From positions 62,001 to 126,000 of the forward strand of contig JACPYX010000008.1 of the NCBI GenBank assembly GCA_016195815.1: a DNA stretch of 64,000 bases, given 5' to 3'. Position 1 is the stretch's first letter, and every line of letters begins with the position of its first letter. The stretch comes from Chloroflexota bacterium. Lineage in GTDB: Bacteria; Chloroflexota; Anaerolineae; Anaerolineales; Villigracilaceae. The position numbers and the translations under genes are program-made. Shown one piece after another: positions 1-64,000 of the stretch. Under the pieces are notes generated by a model, which saw only the letters and a list, made by a program, of their open reading frames with translations, ran no database searches and was not told the origin of the DNA.

Positions 1-1
1 T

Positions 2-388
2 TACGTCGGCATCACGCGCGCAAAAGATCGGCTGTATCTTGTCCGCGCCATCCAGCGCGGTGGGCGCGGATTTTCTGAAGAAACTTTTCCATCCAGATTT
101 TTGGACGACATTTCTGCCGATTTGCTGGTCGGCAAATCGCGCAGCGGACGCGGGCTGAAAGGCCGCGCGCCCGAATCATTATGGGCCGCTTCCTCCCGGA
201 CCCCGCAAGCGGCCCCCGTTATGGAATCTAAATTCCGCGCCGGGACGCGCGTCAAGCACAATTCATGGGGCGACGGCATCGTGCTTGACAGCCGCATCCA
301 GGACGAGGATGAAATCGTGGATGTTGTTTTTGAGTCGGTTGGCATCAAGCGATTGTCGGCCAGCCTGGCAAATTTAAAGGTAATTTAA
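2..388 (+). CDS. UvrD/PcrA-type ATP-dependent DNA helicase, C-terminal end (partial)
   Basis: This is the last 128 codons of a superfamily 1 DNA helicase whose start lies before the window. The frame opens with YVGITRAKDRLYLVRA, the motif VI region of UvrD/PcrA/Rep helicases. After a variable linker it ends in a Tudor-like domain (FRAGTRVKHNSWGDGIV ... VDVVFESVGIKRL), which is the usual PcrA/UvrD tail that contacts RNA polymerase or nucleic acid. Known family role: 3'-5' unwinding in nucleotide excision and mismatch repair. A later ATG at 101 exists in this frame, but motif VI upstream shows that it is internal. A palindromic repeat (397-491) follows directly after the stop. Confidence 0.9.
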   Translation, partial: YVGITRAKDRLYLVRAIQRGGRGFSEETFPSRFLDDISADLLVGKSRSGRGLKGRAPESLWAASSRTPQAAPVMESKFRAGTRVKHNSWGDGIVLDSRIQDEDEIVDVVFESVGIKRLSASLANLKVI

Positions 389-396
389 TTTTTAGT

Positions 397-491
397 GTCA
401 TTGCAAGCGCTGGTCGAGTAGCGAAGCGTATCAAGACCAGGATAAATTCAACAAGGAGATTGCTTCGCCTAAAGAACAGGCCCGTAATGAC
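397..491. repeat. Palindromic dispersed repeat, GTCATTGC...GTAATGAC type (copy A)
   Basis: The outer arms GTCATTGC and its near-complement at 483-491 enclose an internal segment with GAAGCG and GGAGATTGCTTCG. Related copies in this window lie at 6031-6093 and 18131-18237. It lies wholly between the helicase gene and the aldo/keto reductase, so it may also fold as RNA at the 3' end of the helicase transcript. Confidence 0.6.
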
Positions 492-513
492 GTGATTACA
501 AAAAGGAGAAAAC

Positions 514-1497
514 GTGCAATATGTCAACCTTGGAAAAACCGGTCTAAAAGTCTCGCGCTTGTGCCTCGGCATGATGACGTACGGCTCAAAGAAATGGCGC
601 GAATGGATTTTAGATGAAGAAGAAGCCAGGCCATTCGTCAAACGCGCCCTGGATGCAGGCGTCAACTTTTTCGACACAGCCGATGTCTATTCGCTGGGTG
701 CGAGCGAAGAAGTTCTTGGCAACACACTGAAAACGTTCGGCGTTCAACGCGAAAATGTCGTCATCGCCACGAAAGTATTCAATCCCATGAGCGATGATCC
801 CAACGACCGCGGACTTTCACGCAAGCACATCATGGACTCGCTTGACCGATCGCTCAAGCGCCTCAAGATGGATTACGTTGATTTGTATCAAATCCATCGT
901 TGGGATTATTCGACGCCCATCGAAGAAACCATGCAGGCTTTGCACGATGTCGTCAAATCGGGCAAGGCGCGCTATATCGGCGCATCGTCCATGTTTGCCT
1001 GGCAATTCATGAAAGCGCTGCATGTTTCCGAAATTCACGGCTGGACAAAATTTGTCTCGATGCAAAATCACTACAACCTGGTTTATCGCGAAGAAGAACG
1101 CGAAATGATTCCGCTGTGTATGGATCAAGGCATCGGCCTGATTCCATGGAGCCCGATGGCGCGCGGATTTTTCGGGGGCAACCGCGCACGCGGCGGAGGC
1201 GGCGAAACAACGCGCGCCAAAAGCGATCCGTTTGCCGACCAGCTTTACTTTCGCGAGGAAGATTTCAGCGTGGCCGAACGCGTAAACGAAGTCGCCAAAA
1301 TTCGCGGCCTCAGCGGATCGCAGATCGCGCTGGCCTGGGTACTCAGCAAACCATACGTCACAGCACCCATCATCGGTTCCAGCAAGATGGAACATCTTGA
1401 TGAGTCCATCGCTGCGCTCGAAATCAAACTAACCAAAGAAGAAATCAAACAACTCGAAGAGCCTTACAAACCGCACCCGGTGCTTGGACATTCCTAG
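514..1497 (+). CDS. Aldo/keto reductase
   Basis: The 327-residue protein is a full-length aldo/keto reductase, an NADPH-dependent cytosolic (beta/alpha)8 barrel enzyme that reduces aldehydes or ketones. The catalytic tetrad can be read in order: Asp and Tyr in FFDTADVYSLGASEE, Lys in VVIATKVFN, and His in DLYQIHRWDYS. The C-terminal APIIGSSKMEHLDE is the cofactor-binding segment. The start is GTG at 514, preceded by AAAAGGAG about 6 bases upstream. It resembles the YajO/PdxI-like or Tas-like branch, but its substrate cannot be told from sequence. The Nudix gene follows with a possible short overlap. Confidence 0.95.
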   Translation: MQYVNLGKTGLKVSRLCLGMMTYGSKKWREWILDEEEARPFVKRALDAGVNFFDTADVYSLGASEEVLGNTLKTFGVQRENVVIATKVFNPMSDDPNDRGLSRKHIMDSLDRSLKRLKMDYVDLYQIHRWDYSTPIEETMQALHDVVKSGKARYIGASSMFAWQFMKALHVSEIHGWTKFVSMQNHYNLVYREEEREMIPLCMDQGIGLIPWSPMARGFFGGNRARGGGGETTRAKSDPFADQLYFREEDFSVAERVNEVAKIRGLSGSQIALAWVLSKPYVTAPIIGSSKMEHLDESIAALEIKLTKEEIKQLEEPYKPHPVLGHS

Positions 1498-1498
1498 C

Positions 1499-1948
1499 AT
1501 GATGCGCCTGATTTATCTGGCGTACAGAGTCTATTGTTTCTTCGCGCGGCCGGTCACGTTGGGCGTGCGCGTGATGTTGATTCAAAACGATCAAGCCCTT
1601 TTGGTGCGGCATACTTATATCGAAGGCTGGTTCATGCCCGGCGGCGGAGTCAAGCGCGGCGAAACGTTGGAGCAGGCCGCCCGGCGCGAGGTGCGCGAAG
1701 AGGCCGGCGCAGAGCTGCAAACGCTGGCCATATTGGGGGCCTACTCGAATTTCGCATGGTGGAAAAGCGATCACAACATCGTCTTCGTTTCGGATCAATT
1801 CACTGCCAGCGGAAAACACGATGGAGAAATCGCCGAGGCCCGCTTCTTTCCGCTCGATGCCTTGCCGGAATCCGTCTGGCCGGGACATCGCCGCAAGCTG
1901 GAAGAATACCGCGCTCAAAACGGCCAGCCGCAATTCGGCGAATGGTAA
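1499..1948 (+). CDS. Nudix hydrolase
   Basis: The protein has about 149 residues and a complete Nudix box, GGGVKRGETLEQAARREVREEAG, here split by the usual spacing GX5EX7REUXEEXGU. The family cleaves nucleoside diphosphates linked to another moiety, using Mg2+ held by the glutamates of the box. The N-terminal LIYLAYRVYCFFARP is hydrophobic and may be a membrane-facing helix. ATG at 1499 is my preferred start, two bases after the aldo/keto reductase stop. A TTG at 1484 would overlap that gene by 14 bases. The substrate is unknown. Confidence 0.9.
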   Translation: MMRLIYLAYRVYCFFARPVTLGVRVMLIQNDQALLVRHTYIEGWFMPGGGVKRGETLEQAARREVREEAGAELQTLAILGAYSNFAWWKSDHNIVFVSDQFTASGKHDGEIAEARFFPLDALPESVWPGHRRKLEEYRAQNGQPQFGEW

Positions 1949-1956
1949 GTTAGCGG

Positions 1957-1962
1957 TAAAAT
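1957..1962 (+). promoter_or_regulatory. Candidate -10 box for a leaderless nucleotidyltransferase mRNA
   Basis: TAAAAT is followed by six bases and then the ATG at 1969, with no Shine-Dalgarno sequence between them. That spacing would put the transcript start at or next to the start codon. TTCGGC at 1934-1939, 17 bases upstream, is a weak -35 match. Confidence 0.4.
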
Positions 1963-1968
1963 TGGCGC

Positions 1969-3024
1969 ATGTCTGAAACACTCAAAATCGTCATCCCGAT
2001 GGCAGGCTGGGGCACGCGCATGAGGCCTCACACCTGGAGCAAACCCAAACCGCTGGTGGGCGTGGCCGGAAAAACCGCCCTCGATTATTTGCTGGACATG
2101 TTCCAGACTTTGCCCAACCCGAAGAAAACCGAATTCGTTTTTATTGTCGGGCCATATTTGGGCGAGATGCAGATCCCGCCATTTATCGCCGAACATTATC
2201 CCGATATCAAGGCGCATTACGTGGTGCAAGGCGAGATGAAGGGACAATCGCACGCGCTGTATCTGGGGCGGCAATATTTGAGCGGCCCGATGATCATGTG
2301 TTTTTCAGACACGCTGATCGAAACGGATTTTTCATTTTTGGACCGCGAAAAAAGCGACTGCGTGGCCTGGGTCAAAGCCGTGGCAGATCCGCGCCGCTTC
2401 GGTGTGGCGGAAGTCAACAAAGATGGCTGGGTGACGCATCTCATAGAGAAGCCACAGACGATGGAAAACAACCTGGCATTGGTTGGATGCTATTATTTCA
2501 AGAGCAGTGAAAACTTGATGAGCGCCATCGAAGAGCAGATGCAGCGCAATGTGCAATTGAAGAACGAGTTTTTTCTGGCCGACGCGGTCAACATTTTAAT
2601 CGAGCACGGAGCGTTGATGCGCGTGCAAAAGGTCGAAACATGGCTGGACACCGGCACGATCGAAGCGACACTGGAAACGAACAGATATTTGTTGGAAAGT
2701 TTGAAAGCCGGAAAGTTAACAGGTTCGCAACATTTGAACATTCAAACTTCCCAACAGGCAGGCGTCAAAATCAATGAACCTGTTTTTATTCATGAGACGG
2801 CTGAAGTTAAGAATTCCACGATCGGGCCGTACGCGTCCATCGGCGCGGACTGCAAGATCGCAGGCAGCCGCATCGAAGACAGCATCCTCGAGGCGGGTTG
2901 TGAGATCAAGGATTCGGCCTTGAAAGGCTCGTTGATCGGCAGGCAGTCCAAAGTCGAGGGAAGAGGCGCAGGCGAAACGTTCACGCTGAATATCGGCGAT
3001 AATAGCCGTGTCATACTTTCTTAG
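1969..3024 (+). CDS. Sugar-1-phosphate nucleotidyltransferase (RmlA-like) with left-handed beta-helix tail
   Basis: The 351-residue cytosolic enzyme is of the NDP-sugar pyrophosphorylase family. It opens with MAGWGTRMRPHTWSKPKPL, the nucleotide-binding signature GXGTR followed by the KPK motif. The catalytic domain covers about residues 1-245. The tail (about 260-340) has hexapeptide-like repeats such as STIGPYASIGADCKIAGSRIE, which form a left-handed beta-helix. Such long forms make dTDP-glucose, UDP-glucose or related donors for cell-surface sugars. An inverted repeat lies in frame between the two domains (residues about 243-260, HLNIQTSQQ). It is apparently a single-gene unit with no Shine-Dalgarno sequence. 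Confidence 0.9.
   Translation: MSETLKIVIPMAGWGTRMRPHTWSKPKPLVGVAGKTALDYLLDMFQTLPNPKKTEFVFIVGPYLGEMQIPPFIAEHYPDIKAHYVVQGEMKGQSHALYLGRQYLSGPMIMCFSDTLIETDFSFLDREKSDCVAWVKAVADPRRFGVAEVNKDGWVTHLIEKPQTMENNLALVGCYYFKSSENLMSAIEEQMQRNVQLKNEFFLADAVNILIEHGALMRVQKVETWLDTGTIEATLETNRYLLESLKAGKLTGSQHLNIQTSQQAGVKINEPVFIHETAEVKNSTIGPYASIGADCKIAGSRIEDSILEAGCEIKDSALKGSLIGRQSKVEGRGAGETFTLNIGDNSRVILS
2697..2749. repeat. Inverted repeat inside the nucleotidyltransferase gene
   Basis: AAGTTTGAA (2697-2705) is matched by TTCAAACTT (2741-2749). The segment between them is translated in frame as an unconserved loop at the boundary of the catalytic and beta-helix domains. Confidence 0.5.
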
Positions 3025-3077
3025 GACAAGAGTGATCTTGTCCTATATTTTTCCGACATATCAACGGAGGTCTATTA

Positions 3078-4256
3078 ATGCAGGAAATAGCAGGTACGCA
3101 GTATCTCTCCAAACGCGTGGCGGGACTCAAGCCGTCGGGCATCCGCAAATTCTTCGACATCGCCGCGACGATGAAAGATGTGATCTCGCTCGGCATCGGC
3201 GAACCGGACTTCACAACGCCCAAGCCGATCCTCGAGGCGGGCATTCAAAGCCTGCAACGCGGCGAAACGCATTACACATCGAACTCCGGCAAGATGGAAT
3301 TGCGCCAGGGCATCGCGCAGAATATCGAAAAGTTGTACAGCGTGAAATACGATCCGGTCAATGAGATCATTGCCACCGTCGGCGTATCTGAAGCGTTGTA
3401 TTTAACCTTCACGGCCATTCTCGACCCCGGCGATGAGGTCATCATCCCAACGCCATGCTTCGTTTCGTATCAGGCCGAGGTCATTTTGGCGGGCGGCGTT
3501 GCGGTGGAAGTGCCAAGCCGGCTTGAAAACAATTTCCAACTCGACCCGGACGACATTCGCAAAGCCATCACCCCGCGCACAAAATGTATCTTTATCGGTT
3601 ACCCGTCCAACCCAACCGGAGCAGTGGCCGAACGAAATATATTGGTTGAGATCGCCCGAATGGCGGAAGAGCATGATTTGATCGTGGTATCAGACGAAAT
3701 CTATGACCGCCTTGTGTACGGTTTTGAACATGTCTGCTTTCCCTCTTTGAGCGAAAGCATCAAGCGCCGCACCGTTTTGCTGGGCGGATTCTCAAAAGAT
3801 TACGCCATGACCGGCTGGCGTATCGGCTACGCGGCCGGGCCTTCGGACATCATCAAGGGTCTGGTGCGCATCCATCAATACACGATCATGTCCGCGCCGA
3901 CCACCGCGCAGGACGCGGCAATTGAAGCGTTGAAATCAGGCGAACCTTATATCAAGGAAATGGTGACGGAATATGACCGCCGCCGAAAACTTCTCGTCAG
4001 CGGACTCAACCGCTTCGGCCTCCAGACCTTTGAACCGCGCGGCGCGTTCTACGCCTTTCCCAATATCCGCGCCTCCGGCATGGACGATGAAACCTTTTGC
4101 CAGAAATTATTGGAGGAGGAACACGTGGCAGTCGTGCCGGGCAATTCGTTCGGTCCCGGCGGCGAAGGTTTTGTGCGCGCATGTTATGCCACCAGCTACG
4201 AACAAATCGAAGAAGCCCTGCGCCGCATGGAGAAGTTCATGAGCAGGCACGGATAG
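3078..4256 (+). CDS. Class I/II PLP-dependent aminotransferase
   Basis: The 392-residue protein is a fold-type I aminotransferase of the aspartate/aromatic amino acid group. Landmarks are SLGIGEPDFTTP near the N-terminus, YPSNPTGAV with the PLP-ring Asn, VSDEIYDRLVYG, the PLP lysine in GGFSKDYAMTGWRIGY, and the C-terminal arginine in FVRACYATSYEQIEEAL that binds the substrate carboxylate. It would transfer an amino group between an amino acid and 2-oxoglutarate in the cytosol. Members of this branch are often annotated as aspartate or aromatic aminotransferases, and I cannot choose between them. ACGGAGG lies just upstream of the ATG. The stop is followed by a bidirectional terminator. Confidence 0.92.
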   Translation: MQEIAGTQYLSKRVAGLKPSGIRKFFDIAATMKDVISLGIGEPDFTTPKPILEAGIQSLQRGETHYTSNSGKMELRQGIAQNIEKLYSVKYDPVNEIIATVGVSEALYLTFTAILDPGDEVIIPTPCFVSYQAEVILAGGVAVEVPSRLENNFQLDPDDIRKAITPRTKCIFIGYPSNPTGAVAERNILVEIARMAEEHDLIVVSDEIYDRLVYGFEHVCFPSLSESIKRRTVLLGGFSKDYAMTGWRIGYAAGPSDIIKGLVRIHQYTIMSAPTTAQDAAIEALKSGEPYIKEMVTEYDRRRKLLVSGLNRFGLQTFEPRGAFYAFPNIRASGMDDETFCQKLLEEEHVAVVPGNSFGPGGEGFVRACYATSYEQIEEALRRMEKFMSRHG

Positions 4257-4287
4257 CAACAGTAACCAGTTGTCAGTAAAAACAGAT

Positions 4288-4330
4288 ATAAAAGTGAGCC
4301 TCTGAAAATTCAGGGGCTCACTTTTATTTT
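4288..4330. terminator. Bidirectional intrinsic terminator between aminotransferase and deaD
   Basis: A long hairpin with arms AAAAGTGAGCC and GGCTCACTTTT is followed by TATTTTAT on the plus strand and preceded by A-rich sequence, which becomes U-rich on the minus strand. It sits between two convergent genes and can stop both. Confidence 0.85.
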
Positions 4331-6008
4331 ATGCTTTTTCCAAAGCGACTTTATGTTTTCCAATGCGGTAATTGCCATTGTGAAGCATTATCTTTTCAAG
4401 GAACTGTTCAGGCACATCCACATAAGTAAACTTATCTTCGATGCGGATTTTCCCAATCGTCGCGCCGGGGATGTCGGCCTGAAAAGCAATCGTGCCGACC
4501 ACATCGTTCGGGCGCACGCCGTGCTCCTTGCCTTTCGTTATTTTCAGCCGCACCATGCCCGCTTCGTGCGATGTGCGCGCATCAGAACGCCGGGCCGGGC
4601 CTTCGCGCCGCGAAGATGTTGACGAATGATCTTTTCGGCTGCCGCGTGGGTACTCACGTTCGGATCTATAAGAACGCGTCGGCTCCGACGGGACTTCGGC
4701 CGCAACCGCGACCGGACGCTGTTTCTCACTCTGACGGGCCAGCTTAAGCGCCGCGCCCGCAACTTCAAGCAACTCATGCCCCTCGGCCACCAACTGCTCG
4801 ACCATTTCGCGCTCGCGTTGATAGCGTCCGCGGCCGAGCCAGATCCTCATCTGAGCCAGAACTTGATTCTCGCGGTAGATGCGAATGTCATCAGCAGTGG
4901 GCAGAATGGATTTGGTCAGAACTTGTTTGGTAAAGCCTTCGATGTCGCGCAGGCGGCGCTTTTCGCGGTTTGTAAACAATGAAATGGCAATGCCGGTCTT
5001 GCCTGCGCGGCCCGTGCGTCCGATGCGATGGACATAAACTTCCGGATCGTCAGGCAATTGATAGTTGATGACGTGGGAAATATTATCAATGTCCAGGCCG
5101 CGCGCGGCGACATCGGTCGCAACCAACACCTTAACTTGCCCGGCGCGGAAGCGGCTGAGTGTCCGTTCGCGGGCGTTCTGGTCGAGGTCGCCGTGAATGG
5201 CCTCGGCGGGGAAGCCGCGTTGTGAAAGTTCGTTGGAGAGTCGCGCTGTCTCGGCACGCGTGCGGGCGAAGATCAGCACGCTGGTCATGTTCTCCATTTC
5301 GAGCAGATTCATGACCACGTTAAGTTTGTCTGATTCGTTGACCATGTAGTAGCGCTGTTCGGTGGCCGTCAGCGTGAGCGTAGGCCGTTTAATGGTGACC
5401 GATTGAGGGGCGCGCATGAAGCGTTCAGCCAGGGAACGGATGCGCGGCGGCAGAGTCGCGCTGAAGAGCGCGGTCTGACGTTCGGCTGGTGTCGCGGCCA
5501 AAATGGCTTCAACATCTTCGATGAATCCCATGTTGAGCATTTCGTCGGCTTCATCGAGCACGACGGTTTTGACACTGCTCAAGTTGAGAACGTCGCGCTT
5601 CATCAAGTCGAGCAGCCGCCCCGGCGTGCCGACTACGATGTCGACACCGCGTTTGAGTTGCGTGATCTGCGGGCTGTAGGGCTGTCCGCCATAGACGGCC
5701 AGCACGCGCACATTGAGCTGCGCGCCATATTGAATGAGCGCGTTGGCAACCTGCAAAGCCAGTTCGCGCGTGGGCGCAAGTACGAGACCTTGAATGTGGC
5801 GGTGTCCGTGTTGCAGATGATGAAGAATGGGGAGGGCGAAGGCGGCAGTCTTGCCGGTGCCGGTCTGCGCCTGGCCGACTACGTCCACGCCGGTGAGCAT
5901 GATCGGGATGAGGGCGGCCTGGATGGGCGTCGGCTCGATATAACCAAGCGCAGTGACGGTCTGCACCAGTTCGGGGCGCAGGTTTAAAGAAGTAAATTCG
6001 GTTGTCAT
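4329..6008 (-). CDS. deaD: DEAD-box RNA helicase, DeaD/CsdA type
   Basis: The 559-residue RNA helicase has all core motifs: AQTGTGKT (Walker A), PTRELALQ, VLDEADEML, SAT, and HRIGRTGRAG (motif VI). The two RecA-like domains end near residue 370. A basic, disordered Ser/Arg segment (about 430-480) follows, then a DbpA-type RNA-binding domain (about residues 485-559) that begins MVRLKITKGKEHGVRPNDV. This layout matches DeaD/CsdA helicases, which remodel rRNA and mRNA, especially in the cold. The 5' region to 6309 is long and holds a terminator-like hairpin on this strand, so leader-based control is possible. Confidence 0.95.
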   Translation of the reverse strand: MTTEFTSLNLRPELVQTVTALGYIEPTPIQAALIPIMLTGVDVVGQAQTGTGKTAAFALPILHHLQHGHRHIQGLVLAPTRELALQVANALIQYGAQLNVRVLAVYGGQPYSPQITQLKRGVDIVVGTPGRLLDLMKRDVLNLSSVKTVVLDEADEMLNMGFIEDVEAILAATPAERQTALFSATLPPRIRSLAERFMRAPQSVTIKRPTLTLTATEQRYYMVNESDKLNVVMNLLEMENMTSVLIFARTRAETARLSNELSQRGFPAEAIHGDLDQNARERTLSRFRAGQVKVLVATDVAARGLDIDNISHVINYQLPDDPEVYVHRIGRTGRAGKTGIAISLFTNREKRRLRDIEGFTKQVLTKSILPTADDIRIYRENQVLAQMRIWLGRGRYQREREMVEQLVAEGHELLEVAGAALKLARQSEKQRPVAVAAEVPSEPTRSYRSEREYPRGSRKDHSSTSSRREGPARRSDARTSHEAGMVRLKITKGKEHGVRPNDVVGTIAFQADIPGATIGKIRIEDKFTYVDVPEQFLEKIMLHNGNYRIGKHKVALEKA

Positions 6009-6030
6009 CAGATTTCCTTTTTATCTACTT

Positions 6031-6093
6031 GTCATTGCGAGGGTCTCGATACGTCCGAAAAACACGGACTACTCAACCACCACTTGCGATGAC
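6031..6093. repeat. Palindromic dispersed repeat, GTCATTGCGAG type (copy B)
   Basis: GTCATTGCGAG at 6031 is matched by TTGCGATGAC ending at 6093. It is the same family as 397-491 and 18131-18237, shorter inside, and lies in the probable 5' leader of deaD. Confidence 0.6.
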
Positions 6094-6186
6094 AGACAGT
6101 GGGATGTTCTGATAACTCCGTAAAACTTCTTGCCAACCCGGGTTTGCTTTTTCAAACAAACCCTCAGGGATTACGCCCTCGCAACA

Positions 6187-6213
6187 AAAAAAGCCCGACT
6201 ATTTCGCCGGGCC
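6187..6213 (-). terminator. Terminator-like hairpin in the upstream region of deaD
   Basis: Read on the minus strand, GCCCGGC, a short loop and GTCGGGC form a stem followed by seven consecutive T residues. No protein gene lies upstream on that strand, so it ends either a short RNA or an attenuated deaD leader. Confidence 0.6.
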
Positions 6214-6296
6214 ATCATTTAGAGTGATCAAAACAATTTCCCAAAACGGTTGCTCTCCATTGAGAGCGGCGAGAGTATAACACAGATTCTGTGGTT

Positions 6297-6302
6297 TATA
6301 AT
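6297..6302 (+). promoter_or_regulatory. Candidate -10 box for mutS2, leaderless spacing
   Basis: TATAAT is followed by seven bases and the ATG at 6310, with no ribosome binding site. A clear -35 is not seen. TATAAC at 6276-6281 is an alternative -10. Confidence 0.4.
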
Positions 6303-6309
6303 TCGCCGC

Positions 6310-8703
6310 ATGGACAGCAAGACCCTGCGCGTTCTCGAATATCCCAAAATACTCACCCGCCTGGCGGGCTTTTGTGATTTCTCTGCATCCGCCGAACTGG
6401 CGAATACACTTCAACCGACTTCCAATTATGAAGAAGCCAAACGTCTGCTTGCTGAAACATCTGAAGCCGGCTTCCTGCTGACCACTCACGACCTGACCAT
6501 TGGCGGCGCGCACGATATCCGCCCGGCCGCGGACCTAGCAGCGCGCGGCGGCGTTCTCGATCCTCAATCGCTGCTGGATATTAAATCCACATTGATCTCC
6601 TGCCGCACGTTGAAAAAGACTCTCGAAAAAAGCGCGGAGGATTCTCCGCGTTTGAGCGCCATCGCGGTTGGATTACCCGAATCGCACGGCGTGGTAGACG
6701 CCATAACGCGCGTTCTTTCGGAGCGCGGCGAAGTGCTGGATTCAGCGTCGGACAAACTCGCCAATTTGCGGCGCCAGGTCAAAGTGGCGCGCGATCGGTT
6801 GATGTCTCGCCTGCAAAGATATTTAACCGAGTCCGCTTCAAAATTGCAGGAATCGATCATCACACAGCGCGATGGACGTTATGTGATTCCCCTGCGCGCC
6901 GAATTCAAGGGAAGCATCAAGGCCGTTGTCCATGATCAATCATCGTCCGGCGCGACTCTTTTCGTCGAGCCTCTGCCGGTGGTTGAATTGAACAATGAAG
7001 TCCGCGAACTTGAACTTGCCGAGCGCGACGAAGAGCGCAGAATCCTGGCCGAACTTTCCACGTTGATCGGAACGCATCGTGATGAGCTGACCTACGGCGT
7101 TGAAAATCTGGCCGTGCTCGACCTGGCTTTTGCAAAAGCAAAATACGCGGTGGAGATTCATGGCACCGAACCGATTTTGCATGAGTTGAAGGTTGAAGGT
7201 TTAAGATCGAAGGATGCCAAACCTTCAACCTTCAACCTTCCAACTTTAAACCTTTTTCATGCAAGGCATCCTCTGCTTGACCCCAAAACCGTCGTCGCCA
7301 TTGATGTTGATCCTGCGCCCGGCACGCGCGCCATCGTCATCACCGGCCCGAACACCGGCGGAAAAACCGTCTCGTTAAAAACGGTCGGCCTGCTGGCGCT
7401 CATGGCCCAAAGCGGACTTCACATTCCCGCGCAAAGCGGCTCGGAGCTGGCCTGCTTCCACGATATTTTTGCAGACATCGGCGACGAACAATCCATCGAG
7501 CAATCGCTTTCGACCTTCAGCGGACACATCACCAACATCATCCGCATTTTGAAAAAGCTGGATCATCGTTCGCTGGTCATCTTCGACGAACTCGGTTCCG
7601 GCACCGACCCGCAGGAAGGCGCGGCCATTGCGCGCGCCATTTTGAGTCACCTGCTCGAACGCGGCGCGACCACTTTTGTCGCCACGCATTATCCCGAACT
7701 CAAAACGTTCGCGCACAGCACCGCAGGCGTGGTCAATGCCTCGCTTGAATTCGACATCCAGACTCTGCGCCCGACCTATAAATTAACGCTTGGACTCCCC
7801 GGCCGCTCAAACGCTTTGCTCATCGCCCAACGCCTCGGTCTGGACGAGAAACTGGTCGCCGCGGCGAGAAGCGAAATCAGCCCTGACGATCTGCGCGCCG
7901 ACAAATTGCTGGATGATATTCGCAAGGAACGCAACCGCACCTCGCGCGCCGGCGAGAAATTAGAAAAGGCGCGCGATAGGATCGAGAGTCAAACGCGCGA
8001 ACTCGACAAGCGGCTCGAAAAGATCGAGGACGAACGCCGCGAAGTTTTAGCCAAGGCCCGCGCCGAAGGCGAACTGGAAGTGGCGGTTCTCAAACAAAAT
8101 ATTGCCGCGCTTAAACAACAATTGAGAAAAGCCAGCCAGCCATTGCAAGCCATCAAAGCGGTGGAAGAAAAACTCGCAGCCATCGAAGAAAAGATCGAAA
8201 CGCCGGTGGAAAGAAAAAGTAACCAGCCGCCAGTGATCAGTAATCAGTCGCTGAAACTCGGTGAGCGAGTCACCGTCAGCACACTAAAGGCCGATGGAAT
8301 AGTGACCGCCATCGGTGAGTCGGATGCGGAAGTGCAGATTGGCAGTATCCGCTTGCGGGCGAAATTGTCCGACCTTGAACGAAGGCAATTCGTACCTATC
8401 GTTCAGCCTGAAATAAAGCCTGAAGTCGTCAGCTCAAAATCATCATTCACACCATCGCCCGGCATGGAAGTCAGTTTGCGCGGCAAAATGGTGGAAGATG
8501 GCCTCGACGAGCTTGAACAATATTTGGAAAAAGCCTACGCGGCCGGCTTGCCATTTGTACGCATCGTACACGGCAAAGGCACTGGAAAGCTGCGTGAGGC
8601 CGTGCGCGAACATTTGAAGAAGCATCCTTATATTTCTTCGTTTGAGGAAGCGCGCGACAATGAAGGCGGCGCGGGCGTGACCATCGCAAAGCTCGCAAAA
8701 TAG
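6310..8703 (+). CDS. mutS2: MutS2 family DNA-binding ATPase/endonuclease
   Basis: The 797-residue protein lacks the mismatch-recognition domain of MutS and has the MutS2 layout: an N-terminal core, an ABC-type ATPase (Walker A GPNTGGKT, Walker B VIFDELGSGTDPQEG), a coiled coil (about residues 540-620) and a C-terminal Smr nuclease domain with HGKGTGKLR. MutS2 proteins act on branched DNA or, in Bacillus, split collided ribosomes. The usual LDLR motif at the start of Smr reads VSLRG, so the Asp is replaced by Ser. Start MDSKTLRVLEYPKIL at 6310 is chosen because the upstream codons are not family-like. Two in-frame repeat-like segments interrupt it (7186-7235 and about 8217-8256). Confidence 0.95.
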   Translation: MDSKTLRVLEYPKILTRLAGFCDFSASAELANTLQPTSNYEEAKRLLAETSEAGFLLTTHDLTIGGAHDIRPAADLAARGGVLDPQSLLDIKSTLISCRTLKKTLEKSAEDSPRLSAIAVGLPESHGVVDAITRVLSERGEVLDSASDKLANLRRQVKVARDRLMSRLQRYLTESASKLQESIITQRDGRYVIPLRAEFKGSIKAVVHDQSSSGATLFVEPLPVVELNNEVRELELAERDEERRILAELSTLIGTHRDELTYGVENLAVLDLAFAKAKYAVEIHGTEPILHELKVEGLRSKDAKPSTFNLPTLNLFHARHPLLDPKTVVAIDVDPAPGTRAIVITGPNTGGKTVSLKTVGLLALMAQSGLHIPAQSGSELACFHDIFADIGDEQSIEQSLSTFSGHITNIIRILKKLDHRSLVIFDELGSGTDPQEGAAIARAILSHLLERGATTFVATHYPELKTFAHSTAGVVNASLEFDIQTLRPTYKLTLGLPGRSNALLIAQRLGLDEKLVAAARSEISPDDLRADKLLDDIRKERNRTSRAGEKLEKARDRIESQTRELDKRLEKIEDERREVLAKARAEGELEVAVLKQNIAALKQQLRKASQPLQAIKAVEEKLAAIEEKIETPVERKSNQPPVISNQSLKLGERVTVSTLKADGIVTAIGESDAEVQIGSIRLRAKLSDLERRQFVPIVQPEIKPEVVSSKSSFTPSPGMEVSLRGKMVEDGLDELEQYLEKAYAAGLPFVRIVHGKGTGKLREAVREHLKKHPYISSFEEARDNEGGAGVTIAKLAK
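7186..7235. repeat. Perfect 17-bp inverted repeat inside mutS2
   Basis: TTGAAGGTTGAAGGTTT (7186-7202) is exactly complementary to 7219-7235. It is translated in frame (about residues 293-309) as a low-complexity loop just before the conserved ARHPLL of the ATPase domain. Confidence 0.75.
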
Positions 8704-8729
8704 AACGGGTTCCTGATTGGAACCCGTTC
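8703..8729. terminator. Hairpin between mutS2 and the alpha/beta hydrolase gene
   Basis: An 11-bp perfect stem, GAACGGGTTCC with loop TGATT, starts at the last base of the mutS2 stop codon. The two genes converge on it. The T-tracts are weak on both sides, so its termination strength is uncertain. Confidence 0.65.
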
Positions 8730-8734
8730 TATCA

Positions 8735-9730
8735 TCATAAAGTCTTGGCTATATAATCGGCCATTTGTCCCGATGTCCAGTAACTTCCATGAGCCGCACC
8801 AGGCGATATGCTTGTGCGGATTTCTTCGTCGTGGATGATGCCATTCGAGTTGGAATAAAGCGCATCAACGGGATAGGACGCGATATCATATCGACTCCAA
8901 AAATTCACCCAGCGCGGATTGCTCAGACCGTCCTGTCCATCCAGTAGGCCGAGCGCCTCCGGATCGAGTTTTTCCTTGTTATAGAATTTTTCGACCAATG
9001 AGTCGGCGCGCAAAGTCATGGGCGCGATCGGTGAACCGAAGGTGTACAGGCGCCTGAGCCGCAAGCGGTCCCCTTTTACCATTTGGCGCAGTTCATCCAT
9101 ATAAGAAGCCATTGATGTTGTGTTTTCGCTTTTATGCTTCTTTTTCGAAAACAAGTGGAATAAAAGATCGTGCGCGATCAGGCTTCCTGCGGAATGGCCG
9201 AAGATGGTCAACGAAAATCTTTCATTGGGATCCGATATGCGTTTTGAAATTGCCTGCGCGATCTCAATAAATATATGGTTTCGCACCGAAGCTTCCCCGT
9301 CACCCGAAACATAATAGATCAGGTCTGACGCGCCGAAGAAAAGCCAGTCGCGGACCATGCCATGCAGTCCCAGAATGCCGGCGTAGGCAGCTTTCATATT
9401 TTTCCTGGCGAGGCTCCTAATAGCGATTTCCACACTCGACAGAAGTTGTTCCGGCTGATTCGGATCCGGCTTGATATCATTATACGGTGGCCGTCCCCAC
9501 ACAATTGGGATTTCCGATGCAAAACCGGAAAAATCGTTCTTGGGATAATTCTTCAGGGAAGCCTGCACGCCCCGATGTAATTCTCCGTATTGCTTCCGGC
9601 ACATGGTTGGATTTTTATCCGGGGTGATCCCGTGGATAAAAATGGGGATCTCCACCCAGGGTGTGTCTTCACTGACGCGTCTGGCGCGTCGAGACTTCGC
9701 TGCGGCTGGCTTGCGACTGGTAGTGGACAT
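8735..9730 (-). CDS. Predicted alpha/beta hydrolase (lipase/esterase-like)
   Basis: The 331-residue protein has the nucleophile elbow GHSAG (in LTIFGHSAGSLIAHDLL), typical of serine lipases and esterases of the alpha/beta fold. An oxyanion-type segment, IPIFIHGITPDKNP, lies near residue 30. TFGSPIAPM and a late His in GAAHGSYW could supply the rest of a triad. No signal peptide is seen, and the basic first 25 residues suggest a cytosolic protein. The substrate is unknown. It converges with mutS2 and is divergent from the small gene at 9849. Its start at 9730 is the first ATG of the frame. Confidence 0.75.
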   Translation of the reverse strand: MSTTSRKPAAAKSRRARRVSEDTPWVEIPIFIHGITPDKNPTMCRKQYGELHRGVQASLKNYPKNDFSGFASEIPIVWGRPPYNDIKPDPNQPEQLLSSVEIAIRSLARKNMKAAYAGILGLHGMVRDWLFFGASDLIYYVSGDGEASVRNHIFIEIAQAISKRISDPNERFSLTIFGHSAGSLIAHDLLFHLFSKKKHKSENTTSMASYMDELRQMVKGDRLRLRRLYTFGSPIAPMTLRADSLVEKFYNKEKLDPEALGLLDGQDGLSNPRWVNFWSRYDIASYPVDALYSNSNGIIHDEEIRTSISPGAAHGSYWTSGQMADYIAKTL

Positions 9731-9848
9731 CGTCTCTCCTCATCAGCGACCAAATCAATTACACAAGTCGAAACACGAAGCACGCGCAAACGTGACGCGC
9801 CAGGGAGCGCGATATAATTTGTCAAAACGCCAATGCGAGGGAACAGCC

Positions 9849-10073
9849 ATGTCAATTGATGATGCCATCCAGCAAATGGCCGACAAGATCAAAACCGCCT
9901 CTGCCAGCGCAGAAATGAAGGCCGTCAAAATATCCGGCGAGGAGGCGCGGCTTTCTGTGTACGCGCCTGCTGGTGACATGCAAAGAATCAAAGACGCCAC
10001 TTTTCAGCCCGCGATTGACATGCTCAATAACGATGGGCTTGATATTCAAGTCTTCGTCTATGAAAAAGGATAG
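9849..10073 (+). CDS. Small conserved protein of unknown function
   Basis: The 74-residue acidic cytosolic protein begins MSIDDAIQQMADKIKTASAS and has no recognised domain. Predicted features are an N-terminal helix, then beta strands (MKAVKISGEEARLSVYAP) and a C-terminal alpha/beta part (NNDGLDIQVFVYEKG). A TATAAT box lies at 9811-9816 and GCGAGGGAAC precedes the ATG. Its last 14 bases overlap the start of threonine synthase, which suggests translational coupling, so it may be linked to threonine synthesis or its regulation. I do not recognise the family. Confidence 0.65.
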   Translation: MSIDDAIQQMADKIKTASASAEMKAVKISGEEARLSVYAPAGDMQRIKDATFQPAIDMLNNDGLDIQVFVYEKG

Positions 10074-11136
10074 GCGACGCGTGGCCTATAGCGGACTTCT
10101 TTCCAGGTACGGACACTTATTAAATCTCCCGCCTCATACGCGGACCATCAGCCTGCTCGAGGGGGACACGCCTTTGATTCCCGCCGATTATCTATCGCGC
10201 CAACTCGGCGGCGGCTTTGAGTTGTTCATCAAATTTGAAGGCCTCAACCCAACTGGTTCATTCAAAGACCGCGGCATGACCGCCGCCGTCAGCGAGGCAT
10301 TTGGGCGCAACGCCACAACCGTGATTTGTGCATCTACTGGAAACACCGCCGCGTCCGCCGCGGCGTACGCGGCGCGCGCAGGAATGAAATCCATCGTGCT
10401 GATCCCGCAGGGAAAAGTTGCGGCGGGAAAGTTGGCGGGCGCGGCCGCGTATGGCGCGCGGGTGATTCAGATCGAAGGTTCATTCGACGACGCGCTGACG
10501 ATGGTCATTGAGATCACGAACAAGCATCCCATCTGTTTGGTGAACTCGATCAATCCGTATCGCATCGAGGGGCAAAAGACCGGCGCGTTCGAAATTTGCG
10601 ATGCAATAGAGTCTGCGCCGGATTGGTTGTGCCTGCCGGTTGGCAACGCTGGAAATATCAGCGCCTATTGGGCTGGCTTCAAACAATACAACGAAATTAA
10701 ATCAACTGGCCTGCCGCAAGTGTTGGGAGTGCAGGCCGCAGGCGCGGCTCCGCTCGTGATTGGGCACGCCGTTGAAAATCCGGAAACGGTTGCGACAGCC
10801 ATCCGCATCGGCAAACCGGCGCGCGGCGAACAAGCTTTGCAAGCCGCCGAAGAATCCAACGGAAAGATCATCGCGGCCACCGACACGCAGATCGTTGACA
10901 TGCAAAAGCTGCTGGCGCGGCTTGAAGGCATTTGGGTCGAGCCTGCGTCTGCGGCCGGGCTGGCGGGGCTGGCAATCGAGATCGAGAATGGCAATCTAAA
11001 TCCGAAGGGCAAAAGGGTCGTCGCCATCTGCACCGGCCACGGATTGAAAGACCCGGACATCGTTATCAAAGATATGGTCAAGCCGCAGGTAGTCATGCCG
11101 AATTTGTCGGCGTTGGAAGAAGTTATTTTGGGGTAA
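10060..11136 (+). CDS. thrC: Threonine synthase
   Basis: The 358-residue PLP enzyme (fold type II) converts O-phosphohomoserine to threonine and phosphate. Signatures are FEGLNPTGSFKDRGM with the PLP lysine, CASTGNTAASAAAYAARAG for the phosphate/PLP loop, LPVGNAGNISAYW (glycine-rich PLP phosphate cradle) and ICTGHGLKDPDIV at the end. The start at 10060 overlaps the preceding small gene by 14 bases. A GTG at 10081 is the alternative. Homoserine kinase follows 72 bases after the stop, so the last two steps of threonine synthesis are together. Confidence 0.95.
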   Translation: MKKDRRRVAYSGLLSRYGHLLNLPPHTRTISLLEGDTPLIPADYLSRQLGGGFELFIKFEGLNPTGSFKDRGMTAAVSEAFGRNATTVICASTGNTAASAAAYAARAGMKSIVLIPQGKVAAGKLAGAAAYGARVIQIEGSFDDALTMVIEITNKHPICLVNSINPYRIEGQKTGAFEICDAIESAPDWLCLPVGNAGNISAYWAGFKQYNEIKSTGLPQVLGVQAAGAAPLVIGHAVENPETVATAIRIGKPARGEQALQAAEESNGKIIAATDTQIVDMQKLLARLEGIWVEPASAAGLAGLAIEIENGNLNPKGKRVVAICTGHGLKDPDIVIKDMVKPQVVMPNLSALEEVILG

Positions 11137-11208
11137 ATCTGTTTAATTACAAAGGACACGAAGGAAAAACTTTGCGCTCTCTGCGTGCTTAGCAGTTCAA
11201 AAAAAATC

Positions 11209-12138
11209 ATGGAATTTTTGGTAAAAGTCCCCGCTACTTCCGCCAACCTCGGGCCCGGTTTCGACGCGCTGGGCCTTGCGCTCGATCTGTGGAATGAGTC
11301 TGTTTTTGAAACGGATTCGGTAACGGATGAGCAAACGAATCAACGCATAGCAATCTCCATTGACATTAACGGCGAGGGCGCGGGGAAACTGCCTGAAAAT
11401 AAAAACAATTTGATCCTGCATACTGCCCATCGCCTTGCAGAACAGACTGGCAAATCGCTTCCGTCCTTTCGCCTCCGTTGTATAAATCGCATCCCGCTCG
11501 GCTCAGGGCTGGGATCGTCCGCGGCCGCGATCCTGACGGGCCTGCTCGGCGCGAATGCATTGCTGGGCAATCCGCTTTCCCGCGACGAAATCTTGAATCT
11601 TGCCGCAGAAATGGAAGGCCATCCCGATAATGTTTCGGCCGCGCTGATGGGCGGACTGGTCGTTTCGACCATTGTCAACGAAGAAATCATCGCACATAAA
11701 ATAGACGTCGGGCCGATGGCAATCACGGTCGTAACACCAGACCTTCATTTCCCCACACAACAAGCACGCGCGGCTTTGCCAAAACAGGTCTCGATGAAAG
11801 ACGCGGTTTACAACATCAGCCGCGCCGTGTTGGCGGCAAAAGCTTTTGAATGCGGCGATCTCGAATTACTCGGTCGGGTCATGGAAGATAAATTGCACCA
11901 GCCGTATCGCCTGCCGTTGATCCCCGGCGCGCAAACTGTGATGAACGCAGCCAAACGCGCGGGAGCGGCGGCCGTGGCCTTATCCGGTGCGGGACCAAGC
12001 CTGATCGCGTTCTCGGCCAAACAAGATGCAGGCATTGGCAAGGCAATGAAGCTGGTATTTGAATCTTTTGGTTTATCGGCGCGCGTCTTTGAGTTGGAAG
12101 TCAGCGAAGAGGGAGCGAGGGTAGAAAGCGGCAAATAG
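11209..12138 (+). CDS. thrB: Homoserine kinase
   Basis: The 309-residue GHMP kinase phosphorylates homoserine with ATP, making the substrate of the adjacent threonine synthase. MEFLVKVPATSANLGPGFD is the family N-terminus and IPLGSGLGSSAAAI the ATP-binding GHMP motif, while ALSGAGPSLIAF near the C-terminus is GHMP motif 3. The start at 11209 follows from these conserved residues. An upstream TTG at 11185 would add eight unrelated residues. The gap before it (11137-11208) contains an ACACGAAGGAAAAACTTTGCG repeat-like stretch rather than a promoter I can identify. Confidence 0.95.
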   Translation: MEFLVKVPATSANLGPGFDALGLALDLWNESVFETDSVTDEQTNQRIAISIDINGEGAGKLPENKNNLILHTAHRLAEQTGKSLPSFRLRCINRIPLGSGLGSSAAAILTGLLGANALLGNPLSRDEILNLAAEMEGHPDNVSAALMGGLVVSTIVNEEIIAHKIDVGPMAITVVTPDLHFPTQQARAALPKQVSMKDAVYNISRAVLAAKAFECGDLELLGRVMEDKLHQPYRLPLIPGAQTVMNAAKRAGAAAVALSGAGPSLIAFSAKQDAGIGKAMKLVFESFGLSARVFELEVSEEGARVESGK

Positions 12139-12166
12139 AAAGGGGCGCCTGCCGGATATGGGAACA

Positions 12167-12320
12167 TCAAACCAAAACGGAACGGCGTCCCGCCCTCCGC
12201 CGTCCCATCCGTTTTATCCGTGAATCCGTTACAAAGTCCGTTTACAACTTAGCGAACCTCGATACCACCTTCGCCGCCTGCCCCCGACTGGGGAGGGTGA
12301 ATGGGGCGGTCCATCACGCC
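12167..12320. repeat. Direct repeat copy 1: decayed duplicate of the glyA-gcvT 3' end
   Basis: The segment matches 13067-13199. Fifty-two bases (12199-12250) are identical to 13097-13148, and the match runs on through a degenerate version of the last codons of the SHMT-GcvT gene up to the shared CCATCACGCC. On the minus strand it would read GVMDRP and then drift to IHPPQSGAGG, because about 21 bases are inserted. The two copies frame the MNT-HEPN cassette. Confidence 0.8.
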
Positions 12321-12697
12321 GCGCTCAATTTCTGTTTTATAAATTTCCGCACAGTGCCAGCTGCTGCATAAGCAGACTTGGCATCTTCCTTTTCTGCGGT
12401 TTCACCAGGATAACGCACACGCACTGAAAACCGCTCCATTGTCACCAGATCGGCACGCAGCATTTCAAAACTGCTGTCTATTTCTTCACACAAGAGCATT
12501 AACTCAATGAGATTATGAATTTTGGGGATATATTTTTCGTTTTCCTGCAAAACTGCTTTGAGATATTTCTCGGCGCATTGCTGACAGTGAAAACAAACTG
12601 CATCATAGTTGGGTGAGGTGCGTGCCCGTAACTCGCGACCTGCTGTCGCGAAATCACCTTCCGCTTTATCAACCCACTCAATTGTTGCGGAATTCAT
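12314..12697 (-). CDS. HEPN domain protein (toxin of an MNT-HEPN pair)
   Basis: The 127-residue all-helical HEPN protein begins with the family-typical EWVDKAEGDFATAGREL and contains FHCQQCAEKYLKAVL. HEPN partners of minimal nucleotidyltransferases act as toxins, often RNases, in two-gene toxin-antitoxin systems. The classic RX4-6H RNase motif is not visible. RVRYPG occupies the equivalent region, as in many MNT-linked HEPNs. The start overlaps the end of the MNT gene by 20 bases, a typical coupled arrangement. Its stop lies inside the duplicated gcvT end. Confidence 0.88.
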   Translation of the reverse strand: MNSATIEWVDKAEGDFATAGRELRARTSPNYDAVCFHCQQCAEKYLKAVLQENEKYIPKIHNLIELMLLCEEIDSSFEMLRADLVTMERFSVRVRYPGETAEKEDAKSAYAAAGTVRKFIKQKLSAA

Positions 12698-13037
12698 AGA
12701 TAACCTTTCCCTCCTTGAGGACCTCTCGCAAAAAGAAGTCGCCCATTTTCACGCGTTTCGCCAGATATTTTGGCGTGTGGACAATTAAGTCCAACCCAAA
12801 TCTGTATTCTATCTGCTGGCAGATTTGAATAGCTTGCTGTGTGTCTCTTAGTTTCGTGTTCATCACGACCAACATATCCACGTCACTTTCAGGGCGTGGA
12901 TTTCCGCGCGCATACGAGCCGAACAAAATAATTTTCTGCGGCTTGAATTTTTCCACAATCTGCTTGACCACCTGATTGATGGCTCTTTGTGGAATACGCT
13001 TGCGTTTGTCAATCGTTGGTACATTTACAGTGACCAT
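12678..13037 (-). CDS. Minimal nucleotidyltransferase (MNT, antitoxin-like)
   Basis: The 119-residue DNA polymerase beta-superfamily nucleotidyltransferase has the motif GSYARGNPRPESDVDMLVV (GSX10DXD), which holds two metal ions. In characterised MNT-HEPN pairs this partner neutralises the HEPN toxin by AMPylating or otherwise modifying it. Start MVTVNVPTIDKRKRI at 13037 is chosen. The frame runs further upstream, but that part crosses the repeat and is not protein-like. It is first in a two-gene operon with the HEPN gene, inserted directly downstream of the SHMT-GcvT gene on the same strand. Confidence 0.88.
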   Translation of the reverse strand: MVTVNVPTIDKRKRIPQRAINQVVKQIVEKFKPQKIILFGSYARGNPRPESDVDMLVVMNTKLRDTQQAIQICQQIEYRFGLDLIVHTPKYLAKRVKMGDFFLREVLKEGKVIYEFRNN

Positions 13038-13066
13038 CTTGAAGTAATTATACAGCCGCTTTCCAT

Positions 13067-13199
13067 TCAAACAAAACGAGACGGCGTCCCACCCACGCCG
13101 TCCCATCCGTTTTATCCGTGAATCCGTTACAAAGTCCGTTTACAACTTTGCAAACCTGCTCACCACCTTCGCCGCTGTGGCGGGGCGATCCATCACGCC
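13067..13199. repeat. Direct repeat copy 2: true glyA-gcvT 3' end and downstream hairpin
   Basis: This partner of 12167-12320 contains the genuine last 20 codons of the SHMT-GcvT fusion and the downstream flank. The flank carries a perfect hairpin, GACGGCGT with loop CCCACCC (13080-13102), that could end the fusion transcript. The core ATCCGTTTTATCCGTGAATC recurs in diverged form at 21301-21347. Confidence 0.8.
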
Positions 13200-16100
13200 A
13201 CCTTGATGGATTAGGATCGGCGTGCCTTCCTTGATGTAAGCATTTTCCAAATACGCCTGACCGGTAATGAATCTCTGTCCATCAATGGCACAGGAGGTGA
13301 CGAAGCCAATGCGTTCGCCGTTGGCATTCATCACAGGGTCGCCGTTATGCGCCATGCGGACGCGCTGCTCATCGAACGTAAAGCGGATGACCACGCCTTT
13401 GCGCTCTTTCTCGCGCGCTACATAAGCGTCACGACCAATGAACCACGGCTTGTACGGTTTCACGTACGAACCGAATCCGCCTTCAGCCACGCCGAGATCG
13501 CGTCCGTCAAACTTGCCCGAGCCGAGTCCCATTTCGTGACCGTACAACGGCAGACCCGCTTCGGTACGCAACGAGTCGCGCGCACCCAAACCGATCGCTT
13601 TGACACCAAACTGCTCGCCCGCTTTCAACACTGCATTCCAAAAGTCCACGGCGCGTTCGGGGTGGACGAACAATTCAAACGCCATTTTCTCGCCGGTATA
13701 ACCCGTGCGCGAAACGATCAAGTCAAACCCACCGACCACGGCATCGCACAACTCAGTCCGCTTCAACTTCATGATGCGCGCGCGGGTCTCGCTATCCACG
13801 CCCATCGCCAGCAGCGTGTCGCGGCTCTTCGGTCCTTGCAGGGCAATATCCACTCGCATGGCTGAACCAGCTTTCGGGTCCCGTAAGTTGCGTATCTCCG
13901 CGTTATAACCATACGTCCGCGCCCACGGTCGTCCGTTGTCAATTTTCACTTTGCCATCGCGCACACTTTCCAACCACGTGCGATCCTTGTCATCGTTCGA
14001 CGCGTTCACGACCACGAGATAATTATCCCAGCCGCGGCGATAGATGAGCGTATCATCGATCACGTCCGCATCGGGCGTGAGGAAATGCGAATACAACGAC
14101 TCGCCCGGCAGCAACCCGCCGCAGTCATTGCCGCAGACCGTATCGAGGAACGACGCCGCATCCGCGCCGCGCACATCGTACACGCCCATGTGCGAAACAT
14201 CGAACAAGCCCGCCGCATTGCGCGTGGCAAGATGCTCCTCAAAAATACCCGTGTATTGCACCGGCATTTCCCAACCCGCAAATGGGACCATTCTGCCGCC
14301 GAGGTCGCGATGCGTTTGATTCAACGCCGTCTTTTTTAATTCGCCCTCAACTTCATTCCAGACGAAAGGCGGCATCCCCAAAGGGGACGCTGCCGCCTCT
14401 TTCTTCGATTTGGGCTGGTCGCCAATAAACCAAGGTTTATCTTCGCTGACGGCTTTGCCTGCAACCGCCGCAACTTTGGCTTTCACTTCACTGACGAAGA
14501 AAGGTCCCGGCATCCGCTTCGCGCTGAAATCTTTCTTGCCATCCAAATTGAACGACATATATCCATCAGATAAATCTCTCAACCAAGTCGCTACAACATT
14601 TGCTTTCGCGGCCGGCACCGCCAATTGATAGAACGTATCGTCCACGTTCACCAACGTTCCTTTCACTTTGCCTCTTGGTGTGGAAATTTCTGTCGCCTGA
14701 CTCATCCCCACCTTGAGCGCAGATAAATCAGATGACACAGCATAATCCAACATCTGCCGCACGCGATCACCGCTCAACTCATACACAACTGCCGTCTTCG
14801 CCTTCGGCGCATCATCAATGTAATAGAAGTGTGGGTAACCATGCTGCGTCGGCTTGAAATCAATGCCCGCCGATTCAGATAACTTGCGAATCTTCAACTT
14901 GGCATCATTCAACACTTTGAAATCCAATTTTGCTCTGCGTTGTCGTCCCTTGCGGACGGTATCCACACTATGCGGCGCGCACGCGATCAACACATCCGCC
15001 ATAATATCCGCCAGCTGACGAGTCTTCTTCTCATCGAAGCCGCGCTGTGTGATCCACGGCGTGCCGAGACGAATGCCGCTCGGGTCGGCTGAATTCTTGT
15101 CACCGGGAATCGTATTGCGATTGACCACTACACCGACAATATCCAAAATGCGCGAAGCCTGATCACCGCTGAGCTTCGTGCCATCCTCACCGACCACGCT
15201 GGTGCAATCTACGTTTACTAAATGTGTATCCGTGCCGCCAAACGGGACGCGCAGTCCGCGTTTCTCGAATTGGTCAGCCATTGCTTTCGCGTTCTTGAGA
15301 GTCTGCGCCTGCAATTGCTTGAATTGTTTGGTTTGTGTGAGTTTGAAAGTCAAAGCCAGCGCCGCGAACACATTGACATGCGGTCCGCCCTGCTCACCGG
15401 GGAAGACGGCTTTATCGATCTTCTTCGCGATTGCCGCATCGGTCGTCAGCAACACTGCGCCGCGCGGGCCGTCGAGACTCTTGTGCGTTGTGGACATCAC
15501 GACATGGGCATGACCAATCGGCGAAGGCACCACACCTGCCGCCACGAGTCCGCCAATGTGCGAAATATCCGCGAGGAAATAGGCGCCCACTTCATCCGCG
15601 ATCTCGCGGAATTTCTTCCAATCGGGAATCCATGAATACGATGAATAGCCCGCGATCAATAGCTTGGGTTTGTTTTCCAATGCCAGTTTGCGGATCGCTT
15701 CGTAATCCAGGCGTTCGTTTTCATCAATCGTGTAATGTACGGCCTTGTAATATTTTCCGCTTCGATTTACCGATGAACCATGCGAGAGATGTCCACCGTG
15801 CAGGAGGTTCAGTCCCATCACGGTATCGCCGAGATTGAGCAGCGCCTGATAGACCGCATTGTTGGCGGGCGCACCCGACAAAGCTTGTACATTCACATAG
15901 ATTTGATCGGCGCTGATGCCGTTCGCGGCGAAAGTCTGCGCCGCGCGGCGACGAGCCAGCGCTTCAACTGCGTCCGCATACTCGACGCCTTTGTAATAGC
16001 GCGGATCACCGCTGCGGCGATAATGAGCAAGCCGCGCGGGGTAATCGAGAATCTCCTCCTCGCTCATCCAACGCGACTCTTCATCGGGATAGCCTTCCGC

Positions 16101-16271
16101 GTAGATATTCTGGAAAGCCGAAGCCAATGCTTCGCGCACGGCCATTGGTGCAGTTGATTCGGATGGGATTAAGATTAATTTGCGGTACTGCCGCTCGGCT
16201 TCCAATTGAGTCAATTCAAAAATGTCGGGGGCGAGGTCGGCGAGTTTGCCGCGGACGAGAAAGTCAGGCAT
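13140..16271 (-). CDS. Fused serine hydroxymethyltransferase / aminomethyltransferase (GlyA-GcvT)
   Basis: The protein has 1043 residues. Residues 1-445 are serine hydroxymethyltransferase (LIPSEST, PLP Lys264 in STTHKSLDGPRG, RLGTPWITQRG), which interconverts serine and glycine with tetrahydrofolate. Residues about 645-1043 are a full GcvT aminomethyltransferase of the glycine cleavage system (VPFAGWEMPVQY, FDVSHMG, DADVIDDTLIYR with the expected catalytic Asp, SRTGYTGE, KPWFIGRDAY). Residues about 490-575 look like a second, degenerate GcvT-type N-terminal half (YELSGDRVRQMLDYAVSSDL ... YQLAVPAAKANVVATWL) in which the catalytic DD is replaced by KG. The protein should channel one-carbon units between serine, glycine and folate in the cytosol. 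AAAGGAG precedes the ATG, and a strong promoter lies upstream. Confidence 0.93.
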   Translation of the reverse strand: MPDFLVRGKLADLAPDIFELTQLEAERQYRKLILIPSESTAPMAVREALASAFQNIYAEGYPDEESRWMSEEEILDYPARLAHYRRSGDPRYYKGVEYADAVEALARRRAAQTFAANGISADQIYVNVQALSGAPANNAVYQALLNLGDTVMGLNLLHGGHLSHGSSVNRSGKYYKAVHYTIDENERLDYEAIRKLALENKPKLLIAGYSSYSWIPDWKKFREIADEVGAYFLADISHIGGLVAAGVVPSPIGHAHVVMSTTHKSLDGPRGAVLLTTDAAIAKKIDKAVFPGEQGGPHVNVFAALALTFKLTQTKQFKQLQAQTLKNAKAMADQFEKRGLRVPFGGTDTHLVNVDCTSVVGEDGTKLSGDQASRILDIVGVVVNRNTIPGDKNSADPSGIRLGTPWITQRGFDEKKTRQLADIMADVLIACAPHSVDTVRKGRQRRAKLDFKVLNDAKLKIRKLSESAGIDFKPTQHGYPHFYYIDDAPKAKTAVVYELSGDRVRQMLDYAVSSDLSALKVGMSQATEISTPRGKVKGTLVNVDDTFYQLAVPAAKANVVATWLRDLSDGYMSFNLDGKKDFSAKRMPGPFFVSEVKAKVAAVAGKAVSEDKPWFIGDQPKSKKEAAASPLGMPPFVWNEVEGELKKTALNQTHRDLGGRMVPFAGWEMPVQYTGIFEEHLATRNAAGLFDVSHMGVYDVRGADAASFLDTVCGNDCGGLLPGESLYSHFLTPDADVIDDTLIYRRGWDNYLVVVNASNDDKDRTWLESVRDGKVKIDNGRPWARTYGYNAEIRNLRDPKAGSAMRVDIALQGPKSRDTLLAMGVDSETRARIMKLKRTELCDAVVGGFDLIVSRTGYTGEKMAFELFVHPERAVDFWNAVLKAGEQFGVKAIGLGARDSLRTEAGLPLYGHEMGLGSGKFDGRDLGVAEGGFGSYVKPYKPWFIGRDAYVAREKERKGVVIRFTFDEQRVRMAHNGDPVMNANGERIGFVTSCAIDGQRFITGQAYLENAYIKEGTPILIHQGGVMDRPATAAKVVSRFAKL

Positions 16272-16375
16272 GAGAAATCTCCTTTAACGGAAACAGTTTT
16301 GAGGCGTCACCCTGAGCGCCGCACAATCTCTTTGCGCGCGGCAGTCGAAGGGTCAGCAAAGAAGCGTGCAATTGA

Positions 16376-16404
16376 ATTGTAGGACGGGACGAGGGGAGGG
16401 TCAA
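16376..16404 (-). promoter_or_regulatory. Sigma-70 type promoter for the SHMT-GcvT gene
   Basis: On the minus strand TTGACC and TACAAT are 17 bases apart, close to the bacterial consensus. The predicted start leaves a leader of about 100 bases before the ATG at 16271. No glycine riboswitch was recognised in that leader. Confidence 0.75.
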
Positions 16405-16502
16405 GTGATAAAAGGCAGGATGGCGGGCTTTGAAAGTCCACATACTTTCAGAGATCACGGCTTATGCCGGGAGTCTGCGTTCTCCAAATCCGGCATGTCT
16501 TC

Positions 16503-16531
16503 TTGACGCTCATCAAACGCGGTGGTATCCT
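16503..16531 (+). promoter_or_regulatory. Promoter upstream of the aminotransferase leader
   Basis: TTGACG (16503-16508) and TATCCT (16526-16531) are 17 bases apart. Transcription from about 16538 would pass through the stem 16545-16551/16634-16640 and then the terminator at 16655-16683 before reaching the gene at 16767. Confidence 0.55.
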
Positions 16532-16544
16532 TGCGCCCAATGTT

Positions 16545-16640
16545 CTCACTTCTGACTGACACCCGCACTAATAATACCCGCACTCGCATAGCGCTGGGAC
16601 GTTGGTGCTTGGAACAGAAGACACTTCAAAGAAAAGTGAG
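16545..16640 (+). promoter_or_regulatory. Candidate structured leader (possible riboswitch or small RNA)
   Basis: CTCACTT (16545-16551) pairs with AAGTGAG (16634-16640), enclosing about 80 bases with the direct repeat ACCCGCACT. It is followed 15 bases later by an intrinsic terminator and then by a metabolic gene. I compared it by eye with the glycine, SAM, TPP, FMN, cobalamin, THF, glutamine and guanidine consensus motifs and with T-boxes and saw no match. Confidence 0.4.
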
Positions 16641-16654
16641 CTAATCCTGCACAC

Positions 16655-16683
16655 AAACGCCCCGATCTTCGGGGCGTTTTGTT
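16655..16683 (+). terminator. Intrinsic terminator upstream of the aminotransferase gene
   Basis: An 11-bp perfect stem, AAACGCCCCGA / TCGGGGCGTTT with loop TCT, is followed by TTTTGTT. No gene ends just upstream on this strand, so it belongs to a leader or a small RNA. Confidence 0.85.
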
Positions 16684-16708
16684 ACCCCGCCGGCCTCCGG
16701 CCATCTCC

Positions 16709-16729
16709 CCCAAATTCAGATAATTTGGG
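16709..16729. repeat. CCCAAATT/AATTTGGG palindrome (dispersed type)
   Basis: An 8-bp inverted repeat with a five-base loop, related in sequence to the 12-bp palindrome at 54713-54741. It lies in the leader of the aminotransferase gene. Confidence 0.5.
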
Positions 16730-16766
16730 ACAGGCTGGGAGGAGCAAAATACAAGGAGAAGTAATT

Positions 16767-18071
16767 ATGAATATCGGCAGCACCACACCAGTCTATGCAG
16801 TGGCAGAGAAGAATCTTATCCCCGTCAGCGGACATTTGCGCGCGATGCTTGATATTCCGCCCTCACGTATGTTCATCATCAACAAGTCGCTTAAAGTCTA
16901 TAAAGAAAAAAATCGGGACGCAAAAATTTTCGATGCTTCACAAGGTGACGGCGGCGCGTCCCTGCCCGGGGTGCCGAAAAATATCCTCGAGCGCGCGTTC
17001 CAGTTACAAGTTGAGCATGGAAGCGCTTACGATATGCCCTTCGGCACGGACGCCTATCGTAAGTCGGTCGTCGAGCAATATTGGAAACTGGATGCAGGTC
17101 TGGGGTGGGGCCCGAACAATGTTTTGGGAACTGCGGGCGGACGAGATGCGCTGGTCAAGGCTTATGGCGCGATGCTGGCTCTCGGGCATGGGCGTCAGGG
17201 CGATGTATTGATCGTCTCGCGCGTGCCGTGGATTTCATACAACTGGGGGCCGTATGGTGTTGGCGCGAACGTGATGTGGGCGCCGGGCGACCCCGCGCAA
17301 GGCTGGGCTTATTCTGAAGACGGCATCAAAGAATGCGTGGCGCTCGCTTCTAAATCCGGACGAAAAGCGGCGGGCCTCGTTATCACCAACCCAGACAACC
17401 CGACAGGCGCGACCACCTCCACCCAGAAGATGGTTTCGCTTGCCAAATCCGCGTTGGAGGCGGGTGTGGCCTTCGTGCTGTTCGATTGGATGTACCACTA
17501 TGTCACCGACGAACAGCCCAACGATTTGAATTCGTTCTTGAAATTATTCACACCCGAAGAACGAAAACGATTGATGTTCCTGGATGGCATCACAAAAAGC
17601 CTGGGCGGGTCGAACATCCGCAATTGTCATTTGATCGCGGATGAAAGCGTGATCAAGTTCATCGTGGCGCGCGCTTCGCATGGCATCATCCCGTCATTCT
17701 ATTCGCTGGCTGTGGCAATGGCCGCTTATGAAATGGGATACGCCGAAGCATCAAAGTCCATCGTCGAGCCGACCAACGCCAGCCGCAAAGTATTGAAGGG
17801 TCTGCTCGATGACAGCGGACTTCAATATATTCTCGGCAAAGGCTATTACGCGTTCATGAACGTCGGCGAGTTCATCAAAGCCAAAGGTCTGGCGGATAGT
17901 GAACCGCTTGGACAATATCTGGCCGAAGAACATGGTATCGCGATCGTTCCCGGTGCATTCTTCTCGCCATTCGGCAACGACTGGATTCGTTTTTCGTATG
18001 CCACTCCCGCCGAAAGAACCGAAGGTGCATTCAAGAGATTGATGGAAGGGTTGAATTCTTTCAAGCGTTAA
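16767..18071 (+). CDS. PLP-dependent aminotransferase, class I/II, function unassigned
   Basis: The 434-residue fold-type I PLP enzyme shows FDASQGDGGASLPGVP near the N-terminus, VITNPDNPTGATTS with the ring-binding Asn, FVLFDWMYHY with the conserved Asp, the PLP lysine in LDGITKSLGGSN, and a substrate-binding arginine in WIRFSYATPAERTEGAF. It belongs with the aspartate aminotransferase superfamily, but no known activity can be assigned. Start at 16767 follows ACAAGGAGAA. The gene sits behind a leader with a terminator, and the ligase-peptidase fusion follows on the same strand after a 274-base repeat-filled gap. Confidence 0.88.
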   Translation: MNIGSTTPVYAVAEKNLIPVSGHLRAMLDIPPSRMFIINKSLKVYKEKNRDAKIFDASQGDGGASLPGVPKNILERAFQLQVEHGSAYDMPFGTDAYRKSVVEQYWKLDAGLGWGPNNVLGTAGGRDALVKAYGAMLALGHGRQGDVLIVSRVPWISYNWGPYGVGANVMWAPGDPAQGWAYSEDGIKECVALASKSGRKAAGLVITNPDNPTGATTSTQKMVSLAKSALEAGVAFVLFDWMYHYVTDEQPNDLNSFLKLFTPEERKRLMFLDGITKSLGGSNIRNCHLIADESVIKFIVARASHGIIPSFYSLAVAMAAYEMGYAEASKSIVEPTNASRKVLKGLLDDSGLQYILGKGYYAFMNVGEFIKAKGLADSEPLGQYLAEEHGIAIVPGAFFSPFGNDWIRFSYATPAERTEGAFKRLMEGLNSFKR

Positions 18072-18073
18072 TT

Positions 18074-18298
18074 AACCGCGAAGCACGCGAAGTGCGCGAA
18101 GAAATAAAAAGAAATCTCCACCGTAAAAATGTCATTGCGAGGCGGTTTGTGCCGAAGCAATCTTCTATTTTCGAGATATTTCAACTCAAAGGAGATTGCC
18201 GCGCCGCCAAAGAGCAAGAACGGCGGCTCGCAACGACATCAATTTATGAGATGTACGGTAGAGAGGAAAAGAAAAGAATCTTTGCAGTCTTCGCGGTT
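18074..18298. repeat. Nested palindromic repeat: ACCGCGAAG element split by a GTCATTGCGAG element
   Basis: The outer arms AACCGCGAAG (18074-18083) and CTTCGCGGTT (18289-18298) enclose CACGAAG-like repeats. Inside them sits a complete GTCATTGCGAG palindrome (18131-18237). The outer element is of the same type as 59474-59534. Confidence 0.6.
18131..18237. repeat. Palindromic dispersed repeat, GTCATTGCGAG type (copy C)
   Basis: GTCATTGCGAG at the left is matched by CTCGCAACGAC at the right. The inner arms are GAAGCAATCTTC and GGAGATTGC. It is the longest of the three copies in this window. Confidence 0.7.
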
Positions 18299-18345
18299 CG
18301 TCGTATTTATCTTCGTTTATCTTTGTTCATCTCTGGTGAAAACTT

Positions 18346-21159
18346 ATGCCCTACGACCCCCAACAATTTGCAGAAAAATACAAACTGGCCGTCAAGTCCG
18401 CGCAGGAGCAAAAGCCTGACGGCGGATTGAACGGTTTCGAACTCGAATGGAATTTGCTCGATGAGCAATTCCGTCCATTGCTCACGGTGGGAACCGGCCC
18501 CGCGCAGCAATCCTTCGTGGATCATCTGCGGGCAAACTGTCTTCCGGCCTGGCTGGCAAACTTCTCGCAACTCGAAGTCTTCCACTGGATGGTCGAGTTT
18601 GCGACGCGCCCGTACTTTAATGCGCGCGGTGCGGCGTATGAAGCGCGCCTGATGGAAGCCGTGTTGATGAACGCGCTTGCCCGCGCAGGCGCGGAGTTTG
18701 GCCAGCGGCTTTTCTATTGGCATGGCAATTTAATTTTCTTAACTGCTATCAATCACGATTCAATTCCCGGCAACTGGGCGATTGCCAAGCGCCGTTACCT
18801 CGAACGCTGTGTGGATTTATACGGCGACACACTTGCAACCGCAGGCATTCATGTCAACATGTCATTGCCTGAGCCGCTTCTGGCCTGGGACTTCATGCAC
18901 CTGCCCGCGTCCGAACGCGGCGACAAACATCTCGACGATTACAAGTCTGAGTTCTACATTACCTCTGCGCGGTTGTTGCGCGCATTTGCCAGCTTGTTTA
19001 TCGCCACATCGGCCAGCACCCCGCTTCAGGCGCAGGTTCGAGGCGGACGGCCCGCCGTCGTCATCACCGAAAATGATTCGGTCCGCAATTTAACTTTCCC
19101 GAATCCCGCCGAAGTTGACCTGCCCGACCTGTATCGCTCATACAACGATTATTTGCAAATCTCCTACGACCTCGTTCGACGCGGCGTGCGCTTCGGCAAC
19201 AACAACTGGACGCCGGTGCGCGCCCGATCTTTTGCCGAACCTGTCGAGCGGCTCATTTCAACGACCAGTGACCAGCTGGGCGATCTTTACACGCGCGGAC
19301 TTTATTCAATTGGCGAGGCCGCACCCGCTGAAGAAATGGCGCGGCAGATCGAAAAACAAAATTTGATGGCGCGCATTAATTTGCCGATGGGACGCGTCGA
19401 GGTCCGCACCGACGACGGCGGCAATCCGCTGGAAGTTGACATCGCCAATCTGACGCTCAAGAATCTTTTACTTCTGCGCTTCTACGCCGACTCGAAATTT
19501 GCGCGCTCGTTCCGGTACGACCGCGAAGATATTCCACGTGCGCGTGCCAACGAACGACTGGCCGCGCAGCATGGCCTGCGCGCCGAAATAGAGAATCCCT
19601 TTACGGCGAAGCCGATGAAGATGCGCGAATTTCTCAAGTGGACGTTGAAGGAACTCAAGCCGCTGGCCGAGGCGCTCGGTCAATGGGACGATCTGACTCC
19701 GCTCGTCGAAATGTCTGAAGGCGGGCCGAACACCGCAGAAAAAATCCGCTCACGTTTGCAAGTTGAACTGGGTGCGAACGATGAAGCACCGATCACTGTA
19801 TTGCGCGAGATGGCTTACGAACGCGAAGTTCAAGTCCGCGCAGATGTGGAAAAGATCGCCGCCAAATATGCGGGACTGAACGGCGACTCGGAAAAGTTGG
19901 GCGAACTTCTTCAACACGCCCGCGAAGAAGCGCGCGAACATCCTGAACTTCCGATTCGCTTCCGGCCCTCGAGCGGAATCGTGATCGAGACGAATTATCC
20001 AAACAAGACGGCTGAGATTCTCGACCTCGCCCAACATTTAATCCGCATCCCATCTGTGACTGCCAGTCCCAACGAACGGCTTGACGAAGTCCACCGCGCC
20101 GGAACGTTCATCCATGATTATTTGCGCGGCAACGGCTTCGAGCCAAAATATTTTGACGGAAAATATCCGGCGGTGTTTGCTCAATTCCCATCTCCCGTTG
20201 GGAGAGAGAACAGGGGTGATGGAGAAGTCCTCCTCACCGGACATTTTGACGTGGTCGAGCCCGAGCCGGATGATTCGCAATTCACCCCGAAGATCGAAGG
20301 CGATTATCTTTGGGGCCGCGGCGCGGCAGATATGAAAACCGTTGTCGCGACGTACCTGGTTTGGATGAAAGATATATTGAAAGCGGGAAAACCATTCCCG
20401 AATATTTCATTGCTTCTGGTTGGCAACGAAGAAAACGGAGAAGCCGAAGCATGGGGCACGCCGCATGTTTTAAAAGAACTGGGCTTGAAACCATCCTTGT
20501 TTATCGCCGGCGAACGGACGGGAGAAAAAGGCAGTGAACTCTTCGGCGAAATCTGCATCGAGAATCGCGGTGTCATGCGCTTTGATGTGATCGCGCGCGG
20601 AGCGAAAGGTCACAGTGGTGTGGCGGGCGCTGGCGACTTGAGCGAAAAGCTTATCAGCGCTCGCAGTGCAATGAATGAAATTTTTGCAAAGCATCTCACT
20701 TTGAACTCTGCGGATGGCTGGCAATCGCAGGCAAAATTCCCGTTCATCAACGTTGGCACGACGGGTGTATATAATGTTACAGCCGCGCAGGGAATCCTCG
20801 GCGTGGAAATCCGTCCGATCCCGCAGGATGATGTTGACGGTCTAAAGTTGAAGGTCGAAAGTTACTGCGCGGAAAATGGATTGGAGGCGAAATTTTCCGT
20901 GATGGAAAACGGCGTGGCTTGCGACGCGAATAATCCGGCGTTGAAAGCGCTGATCGAATCGGTGAAGCAGGCATCAAACTCTGAGCCGCGCATCGGGAAA
21001 AAACTTCCCGGCACGAGCGCCAGATTCGCACCGGGCGGCCAGGCCGTTGTGTGGGGGCAATCCGGTCTGGGGCCACACGCAAAGGATGAACGACATTTTA
21101 TTCCAAGCATTGAGCCATATTACAAATCACTGGTTGAACTGGCGAAGTTGTGGAAATAA
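18346..21159 (+). CDS. Fusion of a glutamate-cysteine ligase-like domain and an M20 metallopeptidase
   Basis: The protein has 937 residues. Residues 1 to about 450 resemble the GCS2/glutamate-cysteine ligase superfamily: NGFELEWNLLD (acidic metal-binding residues), AGIHVNMSLPEP, and GRVEVRTDDGGNPLEVD. This superfamily uses ATP to join a gamma- or alpha-carboxylate to an amine. Residues about 560-937 are an M20 (DapE/ArgE/CPG2) di-zinc hydrolase: LTGHFDVVEPEP, YLWGRGAADMKT, VGNEENGEAEAWG, RGAKGHSG and PHAKDERHF. One chain thus holds an amide-forming and an amide-cleaving unit. An in-frame repeat-like insert (FPSPVGRENRGDGE, residues about 614-627) lies just before the first zinc ligand. The start has only a weak ribosome binding site. 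Its pathway is unknown; a thiol or amino-protecting metabolite is possible. Confidence 0.82.
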   Translation: MPYDPQQFAEKYKLAVKSAQEQKPDGGLNGFELEWNLLDEQFRPLLTVGTGPAQQSFVDHLRANCLPAWLANFSQLEVFHWMVEFATRPYFNARGAAYEARLMEAVLMNALARAGAEFGQRLFYWHGNLIFLTAINHDSIPGNWAIAKRRYLERCVDLYGDTLATAGIHVNMSLPEPLLAWDFMHLPASERGDKHLDDYKSEFYITSARLLRAFASLFIATSASTPLQAQVRGGRPAVVITENDSVRNLTFPNPAEVDLPDLYRSYNDYLQISYDLVRRGVRFGNNNWTPVRARSFAEPVERLISTTSDQLGDLYTRGLYSIGEAAPAEEMARQIEKQNLMARINLPMGRVEVRTDDGGNPLEVDIANLTLKNLLLLRFYADSKFARSFRYDREDIPRARANERLAAQHGLRAEIENPFTAKPMKMREFLKWTLKELKPLAEALGQWDDLTPLVEMSEGGPNTAEKIRSRLQVELGANDEAPITVLREMAYEREVQVRADVEKIAAKYAGLNGDSEKLGELLQHAREEAREHPELPIRFRPSSGIVIETNYPNKTAEILDLAQHLIRIPSVTASPNERLDEVHRAGTFIHDYLRGNGFEPKYFDGKYPAVFAQFPSPVGRENRGDGEVLLTGHFDVVEPEPDDSQFTPKIEGDYLWGRGAADMKTVVATYLVWMKDILKAGKPFPNISLLLVGNEENGEAEAWGTPHVLKELGLKPSLFIAGERTGEKGSELFGEICIENRGVMRFDVIARGAKGHSGVAGAGDLSEKLISARSAMNEIFAKHLTLNSADGWQSQAKFPFINVGTTGVYNVTAAQGILGVEIRPIPQDDVDGLKLKVESYCAENGLEAKFSVMENGVACDANNPALKALIESVKQASNSEPRIGKKLPGTSARFAPGGQAVVWGQSGLGPHAKDERHFIPSIEPYYKSLVELAKLWK
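20187..20226. repeat. Dispersed repeat fragment translated within the M20 domain
   Basis: CCCATCTCCCGTTGGGAGAG followed by AACAGGGGTGATGGAG forms a small palindrome (TCTCCC/GGGAGA). It looks like an intergenic repeat that has become coding, read in frame as FPSPVGRENRGDGE. Confidence 0.5.
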
Positions 21160-21300
21160 ATTGCAGGCGTGGATAGCGGTCCCGTTCTCGCCGCTCAAAT
21201 TTTCTCCATCTTCGCCGGCGATACGTTAGAATCTCTTGAAGCCCATTTCCATAAAACAGAACATGAACTAAGGTAAAAAAACACTCAAAGAAACCACGAT

Positions 21301-21352
21301 GCGTCCCAATCCGTTCTCATCCGCGAATCCGTTACAAAGTCCGTTTAAAAGG
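21301..21352. repeat. Third copy of the TCCGTGAATCCGTTACAAAG repeat
   Basis: GCGTCCCAATCCGTT ... ATCCGCGAATCCGTTACAA through GTCCGTTTA matches the core at 12199-12243 and 13097-13141 with a few substitutions. It lies directly upstream of the IMP cyclohydrolase gene. Confidence 0.7.
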
Positions 21353-21362
21353 AACCTGCCCC

Positions 21363-21932
21363 ATGCCCACAGCCGTCCTCTCGGTCTACAATAAAACTGG
21401 CATCATTGACTTTGCCAAAGGTCTCGTCTCCCTCGGTTGGACTCTGCTTGCATCCGGCGGCACAGCCAAACTGTTAAAAGAAAACGGAATATCCGTTACC
21501 GAGGTTGCCGAATACACCAAGTCGCCTGAAATTCTTGGGGGCAGAGTCAAAACTTTGCACCCCGCAATTCATGGCGGCTTGCTCGCCCGCCCAACCGAAT
21601 CCGATCACAACGAATTGCTTGCGTTTGGCTGGGATTATATTGACCTCGCCGTCGTTAATCTATATCCATTTGAAAAAACGATTGCCAAGCCAGGCGTCAC
21701 CTATGCCGACGCCATCGAAAACATTGATATTGGCGGCGTGACTCTCATTCGCGCCGCGGCGAAAAATCACGAACGCGTCACTCTTGTTTGCGATCCCGCC
21801 GATTATGCCGAAATACTGTCCATGCTTCAACACGGCGGCGTTCCATTTGAGGCCAAAAAAGAACTGGCGGTCAAAGGCTTCAAATCCACTGCAAACTATG
21901 ACACAGCCATCTCCAAATATTTGGATGATTAA
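21363..21932 (+). CDS. purH: Stand-alone IMP cyclohydrolase (N-terminal half of PurH)
   Basis: The 189-residue protein corresponds to only the IMP cyclohydrolase domain of bifunctional PurH. It starts AVLSVYNKTGIIDFAKGL, has LLASGGTAKLLKENG, GGRVKTLHPAIHGGLLARP and LRAAAKNH-like IRAAAKNHERV, and ends ANYDTAISKYLDD where the AICAR formyltransferase domain would begin. It would close the ring of FAICAR to IMP, the last step of purine synthesis. No formyltransferase domain follows, because the next frame is unrelated, so that activity must be encoded elsewhere. AAGGAAC precedes the ATG. The symbol refers to the cyclohydrolase part only. Confidence 0.92.
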   Translation: MPTAVLSVYNKTGIIDFAKGLVSLGWTLLASGGTAKLLKENGISVTEVAEYTKSPEILGGRVKTLHPAIHGGLLARPTESDHNELLAFGWDYIDLAVVNLYPFEKTIAKPGVTYADAIENIDIGGVTLIRAAAKNHERVTLVCDPADYAEILSMLQHGGVPFEAKKELAVKGFKSTANYDTAISKYLDD

Positions 21933-22066
21933 ATGGGATGATCTTCGCAGTCTGACATTGATACCGATTGGGACGATACCGCAGATAAAATTAGTGTACA
22001 ATCATTTTGTATCTGACAACACAATCCTCTTTATAGCCTGCATTCCAATCCAGTGATGCCCAAAAA

Positions 22067-23125
22067 ATGAAACTAGGAATTATCGGACTTCCCCAATCAG
22101 GCAAGACCACCATCTTCAACGCGCTGACACGCGGCAACACGCCGACCACCGCCAGCGCCGGACGCATCGAAGTTCACACCGCAGTCGTGGATGTTCCCGA
22201 CCCGCGCGTGACCAAACTCTCGGCCATGTTCAAGCCGAAGAAAACAATCTACGCCAAAGTGACTTATGCGGACATTGCCGGACTTGAAACGGGCGCGGCC
22301 AAAAGCGGTATTTCCGGGCAGCTGCTGAATCAACTTGCGCAAATGGACGGCTTTCTGCTGGTCGCGCGTGGCTTTGAAAACGATAATGTTCCGCACCCAT
22401 CCGGGAATGTCAATGCCGTCCGCGATGTTGACATGATGCTGGGCGAACTCATGCTCAACGATTTGATCGCAGTTGAGCGCAAATTGGAGAAGCTGGTCGA
22501 AGAGCGTAAAAAAGGCGGCACGGATAAAATTCTCAATGAACGCCAGGCAGTTCTGTTCACGCGTTTGCACGAGGCTTTGAATGCCGGAACGCCGCTTCGC
22601 AAGTTGGATTTCAACGCCGATGAAGCGCGCGAGCTTGCATCTTTTGGGCTGTTGACTCGCAAACGCATCCTGACCGTTTTCAATATGGGCGAGGGACAAT
22701 CGGCGCCTGCGGCCGAACTTGATCATCCGTCTGTTGCATTGATGGGCAAACTTGAAATGGAGATTGCGCAACTGCCTCCTGAAGATGCGGCAGTCTTCAT
22801 GCAGGAATACAGCATTCAGGAACTCAGCCTGAGCAAGATGATCAATCTTTCTTATGATCTGCTTCAAATCCAATCCTTCTTTACCGTCGGCGAGGATGAA
22901 GTCCGCGCCTGGACGGTGGATCGCGGCGTCTCGGCGCAGGAAGCCGCGGGAGCCATCCACACCGATCTTCAGCGCGGATTCGTGCGGGCCGAGGTGGTGG
23001 CTTATGAGGATCTCATCAGTCTCGGATCCATGAATGAAGCGAAGGCAAAAGGCAAACTGCGATTAGAAGGCAAGGAATATCCCGTCAAAGATGGGGATAT
23101 TATGCATATTCGTTCAAGCTTATAA
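22067..23125 (+). CDS. ychF: YchF-family ribosome-associated ATPase
   Basis: The 352-residue Obg-related P-loop protein has G1 GLPQSGKTT and a C-terminal TGS domain ending DGDIMHIRSSL. The G4 position reads FNMGE rather than NKXD, the known YchF/OLA1 change that favours ATP over GTP. YchF binds ribosomes and takes part in stress and redox responses. The helical domain (about residues 110-200) contains a charged coiled coil, EERKKGGTDKILNERQ. It is followed 40 bases downstream by oligoendopeptidase F on the same strand and may be cotranscribed with it. Confidence 0.95.
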   Translation: MKLGIIGLPQSGKTTIFNALTRGNTPTTASAGRIEVHTAVVDVPDPRVTKLSAMFKPKKTIYAKVTYADIAGLETGAAKSGISGQLLNQLAQMDGFLLVARGFENDNVPHPSGNVNAVRDVDMMLGELMLNDLIAVERKLEKLVEERKKGGTDKILNERQAVLFTRLHEALNAGTPLRKLDFNADEARELASFGLLTRKRILTVFNMGEGQSAPAAELDHPSVALMGKLEMEIAQLPPEDAAVFMQEYSIQELSLSKMINLSYDLLQIQSFFTVGEDEVRAWTVDRGVSAQEAAGAIHTDLQRGFVRAEVVAYEDLISLGSMNEAKAKGKLRLEGKEYPVKDGDIMHIRSSL

Positions 23126-23165
23126 AATCATTTCCCTCAGTACGGAATAAAATCCTGGAGAATTT

Positions 23166-24929
23166 ATGACCTACACTCAAACCAGTTGGAGTCTTGCCGA
23201 TCTTTTTCCCGGCTTCGACAGCCCGGACCTCGAAGCGGCGTTCGATAAAGTTGAGGAGCAGGTCACATCTTTTGAGGGCGTGCGCGGCAGGTTGAAGTCC
23301 GAGATGGAGGCGCAGCAATTCCTCGACGTGGTGCGCGCGTCGGAGGAGACGGCTCGTATCGTCAGCAAGTTATATTCCTTCGCCGGCCTATCTTTCGCGG
23401 CGGACACACAAGACCAGGCCGCACAAACTTTGGTGGGGCGCATCGAACAGTTCGCGGCTGAAATGCGGAACCGCACTCTGTTCTTCAGCCTGTGGTGGAA
23501 GGATGTGGACGATCAAAACGCAAAGCGCCTGATGGATGCAGCGGGCGATTATCGTTACTATCTCGAAGAGATGCGCCACTTCAAGCCGCATACGCTGAGC
23601 GAAGCGGAAGAGAAGATCGTCAATCTCAAGAATGTGACCGGCGTCAGCGCGCTCAACACGCTTTACGATTCGATCACCAATCGGTATGTCTTTAAGTTCG
23701 AGGCGGACGGCGAAATCAAGGAATTGACCGAGAGCGAATTGCAGGCTTATCGTTACAGCAGTGATCCCGATCAGCGCGCCCGCAGTTATCAGGAACAATT
23801 CCGCGTTTTCGGCGCGGATGGGCCGATCCTCGGCCAGATGTACCAAGCCATCGCGCGCGATTGGCATAACGAGAATCTGTTGCTTCGTAAATTTGCCGGC
23901 CCAATCTCGGCGCGCAACCTGGGCAATGATATTCCCGATGAAGCGGTCAACGCCCTGCTGGATGTGGCGCGCCAGAACATAAATATCTTCCAACGGTACT
24001 TCAAGTTGAAGGCGAAATTCCTCGGCATCGAAAAGCTGCGGCGATACGATATTTACGCGCCGGTGGCCAAAGCGGGGAAAAAGTTCGAGTTCGACGCGGC
24101 CGCTCAAATGGTGTTCGAAGCGTTTGATTCGTTTGACCCGAAGATCGCTGAGTTGGCGCGTCGGGTTTTTGATCAGAATCACCTGGATGGCGAAATCCGC
24201 AAAGGGAAGACGGGCGGCGCATTTTGCTGGTCGGTCGCGCCGGAAATGACGCCATACGTCCTGCTCAATTACCAGGGCCGCGCCCGTGACGCGGCAGTGA
24301 TGGCGCACGAACTCGGGCATGCCATTCATTCGATGCTGGCTGGGCATCACAGCGCGTTCACATTCCAATCGTCGCTGCCTTTGGCCGAGACGGCGTCTAC
24401 ATTTGGCGAAATGATGTTGACCGATAAACTGTTGGGCGAAGAGGCCGATGAAGCGGTGCGCCGCGATATTTTGTTTAAGCAAGTGGACGATGCTTACGCA
24501 ACCATCATGCGCCAGTCGTATTTTGCGATGTTCGAGAAGCAGGCGCATGAGATGATCCAGAAGAATGCATCGGTGGATGAAATATCTGCGGCTTATTTCG
24601 AGAACCTGAAAGAGCAATTCGGCGATGCGGTGGAGTTGGGCGAGGAGTTCAAGTGGGAATGGGTTTCGATCCCGCACATCTACCACACGCCGTTCTATGT
24701 GTATGCTTATGCCTTTGGACAATTATTGGTGCTCTCGCTGTATCAGCAGTTCAAAGCCGAAGGCAACTCGTTTAAGCCGCGCTATTTGAAGATTCTCTCG
24801 GCTGGAGGGTCGGAAGCACCTGCCAGGATTCTCAGCGAGGCGGGCATTGACATCCGCTCGGCGAAGTTCTGGCAGGGCGGGTTCGATGTGCTGGAGAAAT
24901 TAGTGAGCGAGTTGGAAAAATTGAAGTAA
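23166..24929 (+). CDS. pepF: Oligoendopeptidase F (M3 family metallopeptidase)
   Basis: The 587-residue cytosolic zinc peptidase of family M3 has the signature VMAHELGHAIHSML, with two zinc-binding His and the catalytic Glu, and the third ligand in LPLAETASTFGEMM. The N-terminal helical domain (about residues 1-200) is typical of PepF and closes over the active-site channel, restricting substrates to short peptides. CCTGGAGA precedes the ATG. The tail, with FWQGGFDVLEKLV, is the usual PepF ending. A strong bidirectional terminator follows. Confidence 0.95.
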   Translation: MTYTQTSWSLADLFPGFDSPDLEAAFDKVEEQVTSFEGVRGRLKSEMEAQQFLDVVRASEETARIVSKLYSFAGLSFAADTQDQAAQTLVGRIEQFAAEMRNRTLFFSLWWKDVDDQNAKRLMDAAGDYRYYLEEMRHFKPHTLSEAEEKIVNLKNVTGVSALNTLYDSITNRYVFKFEADGEIKELTESELQAYRYSSDPDQRARSYQEQFRVFGADGPILGQMYQAIARDWHNENLLLRKFAGPISARNLGNDIPDEAVNALLDVARQNINIFQRYFKLKAKFLGIEKLRRYDIYAPVAKAGKKFEFDAAAQMVFEAFDSFDPKIAELARRVFDQNHLDGEIRKGKTGGAFCWSVAPEMTPYVLLNYQGRARDAAVMAHELGHAIHSMLAGHHSAFTFQSSLPLAETASTFGEMMLTDKLLGEEADEAVRRDILFKQVDDAYATIMRQSYFAMFEKQAHEMIQKNASVDEISAAYFENLKEQFGDAVELGEEFKWEWVSIPHIYHTPFYVYAYAFGQLLVLSLYQQFKAEGNSFKPRYLKILSAGGSEAPARILSEAGIDIRSAKFWQGGFDVLEKLVSELEKLK

Positions 24930-24950
24930 AGCAAAACAGAGCAGAGTTAA

Positions 24951-24987
24951 AACAATAAACCGGATGGGGCCATCCGGTTTATTGTTT
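24951..24987. terminator. Strong bidirectional terminator between pepF and ssb
   Basis: AACAATAAACCGGATGG and its complement CCATCCGGTTTATTGTT form a near-perfect stem of about 17 bp with AT-rich ends on both sides. The flanking genes converge. Confidence 0.85.
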
Positions 24988-24994
24988 ATGCGGG

Positions 24995-25375
24995 CTATGC
25001 TTCGTAATCGGCTTGTTCTTCGTCTACCGCCATCATCGGCTCTTCGGCAGGCTTCTTATCCAGGAACTGGAGCAAAAGCGCAACAACCTTCGTTGAGTAT
25101 TTGGTCTCGCCTTTGTCCTCATATTTATCCGTCTTGAGCCGCCCTTCGAGATAAATCAAGCTGCCCTTCTTGAGATACTGCTCGCAAACCTCAGCAAGCC
25201 GCCCCCATGCTTCGATGTAAATCCATTCGGTATACTCTTTCATTTCGCTTCCGCTTTTCCAGCGCTGCGAAACGGCGATACTGAAATGCGCCACTTTTTT
25301 TCCGTTGGGAGTAAAGCGCGTCTCCGGGTCCTTTCCGAGACGTCCGATCAGTTGCACGCGATTTAATGCTGGCAT
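24995..25375 (-). CDS. ssb: Single-stranded DNA-binding protein
   Basis: The 126-residue OB-fold protein begins MPALNRVQLIGRLGKDPETR and continues FSIAVSQRWKSG and WIYIEAWGRLAEVCEQYLKKGSLIYLEGRL, as in bacterial SSB. It coats single-stranded DNA in replication and repair. The tail is short and acidic (AVDEEQADYEA) but lacks the DDDIPF tip that recruits partner proteins in most bacteria. It may therefore be a secondary SSB or use another docking tail. GGGAGG precedes the ATG. The gene stands alone rather than beside rpsF/rpsR. Confidence 0.93.
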   Translation of the reverse strand: MPALNRVQLIGRLGKDPETRFTPNGKKVAHFSIAVSQRWKSGSEMKEYTEWIYIEAWGRLAEVCEQYLKKGSLIYLEGRLKTDKYEDKGETKYSTKVVALLLQFLDKKPAEEPMMAVDEEQADYEA

Positions 25376-25482
25376 GTTTTCCTCCCTTCCTTCAAACTTT
25401 TAGAGGCAATGTTTTTTGTCATATCAAGTCTCCTTTTCTCTAAAAGAACAATTATGATTTGTTCGAACGAGTTATACTTTGG

Positions 25483-25689
25483 TTACTGCTCCGTCTTTTC
25501 GGCGGCTGCCTCGGCAGGCGGGGCGTTTCGCTTCAGAACGAGCATCCCCGTTTTCATCTCAACGACATTGTAACCTGCCGGGACGGCATCGAGCACGCCT
25601 TCCTTGATCTCCTTCGAGAAATAGAACATCTTTCCATTGGAGTGCAGATAGTAAGTAGTGCCTTTCGAGTTGGTATGTGAGTACGCCAT
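25483..25689 (-). CDS. Small conserved protein of unknown function
   Basis: The 68-residue protein begins MAYSHTNSKGTTYYLHSNGK and continues MFYFSKEIKEGVLDAVPAGY. It is rich in aromatic residues and beta-strand-like, with an Ala/Glu tail. Small proteins of this style occur in many bacteria and archaea, but I know no function. The start at 25689 is chosen because the residues before it are not protein-like and TGGAGAAAA precedes this ATG. It is divergent from panC. Confidence 0.7.
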   Translation of the reverse strand: MAYSHTNSKGTTYYLHSNGKMFYFSKEIKEGVLDAVPAGYNVVEMKTGMLVLKRNAPPAEAAAEKTEQ

Positions 25690-25765
25690 TTTTTCTCCAT
25701 TTCTACGTTTGATGGTAAAAGTGTAGCACAGATTTTCTAATCCTGTCAACTAGGAATTTCCGGCC

Positions 25766-26599
25766 ATGATGATCGTCTCCACCCTTGATGAATTACGCAC
25801 CGCCCGCCTCCTTCTGGACGGTGTGGTTGGCCTCGCGCCGACGATGGGATACCTCCACGAGGGGCATTTATCGCTTGCCCGCCGCGCAAAGGCCGAATGC
25901 AGGGCCGTGGTCGTTAGCATCTTCGTAAACCCCGCCCAGTTTGGCCCGAACGAGGACCTCTCGAAATATCCCCGTGATCTTGACCGCGACCTGCGCCTGC
26001 TGGAATCTGCCGGCGTGGACTTGGTTTGGACGCCCACGCCCGAAGTGATGTATCCGCCTGGGTTCCAGACGTGGGTTGAGGTCGAAGAGATGGCGCGCCC
26101 GCTTGAAGGCGCGATGCGCCCCGGACATTTCCGCGGTGTCACCACAATTGTCGCCAAGTTGTTCAATGCAGTCCAGCCGGGGAGGGCCTACTTCGGACAA
26201 AAAGACGCGCAACAGGCCGCCGTCATTCGCCAGATGGCACGCGATTTGGATTTTCCGATTGAGATCATCGTCTGCCCAATTATCCGCGAGGCGGACGGGC
26301 TTGCCATGTCCAGCCGTAACATTTATCTCGACGCGGAACAGCGCAAGGCCGCCACGATTTTATATCGCGCATTGAGCGCGGCGAAGGATGAATTTGAAAA
26401 GGGCGAGCGCAAGGCTGGGATACTGCGCCAGATCATAAAAGAAATAATAGCATCCGAGCCGCTGGCACGAATGCAATACGTCTCATGCTCGGATTATGAT
26501 ACATTGCAAGAGCTTGAGAAAGTGACTGGAAAGACCTTGCTCTCGACGGCGGTTTTTATCGGCAAGACAAGATTGATCGATAATTTTGTTCTGGAATAA
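25766..26599 (+). CDS. panC: Pantothenate synthetase
   Basis: The 277-residue cytosolic enzyme ligates pantoate and beta-alanine using ATP, the last step of vitamin B5 synthesis. Signatures are APTMGYLHEGHLSL (HIGH-like nucleotide-binding motif), VSIFVNPAQFGPNEDLSKYP, YFGQKDAQQ and AMSSRNIYL (KMSKS-like). Two ATGs (25766 and 25769) are possible. Other pan genes are not nearby. The sequence before the start, CTAGGAATTTCCGGCC, has only a weak ribosome binding site. Confidence 0.96.
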   Translation: MMIVSTLDELRTARLLLDGVVGLAPTMGYLHEGHLSLARRAKAECRAVVVSIFVNPAQFGPNEDLSKYPRDLDRDLRLLESAGVDLVWTPTPEVMYPPGFQTWVEVEEMARPLEGAMRPGHFRGVTTIVAKLFNAVQPGRAYFGQKDAQQAAVIRQMARDLDFPIEIIVCPIIREADGLAMSSRNIYLDAEQRKAATILYRALSAAKDEFEKGERKAGILRQIIKEIIASEPLARMQYVSCSDYDTLQELEKVTGKTLLSTAVFIGKTRLIDNFVLE

Positions 26600-26603
26600 A
26601 ATT

Positions 26604-26629
26604 ACAGGGCGGCCAATCGGCTGCCCTGT
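26604..26629. terminator. Hairpin between panC and the propeller lipoprotein
   Basis: ACAGGGC and GCCCTGT enclose a smaller GGCC/GGCT stem. The flanking genes converge here. T-tracts are poor on the plus strand. Confidence 0.65.
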
Positions 26630-26638
26630 GCTGCGATA

Positions 26639-27871
26639 TTAAGGCCCCCACTTCAATTGAACTGCATAATCCGTCAGTGCGGCGGCTGGACGGTTGTCAG
26701 GGTATTCAATGACCGCCTGCCCGCCCTGATAAACATCCTGTATCGGCGCGTACGTTACGACCGCCAGACTGGCATCTGGCGCCCACAAGATTTCATTGGT
26801 GTTCTCGAATACATCCGGCCGCAATTGGACGCGGTCCGTTACTCCGTCTGAATCGGAGCGCACCATATACAGCGGCGTATGGGCAGACGAAGGAATCTCC
26901 TTTAGATTGTTGAAGAAGAAATATAACTGGCCGTCCGGCCCAACCAGCGGCGCGTCGGCGAAATTGTAAGTGCCGTCGGGCGCAGATCCGGGCAGCAGTG
27001 TTGACATGTTTCCGTTGGCGGCATTGATATACCACAAGCCCGAATCGATCAATCCAATGGTTGAACTGGATTCGTACAGGCCGCTTCCATCCGGAATCCA
27101 TTGTGCGTTGCAACAGACCAAACCGCCGTCTGGGCGATTGAAACGCACAACCGTATTGTTCGCAGGATAATAAACGGCTTGCGTCCCAGCTTCATAAAAT
27201 CCGATATTGATCAGCAATTTGTTTCCATCGGGCGAATACTTGTTTGGCGAATATAGCTCGCGCACAATCGGGAAACCCGCCGAATTATCAATTTGATTTT
27301 CCAAAACCTTGTTGATAACGCCTGTACCAAAAGCATAAAAACTCAAACCGCCATGCGAAAAGGCAATTGTCTGTCCATCCGGCGACCAGACCGGGGAATC
27401 CACACTATTTGTCCAACGGTTATTATCGTCTACCGGCCCGCCGTCCACCAGCACGCGGCGACCGGCGCCATTGATATCCACCCATAACATTTGGTTGTTG
27501 GCGATATAAACCACGCTTCCGTCTTTTGGTGAGACATCGTAAGAACCCACAGCCGAGGGTTCGTAGGTCACCTGTTGAAAGGTCTTGCCGTCACGCTCGA
27601 TACGAAATATCTGCAAAAGCCCGGCTTTGTCGTTGTTGAGGAAATACAAAGAATGCGGCAACAGGCTTGAAACGGATGGAGATGCAACAGCCACAGGCGA
27701 AGCCAAAGGCGTTGCATTCGGCAATGCAGGTGTCAGCGCCTGCAGGGTTTGAGCGGCGATGGTCGCGGCCTGGTCAATCTGCGAAGGCGGAGTTAGAACC
27801 GTCGGCACGGCGCATGCTAAAGTCGTCGCAACCAATAAAAAGAGGACGGCAAATAGTCCGATGTTTTTCAT
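26639..27871 (-). CDS. Putative lipoprotein with WD40/TolB-like beta-propeller
   Basis: The 410-residue exported protein begins MKNIGLFAVLFLLVATTLAC, a signal peptide ending in a probable lipid-attachment cysteine. The lipobox TLAC is slightly unusual. A Pro/Ser/Thr-rich linker follows, then repeats of the PD40 type such as SPVWSPDGQTIAFS, YSPNGNK-like PNKYSPDGNKLLIN and ILWAPDASLAVVTY, which form a beta-propeller. It probably binds an extracellular ligand or protein. Its start lies just after the DarA-like gene at 27873, so the three minus-strand genes 28524-26639 look like an operon. Confidence 0.8.
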   Translation of the reverse strand: MKNIGLFAVLFLLVATTLACAVPTVLTPPSQIDQAATIAAQTLQALTPALPNATPLASPVAVASPSVSSLLPHSLYFLNNDKAGLLQIFRIERDGKTFQQVTYEPSAVGSYDVSPKDGSVVYIANNQMLWVDINGAGRRVLVDGGPVDDNNRWTNSVDSPVWSPDGQTIAFSHGGLSFYAFGTGVINKVLENQIDNSAGFPIVRELYSPNKYSPDGNKLLINIGFYEAGTQAVYYPANNTVVRFNRPDGGLVCCNAQWIPDGSGLYESSSTIGLIDSGLWYINAANGNMSTLLPGSAPDGTYNFADAPLVGPDGQLYFFFNNLKEIPSSAHTPLYMVRSDSDGVTDRVQLRPDVFENTNEILWAPDASLAVVTYAPIQDVYQGGQAVIEYPDNRPAAALTDYAVQLKWGP

Positions 27872-27872
27872 T

Positions 27873-28136
27873 TTATATCTGCTCAAATCTTTGGATGGGA
27901 ACAACAAACAACGTCGCCCGCTTCTCTGCGGACCCGTCAGCGGCCAGCGTTTCACGGGTCAACGCAATGGCTGAATCGACCCGCTCATCCTTGACGCCGA
28001 TCAACAGCGTCGCCACACCGCTTCGTAAAAATCCGCCTGTGGATGCTATGCGCGTGACGCGATAGTCTGCGCTGGTCAGCGCGCGTGTAAGCGCATCAGC
28101 TTCATTGTCTTTGATGATTACGATTATCATCTTCAT
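27873..28136 (-). CDS. PII-like cyclic-di-AMP receptor family protein (DarA/PstA-like), copy 2
   Basis: The 87-residue protein shows MKMIIVIIKDNEADALTRAL and YRVTRIASTGGFLRSGVATL followed by LIGVKDERVDSAI. These closely match the DarA/PstA family, PII-like trimers that bind c-di-AMP in Firmicutes. TRIASTGGFLRSG covers the loop that contacts the ligand. GGAGG lies seven bases before the ATG at 28136. The downstream partner is unknown. The family assignment is confident, but ligand binding is inferred. Confidence 0.88.
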   Translation of the reverse strand: MKMIIVIIKDNEADALTRALTSADYRVTRIASTGGFLRSGVATLLIGVKDERVDSAIALTRETLAADGSAEKRATLFVVPIQRFEQI

Positions 28137-28188
28137 CGCTAAACCTCCGCATATTAGCAGGATCACAGTGACGCTTTGCCTTGCGTTT

Positions 28189-28524
28189 TTAGATTTCCTC
28201 AAACCTTTCCACGGGCAGGGCAAATACCGTCGCGCCGCCTACCGTCACCGGAACGGGGTTGGGCATCGGCATGGGTGAACTTTCGAGCGGCATTGTCAGA
28301 TATTCGACGCGCTGACGACACACTTGACGCAAAACCGAGAGGGTCTCTTCCTCGCGGCCTTCTGGTAAACCGATCAACAGTGTGGCATTGCGTCGGCCCA
28401 GGAATCCGCCCGCGCTCGAAAGATAAACCGTCGGCGCGCCCAATAGTTCCAGCGCGTGCGTGGCCGCGTCCAAGTCTTGTTCTTGTACGACTGCCAGGAT
28501 CAAAAGGCGGATGGAACTTGTCAT
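28189..28524 (-). CDS. PII-like cyclic-di-AMP receptor family protein (DarA/PstA-like), copy 1
   Basis: The 111-residue diverged paralogue of the next gene shows LLILAVVQEQDLDAATHAL, APTVYLSSAGGFLGRRNATL and LIGLPEGREEETLSVLRQ. It keeps the GGFL ligand loop but has a longer, proline-rich C-terminal loop (SSPMPMPNPVPVTVGGATVF) before the same ending, PVERFEEI. Two different paralogues in tandem may form mixed trimers or respond to different ligands. GAGGAGC precedes the ATG. Confidence 0.85.
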   Translation of the reverse strand: MTSSIRLLILAVVQEQDLDAATHALELLGAPTVYLSSAGGFLGRRNATLLIGLPEGREEETLSVLRQVCRQRVEYLTMPLESSPMPMPNPVPVTVGGATVFALPVERFEEI

Positions 28525-28572
28525 GGGTAGCTCCTCGTCAGGTAAAGATTTCTCAACAAAAGAATACCACGA

Positions 28573-30951
28573 TTAATCAGTAGATACTACCAACGGGGCA
28601 GGGTCGGTCACTGAGACGGTTTTTCCATTGGCGAAGATGATGTCGGTCTTATCGTGTCCCCGCACGACCTTCAACCCTTTGTATTGAATCGTCACCGGCC
28701 ACACAAAGGGATTCTTTCCTTCCAATCGAACGCGGGTGGCAGAAAGGATTGTCACGCCCAATGTTTGCAGGAAGAGTCCCACTGGCGCGAGACCGCTCAA
28801 TGCACCGCGCTCGCCAATGCCGCTGCCGGTCTCGGCGTGGTAACGCTGATAGAAGGCGCGGCTTTGCTTGAGGCTTTGGATGACAGCGTTCATCAGGTGC
28901 GCTGTCAGGCGCGCGGCCTCGTTACGAAAGCCGTAGGCTAATAGTCCTTCGCCGACCAATTGATTCCAGGGCAGGTGAATGCTCATCGAAACCGAGTCCG
29001 CTTCAGAGCCGGGCGCGAACGTAAGCGCGGGAATACCAAAGGGCCGGTCGAAGCGATCCGCGTCCAGCAGGGAACGTCCGATCATTACTTGCGCGCGCTG
29101 GTGATTGGGGATGCGCGCCCAAAGCGGCGTGAAGAGCGTGATGTCTTCGCCGGTGGTATCCACGCTGCGAATGATGATTTTATCTTTATCTTCCAGGCCC
29201 TTGACACTGATACGCCCGATTTTTGAAAATACTTTCTGGCTGGTTGCGACCAAACCGCCGCTTCGCCATTGGAATTGCGAAGCTTCGATGGTCTCGGATT
29301 CGCCTTTGACTTTGTTGACCAATTCGCTGACCTCGACCACCGGCCGCTTCGCCGCGGGGCTTTTGGTCTGCACCTCGATCAACAGGCGCACCGGCGCCTC
29401 GAATTCGGCTTTAGGGCGCATGTTGCCGTTGCCTTTATGTTTCGCGATGACTTTGCCGGGCAGGCATTGTTTTGTAACGCGGTCACGGTAGGAATATAAC
29501 GCCAGGCGCGCATTCCAGCTTTCTTCGACCGAAGAGCGAAGCGCGGATGCTTGTGAATGAAGCAGGGTGAGTTCGCTGGCGCGCTCGAGTTTTTCTGCCA
29601 TCAAGATCAAAGACTCGGCCTCGCGATAAAGCATGGCTTCGAGCGCCGGATCGTGGATGACCGCGATGTTGATACCCTGCGACCACGGATGCCATACATC
29701 GAAGAGCGGATTGTCATCGAAGCCGGTTTCTAAAATATGATTCCATTCGGGGATGCCGTCATGGTCGCGGTCGTGATCGGGCGAGAACCAGTTCCAGAAG
29801 AATGCCAGCAATTTCGGAAAGGCTTTTGCGAGAAAATCTGTATCGTGAGTCTCTTGATAATATTTCCATGCCATTCCTGCAAGCATGGGCGCGGCCGCAA
29901 ATTTGGCGCGCTGACCCGCCAGGCCGGGCTTGCCATCTATTGAACCATCTTCAGTTTGAACGCTCAAGTAATTTTCGAGCAGGCCGCGCGTAAGGTGCCG
30001 TTCAACAGGAATCAAGCTGGAGAGATAATACGTCTCAAGCGCAGACTGGCCGTTCCAGGACGGCGGATAATCGCGGCCGTCACCCTTGTGGGAATATCCG
30101 CCATCGGGCTGGCGCGCCTGCACAAAAGATGAACTGGGTAAATGTTTGCTGGCCGGATAGAACAGGCTTAACGCGGCTTTCTGACTGAAAGCCAGAGCCG
30201 CGTCCCAGTCCGGGTCGCCGGTCTGAATATCGAGGGTTTGACCAGCATCCAGCATTTCAATGCGCGCCCGTTCCGCATCCCACGGACGCGCGGCCGTACG
30301 CCGCGCCAGCTCAAATGAAGCCTCGACAGATGCCTCGCTGGCCAATGTCCAGGTGATGGTGCGAGTCAGGCCCGCGTCAAATTGAAGGTCGAGCGCCAGA
30401 GATGGATGCGGCCCAGGTCCCGCGCTCGGCCCGCCCGTCATAAACAGAACAGGCGCCAGGCCGCCCGTTTGTCCGGCAAGAACGTTGACCATCTGTTGCT
30501 GCGTGTGTGCGATGGATTGGCCGTCGAGAGGCATCAGCGCGGCGCATAATTCAAAATTGATCTTGCGGACAAATACGGCGCGGTTTGCAATCGTTAATCT
30601 TCCGGCGATGGCGTGTGATTCGGGAATCCAATATTCGGCGCTGATTTCCAAACCTTCAAATGGAGAAAAGCTGAATAAAAGAAAGTTAGGATAAAAACGG
30701 CGCAAACGTGGAGCGGCGTGAAATTCGGCGGGGCTGGTTACGCTTTTGCCTAATTCATCGAAGCGATAAAAGAGGCGCATTGAGCGGGCGCGCAATCCAT
30801 ACGTGGTGCGAACAGCCAGAGCAGCCGGTTCGCCCGCGCCAATTTCCAATTCCCAAATGTGATCGTTGACATAATCGGGCTTGCACAGGCGCGCATCCGC
30901 CGCGAGGGTCAGGGAAAGCGGGTCACCTGTTTTCAGATTCCATTCGCGCAT
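28573..30951 (-). CDS. Six-hairpin (alpha/alpha)6 glycosidase, GH63/debranching-like
   Basis: The protein has 792 residues and no signal peptide. The N-terminal domain (about residues 1-260) is a beta-sandwich. The catalytic part (about 270-740) has YPPSWNGQSALETYYL, QTEDGSIDGKPGLAGQ and DRDHDGIPEWNHILETGFDD, the acidic-rich style of (alpha/alpha)6-barrel glycosidases such as GH63, mannosylglycerate hydrolase and amylo-alpha-1,6-glucosidase. An insert at about 500-600 with beta-type sequence interrupts the barrel. It should hydrolyse an intracellular alpha-glucoside or oligosaccharide, but the substrate is not known. A single-gene unit, divergent from the maoC-like gene. Confidence 0.78.
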   Translation of the reverse strand: MREWNLKTGDPLSLTLAADARLCKPDYVNDHIWELEIGAGEPAALAVRTTYGLRARSMRLFYRFDELGKSVTSPAEFHAAPRLRRFYPNFLLFSFSPFEGLEISAEYWIPESHAIAGRLTIANRAVFVRKINFELCAALMPLDGQSIAHTQQQMVNVLAGQTGGLAPVLFMTGGPSAGPGPHPSLALDLQFDAGLTRTITWTLASEASVEASFELARRTAARPWDAERARIEMLDAGQTLDIQTGDPDWDAALAFSQKAALSLFYPASKHLPSSSFVQARQPDGGYSHKGDGRDYPPSWNGQSALETYYLSSLIPVERHLTRGLLENYLSVQTEDGSIDGKPGLAGQRAKFAAAPMLAGMAWKYYQETHDTDFLAKAFPKLLAFFWNWFSPDHDRDHDGIPEWNHILETGFDDNPLFDVWHPWSQGINIAVIHDPALEAMLYREAESLILMAEKLERASELTLLHSQASALRSSVEESWNARLALYSYRDRVTKQCLPGKVIAKHKGNGNMRPKAEFEAPVRLLIEVQTKSPAAKRPVVEVSELVNKVKGESETIEASQFQWRSGGLVATSQKVFSKIGRISVKGLEDKDKIIIRSVDTTGEDITLFTPLWARIPNHQRAQVMIGRSLLDADRFDRPFGIPALTFAPGSEADSVSMSIHLPWNQLVGEGLLAYGFRNEAARLTAHLMNAVIQSLKQSRAFYQRYHAETGSGIGERGALSGLAPVGLFLQTLGVTILSATRVRLEGKNPFVWPVTIQYKGLKVVRGHDKTDIIFANGKTVSVTDPAPLVVSTD

Positions 30952-30990
30952 GGGTCTATTGTACGGTTAGATGGGCGTGAGGTCAAAGGG

Positions 30991-30996
30991 TATAAT
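30991..30996 (+). promoter_or_regulatory. Candidate -10 box for the MaoC-family gene
   Basis: TATAAT lies 45 bases before the ATG at 31041, with TTAGAT at 30967-30972 as a weak -35. An AGAAGACCAGAAGACCAGGAG tandem stretch separates it from the start and supplies the ribosome binding site. Confidence 0.4.
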
Positions 30997-31040
30997 TTGT
31001 TAGTCGCTGACAAGAAGACCAGAAGACCAGGAGACTAATT

Positions 31041-31490
31041 ATGGCCGGACTTTATTTCGAGGAATTTAACGTGGGACAAAAGATCATAACGGTGGGACGC
31101 ACTGTCGCAGAGAGCGACATCATGACGTTTGCCGGACTCTCCGGCGATTACAACCAAATCCACACCGATGCGGAGTTCAGCAAATCCACCCCGTTCGGCC
31201 AGCGCATCGCGCACGGACTTTTGGGCTTGTCCATCGCTTCGGGCCTCGCCATGCGGACGGGGATTCTCGAAGGCACGGTGATGGCCTTTCGCGAGATCAA
31301 CGATTGGAAATTCGTCAAACCCGTTTTCATCGGCGACAGCCTTCATGTCGAGTTGACTGTAACCGAGACCAAAGCCCTGGCGCGCATAGGCGGAGGGTCG
31401 GTCACAATTGCTCTCGAAGTTAAGAACCAGCACGACGATATTTGCCAGCGCGGAACCTGGGGTGTGCTGGTAATGTCCAAGCCGAAATAA
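31041..31490 (+). CDS. MaoC family dehydratase
   Basis: The 149-residue hot-dog fold protein is of the (R)-specific enoyl-CoA hydratase type. The motif TFAGLSGDYNQIHTDAEF carries the catalytic Asp and His, followed by AHGLLGLSIASGL. It would hydrate enoyl-CoA or a related thioester in the cytosol. No other fatty-acid genes are next to it, so the pathway is unclear. The PBP1A gene follows 48 bases later on the same strand. Confidence 0.92.
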   Translation: MAGLYFEEFNVGQKIITVGRTVAESDIMTFAGLSGDYNQIHTDAEFSKSTPFGQRIAHGLLGLSIASGLAMRTGILEGTVMAFREINDWKFVKPVFIGDSLHVELTVTETKALARIGGGSVTIALEVKNQHDDICQRGTWGVLVMSKPK

Positions 31491-31538
31491 TTTTTCGCAC
31501 TATGTGTTTCGTATTCCGTAAAAGGCTTCAAGGATTTC

Positions 31539-34535
31539 ATGACTCAAGACGATCCCCGCGATAAGTTTAGAAGATTATTGAACTCAGAAGATGAGACGCG
31601 CGCCGAGCCTCCATCACAGCCTACGCGCGGCGCACAGCCGCCCCTGGCGCGGCCTGCATTGGATAAAGATAACATGCCCCTGCCGCGCCGCGTGGACGAG
31701 ATTGACACGGACGGCACACGCGTCACGCCCGCCGCGTATGAGACGAGAACCAGCCGTCGAAACGGAACTCCGCCTCCCGTCCCGCCCCGAAGCTCGTGGT
31801 CTCGATTCAATTTCCGCAATGCAGGATGTCTCATCCGAGGTTTGATCGTTGTCGTGTTTATTTTGGTCGTCGCGGGAGTGTGTCTCGGTTCGCTGGCTGT
31901 TTATGAGTATTATTCGATCGCCAGCTCGCTCCCCAGCATTAGCGACCTGCAGCAACGCGCTTCACAATTTGAGACCACGCGCATCCTCGACCGCAACGGG
32001 AATCTGTTGTACGAAATCATTGACCCGAATGCAGGCCGCCGCACTTACGTGACGCTCGATAAAATTTCACCGGCCCTGGCGGCGGCCACGATCGCAACCG
32101 AGGATAAGGAATTTTATAACCATCCCGGCTATGATGTGTGGGCTATCATGCGCGCCATCTGGCAGAATTACACCAGCAAAGAGACGGTCTCGGGCGCATC
32201 CACAATCACGCAACAACTGGCGCGCGCCATTTTGCTTTCACCCGACGAGCGCCGGCAGCAAACGTATTTTCGCAAAGCGCGCGAGATCATTCTTGCCGCC
32301 GAGATCACACGGCGTTATTCCAAGGATGAAATTCTCGAACTCTATCTCAATGAAATCTATTATGGCAATCTTGCCTATGGGATCGAAGCCGCGGCCGAAA
32401 CGTATTTCGGAACGACTGCCGGTAAGCTGACTCTCGCGCAGGCTTCGTTTCTCGCGGGACTTCCGCAGTCTCCCGCTGTTTATGATATTTTCACCAACCG
32501 CGAGATCACGCTGGCCCGCCAGCAGCAGGTGCTCACGTTGATGATACAGGCCTCTTATGAACAGAACTGCATACGCGTGAGCAACAGCCCGTCGCCGGTT
32601 TGTGTTGACCCGGCCGCCGCGGCCAACGCGGCAGTAGAAGTGCGCGATTATACTTTCCAGCCTCCGGCAATTAACATGCGCTACCCGCACTGGGTCAATT
32701 ATGTGCGCTCTCAATTAGAGTCCAGTTACGACGCGCAAACCATCTATCGTTCGGGCTTTACCATTTACACTACGCTTGACCCGAACTTGCAGGATTATGC
32801 CCAGCAGGTTGTTACAAGCCAAGTTGCAACGCTGACCGATAAAAACGCCACCGATGGAGCTTTGGTCGCCATTAAACCATCCACGGGTGAAATCCTTGCG
32901 ATGGTCGGCTCGGCGGATTTTTACAATACAGCCATTTCAGGCCAAGTCAACATGGCAGTCAGTCAGACGCGCCAGCCCGGTTCGTCCATCAAGCCGATCA
33001 ATTATGTGGCGGCCTTTGAAAAAGGCTGGACGCCCGCCACCCTTATCTGGGACGTGCCTTCTGAGTTCCCGCCATCCGGCGACCCCAACGATACTCGTGA
33101 GCCGTATAAGCCGGTCAACTACGATGGGAAATTTCATGGTCCCGTTACTGTCCGCACGGCGTTGTCAAACTCGTTCAATGTCCCCGCTGTAAAGACGCTT
33201 CAATTCGTTGGCGTTTATGGCGATCAGGGCATGGTCGCTATGGCGGCGCGGTTTGGTATCACATCGCTCACTCGCAGTGACTATGGCCTTTCACTCACCC
33301 TTGGCGGCGGCGACGTCAGTTTGCTTCAAATGACCGGCGCATTCGCTGTATTCGCAAATGGAGGCGTAAGAGTCCCGCCCGTTTCCATTCTCAAGATTGT
33401 TGACTTTCAAGGGAAGGTTGTCTACGAATATAAGCCGCCGCAGGGAGAGCAGGTTGTCAGCCCTGAGCATGCCTATCTCATTACATCCATTCTCTCCGAC
33501 AATGAGGCCCGCGCTCCAATGTTCGGGGCGAACTCTGTTTTGAATCTGCCCTTCCCCGTCGCGGCCAAGACCGGCACAAGCAACGACTTTCGCGATAACT
33601 GGACGCTTGGCTATACCCCGGACCTTGTGGCAGGCGTGTGGGTTGGCAATGCAGATTACACGCCAATGATCAACACAACCGGCCTTACTGGCGCGGCCCC
33701 AATCTGGTCACAGTTTATGCAAAATTCAGTCCCGTATTTAACGCAGGGAAATCCGAGTCCGTTCATTCGTCCCGCGGGAATCGTTGACAGAGTCATATGT
33801 TCGATCTCTGGCACAGAACCATCCAATTGGTGCAAGGGCGGGGAGCGAAGCGAAATATTTGCATCTGACCAATTGCCTTTGCCAGCCAGCCAGGATCTAC
33901 GCCGCCAGATTAAGCTGGATACCTGGACAGGGCTCGAGGCGTCTAATGCCTGCAAGGATTTCACCAATCAGCAAATTGTGATCAACGTCAGCGATCCATG
34001 GGCGCGCAAATGGTTTGAAACCAAAGACGGCCGTAACTGGCTGGACAATAACGGCTTTCCGACTCCGCCCATCTATACGCCGGAGCGCGAGTGCGGCAAT
34101 AACGATCCTCGTCCCACTCTCGATCTCAGCGTGAGCGATGGGGCAGTCATCTCTCAGACTACATTGGCGATCAATGGCACTGCCGATGCAACCGGCGGTT
34201 TTAAATCATGGCGCTTGGAATTCGGCCTAGGCAGCGATCCCGATAATTGGACCACGCTTTCGCAAGGAGACCAACCGGTTAAGAATGGTCAACTCTTCAA
34301 TTGGGATATGTCCAACTTGCCCAACGGGGTCATCACCCTGCATTTATATTTGACTGGGGCGAATGGCTACGCCGAGCGTTTCGTCCCCTTCACGCTTCAA
34401 GTCTCGACCCCGACTCCGCCGCCAACCGATACGCCTTTTCCAACACCGACAGATACTCCGGTCGTCATACCCGATACACCGACCGATACCCCTGTCCCAA
34501 CTGGGACATCAACTGATACACCGCCTACCCCATAG
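31539..34535 (+). CDS. Class A penicillin-binding protein (PBP1A-like transglycosylase/transpeptidase)
   Basis: The protein has 998 residues. A basic cytosolic tail with Pro-rich stretches (1-95) is followed by one membrane helix (IRGLIVVVFILVVAGVCLGSL). The GT51 transglycosylase domain (about 135-320) has ATEDKEFYNHPGYD with the catalytic Glu, and STITQQLARA. The transpeptidase domain (about 430-740) has the serine motif RQPGSSIKP, SNS-like SNSFNVPAV and KTGTS. The tail (about 850-998) has a beta-sandwich and then a Thr/Pro/Asp-rich end (PTDTPFPTPTDTP). It polymerises and cross-links peptidoglycan outside the membrane, so this lineage keeps a peptidoglycan wall. Confidence 0.95.
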   Translation: MTQDDPRDKFRRLLNSEDETRAEPPSQPTRGAQPPLARPALDKDNMPLPRRVDEIDTDGTRVTPAAYETRTSRRNGTPPPVPPRSSWSRFNFRNAGCLIRGLIVVVFILVVAGVCLGSLAVYEYYSIASSLPSISDLQQRASQFETTRILDRNGNLLYEIIDPNAGRRTYVTLDKISPALAAATIATEDKEFYNHPGYDVWAIMRAIWQNYTSKETVSGASTITQQLARAILLSPDERRQQTYFRKAREIILAAEITRRYSKDEILELYLNEIYYGNLAYGIEAAAETYFGTTAGKLTLAQASFLAGLPQSPAVYDIFTNREITLARQQQVLTLMIQASYEQNCIRVSNSPSPVCVDPAAAANAAVEVRDYTFQPPAINMRYPHWVNYVRSQLESSYDAQTIYRSGFTIYTTLDPNLQDYAQQVVTSQVATLTDKNATDGALVAIKPSTGEILAMVGSADFYNTAISGQVNMAVSQTRQPGSSIKPINYVAAFEKGWTPATLIWDVPSEFPPSGDPNDTREPYKPVNYDGKFHGPVTVRTALSNSFNVPAVKTLQFVGVYGDQGMVAMAARFGITSLTRSDYGLSLTLGGGDVSLLQMTGAFAVFANGGVRVPPVSILKIVDFQGKVVYEYKPPQGEQVVSPEHAYLITSILSDNEARAPMFGANSVLNLPFPVAAKTGTSNDFRDNWTLGYTPDLVAGVWVGNADYTPMINTTGLTGAAPIWSQFMQNSVPYLTQGNPSPFIRPAGIVDRVICSISGTEPSNWCKGGERSEIFASDQLPLPASQDLRRQIKLDTWTGLEASNACKDFTNQQIVINVSDPWARKWFETKDGRNWLDNNGFPTPPIYTPERECGNNDPRPTLDLSVSDGAVISQTTLAINGTADATGGFKSWRLEFGLGSDPDNWTTLSQGDQPVKNGQLFNWDMSNLPNGVITLHLYLTGANGYAERFVPFTLQVSTPTPPPTDTPFPTPTDTPVVIPDTPTDTPVPTGTSTDTPPTP

Positions 34536-34544
34536 GAACTCATC

Positions 34545-35231
34545 ATGCGCCTCGAAGACCTGAACTGGATGGATGTGGAAAAATACCTTCAACAAGACGA
34601 CAGGCTGATACTGGTTATCGGAGCAACAGAACAACACGCTTATCTCAGCCTGCTGACGGATGTCAAAATCCCGCTGGCGTTGGCGGACTCTGCTTCTCAA
34701 GCCTCAGGCGTACTCGTCGCGCCTGCACTGAATTTTGGTTCATCCCCGTATTTTCTGGCATACCCCGGCACACTTAGCTTGCGCGTCAGCACCTTGATTG
34801 CGGCAATGGAAGATGTTGTCCGCTCGGCCTATGGACATGGCTTCCGTCGAATCCTCATTATCAATGGGCATGGCGGCAATGCTCCCGCGCGGCATCATCT
34901 TCATGAAGTCATTAACAATCTGCCTGATCTCAAACTCAACTGGTACGATTGGTGGCTTTCCCATTCCATTGAGGCGGTGGCAGTCAAACATCAAATCAAG
35001 CCAACTCATGCCAACTGGCTGGAGGCTTTCCCCTTCACTGTCGTTGGCGAAATGCCCGAAGGAAGCAAGACTCCGCCCAAAGTCCCGGCCGCGATCATGG
35101 AAGCCAAAACTGTCCGCGAAGTCTACGGTGATGGTTCCTTTGGCGGGCCATACCGCGTCAGCAATGATGTCATGCACGAGTTGTTTGCTGCTGCGCTGGA
35201 AGATATCCTCTATTTACTGAAGTTTGAATGA
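34545..35231 (+). CDS. Creatininase family protein
   Basis: The 228-residue protein has the creatininase-type metal motifs: LVIGATEQHAYLSLLTDVKI (Glu and Asp ligands, with the usual His replaced by Tyr in EQHA-Y) and IIINGHGGNAPA near residue 105. Family members are metal-dependent amidohydrolases acting on creatinine or on mycofactocin or riboflavin-pathway formamides. No such pathway genes are near, so the substrate is unknown. It follows PBP1A by nine bases and may be cotranscribed with it. Confidence 0.85.
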   Translation: MRLEDLNWMDVEKYLQQDDRLILVIGATEQHAYLSLLTDVKIPLALADSASQASGVLVAPALNFGSSPYFLAYPGTLSLRVSTLIAAMEDVVRSAYGHGFRRILIINGHGGNAPARHHLHEVINNLPDLKLNWYDWWLSHSIEAVAVKHQIKPTHANWLEAFPFTVVGEMPEGSKTPPKVPAAIMEAKTVREVYGDGSFGGPYRVSNDVMHELFAAALEDILYLLKFE

Positions 35232-35245
35232 TCCATGTGGCGGGC

Positions 35246-35273
35246 TTGACTTTCCCGCCGTTCAGCGTATAAT
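35246..35273 (+). promoter_or_regulatory. Strong sigma-70 type promoter for rpoC
   Basis: TTGACT (35246-35251) and a perfect TATAAT (35268-35273) are 16 bases apart. Transcription from about 35280 gives a leader of about 150 bases that contains the hairpin at 35309-35342. Confidence 0.8.
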
Positions 35274-35308
35274 TCCATTCGTTGGATGTAAAACTGAGCG
35301 AAATACAG

Positions 35309-35342
35309 CAAGCGCTTGAGGAGAAAAGCCTCGAAGCGCTTG
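35309..35342 (+). terminator. Hairpin in the rpoC leader (terminator/attenuator-like)
   Basis: CAAGCGCTTGAGG pairs with CCTCGAAGCGCTTG (13 bp with one bulged base, loop AGAAAAG), followed by the T-rich CCTTTGTTTGTCTCTTGT. It lies after the rpoC promoter, so it is in the rpoC 5' untranslated region rather than only at the end of the preceding gene. Confidence 0.6.
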
Positions 35343-35430
35343 CCTTTGTTTGTCTCTTGTACAAGCCGACTACACGCTATACAAGAACAATGCTCAACAA
35401 CTCTATCCGTTCAGGACGAGGAGAGAAGCA

Positions 35431-38400
35431 GTGGAAACTAAAGGACTGACCGCACTCCGTATCAGCCTGGCATCGCCGCAAACGATCATGTCCTGGTCGT
35501 ACGGCGAAGTGCTTAAACCAGAAACAATAAACTATCGCCGCTTACGACCAGAGAAAGACGGCCTGTTCTGTGAGGCCATTTTCGGCCCCACCCGTGACTG
35601 GCAGTGTTACTGCGGAAAATACAAAAACCCCCGTTACAAAGGTATTATCTGTGACAAATGCGGCGTGGAAGTAACGCGCGCTGCTGTTCGCCGCGAACGC
35701 ATGGGACACATCACGCTGGCCACGCCCGTCGCCCACATCTGGTATACGCGGCGCATCCCATCGCAGCTAGGTATGCTGTTGGATATTTCGCGTCGTAACC
35801 TGGACCGCGTGCTTTATTTTGCCCAATACATTGTTACCTACGTGGACGAAGAAGCCCGCCAAAAAGCCCTCAAGCGTTTGGAAGATGAAATCTCTGTCTC
35901 TGAGCGTGAACAGGCCGCCGGCGTCAACGCCAAGATCGCCGAGATCAAGACCAGGCGCGATCACAAATTGGCCGAGATCAAACAAAGACAGGCCTCCCTT
36001 GAACAGGGCTACGACGAGAAAATCGCCGAACAGCTTGATCCAGTCATCAAAGAAGGCCAGAAACTCGAAAAGACCCTGCAGGATCAGATGGGCGAGGCCG
36101 CCAAAAAGATCGTCGTCTTTGAACTGACCGGCGAAAAGATTTTGGACGCAGGCGACAAGGTCGCCAGCAAACACATCAGCCAGGTTCAGAAGATCGTTCA
36201 AAAGAAACTCGAAGCGCTCGAAAACGAACTTAAAGACAAGCGCTTTAAAGAACTTGAAGACCTCAAGATGCAGGCCGGAAAGATCAAGGCCGAAGCTGAC
36301 ATGCAGATGGAAGCCCAGCGTTCCCAACTGGAAGACCAGACCTCCGTTTCAGCCGGGCAGTCTTCGCACCAACGCGACGAGCTGATGGAACTGCGCCCTT
36401 TCACCTTTATCAGTGAAATTCGATATCGCGAACTCAAGCAACGCTGGGGGCAGGTCTTCCGCGCCGACATGGGCGCTGAAGCCTTCTATGATATTCTCGA
36501 ACGGCTCGACCTTGACAAACTTTCTGAAGAATTGTGGCATGAAGTGCGCTCCACCAAGTCGAAACAGAAGCGCAAGAAAGCCACCACCCGCTTGAAGGTC
36601 GTGGAATCTTTCCGCCGTTCCGGTAACCGCCCAGAGTGGATGATCCTGACCGTCCTGCCGGTTATCCCGCCTGACCTGCGCCCGATGGTTCAATTGGATG
36701 GCGGACGTTTCGCCACATCTGATTTGAACGACCTGTATCGCCGCGTAATCAACCGCAATAACCGCCTCAAACGTTTGCTCGAATTGGGTGCGCCGGATGT
36801 CATCATCCGCAATGAAAAGCGCATGTTGCAGGAAGCGGTTGACAGCCTGATTGATAATTCCCAACGCGGCAAGGCGCTTAGCCGCCGCGGCCGCCGCGAA
36901 CTCAAATCTTTGAGCGACATGCTCAAAGGCAAGAAGGGCCGCTTCCGCCGCAACCTGCTCGGCAAACGCGTGGACTATTCCGGCCGTTCTGTGATTGTAG
37001 TTGGCCCTCAGCTCAAACTTTATCAGTGCGGCCTGCCCAAGAGCATGGCACTGGAGCTCTATCGCCCGTTCGTGATCGCACGCCTTGTCCAAAATGGATA
37101 CGCCGCGAACGTCAAGGGCGCGCGCCGCTTGATCGAGCGCAACCGCCCCGAGGTCTGGGAAGCGCTCGAGGATGTCATCAAAGATCGCCCCGTGCTTCTT
37201 AATCGCGCGCCTACTTTGCATCGTTTGGGTATTCAGGCTTTCGAGCCGATCCTGATCGAAGGTTCAGCCATTCAATTGCATCCGTTGGTTACAACCGCTT
37301 TCAACGCAGACTTCGACGGCGACCAAATGGCCGTGCATGTTCCGCTCTCTCAGAAAGCTGTGAACGAAGCGCGCCAACTTATGCTGGCCTCCAAAAATCT
37401 GCTAAAGCCAGCTGATGGCGAACCTATCATTTCACCTTCCAAAGACATGGTGCTGGGTGTTTATTACCTGACCATGGAACAGAAAGCCACCCACAAGGGC
37501 GATGGACGCGCCTTCGCTGATTTTGACGAAGTCGAACTGGCCTATCAACTCGAACAGGTGGAAGTCCACACCCGCATCAAGCTGTTGACCACAACCTGGT
37601 ACGATGACAAAGGTGATCGCCTGCCCAAGATGGAAACGCGTCTCATCGAGACGACAGTTGGGCGCGTGATCTTCAATCGTATCCTGCCTCCTGAAGTTCA
37701 GTTCACCAACGAAAAACTGGATAAAGGCGGCGTGAAAGACCTGATCGCCGAAGTGTATGAATTATGCGGTCAGGAAAAGACCACCGATGTAGCAGACAAG
37801 GTTAAATCAATGGGCTTCGAGTACGCCATGAGGTCCGGTACGACGCTGGCTGTGGCCGACATCACCATCCCACCCGAACGGAAAGAAATCCTGGCCGGCG
37901 CGCAAAAATTGGTGGAAGTTGTCGAACGCGATTTCCGGCGCGGCCTGCTTACCGAACAGGAGCAGAACGAGCGCGTGATCGAAGTCTGGCAGAAGACCAC
38001 CGAGGACGTATCCACTGCTGTCAGAAAGCACATGGACCCGGATGGAAATCTTTCCACCATGGCTACCTCAGGCGCGACCAAAGGCGGCTTCTCGACTATT
38101 TCCCAATTGGCCGGTATGCGCGGCCTGATGGCTGACCCGTCCGGACGCATCATTCCGCTCCCGATCCGCTCCAACTTCCGCGAAGGCCTGACCGCCCTCG
38201 AGTATTTCATCTCGACGCATGGCGCGCGCAAGGGCCTGGCCGATACCGCCCTCCGCACCGCCGACGCCGGCTATCTCACCCGCCGCCTCGTAGACATTGC
38301 CCAGGATATCATCATCAATGAGCAGGACTGCGAGACCAAAGAAGGCGTTTGGATCCGCCGCGCCGACGATGTAGCCGGGCAAGCCATGTCAAGCCGTTTG

Positions 38401-39678
38401 TACAGCCGCCTGCTTGCCCAGCGTGTGATAGACCCGAAGACCGGCGAAGTCGTTGCCGAACGCGACGATGTGATTGACCATATCCTGGCGCGCAAGATTG
38501 CCGCCACAGGCGTGCCCGAAGTTAAAGTCCGCTCGCCAATGACCTGCGAACTCCAGCACGGCATCTGCGCCAAATGCTACGGCCTCGACCTCGGCCGCGG
38601 CGACATGGTTGACCTTGGCTCAGCGGTTGGCATCGTAGCCGCCCAATCCATCGGCGAACCCGGCACGCAATTGACCCTGCGTACTTTCCACACCGGCGGT
38701 GTGGCCGCCACCAGCGCAGACATCACAACAGGCCTGCCGCGCGTGGAAGAACTCTTCGAAGCGCGCAAACAACCGAAGGGCGAGGCCGTTGTCGCCGAAA
38801 TCGAAGGCGTGGTGCGAATCGTTCAGTCGGATAAATATGCCGACCTGCGTGAAGTCAAGATCGAACATGCTGAAATGGTCCACGATGAATACAGCGTGCC
38901 TGAAGACTGGAAATATATGGTCAAGGATGAAGCCGTTGTAACGCCCGGCGAAGTCCTGGCTATGAAAGAAAAAGCGACCATCACTGCCCAGCAGGGCGGT
39001 AAAGTTGCCGTCGAGAAGAAACAACACAAGATTGTCGTCTCTTATGAACAACGTGAAGAAAAGGCCTACGACATTCCATCCACTTCCCGCCTGTTGGTCA
39101 AAGATGGAGATCGCGTCGAAGCCGGACGCCCGTTGACCGAAGGCTCCCTCAACCCGCACCGCGTGCTCCGCATTCAGGGACGCGACGCTGCCCAAATGTA
39201 TCTAATGAGCGAGATTCAAAAAGTATATCGCTCGCAGGGACAGAACATCCATGACAAACACTTTGAAGTCATCATCCGCAAGATGATGAGCAAAGTTTCC
39301 GTCAGCCGCCCCGGCGACAGCAAACGGCTGCCCGGCGACACAGTGGATCGTCAGGAGATCCGCAAAGCCAATGAGATTCTTTTGTCCGAAGGAAAAGTGC
39401 CGGCCAAGTTCCTCGAATCCCTGCTCGGCGTCACCAAAGCCTCACTCAGCACAGACTCATGGCTCTCGGCTTCCTCCTTCCAGCACACCATCAAAGTGTT
39501 GGCAGGCGCGGCCATCGGCTCGACCTCCGATCCGCTCTACGGCCTGAAAGAGAACGTGATCATCGGCAAGCTTATTCCTGCCGGGACGGGCTTCACGCTT
39601 GGTCGCTTCAAGGCCGGGCCGAGCGACGGCTCCGCTTCACAGTGGACCGAAGTCGGCGACGGTTCAGCCGCCGCCTAA
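35431..39678 (+). CDS. rpoC: DNA-directed RNA polymerase subunit beta'
   Basis: The 1415-residue catalytic subunit of RNA polymerase has the N-terminal zinc ribbon [19 protein letters not shown], the absolutely conserved NADFDGD that holds the catalytic Mg2+, bridge-helix and trigger-loop regions ([38 protein letters not shown]), and the second zinc site [13 protein letters not shown]. Residues about 140-325 form a long charged coiled-coil insert between [11 protein letters not shown] and the [10 protein letters not shown] segment. The start is GTG at 35431 behind GAGGAGAG. Codons from the TTG at 35350 are not conserved. rpoB is not upstream; rpoC has its own promoter. Confidence 0.97.
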
Positions 39679-39689
39679 TCATGAACAAA

Positions 39690-39720
39690 AGAGACGCCCT
39701 TGCGGGCGTCTCTGCTTTTA
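39690..39720 (+). terminator. Intrinsic terminator after rpoC
   Basis: AGAGACGCCC, loop TTGC and GGGCGTCTCT are followed by GCTTTTA. The stem is perfect over 10 bp and sits 11 bases after the rpoC stop. Confidence 0.9.
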
Positions 39721-39728
39721 TAATCATC

Positions 39729-40547
39729 ATGATGAAACGCAATTTATTTCCATCTAAAAAACCGGAGGGACAACCGACGCGCGGCAAGACCGCCTCGAAT
39801 CGACTCCGCCGCGTGGATAACTTCATCCTGCTCTATGAGCCTGCGCTTCTCACGCGGAGCGATGGCCGGTTCGCGCGTTCCCTGTTCGTTGACCTCGGCT
39901 ACGGCTTCGACGCGCGCACCACGCTCGAATCGGCAGGCCGTTTTCGACGCGTGAATCCCGATCTTGGAATCCTCGGTGTTGAAATTGACAGGGAACGCGT
40001 CGAAGCCGCGCTTCCCTTTGCTGACGATAAAACCTTCTTTCGACTCGGCGGATTCAATTTGCCGCTGCTCGAGGGCGAAAGCGTTCGTTTGATCCGCGCC
40101 TTCAACGTTCTGCGCCAATACGAAGAAAAAGATTTCGCCCCCGCGTATGAAAGATTGGTGCAACATGTTTTGCCGGGCGGCTTGATGATCGAAGGCACAT
40201 CCAATCCGTTCGGAAGCATTTGGGCCGCGAACATAGTGAGAAAGATGGAAAATGGCGAGTGGAAATTCGAGGCGCTGGTCTTCAGCACCAATTTTCGGCT
40301 GGGATTCGATGTCGAGGAATTCCAAACCATCCTGCCGAAAAATCTAATTCACCGTGTGACCCCCGGCGAATTAATTTACGATTTCTTCGAAGCGTGGAAG
40401 CGCGCCGCGGCAGAGACCGTCGCGGCCGGGGTGTATGGAACGCGTCAATGGTTTGGCGCGGCCGCTCAAAGCCTCGCGCGACGCGGGTATAAAATCAATG
40501 TACAGAAAAAGTGGCTGTCCAAAGGCTGGCTGATCTGGGAACAATAA
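39729..40547 (+). CDS. Methyltransferase-like protein (predicted SAM-dependent)
   Basis: The 272-residue protein has a Rossmann-like core: SLFVDLGYGFDARTTLES looks like methyltransferase motif I, LGILGVEIDRERVEAALPF like motif II with its acidic residue, and HVLPGGLMIEGTS like motif IV/V. The target is unknown. Start is ATG 39729 or 39732. A TATAAT at 39719-39724 ends seven bases before the second ATG, and no ribosome binding site is present, which suggests a leaderless mRNA starting at 39732. The gene follows the rpoC terminator closely and is convergent with the antiporter gene. Confidence 0.7.
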   Translation: MMKRNLFPSKKPEGQPTRGKTASNRLRRVDNFILLYEPALLTRSDGRFARSLFVDLGYGFDARTTLESAGRFRRVNPDLGILGVEIDRERVEAALPFADDKTFFRLGGFNLPLLEGESVRLIRAFNVLRQYEEKDFAPAYERLVQHVLPGGLMIEGTSNPFGSIWAANIVRKMENGEWKFEALVFSTNFRLGFDVEEFQTILPKNLIHRVTPGELIYDFFEAWKRAAAETVAAGVYGTRQWFGAAAQSLARRGYKINVQKKWLSKGWLIWEQ

Positions 40548-40556
40548 AAGCGGCTG

Positions 40557-41738
40557 TCATTTATTGATTTCCTTCAGCCGGCGCAATAACGGAGTGATCG
40601 TCAGGCCTTGCGCGAAAATCGAAAACGCGACCACGCCGAAGGCGGCGGTCACGATTTGTGCGCGGCGTGGAATCTCGGGCGGAAGCCCAAGCGCCAATGC
40701 CAGCGCCAGCGCGCCGCGCAATCCGCCCCAGAATAAAATGTGCCGATGGTTCAACTCGATCTTCAATTTCGATTTGTTGAACAACGCGCTGAGCGAATAG
40801 ATGGCGGCCGCGCGGCCAAACGTCACGAGGAAGATCGCGACGATCACAGGCCAAAGCGCGCCCGCATAAATTTCCGCCGCTTGGCGAATGCCAATCAACA
40901 AAAAGATCAATGAGTTGGAAATAAAAGCCGCAAATTCCCAAAAGTCAACCAGCGAGGCGCGGCCTTTATCGGAATAGGAAATGGGGAGACCAAAATTTCC
41001 GATGAGGATTCCTGCCGTCAGCGTGGACAGCACGCCCGAAGCATGGAATTGTTCGGCGATCAAAAATGATCCATATGCCGCCACGGTACTGAGCGTCAGT
41101 TCGATCAGATGATCACTGGTGTTATGCGTAAATAACAGGATGATGCCCGCGATCGCCGCGCCGATGAACAGGCCGCCGAAAATTGTCCAGGCTGTTGAGC
41201 CGATCACGTTTCCAACGGTCACAATTTGGCCGCCTGCCAGCGCCAGCACAACGCTGAAACCAATTGCGGCGGTCGCGTCGTTGAACAGGCTTTCCGCTTC
41301 AACCAGCAGGCGCAACCGTCCTTGAACGCCCGCTTCCTTGAAGGTCGCGATGACCGAGACGGGATCGGTGGCCGCGATCAAAATTCCGAACAGCGCCGCG
41401 CTTTGCCATTCCCAGCCTGCCAAAAAATACATGCCCGTCATGGTCAGTATCGCGGACAAGATAACGCCGATGACTGCAAAAACCAAAATCACGGGCAGGT
41501 TGTGTCTTAATTCTTTCCAGCGAATGAAGAGCGTCGCCTCGAAGATCAAAGGCGGGAGCAGGACTGTGAAGAGCAAATCTCTGGTCAGGCTGATCTGCGG
41601 TATGAATGAAAAAAGGGCCAGCATAATTCCGGTCAGAACCAGGCCGACAGTATAGGGAATCCGCAGGCGGCGCGCGATCATCCCAACCAGCGCGGCGATC
41701 AATAAAAGGATTGCGATGGCGGCCACGGTAAGTTCCAC
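40557..41738 (-). CDS. Na+(K+)/H+ antiporter, CPA1/NhaP type
   Basis: The 393-residue integral membrane protein has about 11-12 hydrophobic segments. FGILIAATDPVSVIATFKEAG carries the conserved ATDP motif and LLVEAESLFNDATAA the ND ion-binding motif of cation:proton antiporters 1. It exchanges Na+ or K+ for H+ across the cytoplasmic membrane. The proposed start is GTG at 41738 (VELTVAAIAILLLIAAL). The frame extends to 41849 but the extra residues are not membrane-like. On the minus strand TATAAT (41751-41746) ends seven bases before this GTG, a leaderless spacing. Confidence 0.9.
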   Translation of the reverse strand: MELTVAAIAILLLIAALVGMIARRLRIPYTVGLVLTGIMLALFSFIPQISLTRDLLFTVLLPPLIFEATLFIRWKELRHNLPVILVFAVIGVILSAILTMTGMYFLAGWEWQSAALFGILIAATDPVSVIATFKEAGVQGRLRLLVEAESLFNDATAAIGFSVVLALAGGQIVTVGNVIGSTAWTIFGGLFIGAAIAGIILLFTHNTSDHLIELTLSTVAAYGSFLIAEQFHASGVLSTLTAGILIGNFGLPISYSDKGRASLVDFWEFAAFISNSLIFLLIGIRQAAEIYAGALWPVIVAIFLVTFGRAAAIYSLSALFNKSKLKIELNHRHILFWGGLRGALALALALGLPPEIPRRAQIVTAAFGVVAFSIFAQGLTITPLLRRLKEINK

Positions 41739-41879
41739 GATGCCAATTATACATGCCGGAAATTTTAGGGGAAAGAAACGGCGCTTCGAGACCGCGCACG
41801 TCGCAAGGCAAGAAAAGAAGCGATAAAATCTCTGTGCATCTGCGGCCATCTCTGGTAAAACTGGATGCAGGAGTCAGCC

Positions 41880-43286
41880 ATGTCTAATCCCAATCCCGAT
41901 TTTGTAAACTTCCTGCACGCGCATCCCTCTTATCCCACCACGCATATTATTGACGATCTGCGCGCCACCGAATATGCGCGCCTCGATGTGGGCGGGCATA
42001 TTTACTTCGATTACACCGGCGGCGGACTTTACGCCGAAACCCAGGTGCGCCGCCATCACAAGTTGTTGAGCGAACATGTTTTTGGCAACCCGCATTCATC
42101 CAATCCATCATCCATCGCGGCCACGCAGCTCGTCGAACATGCGCGCGAATATGTGCTTAAGTTTTTCAATGCCAACCCCGCCGAATACGATGTGATCTTC
42201 ACGGGCAACGCCAGCGGCGCATTGAAACTGGTCGGCGAGTCTTATCCGTTTGCCAAGGGCGGGCATTATTTGTTGACTTTTGATAATCACAATTCGGTCA
42301 ATGGGATTCGGGAATTCGCGCACGCCCGCGGCGCAGAGGTGACTTATATTCCGGTCGTCCTGCCAGATATGCGCGTCGACGCTTCATCCCTCGACGGATA
42401 TTTTGCGCGCGCTCAAAAAGGCGGAGCCAACCTGTTTGCTTATCCTGCCCAATCGAACTTCTCATCAGTGCAGCATCCGCTCGACTGGATCGAAAAAGCC
42501 CACGCCGCGGGCTGGGACGTTTTACTCGACGCGGCCGCTTTTGCCCCGACCAATCAGCTTGACCTTTCAAAATTCAAGCCCGATTATGTGCCGCTTTCGT
42601 TTTATAAAATGTTTGGCTATCCAACCGGTATCGGTGCGTTGATCGCCCGCAGGGAAGCGCTGGCGAAATTGCATCGTCCGTGGTTCGCGGGCGGGACGAT
42701 CACCGTCGTATCTGTGCAGGGCGATAAATTTTATATGGCCGATGGTCACACCGCGTTTGAAGACGGCACGCCCGATTATCTTAATATCCCGGCCGTCGAG
42801 ATCGGACTCAAACATATTGAGTCAATTGGCTACGACGTGATCCATGAACGCGTGATTAGCCTCACCGGCTGGCTGTTGGATAATTTGACTCAAATGAAGC
42901 ACAGCACGAGCGGACCTCTGGTTCGCATTTATGGGCCGACCAACACCGAAGCGCGCGGCGGCGCGGTGACGGTCAACTTCTTCGATAAAGACGGCAAGGC
43001 CATTGACCATCGTTTTATAGAAAGCGAAGCCAACAAAGTCAACATCTCCCTGCGGACAGGCTGTTTCTGCAATCCCGGCGCGGGCGAGATCGCACTCGGA
43101 CTCTCACGCGTCGAGTTGGATGTGTGCTTCTCGCAACCCGGTCATGAACAGCGTTTGAGCGTTGATGACTTTCGTTTATGTATCAACGGCAAGTCCAGCG
43201 GTGCGGTGAGAATCTCCGTTGGCATGGTGACGAATTTCAATGATGTGCAGGCATTCTTGAGTTTTGCGAGAGGGTTGTTGAGTTGA
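41880..43286 (+). CDS. Class V aminotransferase fold protein (cysteine desulfurase/MOCOS-like)
   Basis: The 468-residue PLP protein is related to cysteine desulfurases and molybdenum cofactor sulfurases. DYTGGGLYAETQVRRHHKLL opens the fold, VLLDAAAFAPTNQLDLS carries the conserved Asp, LSFYKMFGYPTGIGALIAR carries the PLP lysine, and LRTGCFCNPGAGE contains the loop cysteine typical of MOCOS-type enzymes. It could supply persulfide sulfur to a cofactor. A mobA gene exists at 62.4 kb, but linkage is not shown. The start MSNPNPDFVNFL follows CAGGAG. The DinB gene follows 67 bases later. Confidence 0.85.
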   Translation: MSNPNPDFVNFLHAHPSYPTTHIIDDLRATEYARLDVGGHIYFDYTGGGLYAETQVRRHHKLLSEHVFGNPHSSNPSSIAATQLVEHAREYVLKFFNANPAEYDVIFTGNASGALKLVGESYPFAKGGHYLLTFDNHNSVNGIREFAHARGAEVTYIPVVLPDMRVDASSLDGYFARAQKGGANLFAYPAQSNFSSVQHPLDWIEKAHAAGWDVLLDAAAFAPTNQLDLSKFKPDYVPLSFYKMFGYPTGIGALIARREALAKLHRPWFAGGTITVVSVQGDKFYMADGHTAFEDGTPDYLNIPAVEIGLKHIESIGYDVIHERVISLTGWLLDNLTQMKHSTSGPLVRIYGPTNTEARGGAVTVNFFDKDGKAIDHRFIESEANKVNISLRTGCFCNPGAGEIALGLSRVELDVCFSQPGHEQRLSVDDFRLCINGKSSGAVRISVGMVTNFNDVQAFLSFARGLLS

Positions 43287-43353
43287 ACGGATAAACCCGC
43301 TCCAACATCAAACCCGGCATGACAACTTTTATCTGTCTCCAAGGAATCCCGCC

Positions 43354-43854
43354 ATGAACATTCAAGATATTCTTCTCATTTACGAATACAACTACTGGGC
43401 AAACAAACGCATCCTTGCTCAATGCAAAAATGTGACGCACGAACAATTTACTGCCCCGGCGGAATTTCCATACGGCGGTTTGCGCGGGACGATCGTCCAC
43501 ATTCTCGACGCCGAGTTCGGCTGGCGGATGTTCTTTAAAAACAATGATTGGTCCGCGCCGGAGTTGAAAGAAATAGAATTTCCAACGTTCGCTTTAGTCC
43601 AGGAACGTGCGGACAAGGAAGAAAAAGAAATGCGCGCCTATCTCGCCGTGTTACGCGATGAAGACATGAATGCCCACAAGCATTATCGAACAGAAAAAGG
43701 CGGGCCGCGTGACCGTATCTTGTGGCATTGTCTTTTGCATTTGGTCAATCACGGGACTCAGCATCGCAGTGAAGCTGCGGCGCTACTGACGCGTTTCGGC
43801 CAATCGCCGGGCGATTTGGATTTCACTATGTTTTTGAATGGATACAAACCATGA
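43354..43854 (+). CDS. DinB family protein
   Basis: The 166-residue four-helix bundle protein is of the DinB/YfiT superfamily. Metal-binding His candidates are in RGTIVHILDAEFGW and LLHLVNHGTQHRSEAAALL (His-X3-His-type pair). Many members are thiol-dependent S-transferases using bacillithiol or mycothiol, and others have no known activity. This is noteworthy only as a possible user of a low-molecular-weight thiol. CAAGGAATC precedes the ATG. Confidence 0.88.
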   Translation: MNIQDILLIYEYNYWANKRILAQCKNVTHEQFTAPAEFPYGGLRGTIVHILDAEFGWRMFFKNNDWSAPELKEIEFPTFALVQERADKEEKEMRAYLAVLRDEDMNAHKHYRTEKGGPRDRILWHCLLHLVNHGTQHRSEAAALLTRFGQSPGDLDFTMFLNGYKP

Positions 43855-44176
43855 ACCCCATAAATGGGCGAACCCGCGCAAATATAAAACCCGGCGCTGT
43901 CTGCGGGGAAAGAATCGCGCTGCGGCAGAACCGCAACGGGGGCATCTGAATTTACGTCCGCAAGGCAAAGCGTATTCTCAAAAGAGAAATAGTCTGTCGG
44001 ACGACGCCAAGCATCTCCCCATTTTAACTCTCATTTTCTAATAATATAAATAAGGTAAAATCTGGCGGGTTTAGAGGCAGGCACCTGGCCAATCTTAACA
44101 AATATTACTGCCACGTGAAATGAAATTTGTTATAAAATATTTTTTATCCATCATCTCGGAGGCCTTCCATGGGACG
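43855..44176. other. Intergenic region upstream of the ccm operon
   Basis: The first part (to about 43968) on the minus strand reads as a zinc-ribbon-like fragment with CPRCGS whose second Cys pair is lost. It overlaps the end of the DinB gene and looks decayed. From about 44020 the DNA becomes AT-rich, with TATAAA boxes at 44045 and 44131 that may serve the ccm operon, but no -35 is convincing. TCGGAGG precedes ccmE. Confidence 0.45.
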
Positions 44177-44177
44177 T

Positions 44178-44648
44178 ATGAAATTCATCATCGGCGGTTT
44201 GCTTATTCTTGGAGCAGTTGTTTATTTGATCGTATCCTCCACACAGGCCAATGCCGAATATTTTATGACGGTTAACGAACTCAATGCCAAAGGCGCCAGC
44301 GTTGTGGGCAAGAATCTGCGCGTCTCAGGCGCGGTGGTTGGCAATACCATTCAATACGATCCGGGCACATTGACATTGACCTTCGAAGTCGCCCACGTCA
44401 CAGGCGACAACAACGAAGTGGAAGCGCAGGGCGGGCTGGCCGCAGTCCTGCAAGCCGCGGTCGCAGACCCGAACCGGGCACGCATCAAAGTGGTTTACGT
44501 TGGTCCCAAGCCTGATCTCCTTAAGAACGAAGCCCAGGCCATCATGACCGGCCAGCTGGGTGCGGACGGCGTTTTCCATGCCGATGAACTCCTGCTCAAA
44601 TGTCCGACCAAATATCAGGAAGCCGCGCCGCAACAGACGAGTAAATAA
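44178..44648 (+). CDS. ccmE: Cytochrome c maturation protein CcmE, CxxxY type
   Basis: The protein has about 156 residues, with one N-terminal membrane anchor (KFIIGGLLILGAVVYLIVSS) and an extracytoplasmic OB-fold domain. CcmE is the haem chaperone that takes haem from CcmC/D and passes it to CcmF. In classical CcmE a His in HXXXY binds haem covalently; here the motif is KCPTKY, so a Cys replaces it (CXXXY). That variant is known from some archaea and sulfate reducers. Start MKFIIGG at 44178 or the in-frame ATG at 44169 are both close to CGGAGG. It is the first gene of the operon. Confidence 0.92.
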   Translation: MKFIIGGLLILGAVVYLIVSSTQANAEYFMTVNELNAKGASVVGKNLRVSGAVVGNTIQYDPGTLTLTFEVAHVTGDNNEVEAQGGLAAVLQAAVADPNRARIKVVYVGPKPDLLKNEAQAIMTGQLGADGVFHADELLLKCPTKYQEAAPQQTSK

Positions 44649-44704
44649 TTTTCAAAATCTGATAGCCTTTTATGCCTGTCAGGTCTTCCAACGGGAGAAC
44701 TTTT

Positions 44705-46768
44705 ATGTTCGCTGAAATCGGTTATGGAATTTTGGCAATTACGTTCGTCATTGCACTCTATAGTGTTGGCGCGGCCATCTATGGCGATAGAAAGAAATCA
44801 TCCGCCATTGTTGAGTCTGCGCGCCGGGCCATGTTGTTGACGTGGCCGCTTATCTCGCTTTCCGCGGGGACTCTGATCTATCTGCTCATTACGAATCACT
44901 TTGAAGTTTCTTTCGTCTACGAAGTGACCAGCCGCAGCATGCCGACCTATCTTAAGGTGACCGCCTGGTGGGGCGGGCAGGCCGGTTCCCTGGTCTTCTG
45001 GTCCTGGCTTATGTCGGCCTTTGCTTCGCTGGTCACCCTCCGCAAATGGGACCGCGACCGCGAGTTCCTGCCATGGGTGATTGTCATTACATCTATTACG
45101 ACGGCCTTCTTCCTGGGGCTGGTTATTTTCTATGCAAACCCGTTCACGCGTTTCTGGCAGAGCCTTGACGGAAAAATCGTTACGAGTATGTTTGCCCCCC
45201 TCAACGCGATCGCCTTCTTTCCCCAAGATGGGCGCGGTCTGAATCCCTTACTCCGCCACCCGGGCATGATCATTCACCCGCCGCTGCTGTATCTCGGCTT
45301 TGTATCATTCGTGATTCCTTACGCGTTCGCAATGGCCGCCCTGATCACTGGCCGCACCGATGACCGCTGGATTCGACTCACCCGCCGCTGGACATTATGG
45401 GCCTGGTTGTTCCTGTCGCTCGGCCTCGTCGTCGGCGGCCGCTGGGCTTACGACGTTCTCGGCTGGGGCGGATACTGGGGCTGGGACCCGGTGGAAATCG
45501 CGGCCTTCATGCCCTGGCTGACGGGCACCGCCTTCCTGCATTCCGTGATGATCCAAGAGAAGCGCGGACTGCTCAAGCACTGGAATATGATCCTGATCAT
45601 TCTGACTTATGCACTGGTACTCTTCGGCACTTTCCTGACCCGTTCCGGAGTGCTCTCCTCGGTGCATGCCTTTGCCCAAAGCGCGATCGGCCCAGCCTTC
45701 TTCGTCTTTATTGGCGCTACCTTCATTACATCCATCGCGCTGGTGATCTATCGCTGGCCCGAACTGCGCAGCGAAACCGAGATGAAATCCATGCTCTCGC
45801 GCGAAGCGCTCTTTCTGCTCAACAACCTGTTGTTCATGAGCATCCTGGTGGTGAGTTTCTGGGGCGTGATCTTCCCGCTCATCTCTGAACTGACGACCGG
45901 ACAAAAAATCACAGTCGGCCCGCCATTTTATGAACGCGCCACCGGTCCGCTCTTTGCTGGTTTGATGTTCCTGATGGGCATCGCGCCGCTTTCGGCCTGG
46001 GGCAATTCCACCATCTTTACGCTTGGGCGCGCCCTGTGGAAGTCTGCTGTGGCCGCCCTGCTTATCGCGGTGTTCTTATTCTTCACTGCCACAAAAAATA
46101 TACTTGCGTTGGTTGGGTTCTTCCTCATTGCATTCGTGCTGCTCGTAACGCTGGTCGAATTCTGGCGCACCGCGCGCGCGCGCCAGAAAACGCAAAATGA
46201 AAACTTCTTCGCCGCGCTCTTGAATCTGATCGGACGCAACCGCCGCCGTCACGGCGGTTACATCATCCACCTCAGTATGATGTTAATGGCAATCGGTATT
46301 CTAGGCATAGAAGTCTTTCAGGTTCAGACGCAGGGTACGATTGCAGTTGGACAATCGCTTTCCCTGTCCGGCTACTCTATCCAGTTTAAGAGTCTGGCTT
46401 CATGGGACGACACCCCCAAGGGCGTCAATTACACCCGCGCGGTGGTGGACATCTACAAAGACGGCACATTCCTCGGCCAATTGGCGCCCCGCAAAGACTA
46501 TTACTTTGACTCTCAACAGAACATGACCATTCCGGGCGTGCGCTCAACACTCAAAGATGACGTTTACGTTCTGCTGGTGGACTGGCAACCCGCTTCGGCC
46601 AACGGCGCAACCTTCAAGGTCTTTGTCAACCCATTGGTCAACTGGCTGTGGATCGGCACGATCGTGTTCCTCTTTGGTATTTTGATCGCCGCCTGGCCTG
46701 AGCGCGAAGCAGACTATGCCCTGGCGCATTCAAAGAACAAGGCGTATGAACCAAGTTCCGCTGATTAG
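44705..46768 (+). CDS. ccmF: Cytochrome c haem lyase subunit CcmF
   Basis: The protein has 687 residues and about 14-15 membrane helices. It contains the tryptophan-rich haem-handling signature WGGYWGWDPVEIAAFMPWL and the WWGGQAGSLVFWSW region, both conserved in CcmF/CcsA haem-handling proteins. It receives haem from holo-CcmE and, with CcmH, joins it to CXXCH cysteines of apocytochrome outside the membrane. LLNNLLFMSILVVSFWG and an extracytoplasmic C-terminal domain (about residues 545-650) fit the family. AACGGGAGAAC sets the start at 44705, after a 56-base gap from ccmE. Confidence 0.96.
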   Translation: MFAEIGYGILAITFVIALYSVGAAIYGDRKKSSAIVESARRAMLLTWPLISLSAGTLIYLLITNHFEVSFVYEVTSRSMPTYLKVTAWWGGQAGSLVFWSWLMSAFASLVTLRKWDRDREFLPWVIVITSITTAFFLGLVIFYANPFTRFWQSLDGKIVTSMFAPLNAIAFFPQDGRGLNPLLRHPGMIIHPPLLYLGFVSFVIPYAFAMAALITGRTDDRWIRLTRRWTLWAWLFLSLGLVVGGRWAYDVLGWGGYWGWDPVEIAAFMPWLTGTAFLHSVMIQEKRGLLKHWNMILIILTYALVLFGTFLTRSGVLSSVHAFAQSAIGPAFFVFIGATFITSIALVIYRWPELRSETEMKSMLSREALFLLNNLLFMSILVVSFWGVIFPLISELTTGQKITVGPPFYERATGPLFAGLMFLMGIAPLSAWGNSTIFTLGRALWKSAVAALLIAVFLFFTATKNILALVGFFLIAFVLLVTLVEFWRTARARQKTQNENFFAALLNLIGRNRRRHGGYIIHLSMMLMAIGILGIEVFQVQTQGTIAVGQSLSLSGYSIQFKSLASWDDTPKGVNYTRAVVDIYKDGTFLGQLAPRKDYYFDSQQNMTIPGVRSTLKDDVYVLLVDWQPASANGATFKVFVNPLVNWLWIGTIVFLFGILIAAWPEREADYALAHSKNKAYEPSSAD

Positions 46769-46785
46769 CCAATGATGGTATGCGC

Positions 46786-46849
46786 CGTCCCGCAGGTTTG
46801 TCGGGTGTTTATTTCGAAGATAGATTTAATTATGACAGCCTGCGGGACG
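46786..46849. repeat. Inverted repeat between ccmF and ccmH
   Basis: CGTCCCGCAGG (46786-46796) and its exact complement CCTGCGGGACG (46839-46849) enclose 42 AT-rich bases. The element could form a large hairpin in the ccm mRNA. Confidence 0.7.
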
Positions 46850-46911
46850 TTCTGCGTCAGGTAATGGCAGGCGCAGAGAACACAACGGAACACGGAATGT
46901 GGAGCCATGAA

Positions 46912-47403
46912 ATGAAAAACCAATTGCGAGTTATGCTTTATACTTTGACCATTGCTCTTATCCTCGCGGCGCTTTGGGTTGTCAAAGCCTCTGCCCAGAA
47001 TCCCACCCCCACAGACGATGAAGTCAACCGCATCGCACACCAGTTATATTGCCCCGTCTGTGAGAACACGCCGCTTGATTTCTGCCCGACCGAGGCCTGC
47101 CGTCAATGGCGCGACCTGATCCGCCAGCAGCTCTCACAAGGCTGGACAGAGGATCAGATCAAACAATATTTTGCCGAGCAATACGGAGCGCGCGTATTGG
47201 CCGAGCCGCCCCGCACAGGACTCAATTGGCTGGTTTATATTTTGCCGCCTGTCATCATTTTGGCTGGAGCTTTCCTGCTTTTCCGCATGTTGCGGGCGTG
47301 GACAAAACCCCCGGCCGCCTCCTCCGCTGCCGGGTCCGCGAAAGAAGCGGCGCAGGATGATTACGTCGCGCGTCTCGAAGAAGAATTGAAGAAGAGAAAA
47401 TAA
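46912..47403 (+). CDS. ccmH: Cytochrome c maturation protein CcmH
   Basis: The 163-residue protein has an N-terminal signal or anchor (MLYTLTIALILAALWVVKASA), an extracytoplasmic three-helix domain with the redox motif LYCPVCENTPLDFC, and a C-terminal membrane helix (LVYILPPVIILAGAFLLF). CcmH keeps apocytochrome cysteines reduced for haem attachment. An additional pair, CPTEAC, follows the usual CPVC. Start MKNQLRVML at 46912 is chosen because GGAG lies at the right distance. An ATG at 46897 is possible. Confidence 0.93.
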   Translation: MKNQLRVMLYTLTIALILAALWVVKASAQNPTPTDDEVNRIAHQLYCPVCENTPLDFCPTEACRQWRDLIRQQLSQGWTEDQIKQYFAEQYGARVLAEPPRTGLNWLVYILPPVIILAGAFLLFRMLRAWTKPPAASSAAGSAKEAAQDDYVARLEEELKKRK

Positions 47404-47454
47404 TCCTGTGGGGTGGCTTTCTAAAAGTGTGCCTCGCATTTTCAGGGAGAATGG

Positions 47455-48030
47455 ATGACTGAAAATACAAATACACCTCCGCGCCGCGGCATCCCGCTCC
47501 GGACACAGATCGTTATTTGGATACTGCTGATCGGGCTGCTTGCCATCATTGCCATCGAACTTAATCGCTCACAGCGAGGCACCGTCCAGCCTGGCGAAGC
47601 GATTCGGGATTTCACATTGCCGTTGTACAGCGGTTATGAGTATGAAGGCCAAAATGAAATAAGACTTTCGGACTTGCGCGGCAAAGTGGTCTTCATCAAC
47701 TTTTGGGCCTCGTGGTGCAAACCCTGCGAGCAGGAAGCACCCGAACTGGTGAAAGCCTGGGAGTATTACAAGCCCGGCGGGCAGGTGGTTTTCCTTGGCG
47801 TGGATTATGTGGATACCGAGCCTGCCGCCCGTATTTACATGAAGAAATTCAAGATCACCTATCCCAACGGCCCTGACCTCGGCACGCGCCTGGCGCAATT
47901 GTTCCGCATCAAGGGCGTGCCTGAGACTTACTTCATTGACCAGAACGGCGCACTGCAATACGTACAGATCGGCCCGTTCACTTCGCTGCAACAAATCCAA
48001 TCCATCATCGAACCGATGTTGAAGAAGTAG
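47455..48030 (+). CDS. TlpA/ResA/CcmG-like thiol-disulfide oxidoreductase
   Basis: The 191-residue membrane-anchored thioredoxin-fold protein has one N-terminal helix (IVIWILLIGLLAIIAIELN) and an extracytoplasmic domain with FINFWASWCKPCEQEAPELV, a WCXXC active site, then GVDYVDTEP and RIKGVPETYFIDQNG with the cis-proline. In the ccm operon it takes the CcmG role: reducing the CXXCH cysteines or CcmH during cytochrome c maturation. CAGGGAGA precedes the ATG. It is followed by the CcmI-like gene after eight bases. Confidence 0.94.
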   Translation: MTENTNTPPRRGIPLRTQIVIWILLIGLLAIIAIELNRSQRGTVQPGEAIRDFTLPLYSGYEYEGQNEIRLSDLRGKVVFINFWASWCKPCEQEAPELVKAWEYYKPGGQVVFLGVDYVDTEPAARIYMKKFKITYPNGPDLGTRLAQLFRIKGVPETYFIDQNGALQYVQIGPFTSLQQIQSIIEPMLKK

Positions 48031-48038
48031 GAGCAGAC

Positions 48039-48548
48039 ATGGATATCGGTGCAATACTTTTACTTCTTGCTTTGCTTTTGGGGATCGGCTTATATCTGGC
48101 CGCGCCGTTGATGAACAACCGCGCTCGCCGCGGCCGGGAAGAGTCGCAGGAAACATCCTCTTTGATGGCTGAACGCGACCGCGTCGTCAACTCGCTGCAG
48201 GAACTTGATTTCGATTTCAAACTCGGAAAGATCCCCGAGGAAGATTATCCGATCCAACGCGCTGAACTCCTGCAAAAAGGCGCCGGCATTTTAAAGAAAC
48301 TCGATGCGCTCACACCCACTTCTCCATTCGGACCTGATGCCGAAGCGCGTCTCGAGAAAGCGGCCGCCCATAACCCCGACTCGGCGCCGGCAAAAGACGA
48401 GCCGCTCAGCGATGACAAGATCGAATCGATGCTGGCTGCGCGGCGAAAAACGCGCGCTTCAAAATCTGCCGGGTTCTGTCCGCGATGCGGCAAGCCTGTT
48501 CAAATCAGCGACCAATTCTGCCCTGCCTGTGGAAAAGGGTTGCAATAG
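48039..48548 (+). CDS. CcmI-like membrane protein with C-terminal zinc ribbon
   Basis: The 169-residue protein has an N-terminal membrane helix (AILLLLALLLGIGLYLAAPL), then a charged cytosolic helical segment, RDRVVNSLQELDFDFKLGKI, that resembles the N-terminal part of CcmI. It ends in a zinc ribbon, CPRCGKPVQISDQFCPACGK (two CXXC pairs). CcmI proteins chaperone apocytochromes, but this one lacks a TPR domain. The role in cytochrome assembly is inferred from location. It starts eight bases after the TlpA-like gene. Confidence 0.75.
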   Translation: MDIGAILLLLALLLGIGLYLAAPLMNNRARRGREESQETSSLMAERDRVVNSLQELDFDFKLGKIPEEDYPIQRAELLQKGAGILKKLDALTPTSPFGPDAEARLEKAAAHNPDSAPAKDEPLSDDKIESMLAARRKTRASKSAGFCPRCGKPVQISDQFCPACGKGLQ

Positions 48549-48559
48549 ATTTTAGGAAA

Positions 48560-48590
48560 AAGACTTCAGGCTTTGAAAACCTGAAGTCTT
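48560..48590 (+). terminator. Hairpin inside the ccm operon
   Basis: AAGACTTCAGG and its exact complement CCTGAAGTCTT enclose nine bases (perfect 11-bp stem). No T-run follows (AAGCCCGC), so it more likely acts as an mRNA stability or partial attenuation element before the cytochrome gene. Confidence 0.5.
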
Positions 48591-48609
48591 AAGCCCGCTT
48601 GAGGAATTC

Positions 48610-50457
48610 ATGAAACTTCGTTACGCAATCATCTTCATCCTTGCACTCGCGGCCATTACATTGAACGCCTGCACTCTCGCCTCTGACGTCACACCGCCGC
48701 CCGATTATGTCGCGCCTACCCCGATGCCCACGCTTGGCCCTTTGTTTCCTGCCAGCGCGCCGAGCATCGAAAACGGCGCGCAGATTTACGCGGCAAAATG
48801 TGCGGCTTGTCACGGTGATACAGGCCTGGGCGACGGCCCGGACGGCAAACAACTGTCTGTTAGAGTCCCCGCGCTCGGCCTGGCTGAAAGCGCGCAATCT
48901 GCATCGCCCGCGCAATGGTTCAAAGTTGTCTCGCAGGGAAATATTGAACGCTTCATGCCGCCCTTTATCAGCTTAACCGATCAGCAACGCTGGGATGTGG
49001 TTTCGTATGCAATGTCCCTGCACATCACACCAGACCAAATCGCGCGGGGCAAATCGTTATTCGAAGCCAATTGCCCCGATTGCCAGGGCAAATTCACAAA
49101 CCAGGAAAAAATGGCCTCATTATCCGAGGCCGATCTCTTTCGCATCATCAAGAAGGGCAATGCTGATGTTGCCGCGTTTGGAGCCAACTTTACGGATGAA
49201 GAAACCTGGGCCGTGGCCGCTTATCTGCGAACGCTGACATTCGCTCCGCCCGCTGCGCCCACGCCTGCTGCCGTTTCAACGGAAACACCCGCGGCTGGTA
49301 GCGAAACTACCGAGGCGGCGACCGCCACATCGTCTGTATTGACCGCACAGGGAACCCCAGTCTCCAGCACTGGAAGCATTAATGGCATCGTCCAGATCGC
49401 CAGCGGAAGCCTGCCCGCAAATCTGACAATCACCCTGCGCGGCTTCGATCATGCCCAGGACCAAACCACCGGCCCGCAGGAGGTCTTAACCCTGACTGGG
49501 ACCGCCGCGGCAGACGGCACATTTGTGTTCGAGAACGTGGCATTACCTGTCAATCGCATCTACGTCGCCGAAGTCAGTTACGCGGGTGTTCAATATCAAT
49601 CGGGCCTGACGGCTGTCAAATCAGGCGACACAAAAATCAGCCTGCCCGCCATAAAACTGTATGAAGCAACCCAGGACTTCAGTTTATTGAGCGTGGAGCA
49701 AGTGCACCTTTACAGCGATTTTTCCACACAAGGTACAGTTCAATTCTTTGAGATCTATTCCTTCTCGAACAACAGCGACAAAGCTGTGATCATATCAACC
49801 GACGGCTCGACTGTTCCCTTCATCAAACTGCCGGATGGCGCGCAGAGCCCGGGTTATCAAGCCGGACAGAACAGCGCCCCATTTGTCTCCGCAGGCAAGG
49901 GCATCGCGGTTGTGCCAAGCGACACGCCCTACTCGATCATCGGATTCTTTAGCCTGCCTTATGATAAGAAGGTGGAGGTCAATCAACCATTCGCCATTGA
50001 CGCCGTATCGGTGCTTCTGCTTGTTCCAGAAGGAATGAAAGTGAACAGCACGCAATTGACCAATTTGGGGGTTCAAACCATCCAAAATAATAATTTTTTG
50101 GAGTTATCTGCCAAAAGCATAAAGGCTGGCGATACACTAACCTTTACCGTCAGCGGCTCGCCAAAGACCGGCGCAAATGCAGTAACGAACGCGGCGGCGA
50201 CCCCAAACCCACAACAAGGATTGTTGATCGGTGCGGGTGCGCTCGGTCTGGCTTTGATTGTGGCCGGTACATGGCTGTATCTGCGAAGCCGCAAGCGCGG
50301 CAAAGATGACGACGAGGAAGAGGAATTCGCGTCGGTGGATGATGTAATGGATGCCATGCTGGCCCTCGACGATCTGCGCCGCGCCGGGAAAATATCGGAG
50401 GAAGTTTATCAAACGCGGCGTGATGAGTTAAAAGAGATTCTCAAGGAACTGGCATAA
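48610..50457 (+). CDS. Cytochrome c lipoprotein with a degenerate second haem motif
   Basis: The 615-residue exported protein begins with a signal peptide ending LNAC (Cys21, lipobox). Domain 1 carries haem motif CAACH (residues 64-68) and a likely Met ligand in RFMPPF. Domain 2 (about 145-212) has CPDCQ (155-159) in the same place, so the haem-ligand His is Gln and c-type haem is probably not bound normally. A carboxypeptidase-regulatory-like beta domain (about 250-350) follows, then another beta domain, a membrane helix (GLLIGAGALGLALIVAGTWLY) and a short cytosolic helical tail. It may be an electron carrier or a client/assembly factor. It is encoded between ccmI-like and ccmA. Confidence 0.85.
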   Translation: MKLRYAIIFILALAAITLNACTLASDVTPPPDYVAPTPMPTLGPLFPASAPSIENGAQIYAAKCAACHGDTGLGDGPDGKQLSVRVPALGLAESAQSASPAQWFKVVSQGNIERFMPPFISLTDQQRWDVVSYAMSLHITPDQIARGKSLFEANCPDCQGKFTNQEKMASLSEADLFRIIKKGNADVAAFGANFTDEETWAVAAYLRTLTFAPPAAPTPAAVSTETPAAGSETTEAATATSSVLTAQGTPVSSTGSINGIVQIASGSLPANLTITLRGFDHAQDQTTGPQEVLTLTGTAAADGTFVFENVALPVNRIYVAEVSYAGVQYQSGLTAVKSGDTKISLPAIKLYEATQDFSLLSVEQVHLYSDFSTQGTVQFFEIYSFSNNSDKAVIISTDGSTVPFIKLPDGAQSPGYQAGQNSAPFVSAGKGIAVVPSDTPYSIIGFFSLPYDKKVEVNQPFAIDAVSVLLLVPEGMKVNSTQLTNLGVQTIQNNNFLELSAKSIKAGDTLTFTVSGSPKTGANAVTNAAATPNPQQGLLIGAGALGLALIVAGTWLYLRSRKRGKDDDEEEEFASVDDVMDAMLALDDLRRAGKISEEVYQTRRDELKEILKELA

Positions 50458-50502
50458 AAGTAAGGACACAGCGACACTGTTCTCTTACTACACAAAATAA
50501 AC

Positions 50503-51201
50503 ATGATCACCGTCAAAAAACTCGTCAAGCGTTTTGGCATGAAGACCGTCCTGCGCGGCGTGGACTTGGAAGTCCAGCCCGGAGAGTTCGTCGCGCTTCT
50601 CGGTCCGAACGGCGCGGGCAAGACGACTTTTCTGCGCATCCTCGCCTCCCTTTCGCGTCCGTCGCTGGGCGAGGTGCGCGTGGCAGGCTATCGTCTGCCC
50701 GGCGAGGCCGCGGCGGTGCGCGCCAACCTGGGCGTGGTTTCGCATTTGCCTTTGCTATACGGCGACTTGACCGCCGAAGAAAATCTGCGTTTTTATGGAC
50801 GCATGTATAACATATCGAATATCGAGTTTCGAATATCGGAAGTTTTAGAAATGGTTGGGCTTGAAAACCGAAGACGCGACCTCGTCCGGACTTTCTCGCG
50901 CGGTATGCAGCAGCGCCTCGCCATTGGCCGCGCCGTGATCCACGACCCGGAAGTCATGCTCTTCGATGAACCCTACACCGGCCTCGACCAGGATGCATCA
51001 TCCATGTTGGATGAAGTGCTTCGCTCTGTGGCCGCGCAGGGACGCACGGTGGTGATGACCTCGCACGATCTGGCGCGCGCCGAAGATTTGGCGACGCGCT
51101 TCGACATTTTGTCGCGCGGCATAATCACCGCCTCAGTCACACGCAACAATCTCAAGAAGACCAGCCTGCCGGCCTTCTACAAACAGGCATTGGCAAATTG
51201 A
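50503..51201 (+). CDS. ccmA: Haem exporter ATP-binding subunit CcmA
   Basis: The 232-residue ABC ATPase has Walker A LLGPNGAGKTTFL, signature FSRGMQQRLAIGRA, Walker B EVMLFDEP and the switch His in MTSHDLARAED. With CcmB and CcmC it forms the ABC complex that releases holo-CcmE. The helical subdomain holds an unusual loop, MYNISNIEFRISEVL, encoded by a repeat-like segment (50815-50838). Its stop is one base before the ccmB start. Confidence 0.95.
   Translation: MITVKKLVKRFGMKTVLRGVDLEVQPGEFVALLGPNGAGKTTFLRILASLSRPSLGEVRVAGYRLPGEAAAVRANLGVVSHLPLLYGDLTAEENLRFYGRMYNISNIEFRISEVLEMVGLENRRRDLVRTFSRGMQQRLAIGRAVIHDPEVMLFDEPYTGLDQDASSMLDEVLRSVAAQGRTVVMTSHDLARAEDLATRFDILSRGIITASVTRNNLKKTSLPAFYKQALAN
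50815..50838. repeat. TCGAATATCG repeat pair within ccmA
   Basis: TCGAATATCG occurs at 50815-50824 and again at 50829-50838, in frame, encoding the loop NIEFRIS. The stretch is also partly palindromic. Confidence 0.4.
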
Positions 51202-51202
51202 C

Positions 51203-51934
51203 ATGAACGACAGACCATTGACCATCAACCAAACATTGTCCATCGTCCGCCGCCCATCGCCGAACTTTTTAAAAGCCACGTTTGCCGTCGTTTGGAAAGA
51301 CCTGGCCGCCGAATTTCGCTCGCGCGAATTGTTCTCGGCCATGCTGGTCTTTTCGCTGCTGGTCATTCTGATCTTCAATTTCGCTCTCGAGCTGGATATA
51401 AAAACGCGCCAGTCCGTGACTTCGGGCGTGCTGTGGGTGACCTTTGCCTTCGCAGGCACTCTGGGACTCAACCGCTCCATGTCTGTGGAAAAAGATCGCG
51501 GCTGTCTCGATGGACTCCTGCTGGCGCCCGTTGACCGCGCCGCTATTTATTTTGGCAAAGTCATCAGCAACCTGGTCTTCATGCTGATCGTCGAAGCCAT
51601 CGTCCTGCCGGTTTACTCATTCCTTTATAACATCAATTTGTTCCAGCCCGGACTCTTGCTGGTCGTCCTGCTCGGCTCGATTGGCTATGTCACAGTTGGA
51701 ACCCTGCTTGCCAGCATGGCCGTCCAGACGCGCACGCGGGACGTGCTCCTGCCCATTTTGCTGTTCCCGGTTGCAGTCCCGGTATTGATCGCCTCCGTCA
51801 AAGCCAGCGGCGGATTCTTAACCAGCGCAGACTTCGCATCCGAGATCATGCCGTGGATCAATCTACTTATCGTTTACGACGTTATCTTCACTGCTATTGC
51901 CTTTATGGTGTTTGATTACGTGGTTGAAGAATAA
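51203..51934 (+). CDS. ccmB: Haem exporter permease CcmB
   Basis: The 243-residue membrane protein has six hydrophobic segments. The conserved start of CcmB is VVWKDLAAEFRSRELFSAML, followed by LGLNRSMSVEKDRGCLDGLL. It is the permease partner of CcmA. The first 21 residues (MNDRPLTINQTLSIVRRPSP) come from a CCATTGACCATC ... CATTGTCCATCGTCC repeat-like stretch and are not part of the conserved domain. A later start is possible, but none has a better ribosome binding site. Confidence 0.94.
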   Translation: MNDRPLTINQTLSIVRRPSPNFLKATFAVVWKDLAAEFRSRELFSAMLVFSLLVILIFNFALELDIKTRQSVTSGVLWVTFAFAGTLGLNRSMSVEKDRGCLDGLLLAPVDRAAIYFGKVISNLVFMLIVEAIVLPVYSFLYNINLFQPGLLLVVLLGSIGYVTVGTLLASMAVQTRTRDVLLPILLFPVAVPVLIASVKASGGFLTSADFASEIMPWINLLIVYDVIFTAIAFMVFDYVVEE

Positions 51935-52017
51935 AATCAATATCTCTGAGCGCCGTCTCTGGCGCGCCACCAGCCGCCGAGACAGCAGCTTGAGCAAATA
52001 TTACCCAAAGGAGTCTT

Positions 52018-52716
52018 ATGGAGCCAAAACCGATTGCTCTTAAAGTGCTCGATATTATTTCCGTTATTTTGCTGGGCACAGCGACCTACCTCGCCCTCGT
52101 CTTCGCGCCAACCGAAGCCGTGATGGGACAAGTCCAGCGTGTCTTCTATTTCCACGTTGGCACAGCCTGGGTGGGATTGCTCGGATTTCTGCTGGCCGCC
52201 GCGGCCGGCATCATCTACCTGGTCAAGAAAGACGTCAAATGGGACATCATCGAAGTCGCCTCGGTCGAGATCAGCCTGGTGTTCTTCCTGATCACCATCA
52301 TGCTCGGCTCGATCTGGGCGCGTCCCGTTTGGAATACCTGGTGGACTTGGGATCCGCGCCTCACCACCGCCGCCATCACCGAATTGATCTACATCGCATA
52401 CTTCATGCTGCGTGAAGGCATCGAAGACCCCGACCGCCGCGCCCGCTTTGGCGCGGTTTATACCATCCTGGGCGGCGTGAGCGCACCGATCACTTTCATG
52501 TCCATCCGCTTATTCCGCACCATCCATCCCGTTGTCATCGGCTCACAGTCCGCCGCCGCGCAGGGTGGTTTCTCCATGACCGGCGGCATGAAGGTCGCGT
52601 TCTTCTTCGCGCTATTCACATTCACAGTCATCTTCATTGATTTATTCTGGCATCGTATTCGCCTCGGTACTCTAGCCGCCAAAGTCGAACAGCTTAAACT
52701 TAACATTATGAATTAG
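52018..52716 (+). CDS. ccmC: Haem transporter CcmC
   Basis: The 232-residue protein has six membrane helices and the tryptophan-rich motif VWNTWWTWDPRLTTAAITEL, the haem-handling signature of CcmC. His residues flanking it (YFHVGTAWVG and RLFRTIHPVVI) match the conserved axial ligands. CcmC loads haem onto CcmE. AAAGGAG lies nine bases before the ATG. The CcmD-like gene follows after eight bases. Confidence 0.96.
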   Translation: MEPKPIALKVLDIISVILLGTATYLALVFAPTEAVMGQVQRVFYFHVGTAWVGLLGFLLAAAAGIIYLVKKDVKWDIIEVASVEISLVFFLITIMLGSIWARPVWNTWWTWDPRLTTAAITELIYIAYFMLREGIEDPDRRARFGAVYTILGGVSAPITFMSIRLFRTIHPVVIGSQSAAAQGGFSMTGGMKVAFFFALFTFTVIFIDLFWHRIRLGTLAAKVEQLKLNIMN

Positions 52717-52724
52717 GAGACACC

Positions 52725-52964
52725 ATGTTCTTTCAAGATGCCCCCCCCGACACTTCCGGTTATATGATCGCAGGCTATCTTATTTTTTTTATAGTCATGG
52801 CAATCTATCTCATCAGTTTTTTTCTCCGCTCCCGGAATCTGAAGCAAGACTTGTCTGTGCTTGAAGATATGAAACAGGAAAGCACAACAACAGCAGGTAA
52901 AGCAACAGCCAACAAACCGGCCAAATCGAAGACAACTTCTGCAAGATCAAAGAAAAAGAAATAG
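52725..52964 (+). CDS. CcmD-like small membrane protein
   Basis: The 79-residue protein has one membrane helix (YMIAGYLIFFIVMAIYLISFF) followed by a Lys/Ala/Thr-rich cytosolic tail. Its size, single helix and position after ccmC fit CcmD, which helps CcmC and CcmE come together. CcmD sequences are poorly conserved, so the call rests on context. The tail, with many lysines (TTSARSKKKK), is longer than usual. The operon terminator follows. Confidence 0.8.
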   Translation: MFFQDAPPDTSGYMIAGYLIFFIVMAIYLISFFLRSRNLKQDLSVLEDMKQESTTTAGKATANKPAKSKTTSARSKKKK

Positions 52965-52974
52965 TTGCAGCATA

Positions 52975-53015
52975 AACGGAGTCCGCTATAATAAGAATGG
53001 ACTCCGTTATTTTTT
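52975..53015 (+). terminator. Intrinsic terminator of the ccm operon
   Basis: AACGGAGTCC and GGACTCCGTT form a 10-bp stem followed by ATTTTTT. The loop contains TATAAT (52986-52991), which may act as the -10 box of the next gene. Confidence 0.85.
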
Positions 53016-53018
53016 ACA

Positions 53019-54629
53019 ATGACGCGACGCGCGATCTTCCTGCCCGGATTATTTGCCATCCTGCTGACCATGATCAGCATGGCGCTTCTTCCCGCGACCT
53101 CCAGCCGGGCGGCTGAATCCGCACCCCCGCCCGGCCCCGATCGCGTCTCCACCATCACCGTTGATTACACCGCCTACGAATGGTGGATGGCTGCCTGGCG
53201 CAAGAATTCCGTTGCCTGCTCGATCATTGTTGATCATGAAGGACAACCCACGCTGGGAGAAGTGTACCGGGATTGCAACGCGGCAGTTTACAATACCTGG
53301 AAGACCCAGAAACCCTGCATTGATAACATCTGCGCGGGATATTATCTATATTTGGTTCAGACGCGCAAATCGCAAAGAGAAATGACGGTTAAACTGCCGC
53401 CGCCCACAGTGACGTTATCGCTGGAGAACTGCGCCCCCGTTTCCAGGTCCGGCACGAATATATGTGAATCAACTCCAACCCTCGTGCTTACAGGCCAGGA
53501 GCCGCTTCCCAACGAACGCATCAGACGCATCGAAGGCACAATGGACGGCACACCATTCACCTGCGACCCAATCTGCAAATTGCGTCTTGCCCCCACCGAT
53601 GACAACGGCGTCAGGCTTGAGTTTTGGGCATGGTCGAGTTACGGCGATAGCAGCCCGGTCTTCACCGGACAAGTGCGCGTCGCGATCGCGGACGAAAATA
53701 ACCCTGATCAATATTCCTGGTACGTAGACGTACTTTCAAGTCAATGGCAGGGGGTTCCGAACGCATCGTGCTCTGAGACGTGGGGAACTTTCCCACCTGT
53801 GGGCGGACCGCCCGATTGGTTAAGCACGCCGAAAGATCCATCTGAATTGAGCAGTGACATTCCCTACAACTATCTTTCTGCGAACCTGATCCTGCAAGGC
53901 GTGGTGGATGCCAGCGGCTGTCCGGATGGCGGACTTCTGCCCGATGGCGGCGCCAACCAATGCGGGCTGGATGCCGCCCGCAGCCAGGTGGACGCCTGGC
54001 AAAACCAATTCGATTCGCTCATTTTGGATACATCGCAAAATACCGGCGTCCCGGCAAAATTGTTGAAGAATCTCTTTGCGCGTGAAAGCCAGTTCTGGCC
54101 CGGTGTCTTCAAGGCCAGCACGGATGCCGGCCTGGGTCAATTGACCGAAAACGGCGCGGATACTGCGCTGCTTTGGAATCCATCCTTCTACAATCAATAT
54201 TGCCCGCTCGTGCTTTCCTCCGAATCATGCAGCAAAGGATATTTACATCTCAAGGAAAAAGATCAACTGCTTCTGCGGCAGGCATTGGTCGGCAGTGTCA
54301 ACGCTGCCTGTGACAATTGTCCGCTCGGCATTGATTTGAGTCAGGCCAATTTCAGTGTCGCTGTTTTTGCCCAAACCCTGCTCGCCAGTTGCGAGCAAAC
54401 CGGCCAGATCATTCAGAACAACACGGGGCAGTTACCGGGCGATGCTGCGTCGTATGAAGATTTGTGGAAGTTCACGCTCGTCAACTACAACGCCGGCGCG
54501 GGATGCCTGGGTCTGGCAGTGAACGAAACCTGGAACGCGGAACGCAAGCTCACCTGGGATGCGATGTCCACGCGCTTCACCGATGTCTGCGCGCCAGCTG
54601 CAAATTATGTGAGCGACATCAGCAAGTAA
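53019..54629 (+). CDS. Secreted protein with lytic transglycosylase-like domain
   Basis: The 536-residue exported protein starts with a signal peptide (FLPGLFAILLTMISMALLP). The N-terminal half (about 35-290) has several Cys pairs and beta-strand character and is not recognised. The C-terminal part resembles a soluble lytic transglycosylase/lysozyme fold: LLKNLFARESQFWPG, with a likely catalytic Glu, and ASTDAGLGQLTENGADTAL. It may cleave peptidoglycan or act as a structural relative. Eight or more cysteines suggest disulfide bonding outside the cell. It begins four bases after the ccm terminator. Confidence 0.72.
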   Translation: MTRRAIFLPGLFAILLTMISMALLPATSSRAAESAPPPGPDRVSTITVDYTAYEWWMAAWRKNSVACSIIVDHEGQPTLGEVYRDCNAAVYNTWKTQKPCIDNICAGYYLYLVQTRKSQREMTVKLPPPTVTLSLENCAPVSRSGTNICESTPTLVLTGQEPLPNERIRRIEGTMDGTPFTCDPICKLRLAPTDDNGVRLEFWAWSSYGDSSPVFTGQVRVAIADENNPDQYSWYVDVLSSQWQGVPNASCSETWGTFPPVGGPPDWLSTPKDPSELSSDIPYNYLSANLILQGVVDASGCPDGGLLPDGGANQCGLDAARSQVDAWQNQFDSLILDTSQNTGVPAKLLKNLFARESQFWPGVFKASTDAGLGQLTENGADTALLWNPSFYNQYCPLVLSSESCSKGYLHLKEKDQLLLRQALVGSVNAACDNCPLGIDLSQANFSVAVFAQTLLASCEQTGQIIQNNTGQLPGDAASYEDLWKFTLVNYNAGAGCLGLAVNETWNAERKLTWDAMSTRFTDVCAPAANYVSDISK

Positions 54630-54712
54630 CAACTGAAAATTTTTCGTTTTATGCTAAACTAAAATCAAATTAACCCCTCTCGTCCTTCCCGCACAAAACA
54701 ACGGGTAAGCGG

Positions 54713-54741
54713 CCTCCCCAAATTTGTCGAATTTGGGGAGG
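54713..54741. repeat. CCTCCCCAAATT palindrome
   Basis: A 12-bp perfect inverted repeat with loop TGTCG, followed by GTTGGGGTGAAGG, a common composition of dispersed repeats. It is related to 16709-16729. No T-run follows, so it is not a classic terminator. Confidence 0.65.
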
Positions 54742-54770
54742 GTTGGGGTGAAGGCTAAACGGAGGCACAC

Positions 54771-56762
54771 ATGCTTACCCTCATTGAAAAGATCCTCTTC
54801 GCCATTGCTGTTCTTATTTCCCTGTACTTCACCTGGCGCGGTGTGGAACGTATCATCAAACTCATCTCCAGCGGACAGGGCCAGCCCGATTGGAAGGCCG
54901 CCTTCAAACGCATCCCCAAAGTCCTTGCAAAAGTCGTTTCGTTCCAGCCCGTTTTTCGTTTTCGCTTTTGGCCCAGCCTGCTCCACGCCCTGATCGGCTG
55001 GGGCTTTCTTGTTTTTCTGCTGGTCAATCTTTCGGATTTGATCAAAGGCTACACCGGTTTCAGCATCCTCTATCAGACCGGATTATTCGGTGACGTTTAC
55101 AGACTCTTTGCGGACATTGCCAATGTGGCGATCATCGTCGGCATTCTGGCGATGGCCGTGCGCCGCTTCATTCTTCGACCCGCGACTCTGTCCACGCGCC
55201 AGACGACTCTGCTCGACCCGAAGGCGCGCATCGGTATCTCGCGCGATTCATTCATCGTGGCGGCGTTTATCTTCGTCCATAATATGTCTCGATTTTTAGG
55301 CGAGTCGTTTTATCTCGCAGAAAACGGCCTGGCTGACAGGTGGCAGCCGGCCATTTCAACGGCCGCCCGCTTATGGTCCGGCACAGATGCGAACGCGCTT
55401 ATCATCGGCGAACATGCCATGTGGTGGATCTCGCTCGGCGCGGTGGTCGCGTTCCTTCCATATTTTCCGTACAGCAAACACATTCATCTTTTCTTCGCGC
55501 CGTTGAATATTTGGATGAAACCGCAGAGACATTCCATCGGCGAGTTGAAATATTTGAATCTCGACGACACATCCATTGAACAATTCGGCGCGGCGACGAT
55601 GAAGGACCTGGGCTGGGAACAAGTGATGGATAGTTACGCGTGCATCATGTGTTTCCGCTGCCAGGAAGTTTGCCCGGCCTATAACACCGGAAAACTTTTG
55701 TCGCCTGCCGCGTTGGAAATCAACAAGCGTTACAACTTCAATCACGGCGGCGGCACGGACGTTCCGATGCTGAACTTGATCTCGGAAGAAGCTGTGTGGG
55801 CCTGTACTTCGTGCGGCGCGTGCGTGGACATTTGCCCGGTGGGCAACGAGCCGATGCGCGACATTTTGGATATTCGCCGCAATCTCGTCTTGACGGAAAA
55901 CAAATTTCCAAAGCAATTGGAAAATGCTTTTCGCGGAATGGAACGCAACGCCAATCCTTGGAATGTGTCGCAGGCGGACCGAATGAAATGGGCCGACGGT
56001 TTGAACGTGCCGACCATCGAGACAAACCCCGAACCTGATATTCTGTGGTGGGTCGGGTGTGCGCCCGCCACCGATGCGCGCGCCCAAAAAACATCACAAG
56101 CCTTTGCAAAAATTTTGAGCGCGGCCGGAGTCAATTACGCCGTGCTCGGAAAGAACGAGCAATGCACAGGCGACTCTGCTCGACGCGCAGGACGCGAAGA
56201 TATCTTCTTCGCACTGGCAACGACCAATGTCGAGATATTAAATGAAGTCAAGCCAAAACGAATCGTCACAACCTGCCCGCATTGTTTGCATACGATCAAG
56301 AACGAGTATCCGGCCTTCGGCGGGAATTACACGGTCATTCATCACACGCAGTTGATCAATGAACTGGTGGGGGCCGGCAAAATTCACATAAACCTGGATG
56401 GCGATAACGATAATATAAAGATCACCTTCCATGATCCCTGCTATCTTGGACGCCACAACCAAATCTTCGATGCGCCGCGCGATGATTTGAAGTCAGCGGG
56501 ATTGCAGGTGATCGAGATGCCGCGCAATGGCGCCAAGTCATTCTGTTGCGGCGCGGGCGGAGGGCAAATGTGGAAGGAAGAGGAGAACGGCACGGCGCGC
56601 GTGAATTCGACTCGTTTCGCCGAGGCTAAATCAACCGGAGCGAACACCGTGGCAGTCGGCTGTCCATTCTGCCTGACGATGATGAGCGATGCATCGAAAA
56701 CAGACGGCGGCGCGATTCAGGTCAAGGATGTTGCGGAATTGGTGGCGGAAAGACTCAAGTAA
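54771..56762 (+). CDS. Membrane Fe-S oxidoreductase (HdrD/FadF-like)
   Basis: The protein has 663 residues. The N-terminal part (1-270) has several membrane helices of the NarI type, with His residues in the helices that could hold haem b. Two [4Fe-4S] motifs follow, CIMCFRCQEVCPAYNTG and CTSCGACVDICPVGNEP, then two CCG domains (CPHCLHTIKNEYP ... CCGAGGGQMWKEE and CPFCLTMM) as in heterodisulfide reductase subunit D. Proteins of this layout (FadF/EtfQO-like) pass electrons from electron-transfer flavoprotein or acyl-CoA oxidation to quinone. ACGGAGG precedes the ATG. It converges with sdhB. Confidence 0.88.
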   Translation: MLTLIEKILFAIAVLISLYFTWRGVERIIKLISSGQGQPDWKAAFKRIPKVLAKVVSFQPVFRFRFWPSLLHALIGWGFLVFLLVNLSDLIKGYTGFSILYQTGLFGDVYRLFADIANVAIIVGILAMAVRRFILRPATLSTRQTTLLDPKARIGISRDSFIVAAFIFVHNMSRFLGESFYLAENGLADRWQPAISTAARLWSGTDANALIIGEHAMWWISLGAVVAFLPYFPYSKHIHLFFAPLNIWMKPQRHSIGELKYLNLDDTSIEQFGAATMKDLGWEQVMDSYACIMCFRCQEVCPAYNTGKLLSPAALEINKRYNFNHGGGTDVPMLNLISEEAVWACTSCGACVDICPVGNEPMRDILDIRRNLVLTENKFPKQLENAFRGMERNANPWNVSQADRMKWADGLNVPTIETNPEPDILWWVGCAPATDARAQKTSQAFAKILSAAGVNYAVLGKNEQCTGDSARRAGREDIFFALATTNVEILNEVKPKRIVTTCPHCLHTIKNEYPAFGGNYTVIHHTQLINELVGAGKIHINLDGDNDNIKITFHDPCYLGRHNQIFDAPRDDLKSAGLQVIEMPRNGAKSFCCGAGGGQMWKEEENGTARVNSTRFAEAKSTGANTVAVGCPFCLTMMSDASKTDGGAIQVKDVAELVAERLK

Positions 56763-56896
56763 TCAGGGAACAGCATTTGTAAAAGGATAGCAGAACGTCC
56801 CGAGGCGTTGTCCTGAGTCTGTCGAAGAGTTTCCGTGCTTCAAGTTCGTTTTCTGCCTAAACCCTCGGGGCAGTGCGTCACATTGGTCATTAAATC

Positions 56897-56927
56897 AGCA
56901 GGCCGCGTCGTACGGACGCGGCCTGCT
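56897..56927. terminator. Bidirectional terminator between the Fe-S oxidoreductase and sdhB
   Basis: AGCAGGCCGCGTC, loop GTACG and GACGCGGCCTGCT form a perfect 13-bp stem, followed by CTTTATTTATA on the plus strand. It separates two convergent genes. Confidence 0.85.
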
Positions 56928-56945
56928 CTTTATTTATAATTCTGT

Positions 56946-57656
56946 TTAGTCCAACTTGCCTGTCACCATTGCCATTTTCAACTCACCGATGGCTTTGGTG
57001 ATCTTGATATCACGCGGACAAGCCATTGTGCAATTGAAGATGGTATGACAGCGCGCCACGCCGTTCGTCTCGCTCAGGATCTCCAGGCGCTGAGATGCGG
57101 CCTCATCGCGGCTGTCGAAAATGAAACGATGTGCGGTCACCAGGGCGGCTGGCCCAAGATAACTCTCGTTGCCCCAATAAGATGGGCAGGATGTGGTGCA
57201 GGCCGCACACAGGATACACTTGGTCGTCTCATCGAAGCGGGCGCGGTCTTCGGGCGATTGCAATCGTTCCTTGCCATCCGCGGGCAGAGGTGATTCGTTG
57301 ATGAAATACGGCAGGACTTTTTTGTAGTTGTTGAAGAACGGTTCCATATCAACGATCAAGTCTTTAATGACCTTCAAACCAAGCAACGGCTCGACCGTGA
57401 TCTTATGGCCCACATCGCGCACCAGCGTTTTACACGCCAGATAATTGCGTCCGTTGATGCGCAGGGCGTCCGATCCGCACACGCCGTGCGCGCACGAGCG
57501 CCGGAACGACAGTGTGCCGTCAACATGGCCCTTCACTTTTTCAAGCAGGTCAAGGATTCGGTCGGTCTCTTCGGCCTCAATCGAGTAGGTCTCGTAATGC
57601 CATTTCTTGTCAACTTCAGGATTGTAGCGAAAAATCTTAAGTGTGACTTCCATCAT
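56946..57656 (-). CDS. sdhB: Succinate dehydrogenase iron-sulfur subunit
   Basis: The 236-residue protein has an N-terminal ferredoxin domain with [2Fe-2S] ligands (SCAHGVCGSDALRINGRNYLAC) and a C-terminal helical domain with CILCAACTTSCP ([4Fe-4S]), CHTIFNC and CTMACP ([3Fe-4S]). It relays electrons from SdhA to quinone in complex II. Start MMEVTLKIFRYNPE is nine bases after sdhA. It is the last gene of sdhCDAB. Confidence 0.97.
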   Translation of the reverse strand: MMEVTLKIFRYNPEVDKKWHYETYSIEAEETDRILDLLEKVKGHVDGTLSFRRSCAHGVCGSDALRINGRNYLACKTLVRDVGHKITVEPLLGLKVIKDLIVDMEPFFNNYKKVLPYFINESPLPADGKERLQSPEDRARFDETTKCILCAACTTSCPSYWGNESYLGPAALVTAHRFIFDSRDEAASQRLEILSETNGVARCHTIFNCTMACPRDIKITKAIGELKMAMVTGKLD

Positions 57657-57665
57657 CGCCTCTAC

Positions 57666-59459
57666 TTAATAAACACGTTTCTTGGGTTGATATTTCGTGA
57701 TGACAACCGGTTTATAGCCAATACTGACGTTGCCATCTTTCTTCCACGCCAGTGTATGCTTCAACCAGTTCTGGTCGTCGCGTTCGGGATAATCCTCGCG
57801 CGAATGCCCGCCGCGCGACTCTTTCCGGTTCAAGGCGCAGTGCGCGATCACTTCGGCCACTTCGAGCATGTTGCCTAATTCCCAGGTATTCAACAAATCG
57901 GTGTTGAAGATCCTGCCGGTATCGGTCACGCGCACTTGTTTGAAACGTTCCTGCAGCCCGCGGACTTTTTCGACCGCGCTCCGCATATCTTTTTCGTTTC
58001 GATAAATGCCGACCAGATCGAACATGACCTTCTTCATTTCCGTTGCAATATCGAAGGCATTCTCTTTGCCCGAACCATTCCTTAACGTATCAAACTGTGA
58101 CCTCGCGCCGGCTTCCGCGTCACCGGGCAGTTCCTGGAAATCAACCTGATTCGCATACTCTGCGGCCTTGATTCCGGAATGCTTGCCGAAGACCACCAGG
58201 TCGAGCAATGAGTTTGTGCCGAGGCGATTGCCTCCGTGCACTGAAACGCAGGCGCATTCGCCCGCCGCATAAAGTCCGGGAAAGACCGTGTTCTTATCGT
58301 CAATCACAACTTCGCCGTATTTGTTGGTCGGGATGCCGCCCATTGTGTAATGTGCCGTCGGCTGAATGGGCATCAACTGCGTGACCGGGTCAACGCCAAG
58401 GTAAACGCGGCAGAAGTCAATGATGTCCGGCAACTTTGCGAGAACTTCTTCGCCAGTGATCGTGTACGGTGAGCCGTCCGGGTTTGTGCGCCCGTCCAGC
58501 GCCGCGTATTTGATGACAGATTCGGGACGCACATCGAGATAAACATAATTCGAACCGTTGGCGCCGCGCCCCTCGCGAATTTCGGTATAGATGGCGCGGC
58601 TGACTACATCGCGCGAGGCCAGGTCTTTGACGGTCGGCGCGTACTTCGGCATGAAGCGTTCACCTTTGCCGTTGATCAGCACGCCGCCTTCGCCGCGCAC
58701 ACCTTCGGTAATAAGAATGCCAAGTTTGTAAATTCCGGTGGGGTGGAACTGGAAGAATTCCATATCTTCCAGCGGCAGGCCTTTGCGCAGAAGCATGGCC
58801 GCGCCATCGCCGGTGTAAGCATAAGCGTTGGATGTGACTTCAAAGATGCGGCCGTGTCCGCCGGTGGCAAAGATAACGGCCTTTGCATGGAAGGTGTGCA
58901 GTTCGCCGGTTGCCAACTCAACGGCTACAACGCCCGCGGCTTTGCCGTTGACGATCAAAAGTTCAAGCGCCTGATACTCATCGAAGAAATTCACCTTGTT
59001 CTTGAGACACTGCTGGTAGAGTGTTTGCAGGATCATGTGGCCGGTGCGGTCCGCAGCGTGCGCCGCGCGCCGGACGGGTTTTCCCGTTTCATTGTTGGTG
59101 TGCCCGCCAAATGGCCGCTGGGAGATGCGGCCTTCGGGTGTGCGGTCAAAGGGCAGGCCCATGTGTTCGAGTTCGAGCACCGCGTCAATGGCTTCGTTGC
59201 ACATAAACTCGATGGCATCCTGATCGCCGAGATAATCAGAGCCTTTGACAGTGTCATAGGTGTGCCATTCGGGTTTGTCTTCTTCGAGGTTGCCGAGCGC
59301 GGCGCCGATGCCGCCCTGCGCCGCGCCGGTATGCGAGCGCGTGGGATACAACTTGCTGATGACGGCGGTCTTTGCGCCGCGTGAGGCGTAGAGACCCGCC
59401 ATGAGTCCCGCGCCGCCCGCGCCGACGACGACTACGTCAAATTGATGAATATTTGCCAT
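57666..59459 (-). CDS. sdhA: Succinate dehydrogenase flavoprotein subunit
   Basis: The 597-residue FAD enzyme oxidises succinate to fumarate. [15 protein letters not shown] is the dinucleotide-binding motif, [17 protein letters not shown] carries the FAD-linking histidine, [16 protein letters not shown] and [31 protein letters not shown] are catalytic-core motifs, and the catalytic Arg region [17 protein letters not shown] is intact. The C-terminal [22 protein letters not shown] is typical of SdhA. It acts on the inner face of the membrane with SdhB. The start is 83 bases after sdhD, with a repeat (59474-59534) between them. Confidence 0.97.
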
Positions 59460-59473
59460 GAATTACTCCAAAC

Positions 59474-59534
59474 TTAACCACGAAGGGTACGAAGGTCGCA
59501 AAGGAAAAAACGCAATCGTGTTCTTTGTGGTTAA
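59474..59534. repeat. TTAACCACGAAG inverted repeat between sdhD and sdhA
   Basis: TTAACCACGAAG (59474-59485) pairs with CTTTGTGGTTAA (59523-59534) with one mismatch, with GGTACGAAGGTCGCAAAGG between. It is the same family as the outer element at 18074-18298 and the partial copy at 11148-11196. It would fold inside the sdh mRNA. Confidence 0.65.
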
Positions 59535-59542
59535 AAATATTT

Positions 59543-59965
59543 TTACGAAGCCCAGATGACATAAATAGCGATGGCATTCACAACCAGCGCATACGCGATG
59601 ATACCATTGCGGAACCAGCGCCGCGCAACAACACCGGCGAAATAATCGTCCAGGATTTCAAGCACGCCATGTACGCCATGCCCTGAGACGATCAGCACAA
59701 ATGCGATGACCATTAACTTGACGAGAATGGTGATCCATATATATGCGCCCAGTGGGTTTTCGTTGAGGTTGGGGAGGAACGCCCAGCGCAGAATGTCGGC
59801 GAGGTTAGCGCCGGTCTGCGCGCTGACGATCAAGCCGCCGATCAATCCTGCCAGGATGAATCCGTACATTGCCAGCGCGGTAAGACGCGTAAAGATCCAC
59901 ATGATCATTTCAAAGTTGAACCCGCGTTTCGACAAGGGCAGGGTTCTAGGTTTTGCAGTTTCCAT
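59543..59965 (-). CDS. sdhD: Succinate dehydrogenase membrane anchor subunit SdhD
   Basis: The 140-residue protein has three membrane helices (LTALAMYGFILAGLIGGLIV, WITILVKLMVIAFVLIV, GIIAYALVVNAIAIYVIW). The motif SGHGVHGVLEILDDYFAG carries the His expected for haem b and the Asp-Tyr pair near the quinone site. With SdhC it anchors SdhAB and binds quinone. It starts immediately after the sdhC stop with no gap. The N-terminal tail is basic. Confidence 0.9.
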   Translation of the reverse strand: METAKPRTLPLSKRGFNFEMIMWIFTRLTALAMYGFILAGLIGGLIVSAQTGANLADILRWAFLPNLNENPLGAYIWITILVKLMVIAFVLIVSGHGVHGVLEILDDYFAGVVARRWFRNGIIAYALVVNAIAIYVIWAS

Positions 59966-60328
59966 CTATCCTCCCACCGCAGAGCGGAATACAACGAAAA
60001 GCATGAAGCCGTAAAGAGGCAGGAAAACAGCCCACTCCAGCCAGATGGCTTCGCGCTGGCGTCTGATGAGATTTGGAAACAGGTCCAGGATGGTGATGCG
60101 TAATCCATTGATGATGTGGAATAGCCCGAAGGAAAGGCTGAATATCTGGAAGAGCCAATTCCCCAAAATACCGCTGGCGAAATCCACGCCTGCCAGCGCC
60201 ATGATGTAAATCGTGAAGAAGGTGAATAAAGCGCTCCCGCCGATGCGATGCAGGATGTAGCTCCAGAATGGAGTCTTTCCCTTGTAACGCAGGGCCACGG
60301 CCAGGCCGACGTTCCTTTTCAAGCCCAT
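59966..60328 (-). CDS. sdhC: Succinate dehydrogenase cytochrome b556 subunit SdhC
   Basis: The 120-residue protein has three membrane helices. SYILHRIGGSALFTFFTIYIM carries the Ser/Arg of the quinone site and FGLFHIINGLRITILDLFP the haem-ligand His of the SdhC signature. It is the first gene of sdhCDAB. AAGGAGG lies eight bases before the ATG, and a promoter lies upstream. Confidence 0.93.
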   Translation of the reverse strand: MGLKRNVGLAVALRYKGKTPFWSYILHRIGGSALFTFFTIYIMALAGVDFASGILGNWLFQIFSLSFGLFHIINGLRITILDLFPNLIRRQREAIWLEWAVFLPLYGFMLFVVFRSAVGG

Positions 60329-60656
60329 CTATGCCTCCTTGTAAAATTGATTTTGTTCTACGAGCGGATATTTTACCCCCACTTTCATTGATTTCTCAAC
60401 TTTGAGGCGGGCCTGCGCTAAAAAGCGACAATCATCATCATTTTTCAGTTGAAGCGCTGAAAGATCAATAAGGCTTGATGCTCCGCATCGTAAACAGGAT
60501 GCCGAGCACTGCTGATGATGACGAGGCTCAACCTGTACGCGTGTTCAGTATCGCCAGGATAGTCATCCATCCATTGAATTGCACAATTTCATAATTGGGC
60601 TGGGCTATAATAAGAAATATATTTTAAAGAATACATCCCGCTCACGGAGAATTAAA
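60329..60656. other. Divergent intergenic region between sdhC and the class V aminotransferase
   Basis: In 328 bases I see the sdh promoter on the minus strand (60370-60399), a TATAAT (60606-60611) with TTGCAC (60579-60584) 21 bases upstream for the plus-strand gene, and about 170 bases between them (60420-60575) with no gene, hairpin or repeat that I can name. Confidence 0.5.
60370..60399 (-). promoter_or_regulatory. Promoter of sdhCDAB
   Basis: On the minus strand TTGAGA and TAAAAT are 18 bases apart, about 42 bases before the sdhC ATG. Confidence 0.6.
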
Positions 60657-61913
60657 ATGTCTCTCGATCTCTCTGTCATCCGAAGTCAGTTTCCATCCCT
60701 CAGCCGCCCTGCTATTTTCTTCGATAATCCCGGCGGCACACAGATCGCCAAACAATCCCTGGATCGCATCAACAAGTATTTGTTGGAAAATAATGCAAAC
60801 CACGAAGGAGCGTTTGCCACCAGCATTGCGTCTGACGCGGTGCTGGATGAGGCCCACCGCGCCATGGCAGATTTCTATAATGCCGCCAGCCCAGAGGAAA
60901 TTATTTTCGGCGCGAACATGACCACGCTGACCCTGCACATGAGCCGCTCGATTTCGCGGATGTGGAATGCAGGCGATGAAATTGTAGTGACGCGTCTCGA
61001 TCACGATGCCAATGTCACTCCCTGGATACTGGCGGCAGAAGATAGAGGCTGTAAAATCACATGGGTGGATTTTGATGTGGAAGACGGCACTTTAAAATTG
61101 GACCAGCTTCAGAACGCTATTGAGCGCAAGCCGCGTTTCCTGGCAGTGGGATACGCATCGAACTCGCTGGGCACGATCAATCCGGTCGAAAAGATCATCA
61201 AAATGGCGCGCGATGCAGGCACAATGGTCTATGTGGACGCGGTTCAATATGCGGCACATGGCCCAATTGATGTTCAACAACTGGATTGTGATTTCCTGGT
61301 ATCGTCAGCTTACAAATTCTTCGGGACCCATTCCGGCATCCTCTATGGAAAGAAAGCAATCCTGGAAGATCTTTTTGCGTACAAAGTCCGGCCGGCCACC
61401 GATAAACTTCCCGGCAAGTTCGAAACTGGAACACAAAACCACGAAGGAATCGCGGGGGTATTAGGCGCTTTGGAATATTTCGAGTGGCTGGGAGAGCAAT
61501 TTGGGGGAGATCAGGCGGATGGCCTGATCGAGAACGGTTATAGCGGACGCCGTCTTAGTTTCAAAAAGGCCATGTCCGCTGTCCGCGCATACGAGTTTGA
61601 ACTCAGCCGGGCTTTGCTGGAGGTTTTGCAATCCATTCCCAATCTGACATTGTACGGTCTTAGCGATGTTCGCCGCCTTGATGAACGAGTGGCAACTTTT
61701 TCGTTTACGTTAAAAGGTCAATCGCCGCGTAGTGTTGCCAAGAAACTCGCGCAAAAAGATATTTACGTCTGGGATGGAAATTATTACGCCATCAACGTGA
61801 CCGAACGCCTCGGCCTCGAACAAAGCGGCGGTATGGTTCGAGTGGGCGCGGCGCATTACAATACTTTGGATGAAGTCAAAAAACTTAAGGATGCCCTGCT
61901 TGCCATTGCGTAA
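60657..61913 (+). CDS. Cysteine desulfurase-like class V aminotransferase
   Basis: The 418-residue fold-type I PLP protein has FFDNPGGTQIAKQSLDRI near the start, IIFGANMTTLTLHMSRS (PLP phosphate region), VYVDAVQYAAHGPIDVQ with the conserved Asp-X2-Gln, and FLVSSAYKFFGTHSGILYG with the PLP lysine. The flexible-loop cysteine of IscS/SufS is not evident, so real desulfurase activity is doubtful. This is the 'cysteine desulfurase-like' group. An in-frame insert with a palindrome lies at 61509-61529. Start at 60657 follows CGGAGAATTAAA; the frame before it is not conserved. Confidence 0.87.
   Translation: MSLDLSVIRSQFPSLSRPAIFFDNPGGTQIAKQSLDRINKYLLENNANHEGAFATSIASDAVLDEAHRAMADFYNAASPEEIIFGANMTTLTLHMSRSISRMWNAGDEIVVTRLDHDANVTPWILAAEDRGCKITWVDFDVEDGTLKLDQLQNAIERKPRFLAVGYASNSLGTINPVEKIIKMARDAGTMVYVDAVQYAAHGPIDVQQLDCDFLVSSAYKFFGTHSGILYGKKAILEDLFAYKVRPATDKLPGKFETGTQNHEGIAGVLGALEYFEWLGEQFGGDQADGLIENGYSGRRLSFKKAMSAVRAYEFELSRALLEVLQSIPNLTLYGLSDVRRLDERVATFSFTLKGQSPRSVAKKLAQKDIYVWDGNYYAINVTERLGLEQSGGMVRVGAAHYNTLDEVKKLKDALLAIA
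61509..61529. repeat. GATCAGGC palindrome inside the class V aminotransferase gene
   Basis: GATCAGGC (61509-61516) and GCCTGATC (61522-61529) form an 8-bp hairpin, translated in frame as GDQADGLIE in a region (residues about 281-301) where relatives usually run straight on. Confidence 0.45.
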
Positions 61914-61989
61914 GCAGCCAATGTCTCGTTAATATATAATGGACACAAGATGTGTATACTAAGATCGTACCCAACCTGGAGGAGCCAAT

Positions 61990-62412
61990 ATGTTTGAAAA
62001 ATTGTTACTCGCCGTAGACGGCTCGGAGCATGCCTTGCGCGCCGCCGGGATTGCCGGTGAATTAGCGCGGACAACAAAATCCAAAGAATTGCGCATCGTG
62101 GTAGCCTATGATAAGGTTCCATCGTATTTGGGAGAGCCAAACCTGCAAGCCGCCATAGACACCCGTCTTAATGAAGCGCAGGCCATATTAGATGCCGCCA
62201 TACAAGCTGCCGGGAAAATACCCGGTGAGATACATACTGAACTGCTTGAAGGTCCCTCAGCAGAGGCGATCATTGATGTAGCTGCCACTCGGGAAAGCAA
62301 TCTGATCGTGATGGGATCGCGCGGGCTGGGACAACTGGCTGGGTTGCTGCTGGGAAGCACCAGCCAAAAGGTAATTAATCACGCGCCTTGCCCGGTGTTG
62401 ATCGCCAGATAA
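61990..62412 (+). CDS. Universal stress protein (UspA family)
   Basis: The 140-residue protein starts MFEKLLLAVDGSEHALRA and ends with the ATP-binding motif VMGSRGLGQLAGLLLGSTSQKVINHAPCPVLI, here with the GX2GX9GS pattern. It is expected to dimerise and bind ATP in the cytosol; its role is in stress survival in general. CTGGAGGAGCC precedes the ATG, and TATACT at 61957-61962 may be its -10 box. It converges with mobA, only three bases between the stops. Confidence 0.93.
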   Translation: MFEKLLLAVDGSEHALRAAGIAGELARTTKSKELRIVVAYDKVPSYLGEPNLQAAIDTRLNEAQAILDAAIQAAGKIPGEIHTELLEGPSAEAIIDVAATRESNLIVMGSRGLGQLAGLLLGSTSQKVINHAPCPVLIAR

Positions 62413-62415
62413 ACG

Positions 62416-63015
62416 CTACTCGGACGACCGGGCACGCTGCTCGGCTTCGGTAAAATCTTCGGGGGTATTGACATTCCAAAATGCGAGGCGCGCAGGATCA
62501 TAACGATCCACTTCATCCAGCGTAAGCACGCGTACGTTGACGGCCGGAAACCAGGAAACCATGCGCCATTGATCCTGGGCAATGGCCGCTTCAATAGCCT
62601 GGATGCAAGCCTCGCGGCGATAGACAGCGTGAAGCGGTTCGAAACCTTCGGGCGTTTTAGCGATGACAACGTCCGCTTCTTCTGTGACAAGCAGGCTGGC
62701 CGCGGCCTCGAGCAGTTCCGCATTGACGAAAGGCATATCGCAGGCAACCACCGCCACAACAGGGTTTTGGGCGGAAACAAGCGCGGTGTAGAGTCCGCCC
62801 AATGGACCGCGGCCCGGCTTGAGGTCCGGAAAGAGCGGAAGCCCAAGAAAGGCAAAGTCAGCAGGTTGATTGGTCGTGACCAATATCTCATCTGCAATGG
62901 GAGCGAGTCGCGTGACCACCCGTTGAATGAGCGGTTTTCCCAAAAAAGGTTTGAGTGCTTTGTTCTCGCCCATGCGAGTGGACTGGCCGCCAGCTTGGAC
63001 CACAATGCTTAACAT
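62416..63015 (-). CDS. mobA: Molybdenum cofactor guanylyltransferase
   Basis: The 199-residue GT-A fold nucleotidyltransferase begins MLSIVVQAGGQSTRMGENKAL, the signature GGXSXRMGXXK, followed by VVACDMPFVNAELL, which carries the metal-binding Asp. MobA adds GMP to molybdopterin, making the bis-MGD cofactor used by DMSO-reductase family enzymes. FWNVNTPEDFTEAE is the typical C-terminal motif. Start at 63015 fits the family. TATAAT on this strand ends six bases before it, a leaderless spacing. It shows that the organism likely uses molybdo- or tungstoenzymes. Confidence 0.92.
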   Translation of the reverse strand: MLSIVVQAGGQSTRMGENKALKPFLGKPLIQRVVTRLAPIADEILVTTNQPADFAFLGLPLFPDLKPGRGPLGGLYTALVSAQNPVVAVVACDMPFVNAELLEAAASLLVTEEADVVIAKTPEGFEPLHAVYRREACIQAIEAAIAQDQWRMVSWFPAVNVRVLTLDEVDRYDPARLAFWNVNTPEDFTEAEQRARSSE

Positions 63016-63021
63016 ACTTAG

Positions 63022-63029
63022 ATTATAAT
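63022..63029. promoter_or_regulatory. Shared symmetrical -10 box between mobA and the divergent gene
   Basis: ATTATAAT reads as TATAAT on both strands. On the minus strand it is six bases from the mobA ATG. On the plus strand it is 26 bases from the ATG at 63056, with GGAGG in between. No clear -35 box was found for either direction. Confidence 0.4.
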
Positions 63030-63055
63030 GGCGAACATTTTTTTCTGGAGGCAGG

Positions 63056-63823
63056 ATGTCAACACGAAGATTCAGAAGGAGAATTGGGTGGGCAATAATT
63101 ATCCTCTTGGTTATTGCGGTGAGCGCGTACTTACTGATCACACAACCGGGCGCGGGGACCAGCCAGCCTTTTATACCGGCTACTGTCGCACAACCTGTGG
63201 GTGATTTGCCGAACCCACCGGATAAGCCTCAGCCGAAAGAGATCACCTTCGAGGGCTGCCCGCCGGAAGGCAGGGGCGGCGACAGTGATTTAAATCTTTT
63301 AAAAAACCGCGTTGACATTGGCAATTATTCGCCCGTCTCATTTGATTCACTGACCTTGTTGACCTGGCCCAAGACCGTTGAACAACGCTATATGAAAGAT
63401 TGGCCTGCTGACGGACGCGCCTTTATTGCGCAATATGCCGGGGTTCCGATCATTGTAGAAGGCTACATCGAATCTGTGAGAGAGGCTCCCCCCGAACCTG
63501 CCAACTGTAACTTTACAGGCTCAAGTCTCACAGACTGGGTTATATACTTTACCAAGAATGCCCGTGATATACGCTCGCAAGCAGTGGTTATAAGGGCTAC
63601 GCCACGCGTACGCGTAAACCACAAATGGACGCTTGACCTGTTACGTTCCACTGCAGTTGATAATCACTTGCCTGTGCGTGTGAGCGGCTGGTTGTTATTC
63701 GACCCTGAACACCCGGGAGATGTAGGAAAAACTCGTGCTACACTATGGGAGATCCATCCCGTTATGCAGATCGAGATATTCCAAAATGGGAAATGGGTCA
63801 CGCTGGATAAATTAGCGAACTGA
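63056..63823 (+). CDS. Membrane-anchored protein of unknown function
   Basis: The 255-residue protein has a basic N-terminus and one membrane helix (IGWAIIILLVIAVSAYLLI), a Pro-rich linker (about 40-60) and an extracytoplasmic domain. Inside it are CPPEGRGGDSDLNLLKNRVD and a segment VPIIVEGYIESVREAPPEPA, an OB-fold-like beta pattern, then HLPVRVSGWLLFDPEHPGD and TLWEIHPVMQIEIF. The WEIHP ending recalls small exported domains found after DNA/RNA-binding OB folds, but no function is assigned. CTGGAGGCAGG precedes the ATG. The next gene starts 28 bases after its stop. Confidence 0.7.
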   Translation: MSTRRFRRRIGWAIIILLVIAVSAYLLITQPGAGTSQPFIPATVAQPVGDLPNPPDKPQPKEITFEGCPPEGRGGDSDLNLLKNRVDIGNYSPVSFDSLTLLTWPKTVEQRYMKDWPADGRAFIAQYAGVPIIVEGYIESVREAPPEPANCNFTGSSLTDWVIYFTKNARDIRSQAVVIRATPRVRVNHKWTLDLLRSTAVDNHLPVRVSGWLLFDPEHPGDVGKTRATLWEIHPVMQIEIFQNGKWVTLDKLAN

Positions 63824-63850
63824 TCGGGAGGCCCGCAAGAGCAGAAGACC

Positions 63851-64000
63851 ATGTCCACAGCGGCAAATGTGTTAGACGAACTAACCGTCGAAGGGACGCT
63901 TTACGAGCGCCAGCCAGATAACTCAGTGCGCTGTTTCGCCTGCGGTCATCGTTGTCTGATCCGCGAGGGCAGGCGAGGCATTTGCCAGGTACGATTTAAT
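63851..64000 (+). CDS. AmmeMemoRadiSam system radical SAM protein (AmrS-like), N-terminal end (partial)
   Basis: The first 50 codons run off the window. LYERQPDNSVRCFACGHRC and LIREGRRGICQVR are the typical N-terminal zinc-site-like Cys motifs of the AmrS/PflA-like radical SAM proteins of the AmmeMemoRadiSam system, whose catalytic CXXXCXXC lies further downstream. The start at 63851 is a plain ATG with weak AGAAGA upstream. Which partners (AMMECR1 or Memo genes) follow is not visible. Confidence 0.75.
   Translation, partial: MSTAANVLDELTVEGTLYERQPDNSVRCFACGHRCLIREGRRGICQVRFN

Follow-up and report, generated by a model that had tools for sequence, protein, structure and literature searches.

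The window, the whole 64,000-nucleotide stretch analysed here, encodes a carboxylate–amine ligase-like domain fused to an M20 hydrolase domain, and in nearly all related loci this fusion is accompanied by a gene for a class I/II aminotransferase (Table 1). We propose, at a probability of about 40%, that the two genes form a module of three activities in which a substrate is capped, transaminated and uncapped. The module is common to two phyla, has active sites that look intact and is undescribed in the literature and models searched: no description of a pathway with this fusion was found in open-licence literature (titles and abstract starts), in keeping with what the first-pass annotation of this DNA had stated, and no family model in the collections searched describes the three-enzyme module. 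If the proposal is true, the module would represent a further solution, beside LysW and acyl-CoA acylation, for amine protection during transamination. As several named Geothrix species carry it, ordinary genetic and metabolomic methods can be used to look for the compound.

Table 1 Features of the module in the window
Feature	Coordinates	Strand	Basis
Partner gene: class I/II PLP-dependent aminotransferase (434 aa)	16767..18071	+	PF00155, 73.1 versus 19.7 bits
Ligase–M20 fusion protein, 937 aa	18346..21159 (stop codon included)	+	Uninterrupted ORF, no internal stop
Ligase domain, residues 1–475	18346..19770	+	Glutamine-synthetase/GCS fold (predicted), superfamily motifs
Variable helical linker, residues 476–550	19771..19995	+	Identity drop, helix in model
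M20 hydrolase domain, residues 551–937, DapE/ArgE-like	19996..21156	+	PF01546, structure matches, metal-site residues

The fusion is a single protein conserved in two phyla

The first-pass annotation had described a glutamate–cysteine ligase-like domain fused to an M20 peptidase, an architecture borne out by the reading frame, by PF01546 and by the predicted fold and motifs of the ligase half. The fusion is present as a single copy in its own genome, where two further matches are short M20 matches. Scanning named genomes yielded 116 relatives, the best 80 of which were kept (the 36 weaker ones could differ). All 80 loci carry the fusion: in 74 a single segment covers 900 or more residues of the query, and the remaining six are cut at a contig edge, which argues against two separate proteins. 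By record title, the best 80 of 116 come mostly from Anaerolineae or unplaced Chloroflexi and from Geothrix and other Holophagaceae/Acidobacteria, and they also include one Aminicenantes and one metagenome bin titled Herpetosiphon. The earlier question of whether the two domains occur elsewhere as separate neighbouring genes is thus answered in the negative for these 80 loci; outside them, one Acidobacteriota genome (G696) encodes the M20 part as a gene of its own, and no ligase was found there.

Among 400 Chloroflexota genomes the ligase domain was detected in 11, each time inside the fusion and always in the family of the window, where the fusion is present in 11 of the 24 sampled genomes and absent from 13; three other sampled genomes of the window's genus are without it. 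One further match (G127, E 6e-4) was rejected as a carrier, as it aligned only at residues 347–462 and is by eye an ordinary YbdK-type ligase. The fusion profile matched 32 of 297 Acidobacteriota genomes at E 1e-20, 29 of them essentially over the full length; the three partial matches are cut at a contig end (G516), split over two contigs (G542) or confined to the M20 part (G696). A search of plasmids with the fusion gave 23 records, all of them short of 80% query coverage, and the 15 of these 23 that were listed match the M20 half only.

Clean, near-full-length translations were obtained from 73 of the 80 loci; removal of near-duplicates at 88% identity left 41, which together with the window protein gave an alignment of 42 rows. 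In a 48-row tree, supported groups comprised 35 Chloroflexota rows including the window, four rows of Geothrix/Holophagaceae type and six divergent Acidobacteriota rows, and two Chloroflexota rows (L062 and L067) formed a separate group of their own; because several rows are long-branched, no transfer history was drawn. Mean pairwise identity of the linker is 0.46, versus 0.73–0.78 for the aminotransferase, the ligase and the M20 domain, and in the model of the whole fusion (pLDDT 78.9, pTM 0.64) the linker contains a long helix at residues 483–531.

The ligase half is a predicted relative of YbdK and glutamate–cysteine ligases

When the whole protein was scanned, its ligase half had no Pfam match at E 0.1; scanned alone, it matched PF04262 below threshold (E 0.087, 11.9 versus 27 bits). 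PF04107 (GCS2, gathering score 21 bits) gave no match to the window protein, and its cut-off was passed by two of four distant orthologues (L062, 23.4 bits; L067, 22.6) and missed by the other two (L094, 13.4; L085, 12.8). Since the window protein does not reach the PF04107 score, we file its ligase half as a relative of GCS2 rather than a member. A single-sequence search of the PDB with the ligase half returned nothing up to E 10, and the 42-row profile retrieved, at E ≤10, only two structures, YbdK 1r8g at E 0.14 and 1tt4 at E 1.7; taken alone, these matches are not significant.

The structural model of the ligase half alone (pLDDT 81.9, pTM 0.87) points to a glutamine-synthetase fold. Its best match was 1tt4 (Z 29.9, 3.2 Å, 326 aligned residues), followed by YbdK 1r8g (Z 29.1, 3.2 Å, 325 aligned) and the glutamate–cysteine ligases of E. 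coli (1va6; Z 23.3, 3.5 Å, 380 aligned) and plants (2gwc; Z 22.1, 3.7 Å, 335 aligned); Dop and PafA (Z 15.4–19.8) and glutamine synthetases (about Z 14) also matched. Identity to known enzymes in these structural alignments is 19% or less, so that glutamate and cysteine cannot be inferred as the substrates. Because the depupylase Dop, a hydrolase, has the same fold, the fold suggests ligation and does not prove it. The resemblance to the YbdK/GCS2 enzymes thus lies in a predicted fold over about 325 residues and in the superfamily motifs; the fusion differs from them in its low identity, its scores below both Pfam cut-offs, a modelled ligase half of 475 residues against 352–354 resolved in the solved chains, and the M20 domain added at its C terminus.

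Carboxylate–amine ligases of the glutamine-synthetase fold phosphorylate a carboxylate, usually the glutamate γ-carboxylate, and then join an amine to it, and five groups of features have been listed for the carboxylate–amine/ammonia ligase superfamily (PMC2588565). Four of the five groups so listed are found in the ligase half. The GhExE motif of core strand 1 corresponds to G30-F-E32-L-E34 in a predicted strand at residues 29–38, and two further glutamates are E77, one residue past the predicted strand 74–76, and E84, within strand 82–86. The [HD]x[NH] motif of core strand 4 is matched by H169-x-N171 (strand 168–172), and the Ex[RK]x2D motif of core strand 6 by E352-x-R354-x-x-D357 (strand 348–356). 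G30, E32, E34, E77, E84, H169, N171, E352 and R354 are kept in all 42 rows, as is D356; position 357 is glutamate in at least 13 of the 42. The fifth feature, one arginine in core strand 5 and a second in the loop before it, is likely: the candidate residues R292 and R294 in strand 291–295, and R282 before that strand, are invariant, in a region where the local pLDDT is only about 62–70.

The M20 half resembles DapE and ArgE

The M20 half belongs to PF01546 (Peptidase M20; 70.2 bits versus a cut-off of 24.6, residues 629–933) and narrowly misses the dimerisation-domain model PF07687 (20.1 versus 21 bits). In the model of the whole fusion it matched, over about residues 550–937, Desulfovibrio 2rb7 (Z 36.4, 2.9 Å, 342 aligned residues), DapE 5vo3 (Z 35.0, 3.9 Å, 361 aligned) and ArgE 8uw6 (Z 33.7, 3.5 Å, 353 aligned), with LysK 5xoy also among the fold matches (Z 31.8). 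Residues H633, D635, D662, E695, E696, E723 and H911, which are assigned to the di-zinc metal site after DapE, are kept in 42 of 42 rows. The key residues that the first-pass annotation had seen in both domains are thus conserved throughout the alignment save for position 357 of the ligase motif, and the loss of ATP-binding or zinc residues in close homologues, which would have spoken against that annotation, was not observed.

By sequence and predicted structure, the enzymes closest to the M20 half are those of the DapE/ArgE type, which strip acyl groups off amino acids. The M20 half shares the fold and metal-site residues with the deacylases DapE and ArgE (5vo3, 7rsf) and with 2rb7, and is unlike them in its identity of about 19–27%, in being joined to a ligase and in lying far under the NCBIfam equivalog cut-offs. 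An identity as DapE itself (succinyl-diaminopimelate desuccinylase) was rejected on these cut-offs, which were missed for both PRK13009 (100.3 versus 284 bits) and dapE_proteo (65.4 versus 361.8).

An aminotransferase is the near-constant partner of the fusion

The neighbouring aminotransferase, previously called an orphan, turned out to be a near-constant partner, lying upstream of the fusion on the same strand, complete or truncated by the end of a contig, in 72 of the 80 loci (best 80 of 116). Its start was placed at ATG 16767, which is preceded by AAGGAG and at which most orthologue matches begin; the longest ORF would start at TTG 16602. In a 35-row alignment, K277, presumably the PLP lysine as in the family, and the PDNPTG motif are invariant. 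Among solved structures, the closest in sequence is that of an aspartate aminotransferase (1j32, 75.7 bits), and identity across the named loci is 61–91% in the best segment. Of the eight loci without an upstream aminotransferase, seven either have a truncated start or offer less than 220 bp of upstream sequence; in the eighth, L021, 1.8 kb upstream of the fusion holds no aminotransferase. At a further locus, L115, a distance of about 6 kb separates the two genes.

Over the 72 loci, the gap between the two genes has a median of 112 bp and a maximum of 2879 bp and falls below 200 bp in 54; since it exceeds 200 bp in the other 18, the pair may not be co-transcribed. In the window the gap is 274 bp. 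The pair stays linked even where unrelated genes sit in between. By eye these are lipoprotein-like genes, small antisense pairs, methylase-like and HIT-like genes, and as they differ by genome they do not point to a common third member of the module. Two loci were considered as carriers of longer fusions and set aside. In L118 (G634) no stop interrupts the frame, as if aminotransferase, ligase and M20 formed a three-domain protein, but the aminotransferase end can be read in another frame, so that it is simpler to assume a small frameshift, either natural or introduced during assembly. The long frame of L117 crosses the aminotransferase region out of the aminotransferase's own frame.

Co-occurrence across genomes agrees with this linkage. 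The aminotransferase (E 1e-80) is present in 11 of 11 Chloroflexota and 32 of 32 Acidobacteriota genomes that match the fusion profile. Over the 697 genomes of both phyla, 43 have both genes (including G696, with its M20 part only), two have the aminotransferase only, none has the fusion only and 652 have neither (Fisher p 1e-66, a value that ignores shared ancestry, the lineages not being independent). The two Chloroflexota genomes with the aminotransferase and no fusion (G072 and G232) suggest that the aminotransferase may have a function independent of the fusion. In G696 the aminotransferase, whose start lies some 200 bp from the end of a contig, is accompanied by the separate M20 protein. 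Identity matrices of the 35 shared rows correlate at 0.93 for aminotransferase and ligase, 0.92 for aminotransferase and M20 and 0.89 for ligase and M20 (0.83, 0.83 and 0.72, respectively, within the main-group Chloroflexota rows); shared ancestry alone yields high correlations, and we therefore treat these as supporting evidence only.

A proposed cap–transaminate–uncap module

Class I/II aminotransferases typically act on α-amino and α-keto acids. Near-constant linkage and the family chemistries of the three enzymes make capping, transamination and uncapping the simplest reading of the module; the protect/deprotect cycle that the first-pass annotation had suggested for the fusion is a sensible one. 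The ligase domain would activate a carboxylate with ATP, perhaps the γ-carboxylate of glutamate, and join it to the amino group of the substrate. On the capped molecule, the partner aminotransferase would interconvert an α-keto and an α-amino group; without its cap, this molecule might be lost to cyclisation or to other enzymes. The M20 domain would then hydrolyse the cap, releasing the product and the capping acid, and with the first and the last activity on a single chain the intermediate would stay close at hand. Such a module would be the small-molecule equivalent of the LysW route and of acetyl- or succinyl-protected amino-acid routes. More tentatively, it may belong to an undescribed amino-acid pathway of Chloroflexota and Acidobacteriota in which a free small-molecule cap, one bifunctional enzyme and a dedicated transaminase lead to a diamino acid or related compound new for these bacteria.

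The main rival, between which and the cap–transaminate–uncap reading the data do not decide, is that the ligase makes a stable γ-glutamyl or similar conjugate (an osmolyte, reserve or thiol) that the M20 domain degrades when it is unneeded, with the aminotransferase supplying or removing the amino acid part. The conserved ligase and M20 sites and the linkage with the aminotransferase fit this too. Synthetase and hydrolase on one chain are already precedented in other folds: glutathionylspermidine/trypanothione synthetase-amidases combine an ATP-grasp with a CHAP cysteine-amidase fold, and we know of no aminotransferase partner for them. The halves of our fusion match GS/GCS-fold and M20-fold structures instead, which excludes it from that family; the likeness is one of layout, a synthetase and a hydrolase for amides on one chain, which in trypanothione synthetase-amidase make and break the same amide (PMC2784880). 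Opposed activities on one chain would, however, need a switch, and the few conserved neighbours annotated are neither transporters nor thiol enzymes; overall we regard this conjugate cycle as somewhat unlikely. Hydrolase and ligase, both conserved, could instead cooperate like a hydrolase-fed amidotransferase, the M20 domain freeing an amine from an N-acyl precursor for the ligase to join to another carboxylate. The linker, however, is the least conserved part, no sign of a channel was seen, and the aminotransferase stays unexplained, so that such acyl transfer seems improbable. A γ-glutamyl-cysteine or other thiol pathway, to which the nearest folds, YbdK and glutamate–cysteine ligases, might point, is equally doubtful in view of the 19% or lower identity to these enzymes and of conserved annotated neighbours that include no thiol gene. 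The first-pass annotation had also brought in a DinB gene as a hint of thiol chemistry; that gene (43354–43851) lies about 22 kb from the fusion and adjoins a class-V aminotransferase, and nothing was found that ties it to the fusion.

The module might also replace the acyl steps of diaminopimelate/lysine synthesis, with the ligase for DapD, the aminotransferase for DapC and the M20 domain for DapE, in line with the DapE-like M20 half, the aminotransferase class and the order of the chemistry. Models of the lysine routes (TIGR03540 and NF006756 for DapL, TIGR01921 for Ddh, PF14805 for DapD) were run in 32 genomes and the LysW model TIGR01206 in 27. Ddh was found in none of the 32. The 24 genomes of the window's family lack DapL over cut-off, Ddh and PF14805, as does the Aminicenantes carrier G407, which is also without LysW and so shows none of the routes covered. 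LysW was likewise not found in three of 11 own-family carriers (G005, G112 and G290). Yet the DapD domain is over cut-off in all six Geothrix carriers tested, and Desulfolinea G406 has LysW as well as a DapL-like gene that narrowly misses the cut-off (488 versus 507 bits). Carriers and non-carriers of the window's family, moreover, look alike: the nearest DapL-like gene is the same (280–296 bits) in the 11 carriers and the 13 non-carriers, and LysW occurs in eight of the former, the window's genome included, and in seven of the latter; the other six non-carriers lack it as well. We therefore rejected the module as a stand-in for missing DapD, DapL or Ddh, and consider a role as lysine route very improbable.

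A close known parallel in logic is the LysW lysine/arginine pathway, in which capping by an ATP-grasp ligase, on a carrier protein, is followed by transamination and M20-type release. The proposed module shares this order of steps, and LysK is among the fold matches of its M20 half; it differs in its ligase fold and in having no carrier within the module. Cooperation with a LysW encoded elsewhere was rejected too: in the window's genome (G000) LysW lies on another contig (C4, the module on C16), and it was not found in the three own-family carriers above, in Geothrix G400 or in Aminicenantes G407.

Neighbourhood of the module

Beyond the pair, the neighbours conserved within lineages encode a phosphodiesterase, an APS kinase and a PHP protein, and a histidine phosphatase, an MgsA-type ATPase and an Smr protein. 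The lineage-conserved neighbours annotated suggest no substrate, and among the minority of neighbours annotated no substrate-supplying gene is conserved beside the pair. PADLOC gave no defence match for the fusion or the aminotransferase. An Rfam scan of nine loci at gathering thresholds detected no riboswitch, the sole match being one tRNA in L062. The window's other class I/II aminotransferase gene, at 3078–4253, belongs elsewhere: its protein scores 499.9 bits against PRK07682, under the cut-off of 620.

Genes following the fusion

In a divergent group of Acidobacteriota, the ligase–M20 fusion is followed by genes for a phosphodiesterase, APS kinase and a PHP protein, an arrangement of three loci (L112, L113 and L119) that is annotated in L112 (6735–9874) and suggested in the other two by frames after the fusion that are similar in size to those of L112. 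Downstream of the fusion in the window lies a short PurH gene, whose product has the MGS domain and covers the AICARFT/IMPCHase model at its first 58 positions only. The short frame is ended by a stop codon, and the next gene begins approximately 135 bp further on.

Elsewhere in the window, the DinB-family protein encoded after a class-V aminotransferase is probably the one that the first-pass annotation had cited as belonging to a family with thiol-using members. The paired HEPN and nucleotidyltransferase genes are of the type found in HEPN–MNT toxin–antitoxin systems.

Coordinates of genes in the window and at two loci of other genomes
Feature	Location	Strand	Basis
HEPN protein and nucleotidyltransferase, paired	window 12317–13106	−	
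Serine hydroxymethyltransferase and GcvT aminomethyltransferase in a single 1043-aa frame	window 13140–16271	−	domain-model search
Short PurH, 189 aa	window 21363–21932	+	domain-model search
Class-V aminotransferase, then DinB-family protein	window 41865–43851	+	
Aminotransferase, then stand-alone M20 orthologue	L121 (genome G696) 7503–10005	−	
Serpin gene	L128 (Chloroflexota genome G072) 17556–18830	+	match at 7.5e-113

Variation at the aminotransferase–fusion locus

Inside the gap between the aminotransferase and the fusion, the window carries an inverted-repeat-like sequence (18133–18162, + strand), of which a pattern search, with the pattern as used, returned a single copy in the window. 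At six loci in other genomes (L016, L019, L031, L041, L052 and L054) the two genes are separated by a related stretch of approximately 800 bp that carries small antisense frames.

At L021, the only fusion locus that lacks the aminotransferase despite ample upstream DNA, a second, partial match to the fusion N-terminus (314–448; residues 5–49, 69% identical) lies upstream of the fusion gene. The ligase domain was not found in the assembly of G696, which has the aminotransferase and a stand-alone M20 orthologue. In G072, the aminotransferase is divergent to an adjoining gene that, judged by eye, resembles imidazolonepropionase.
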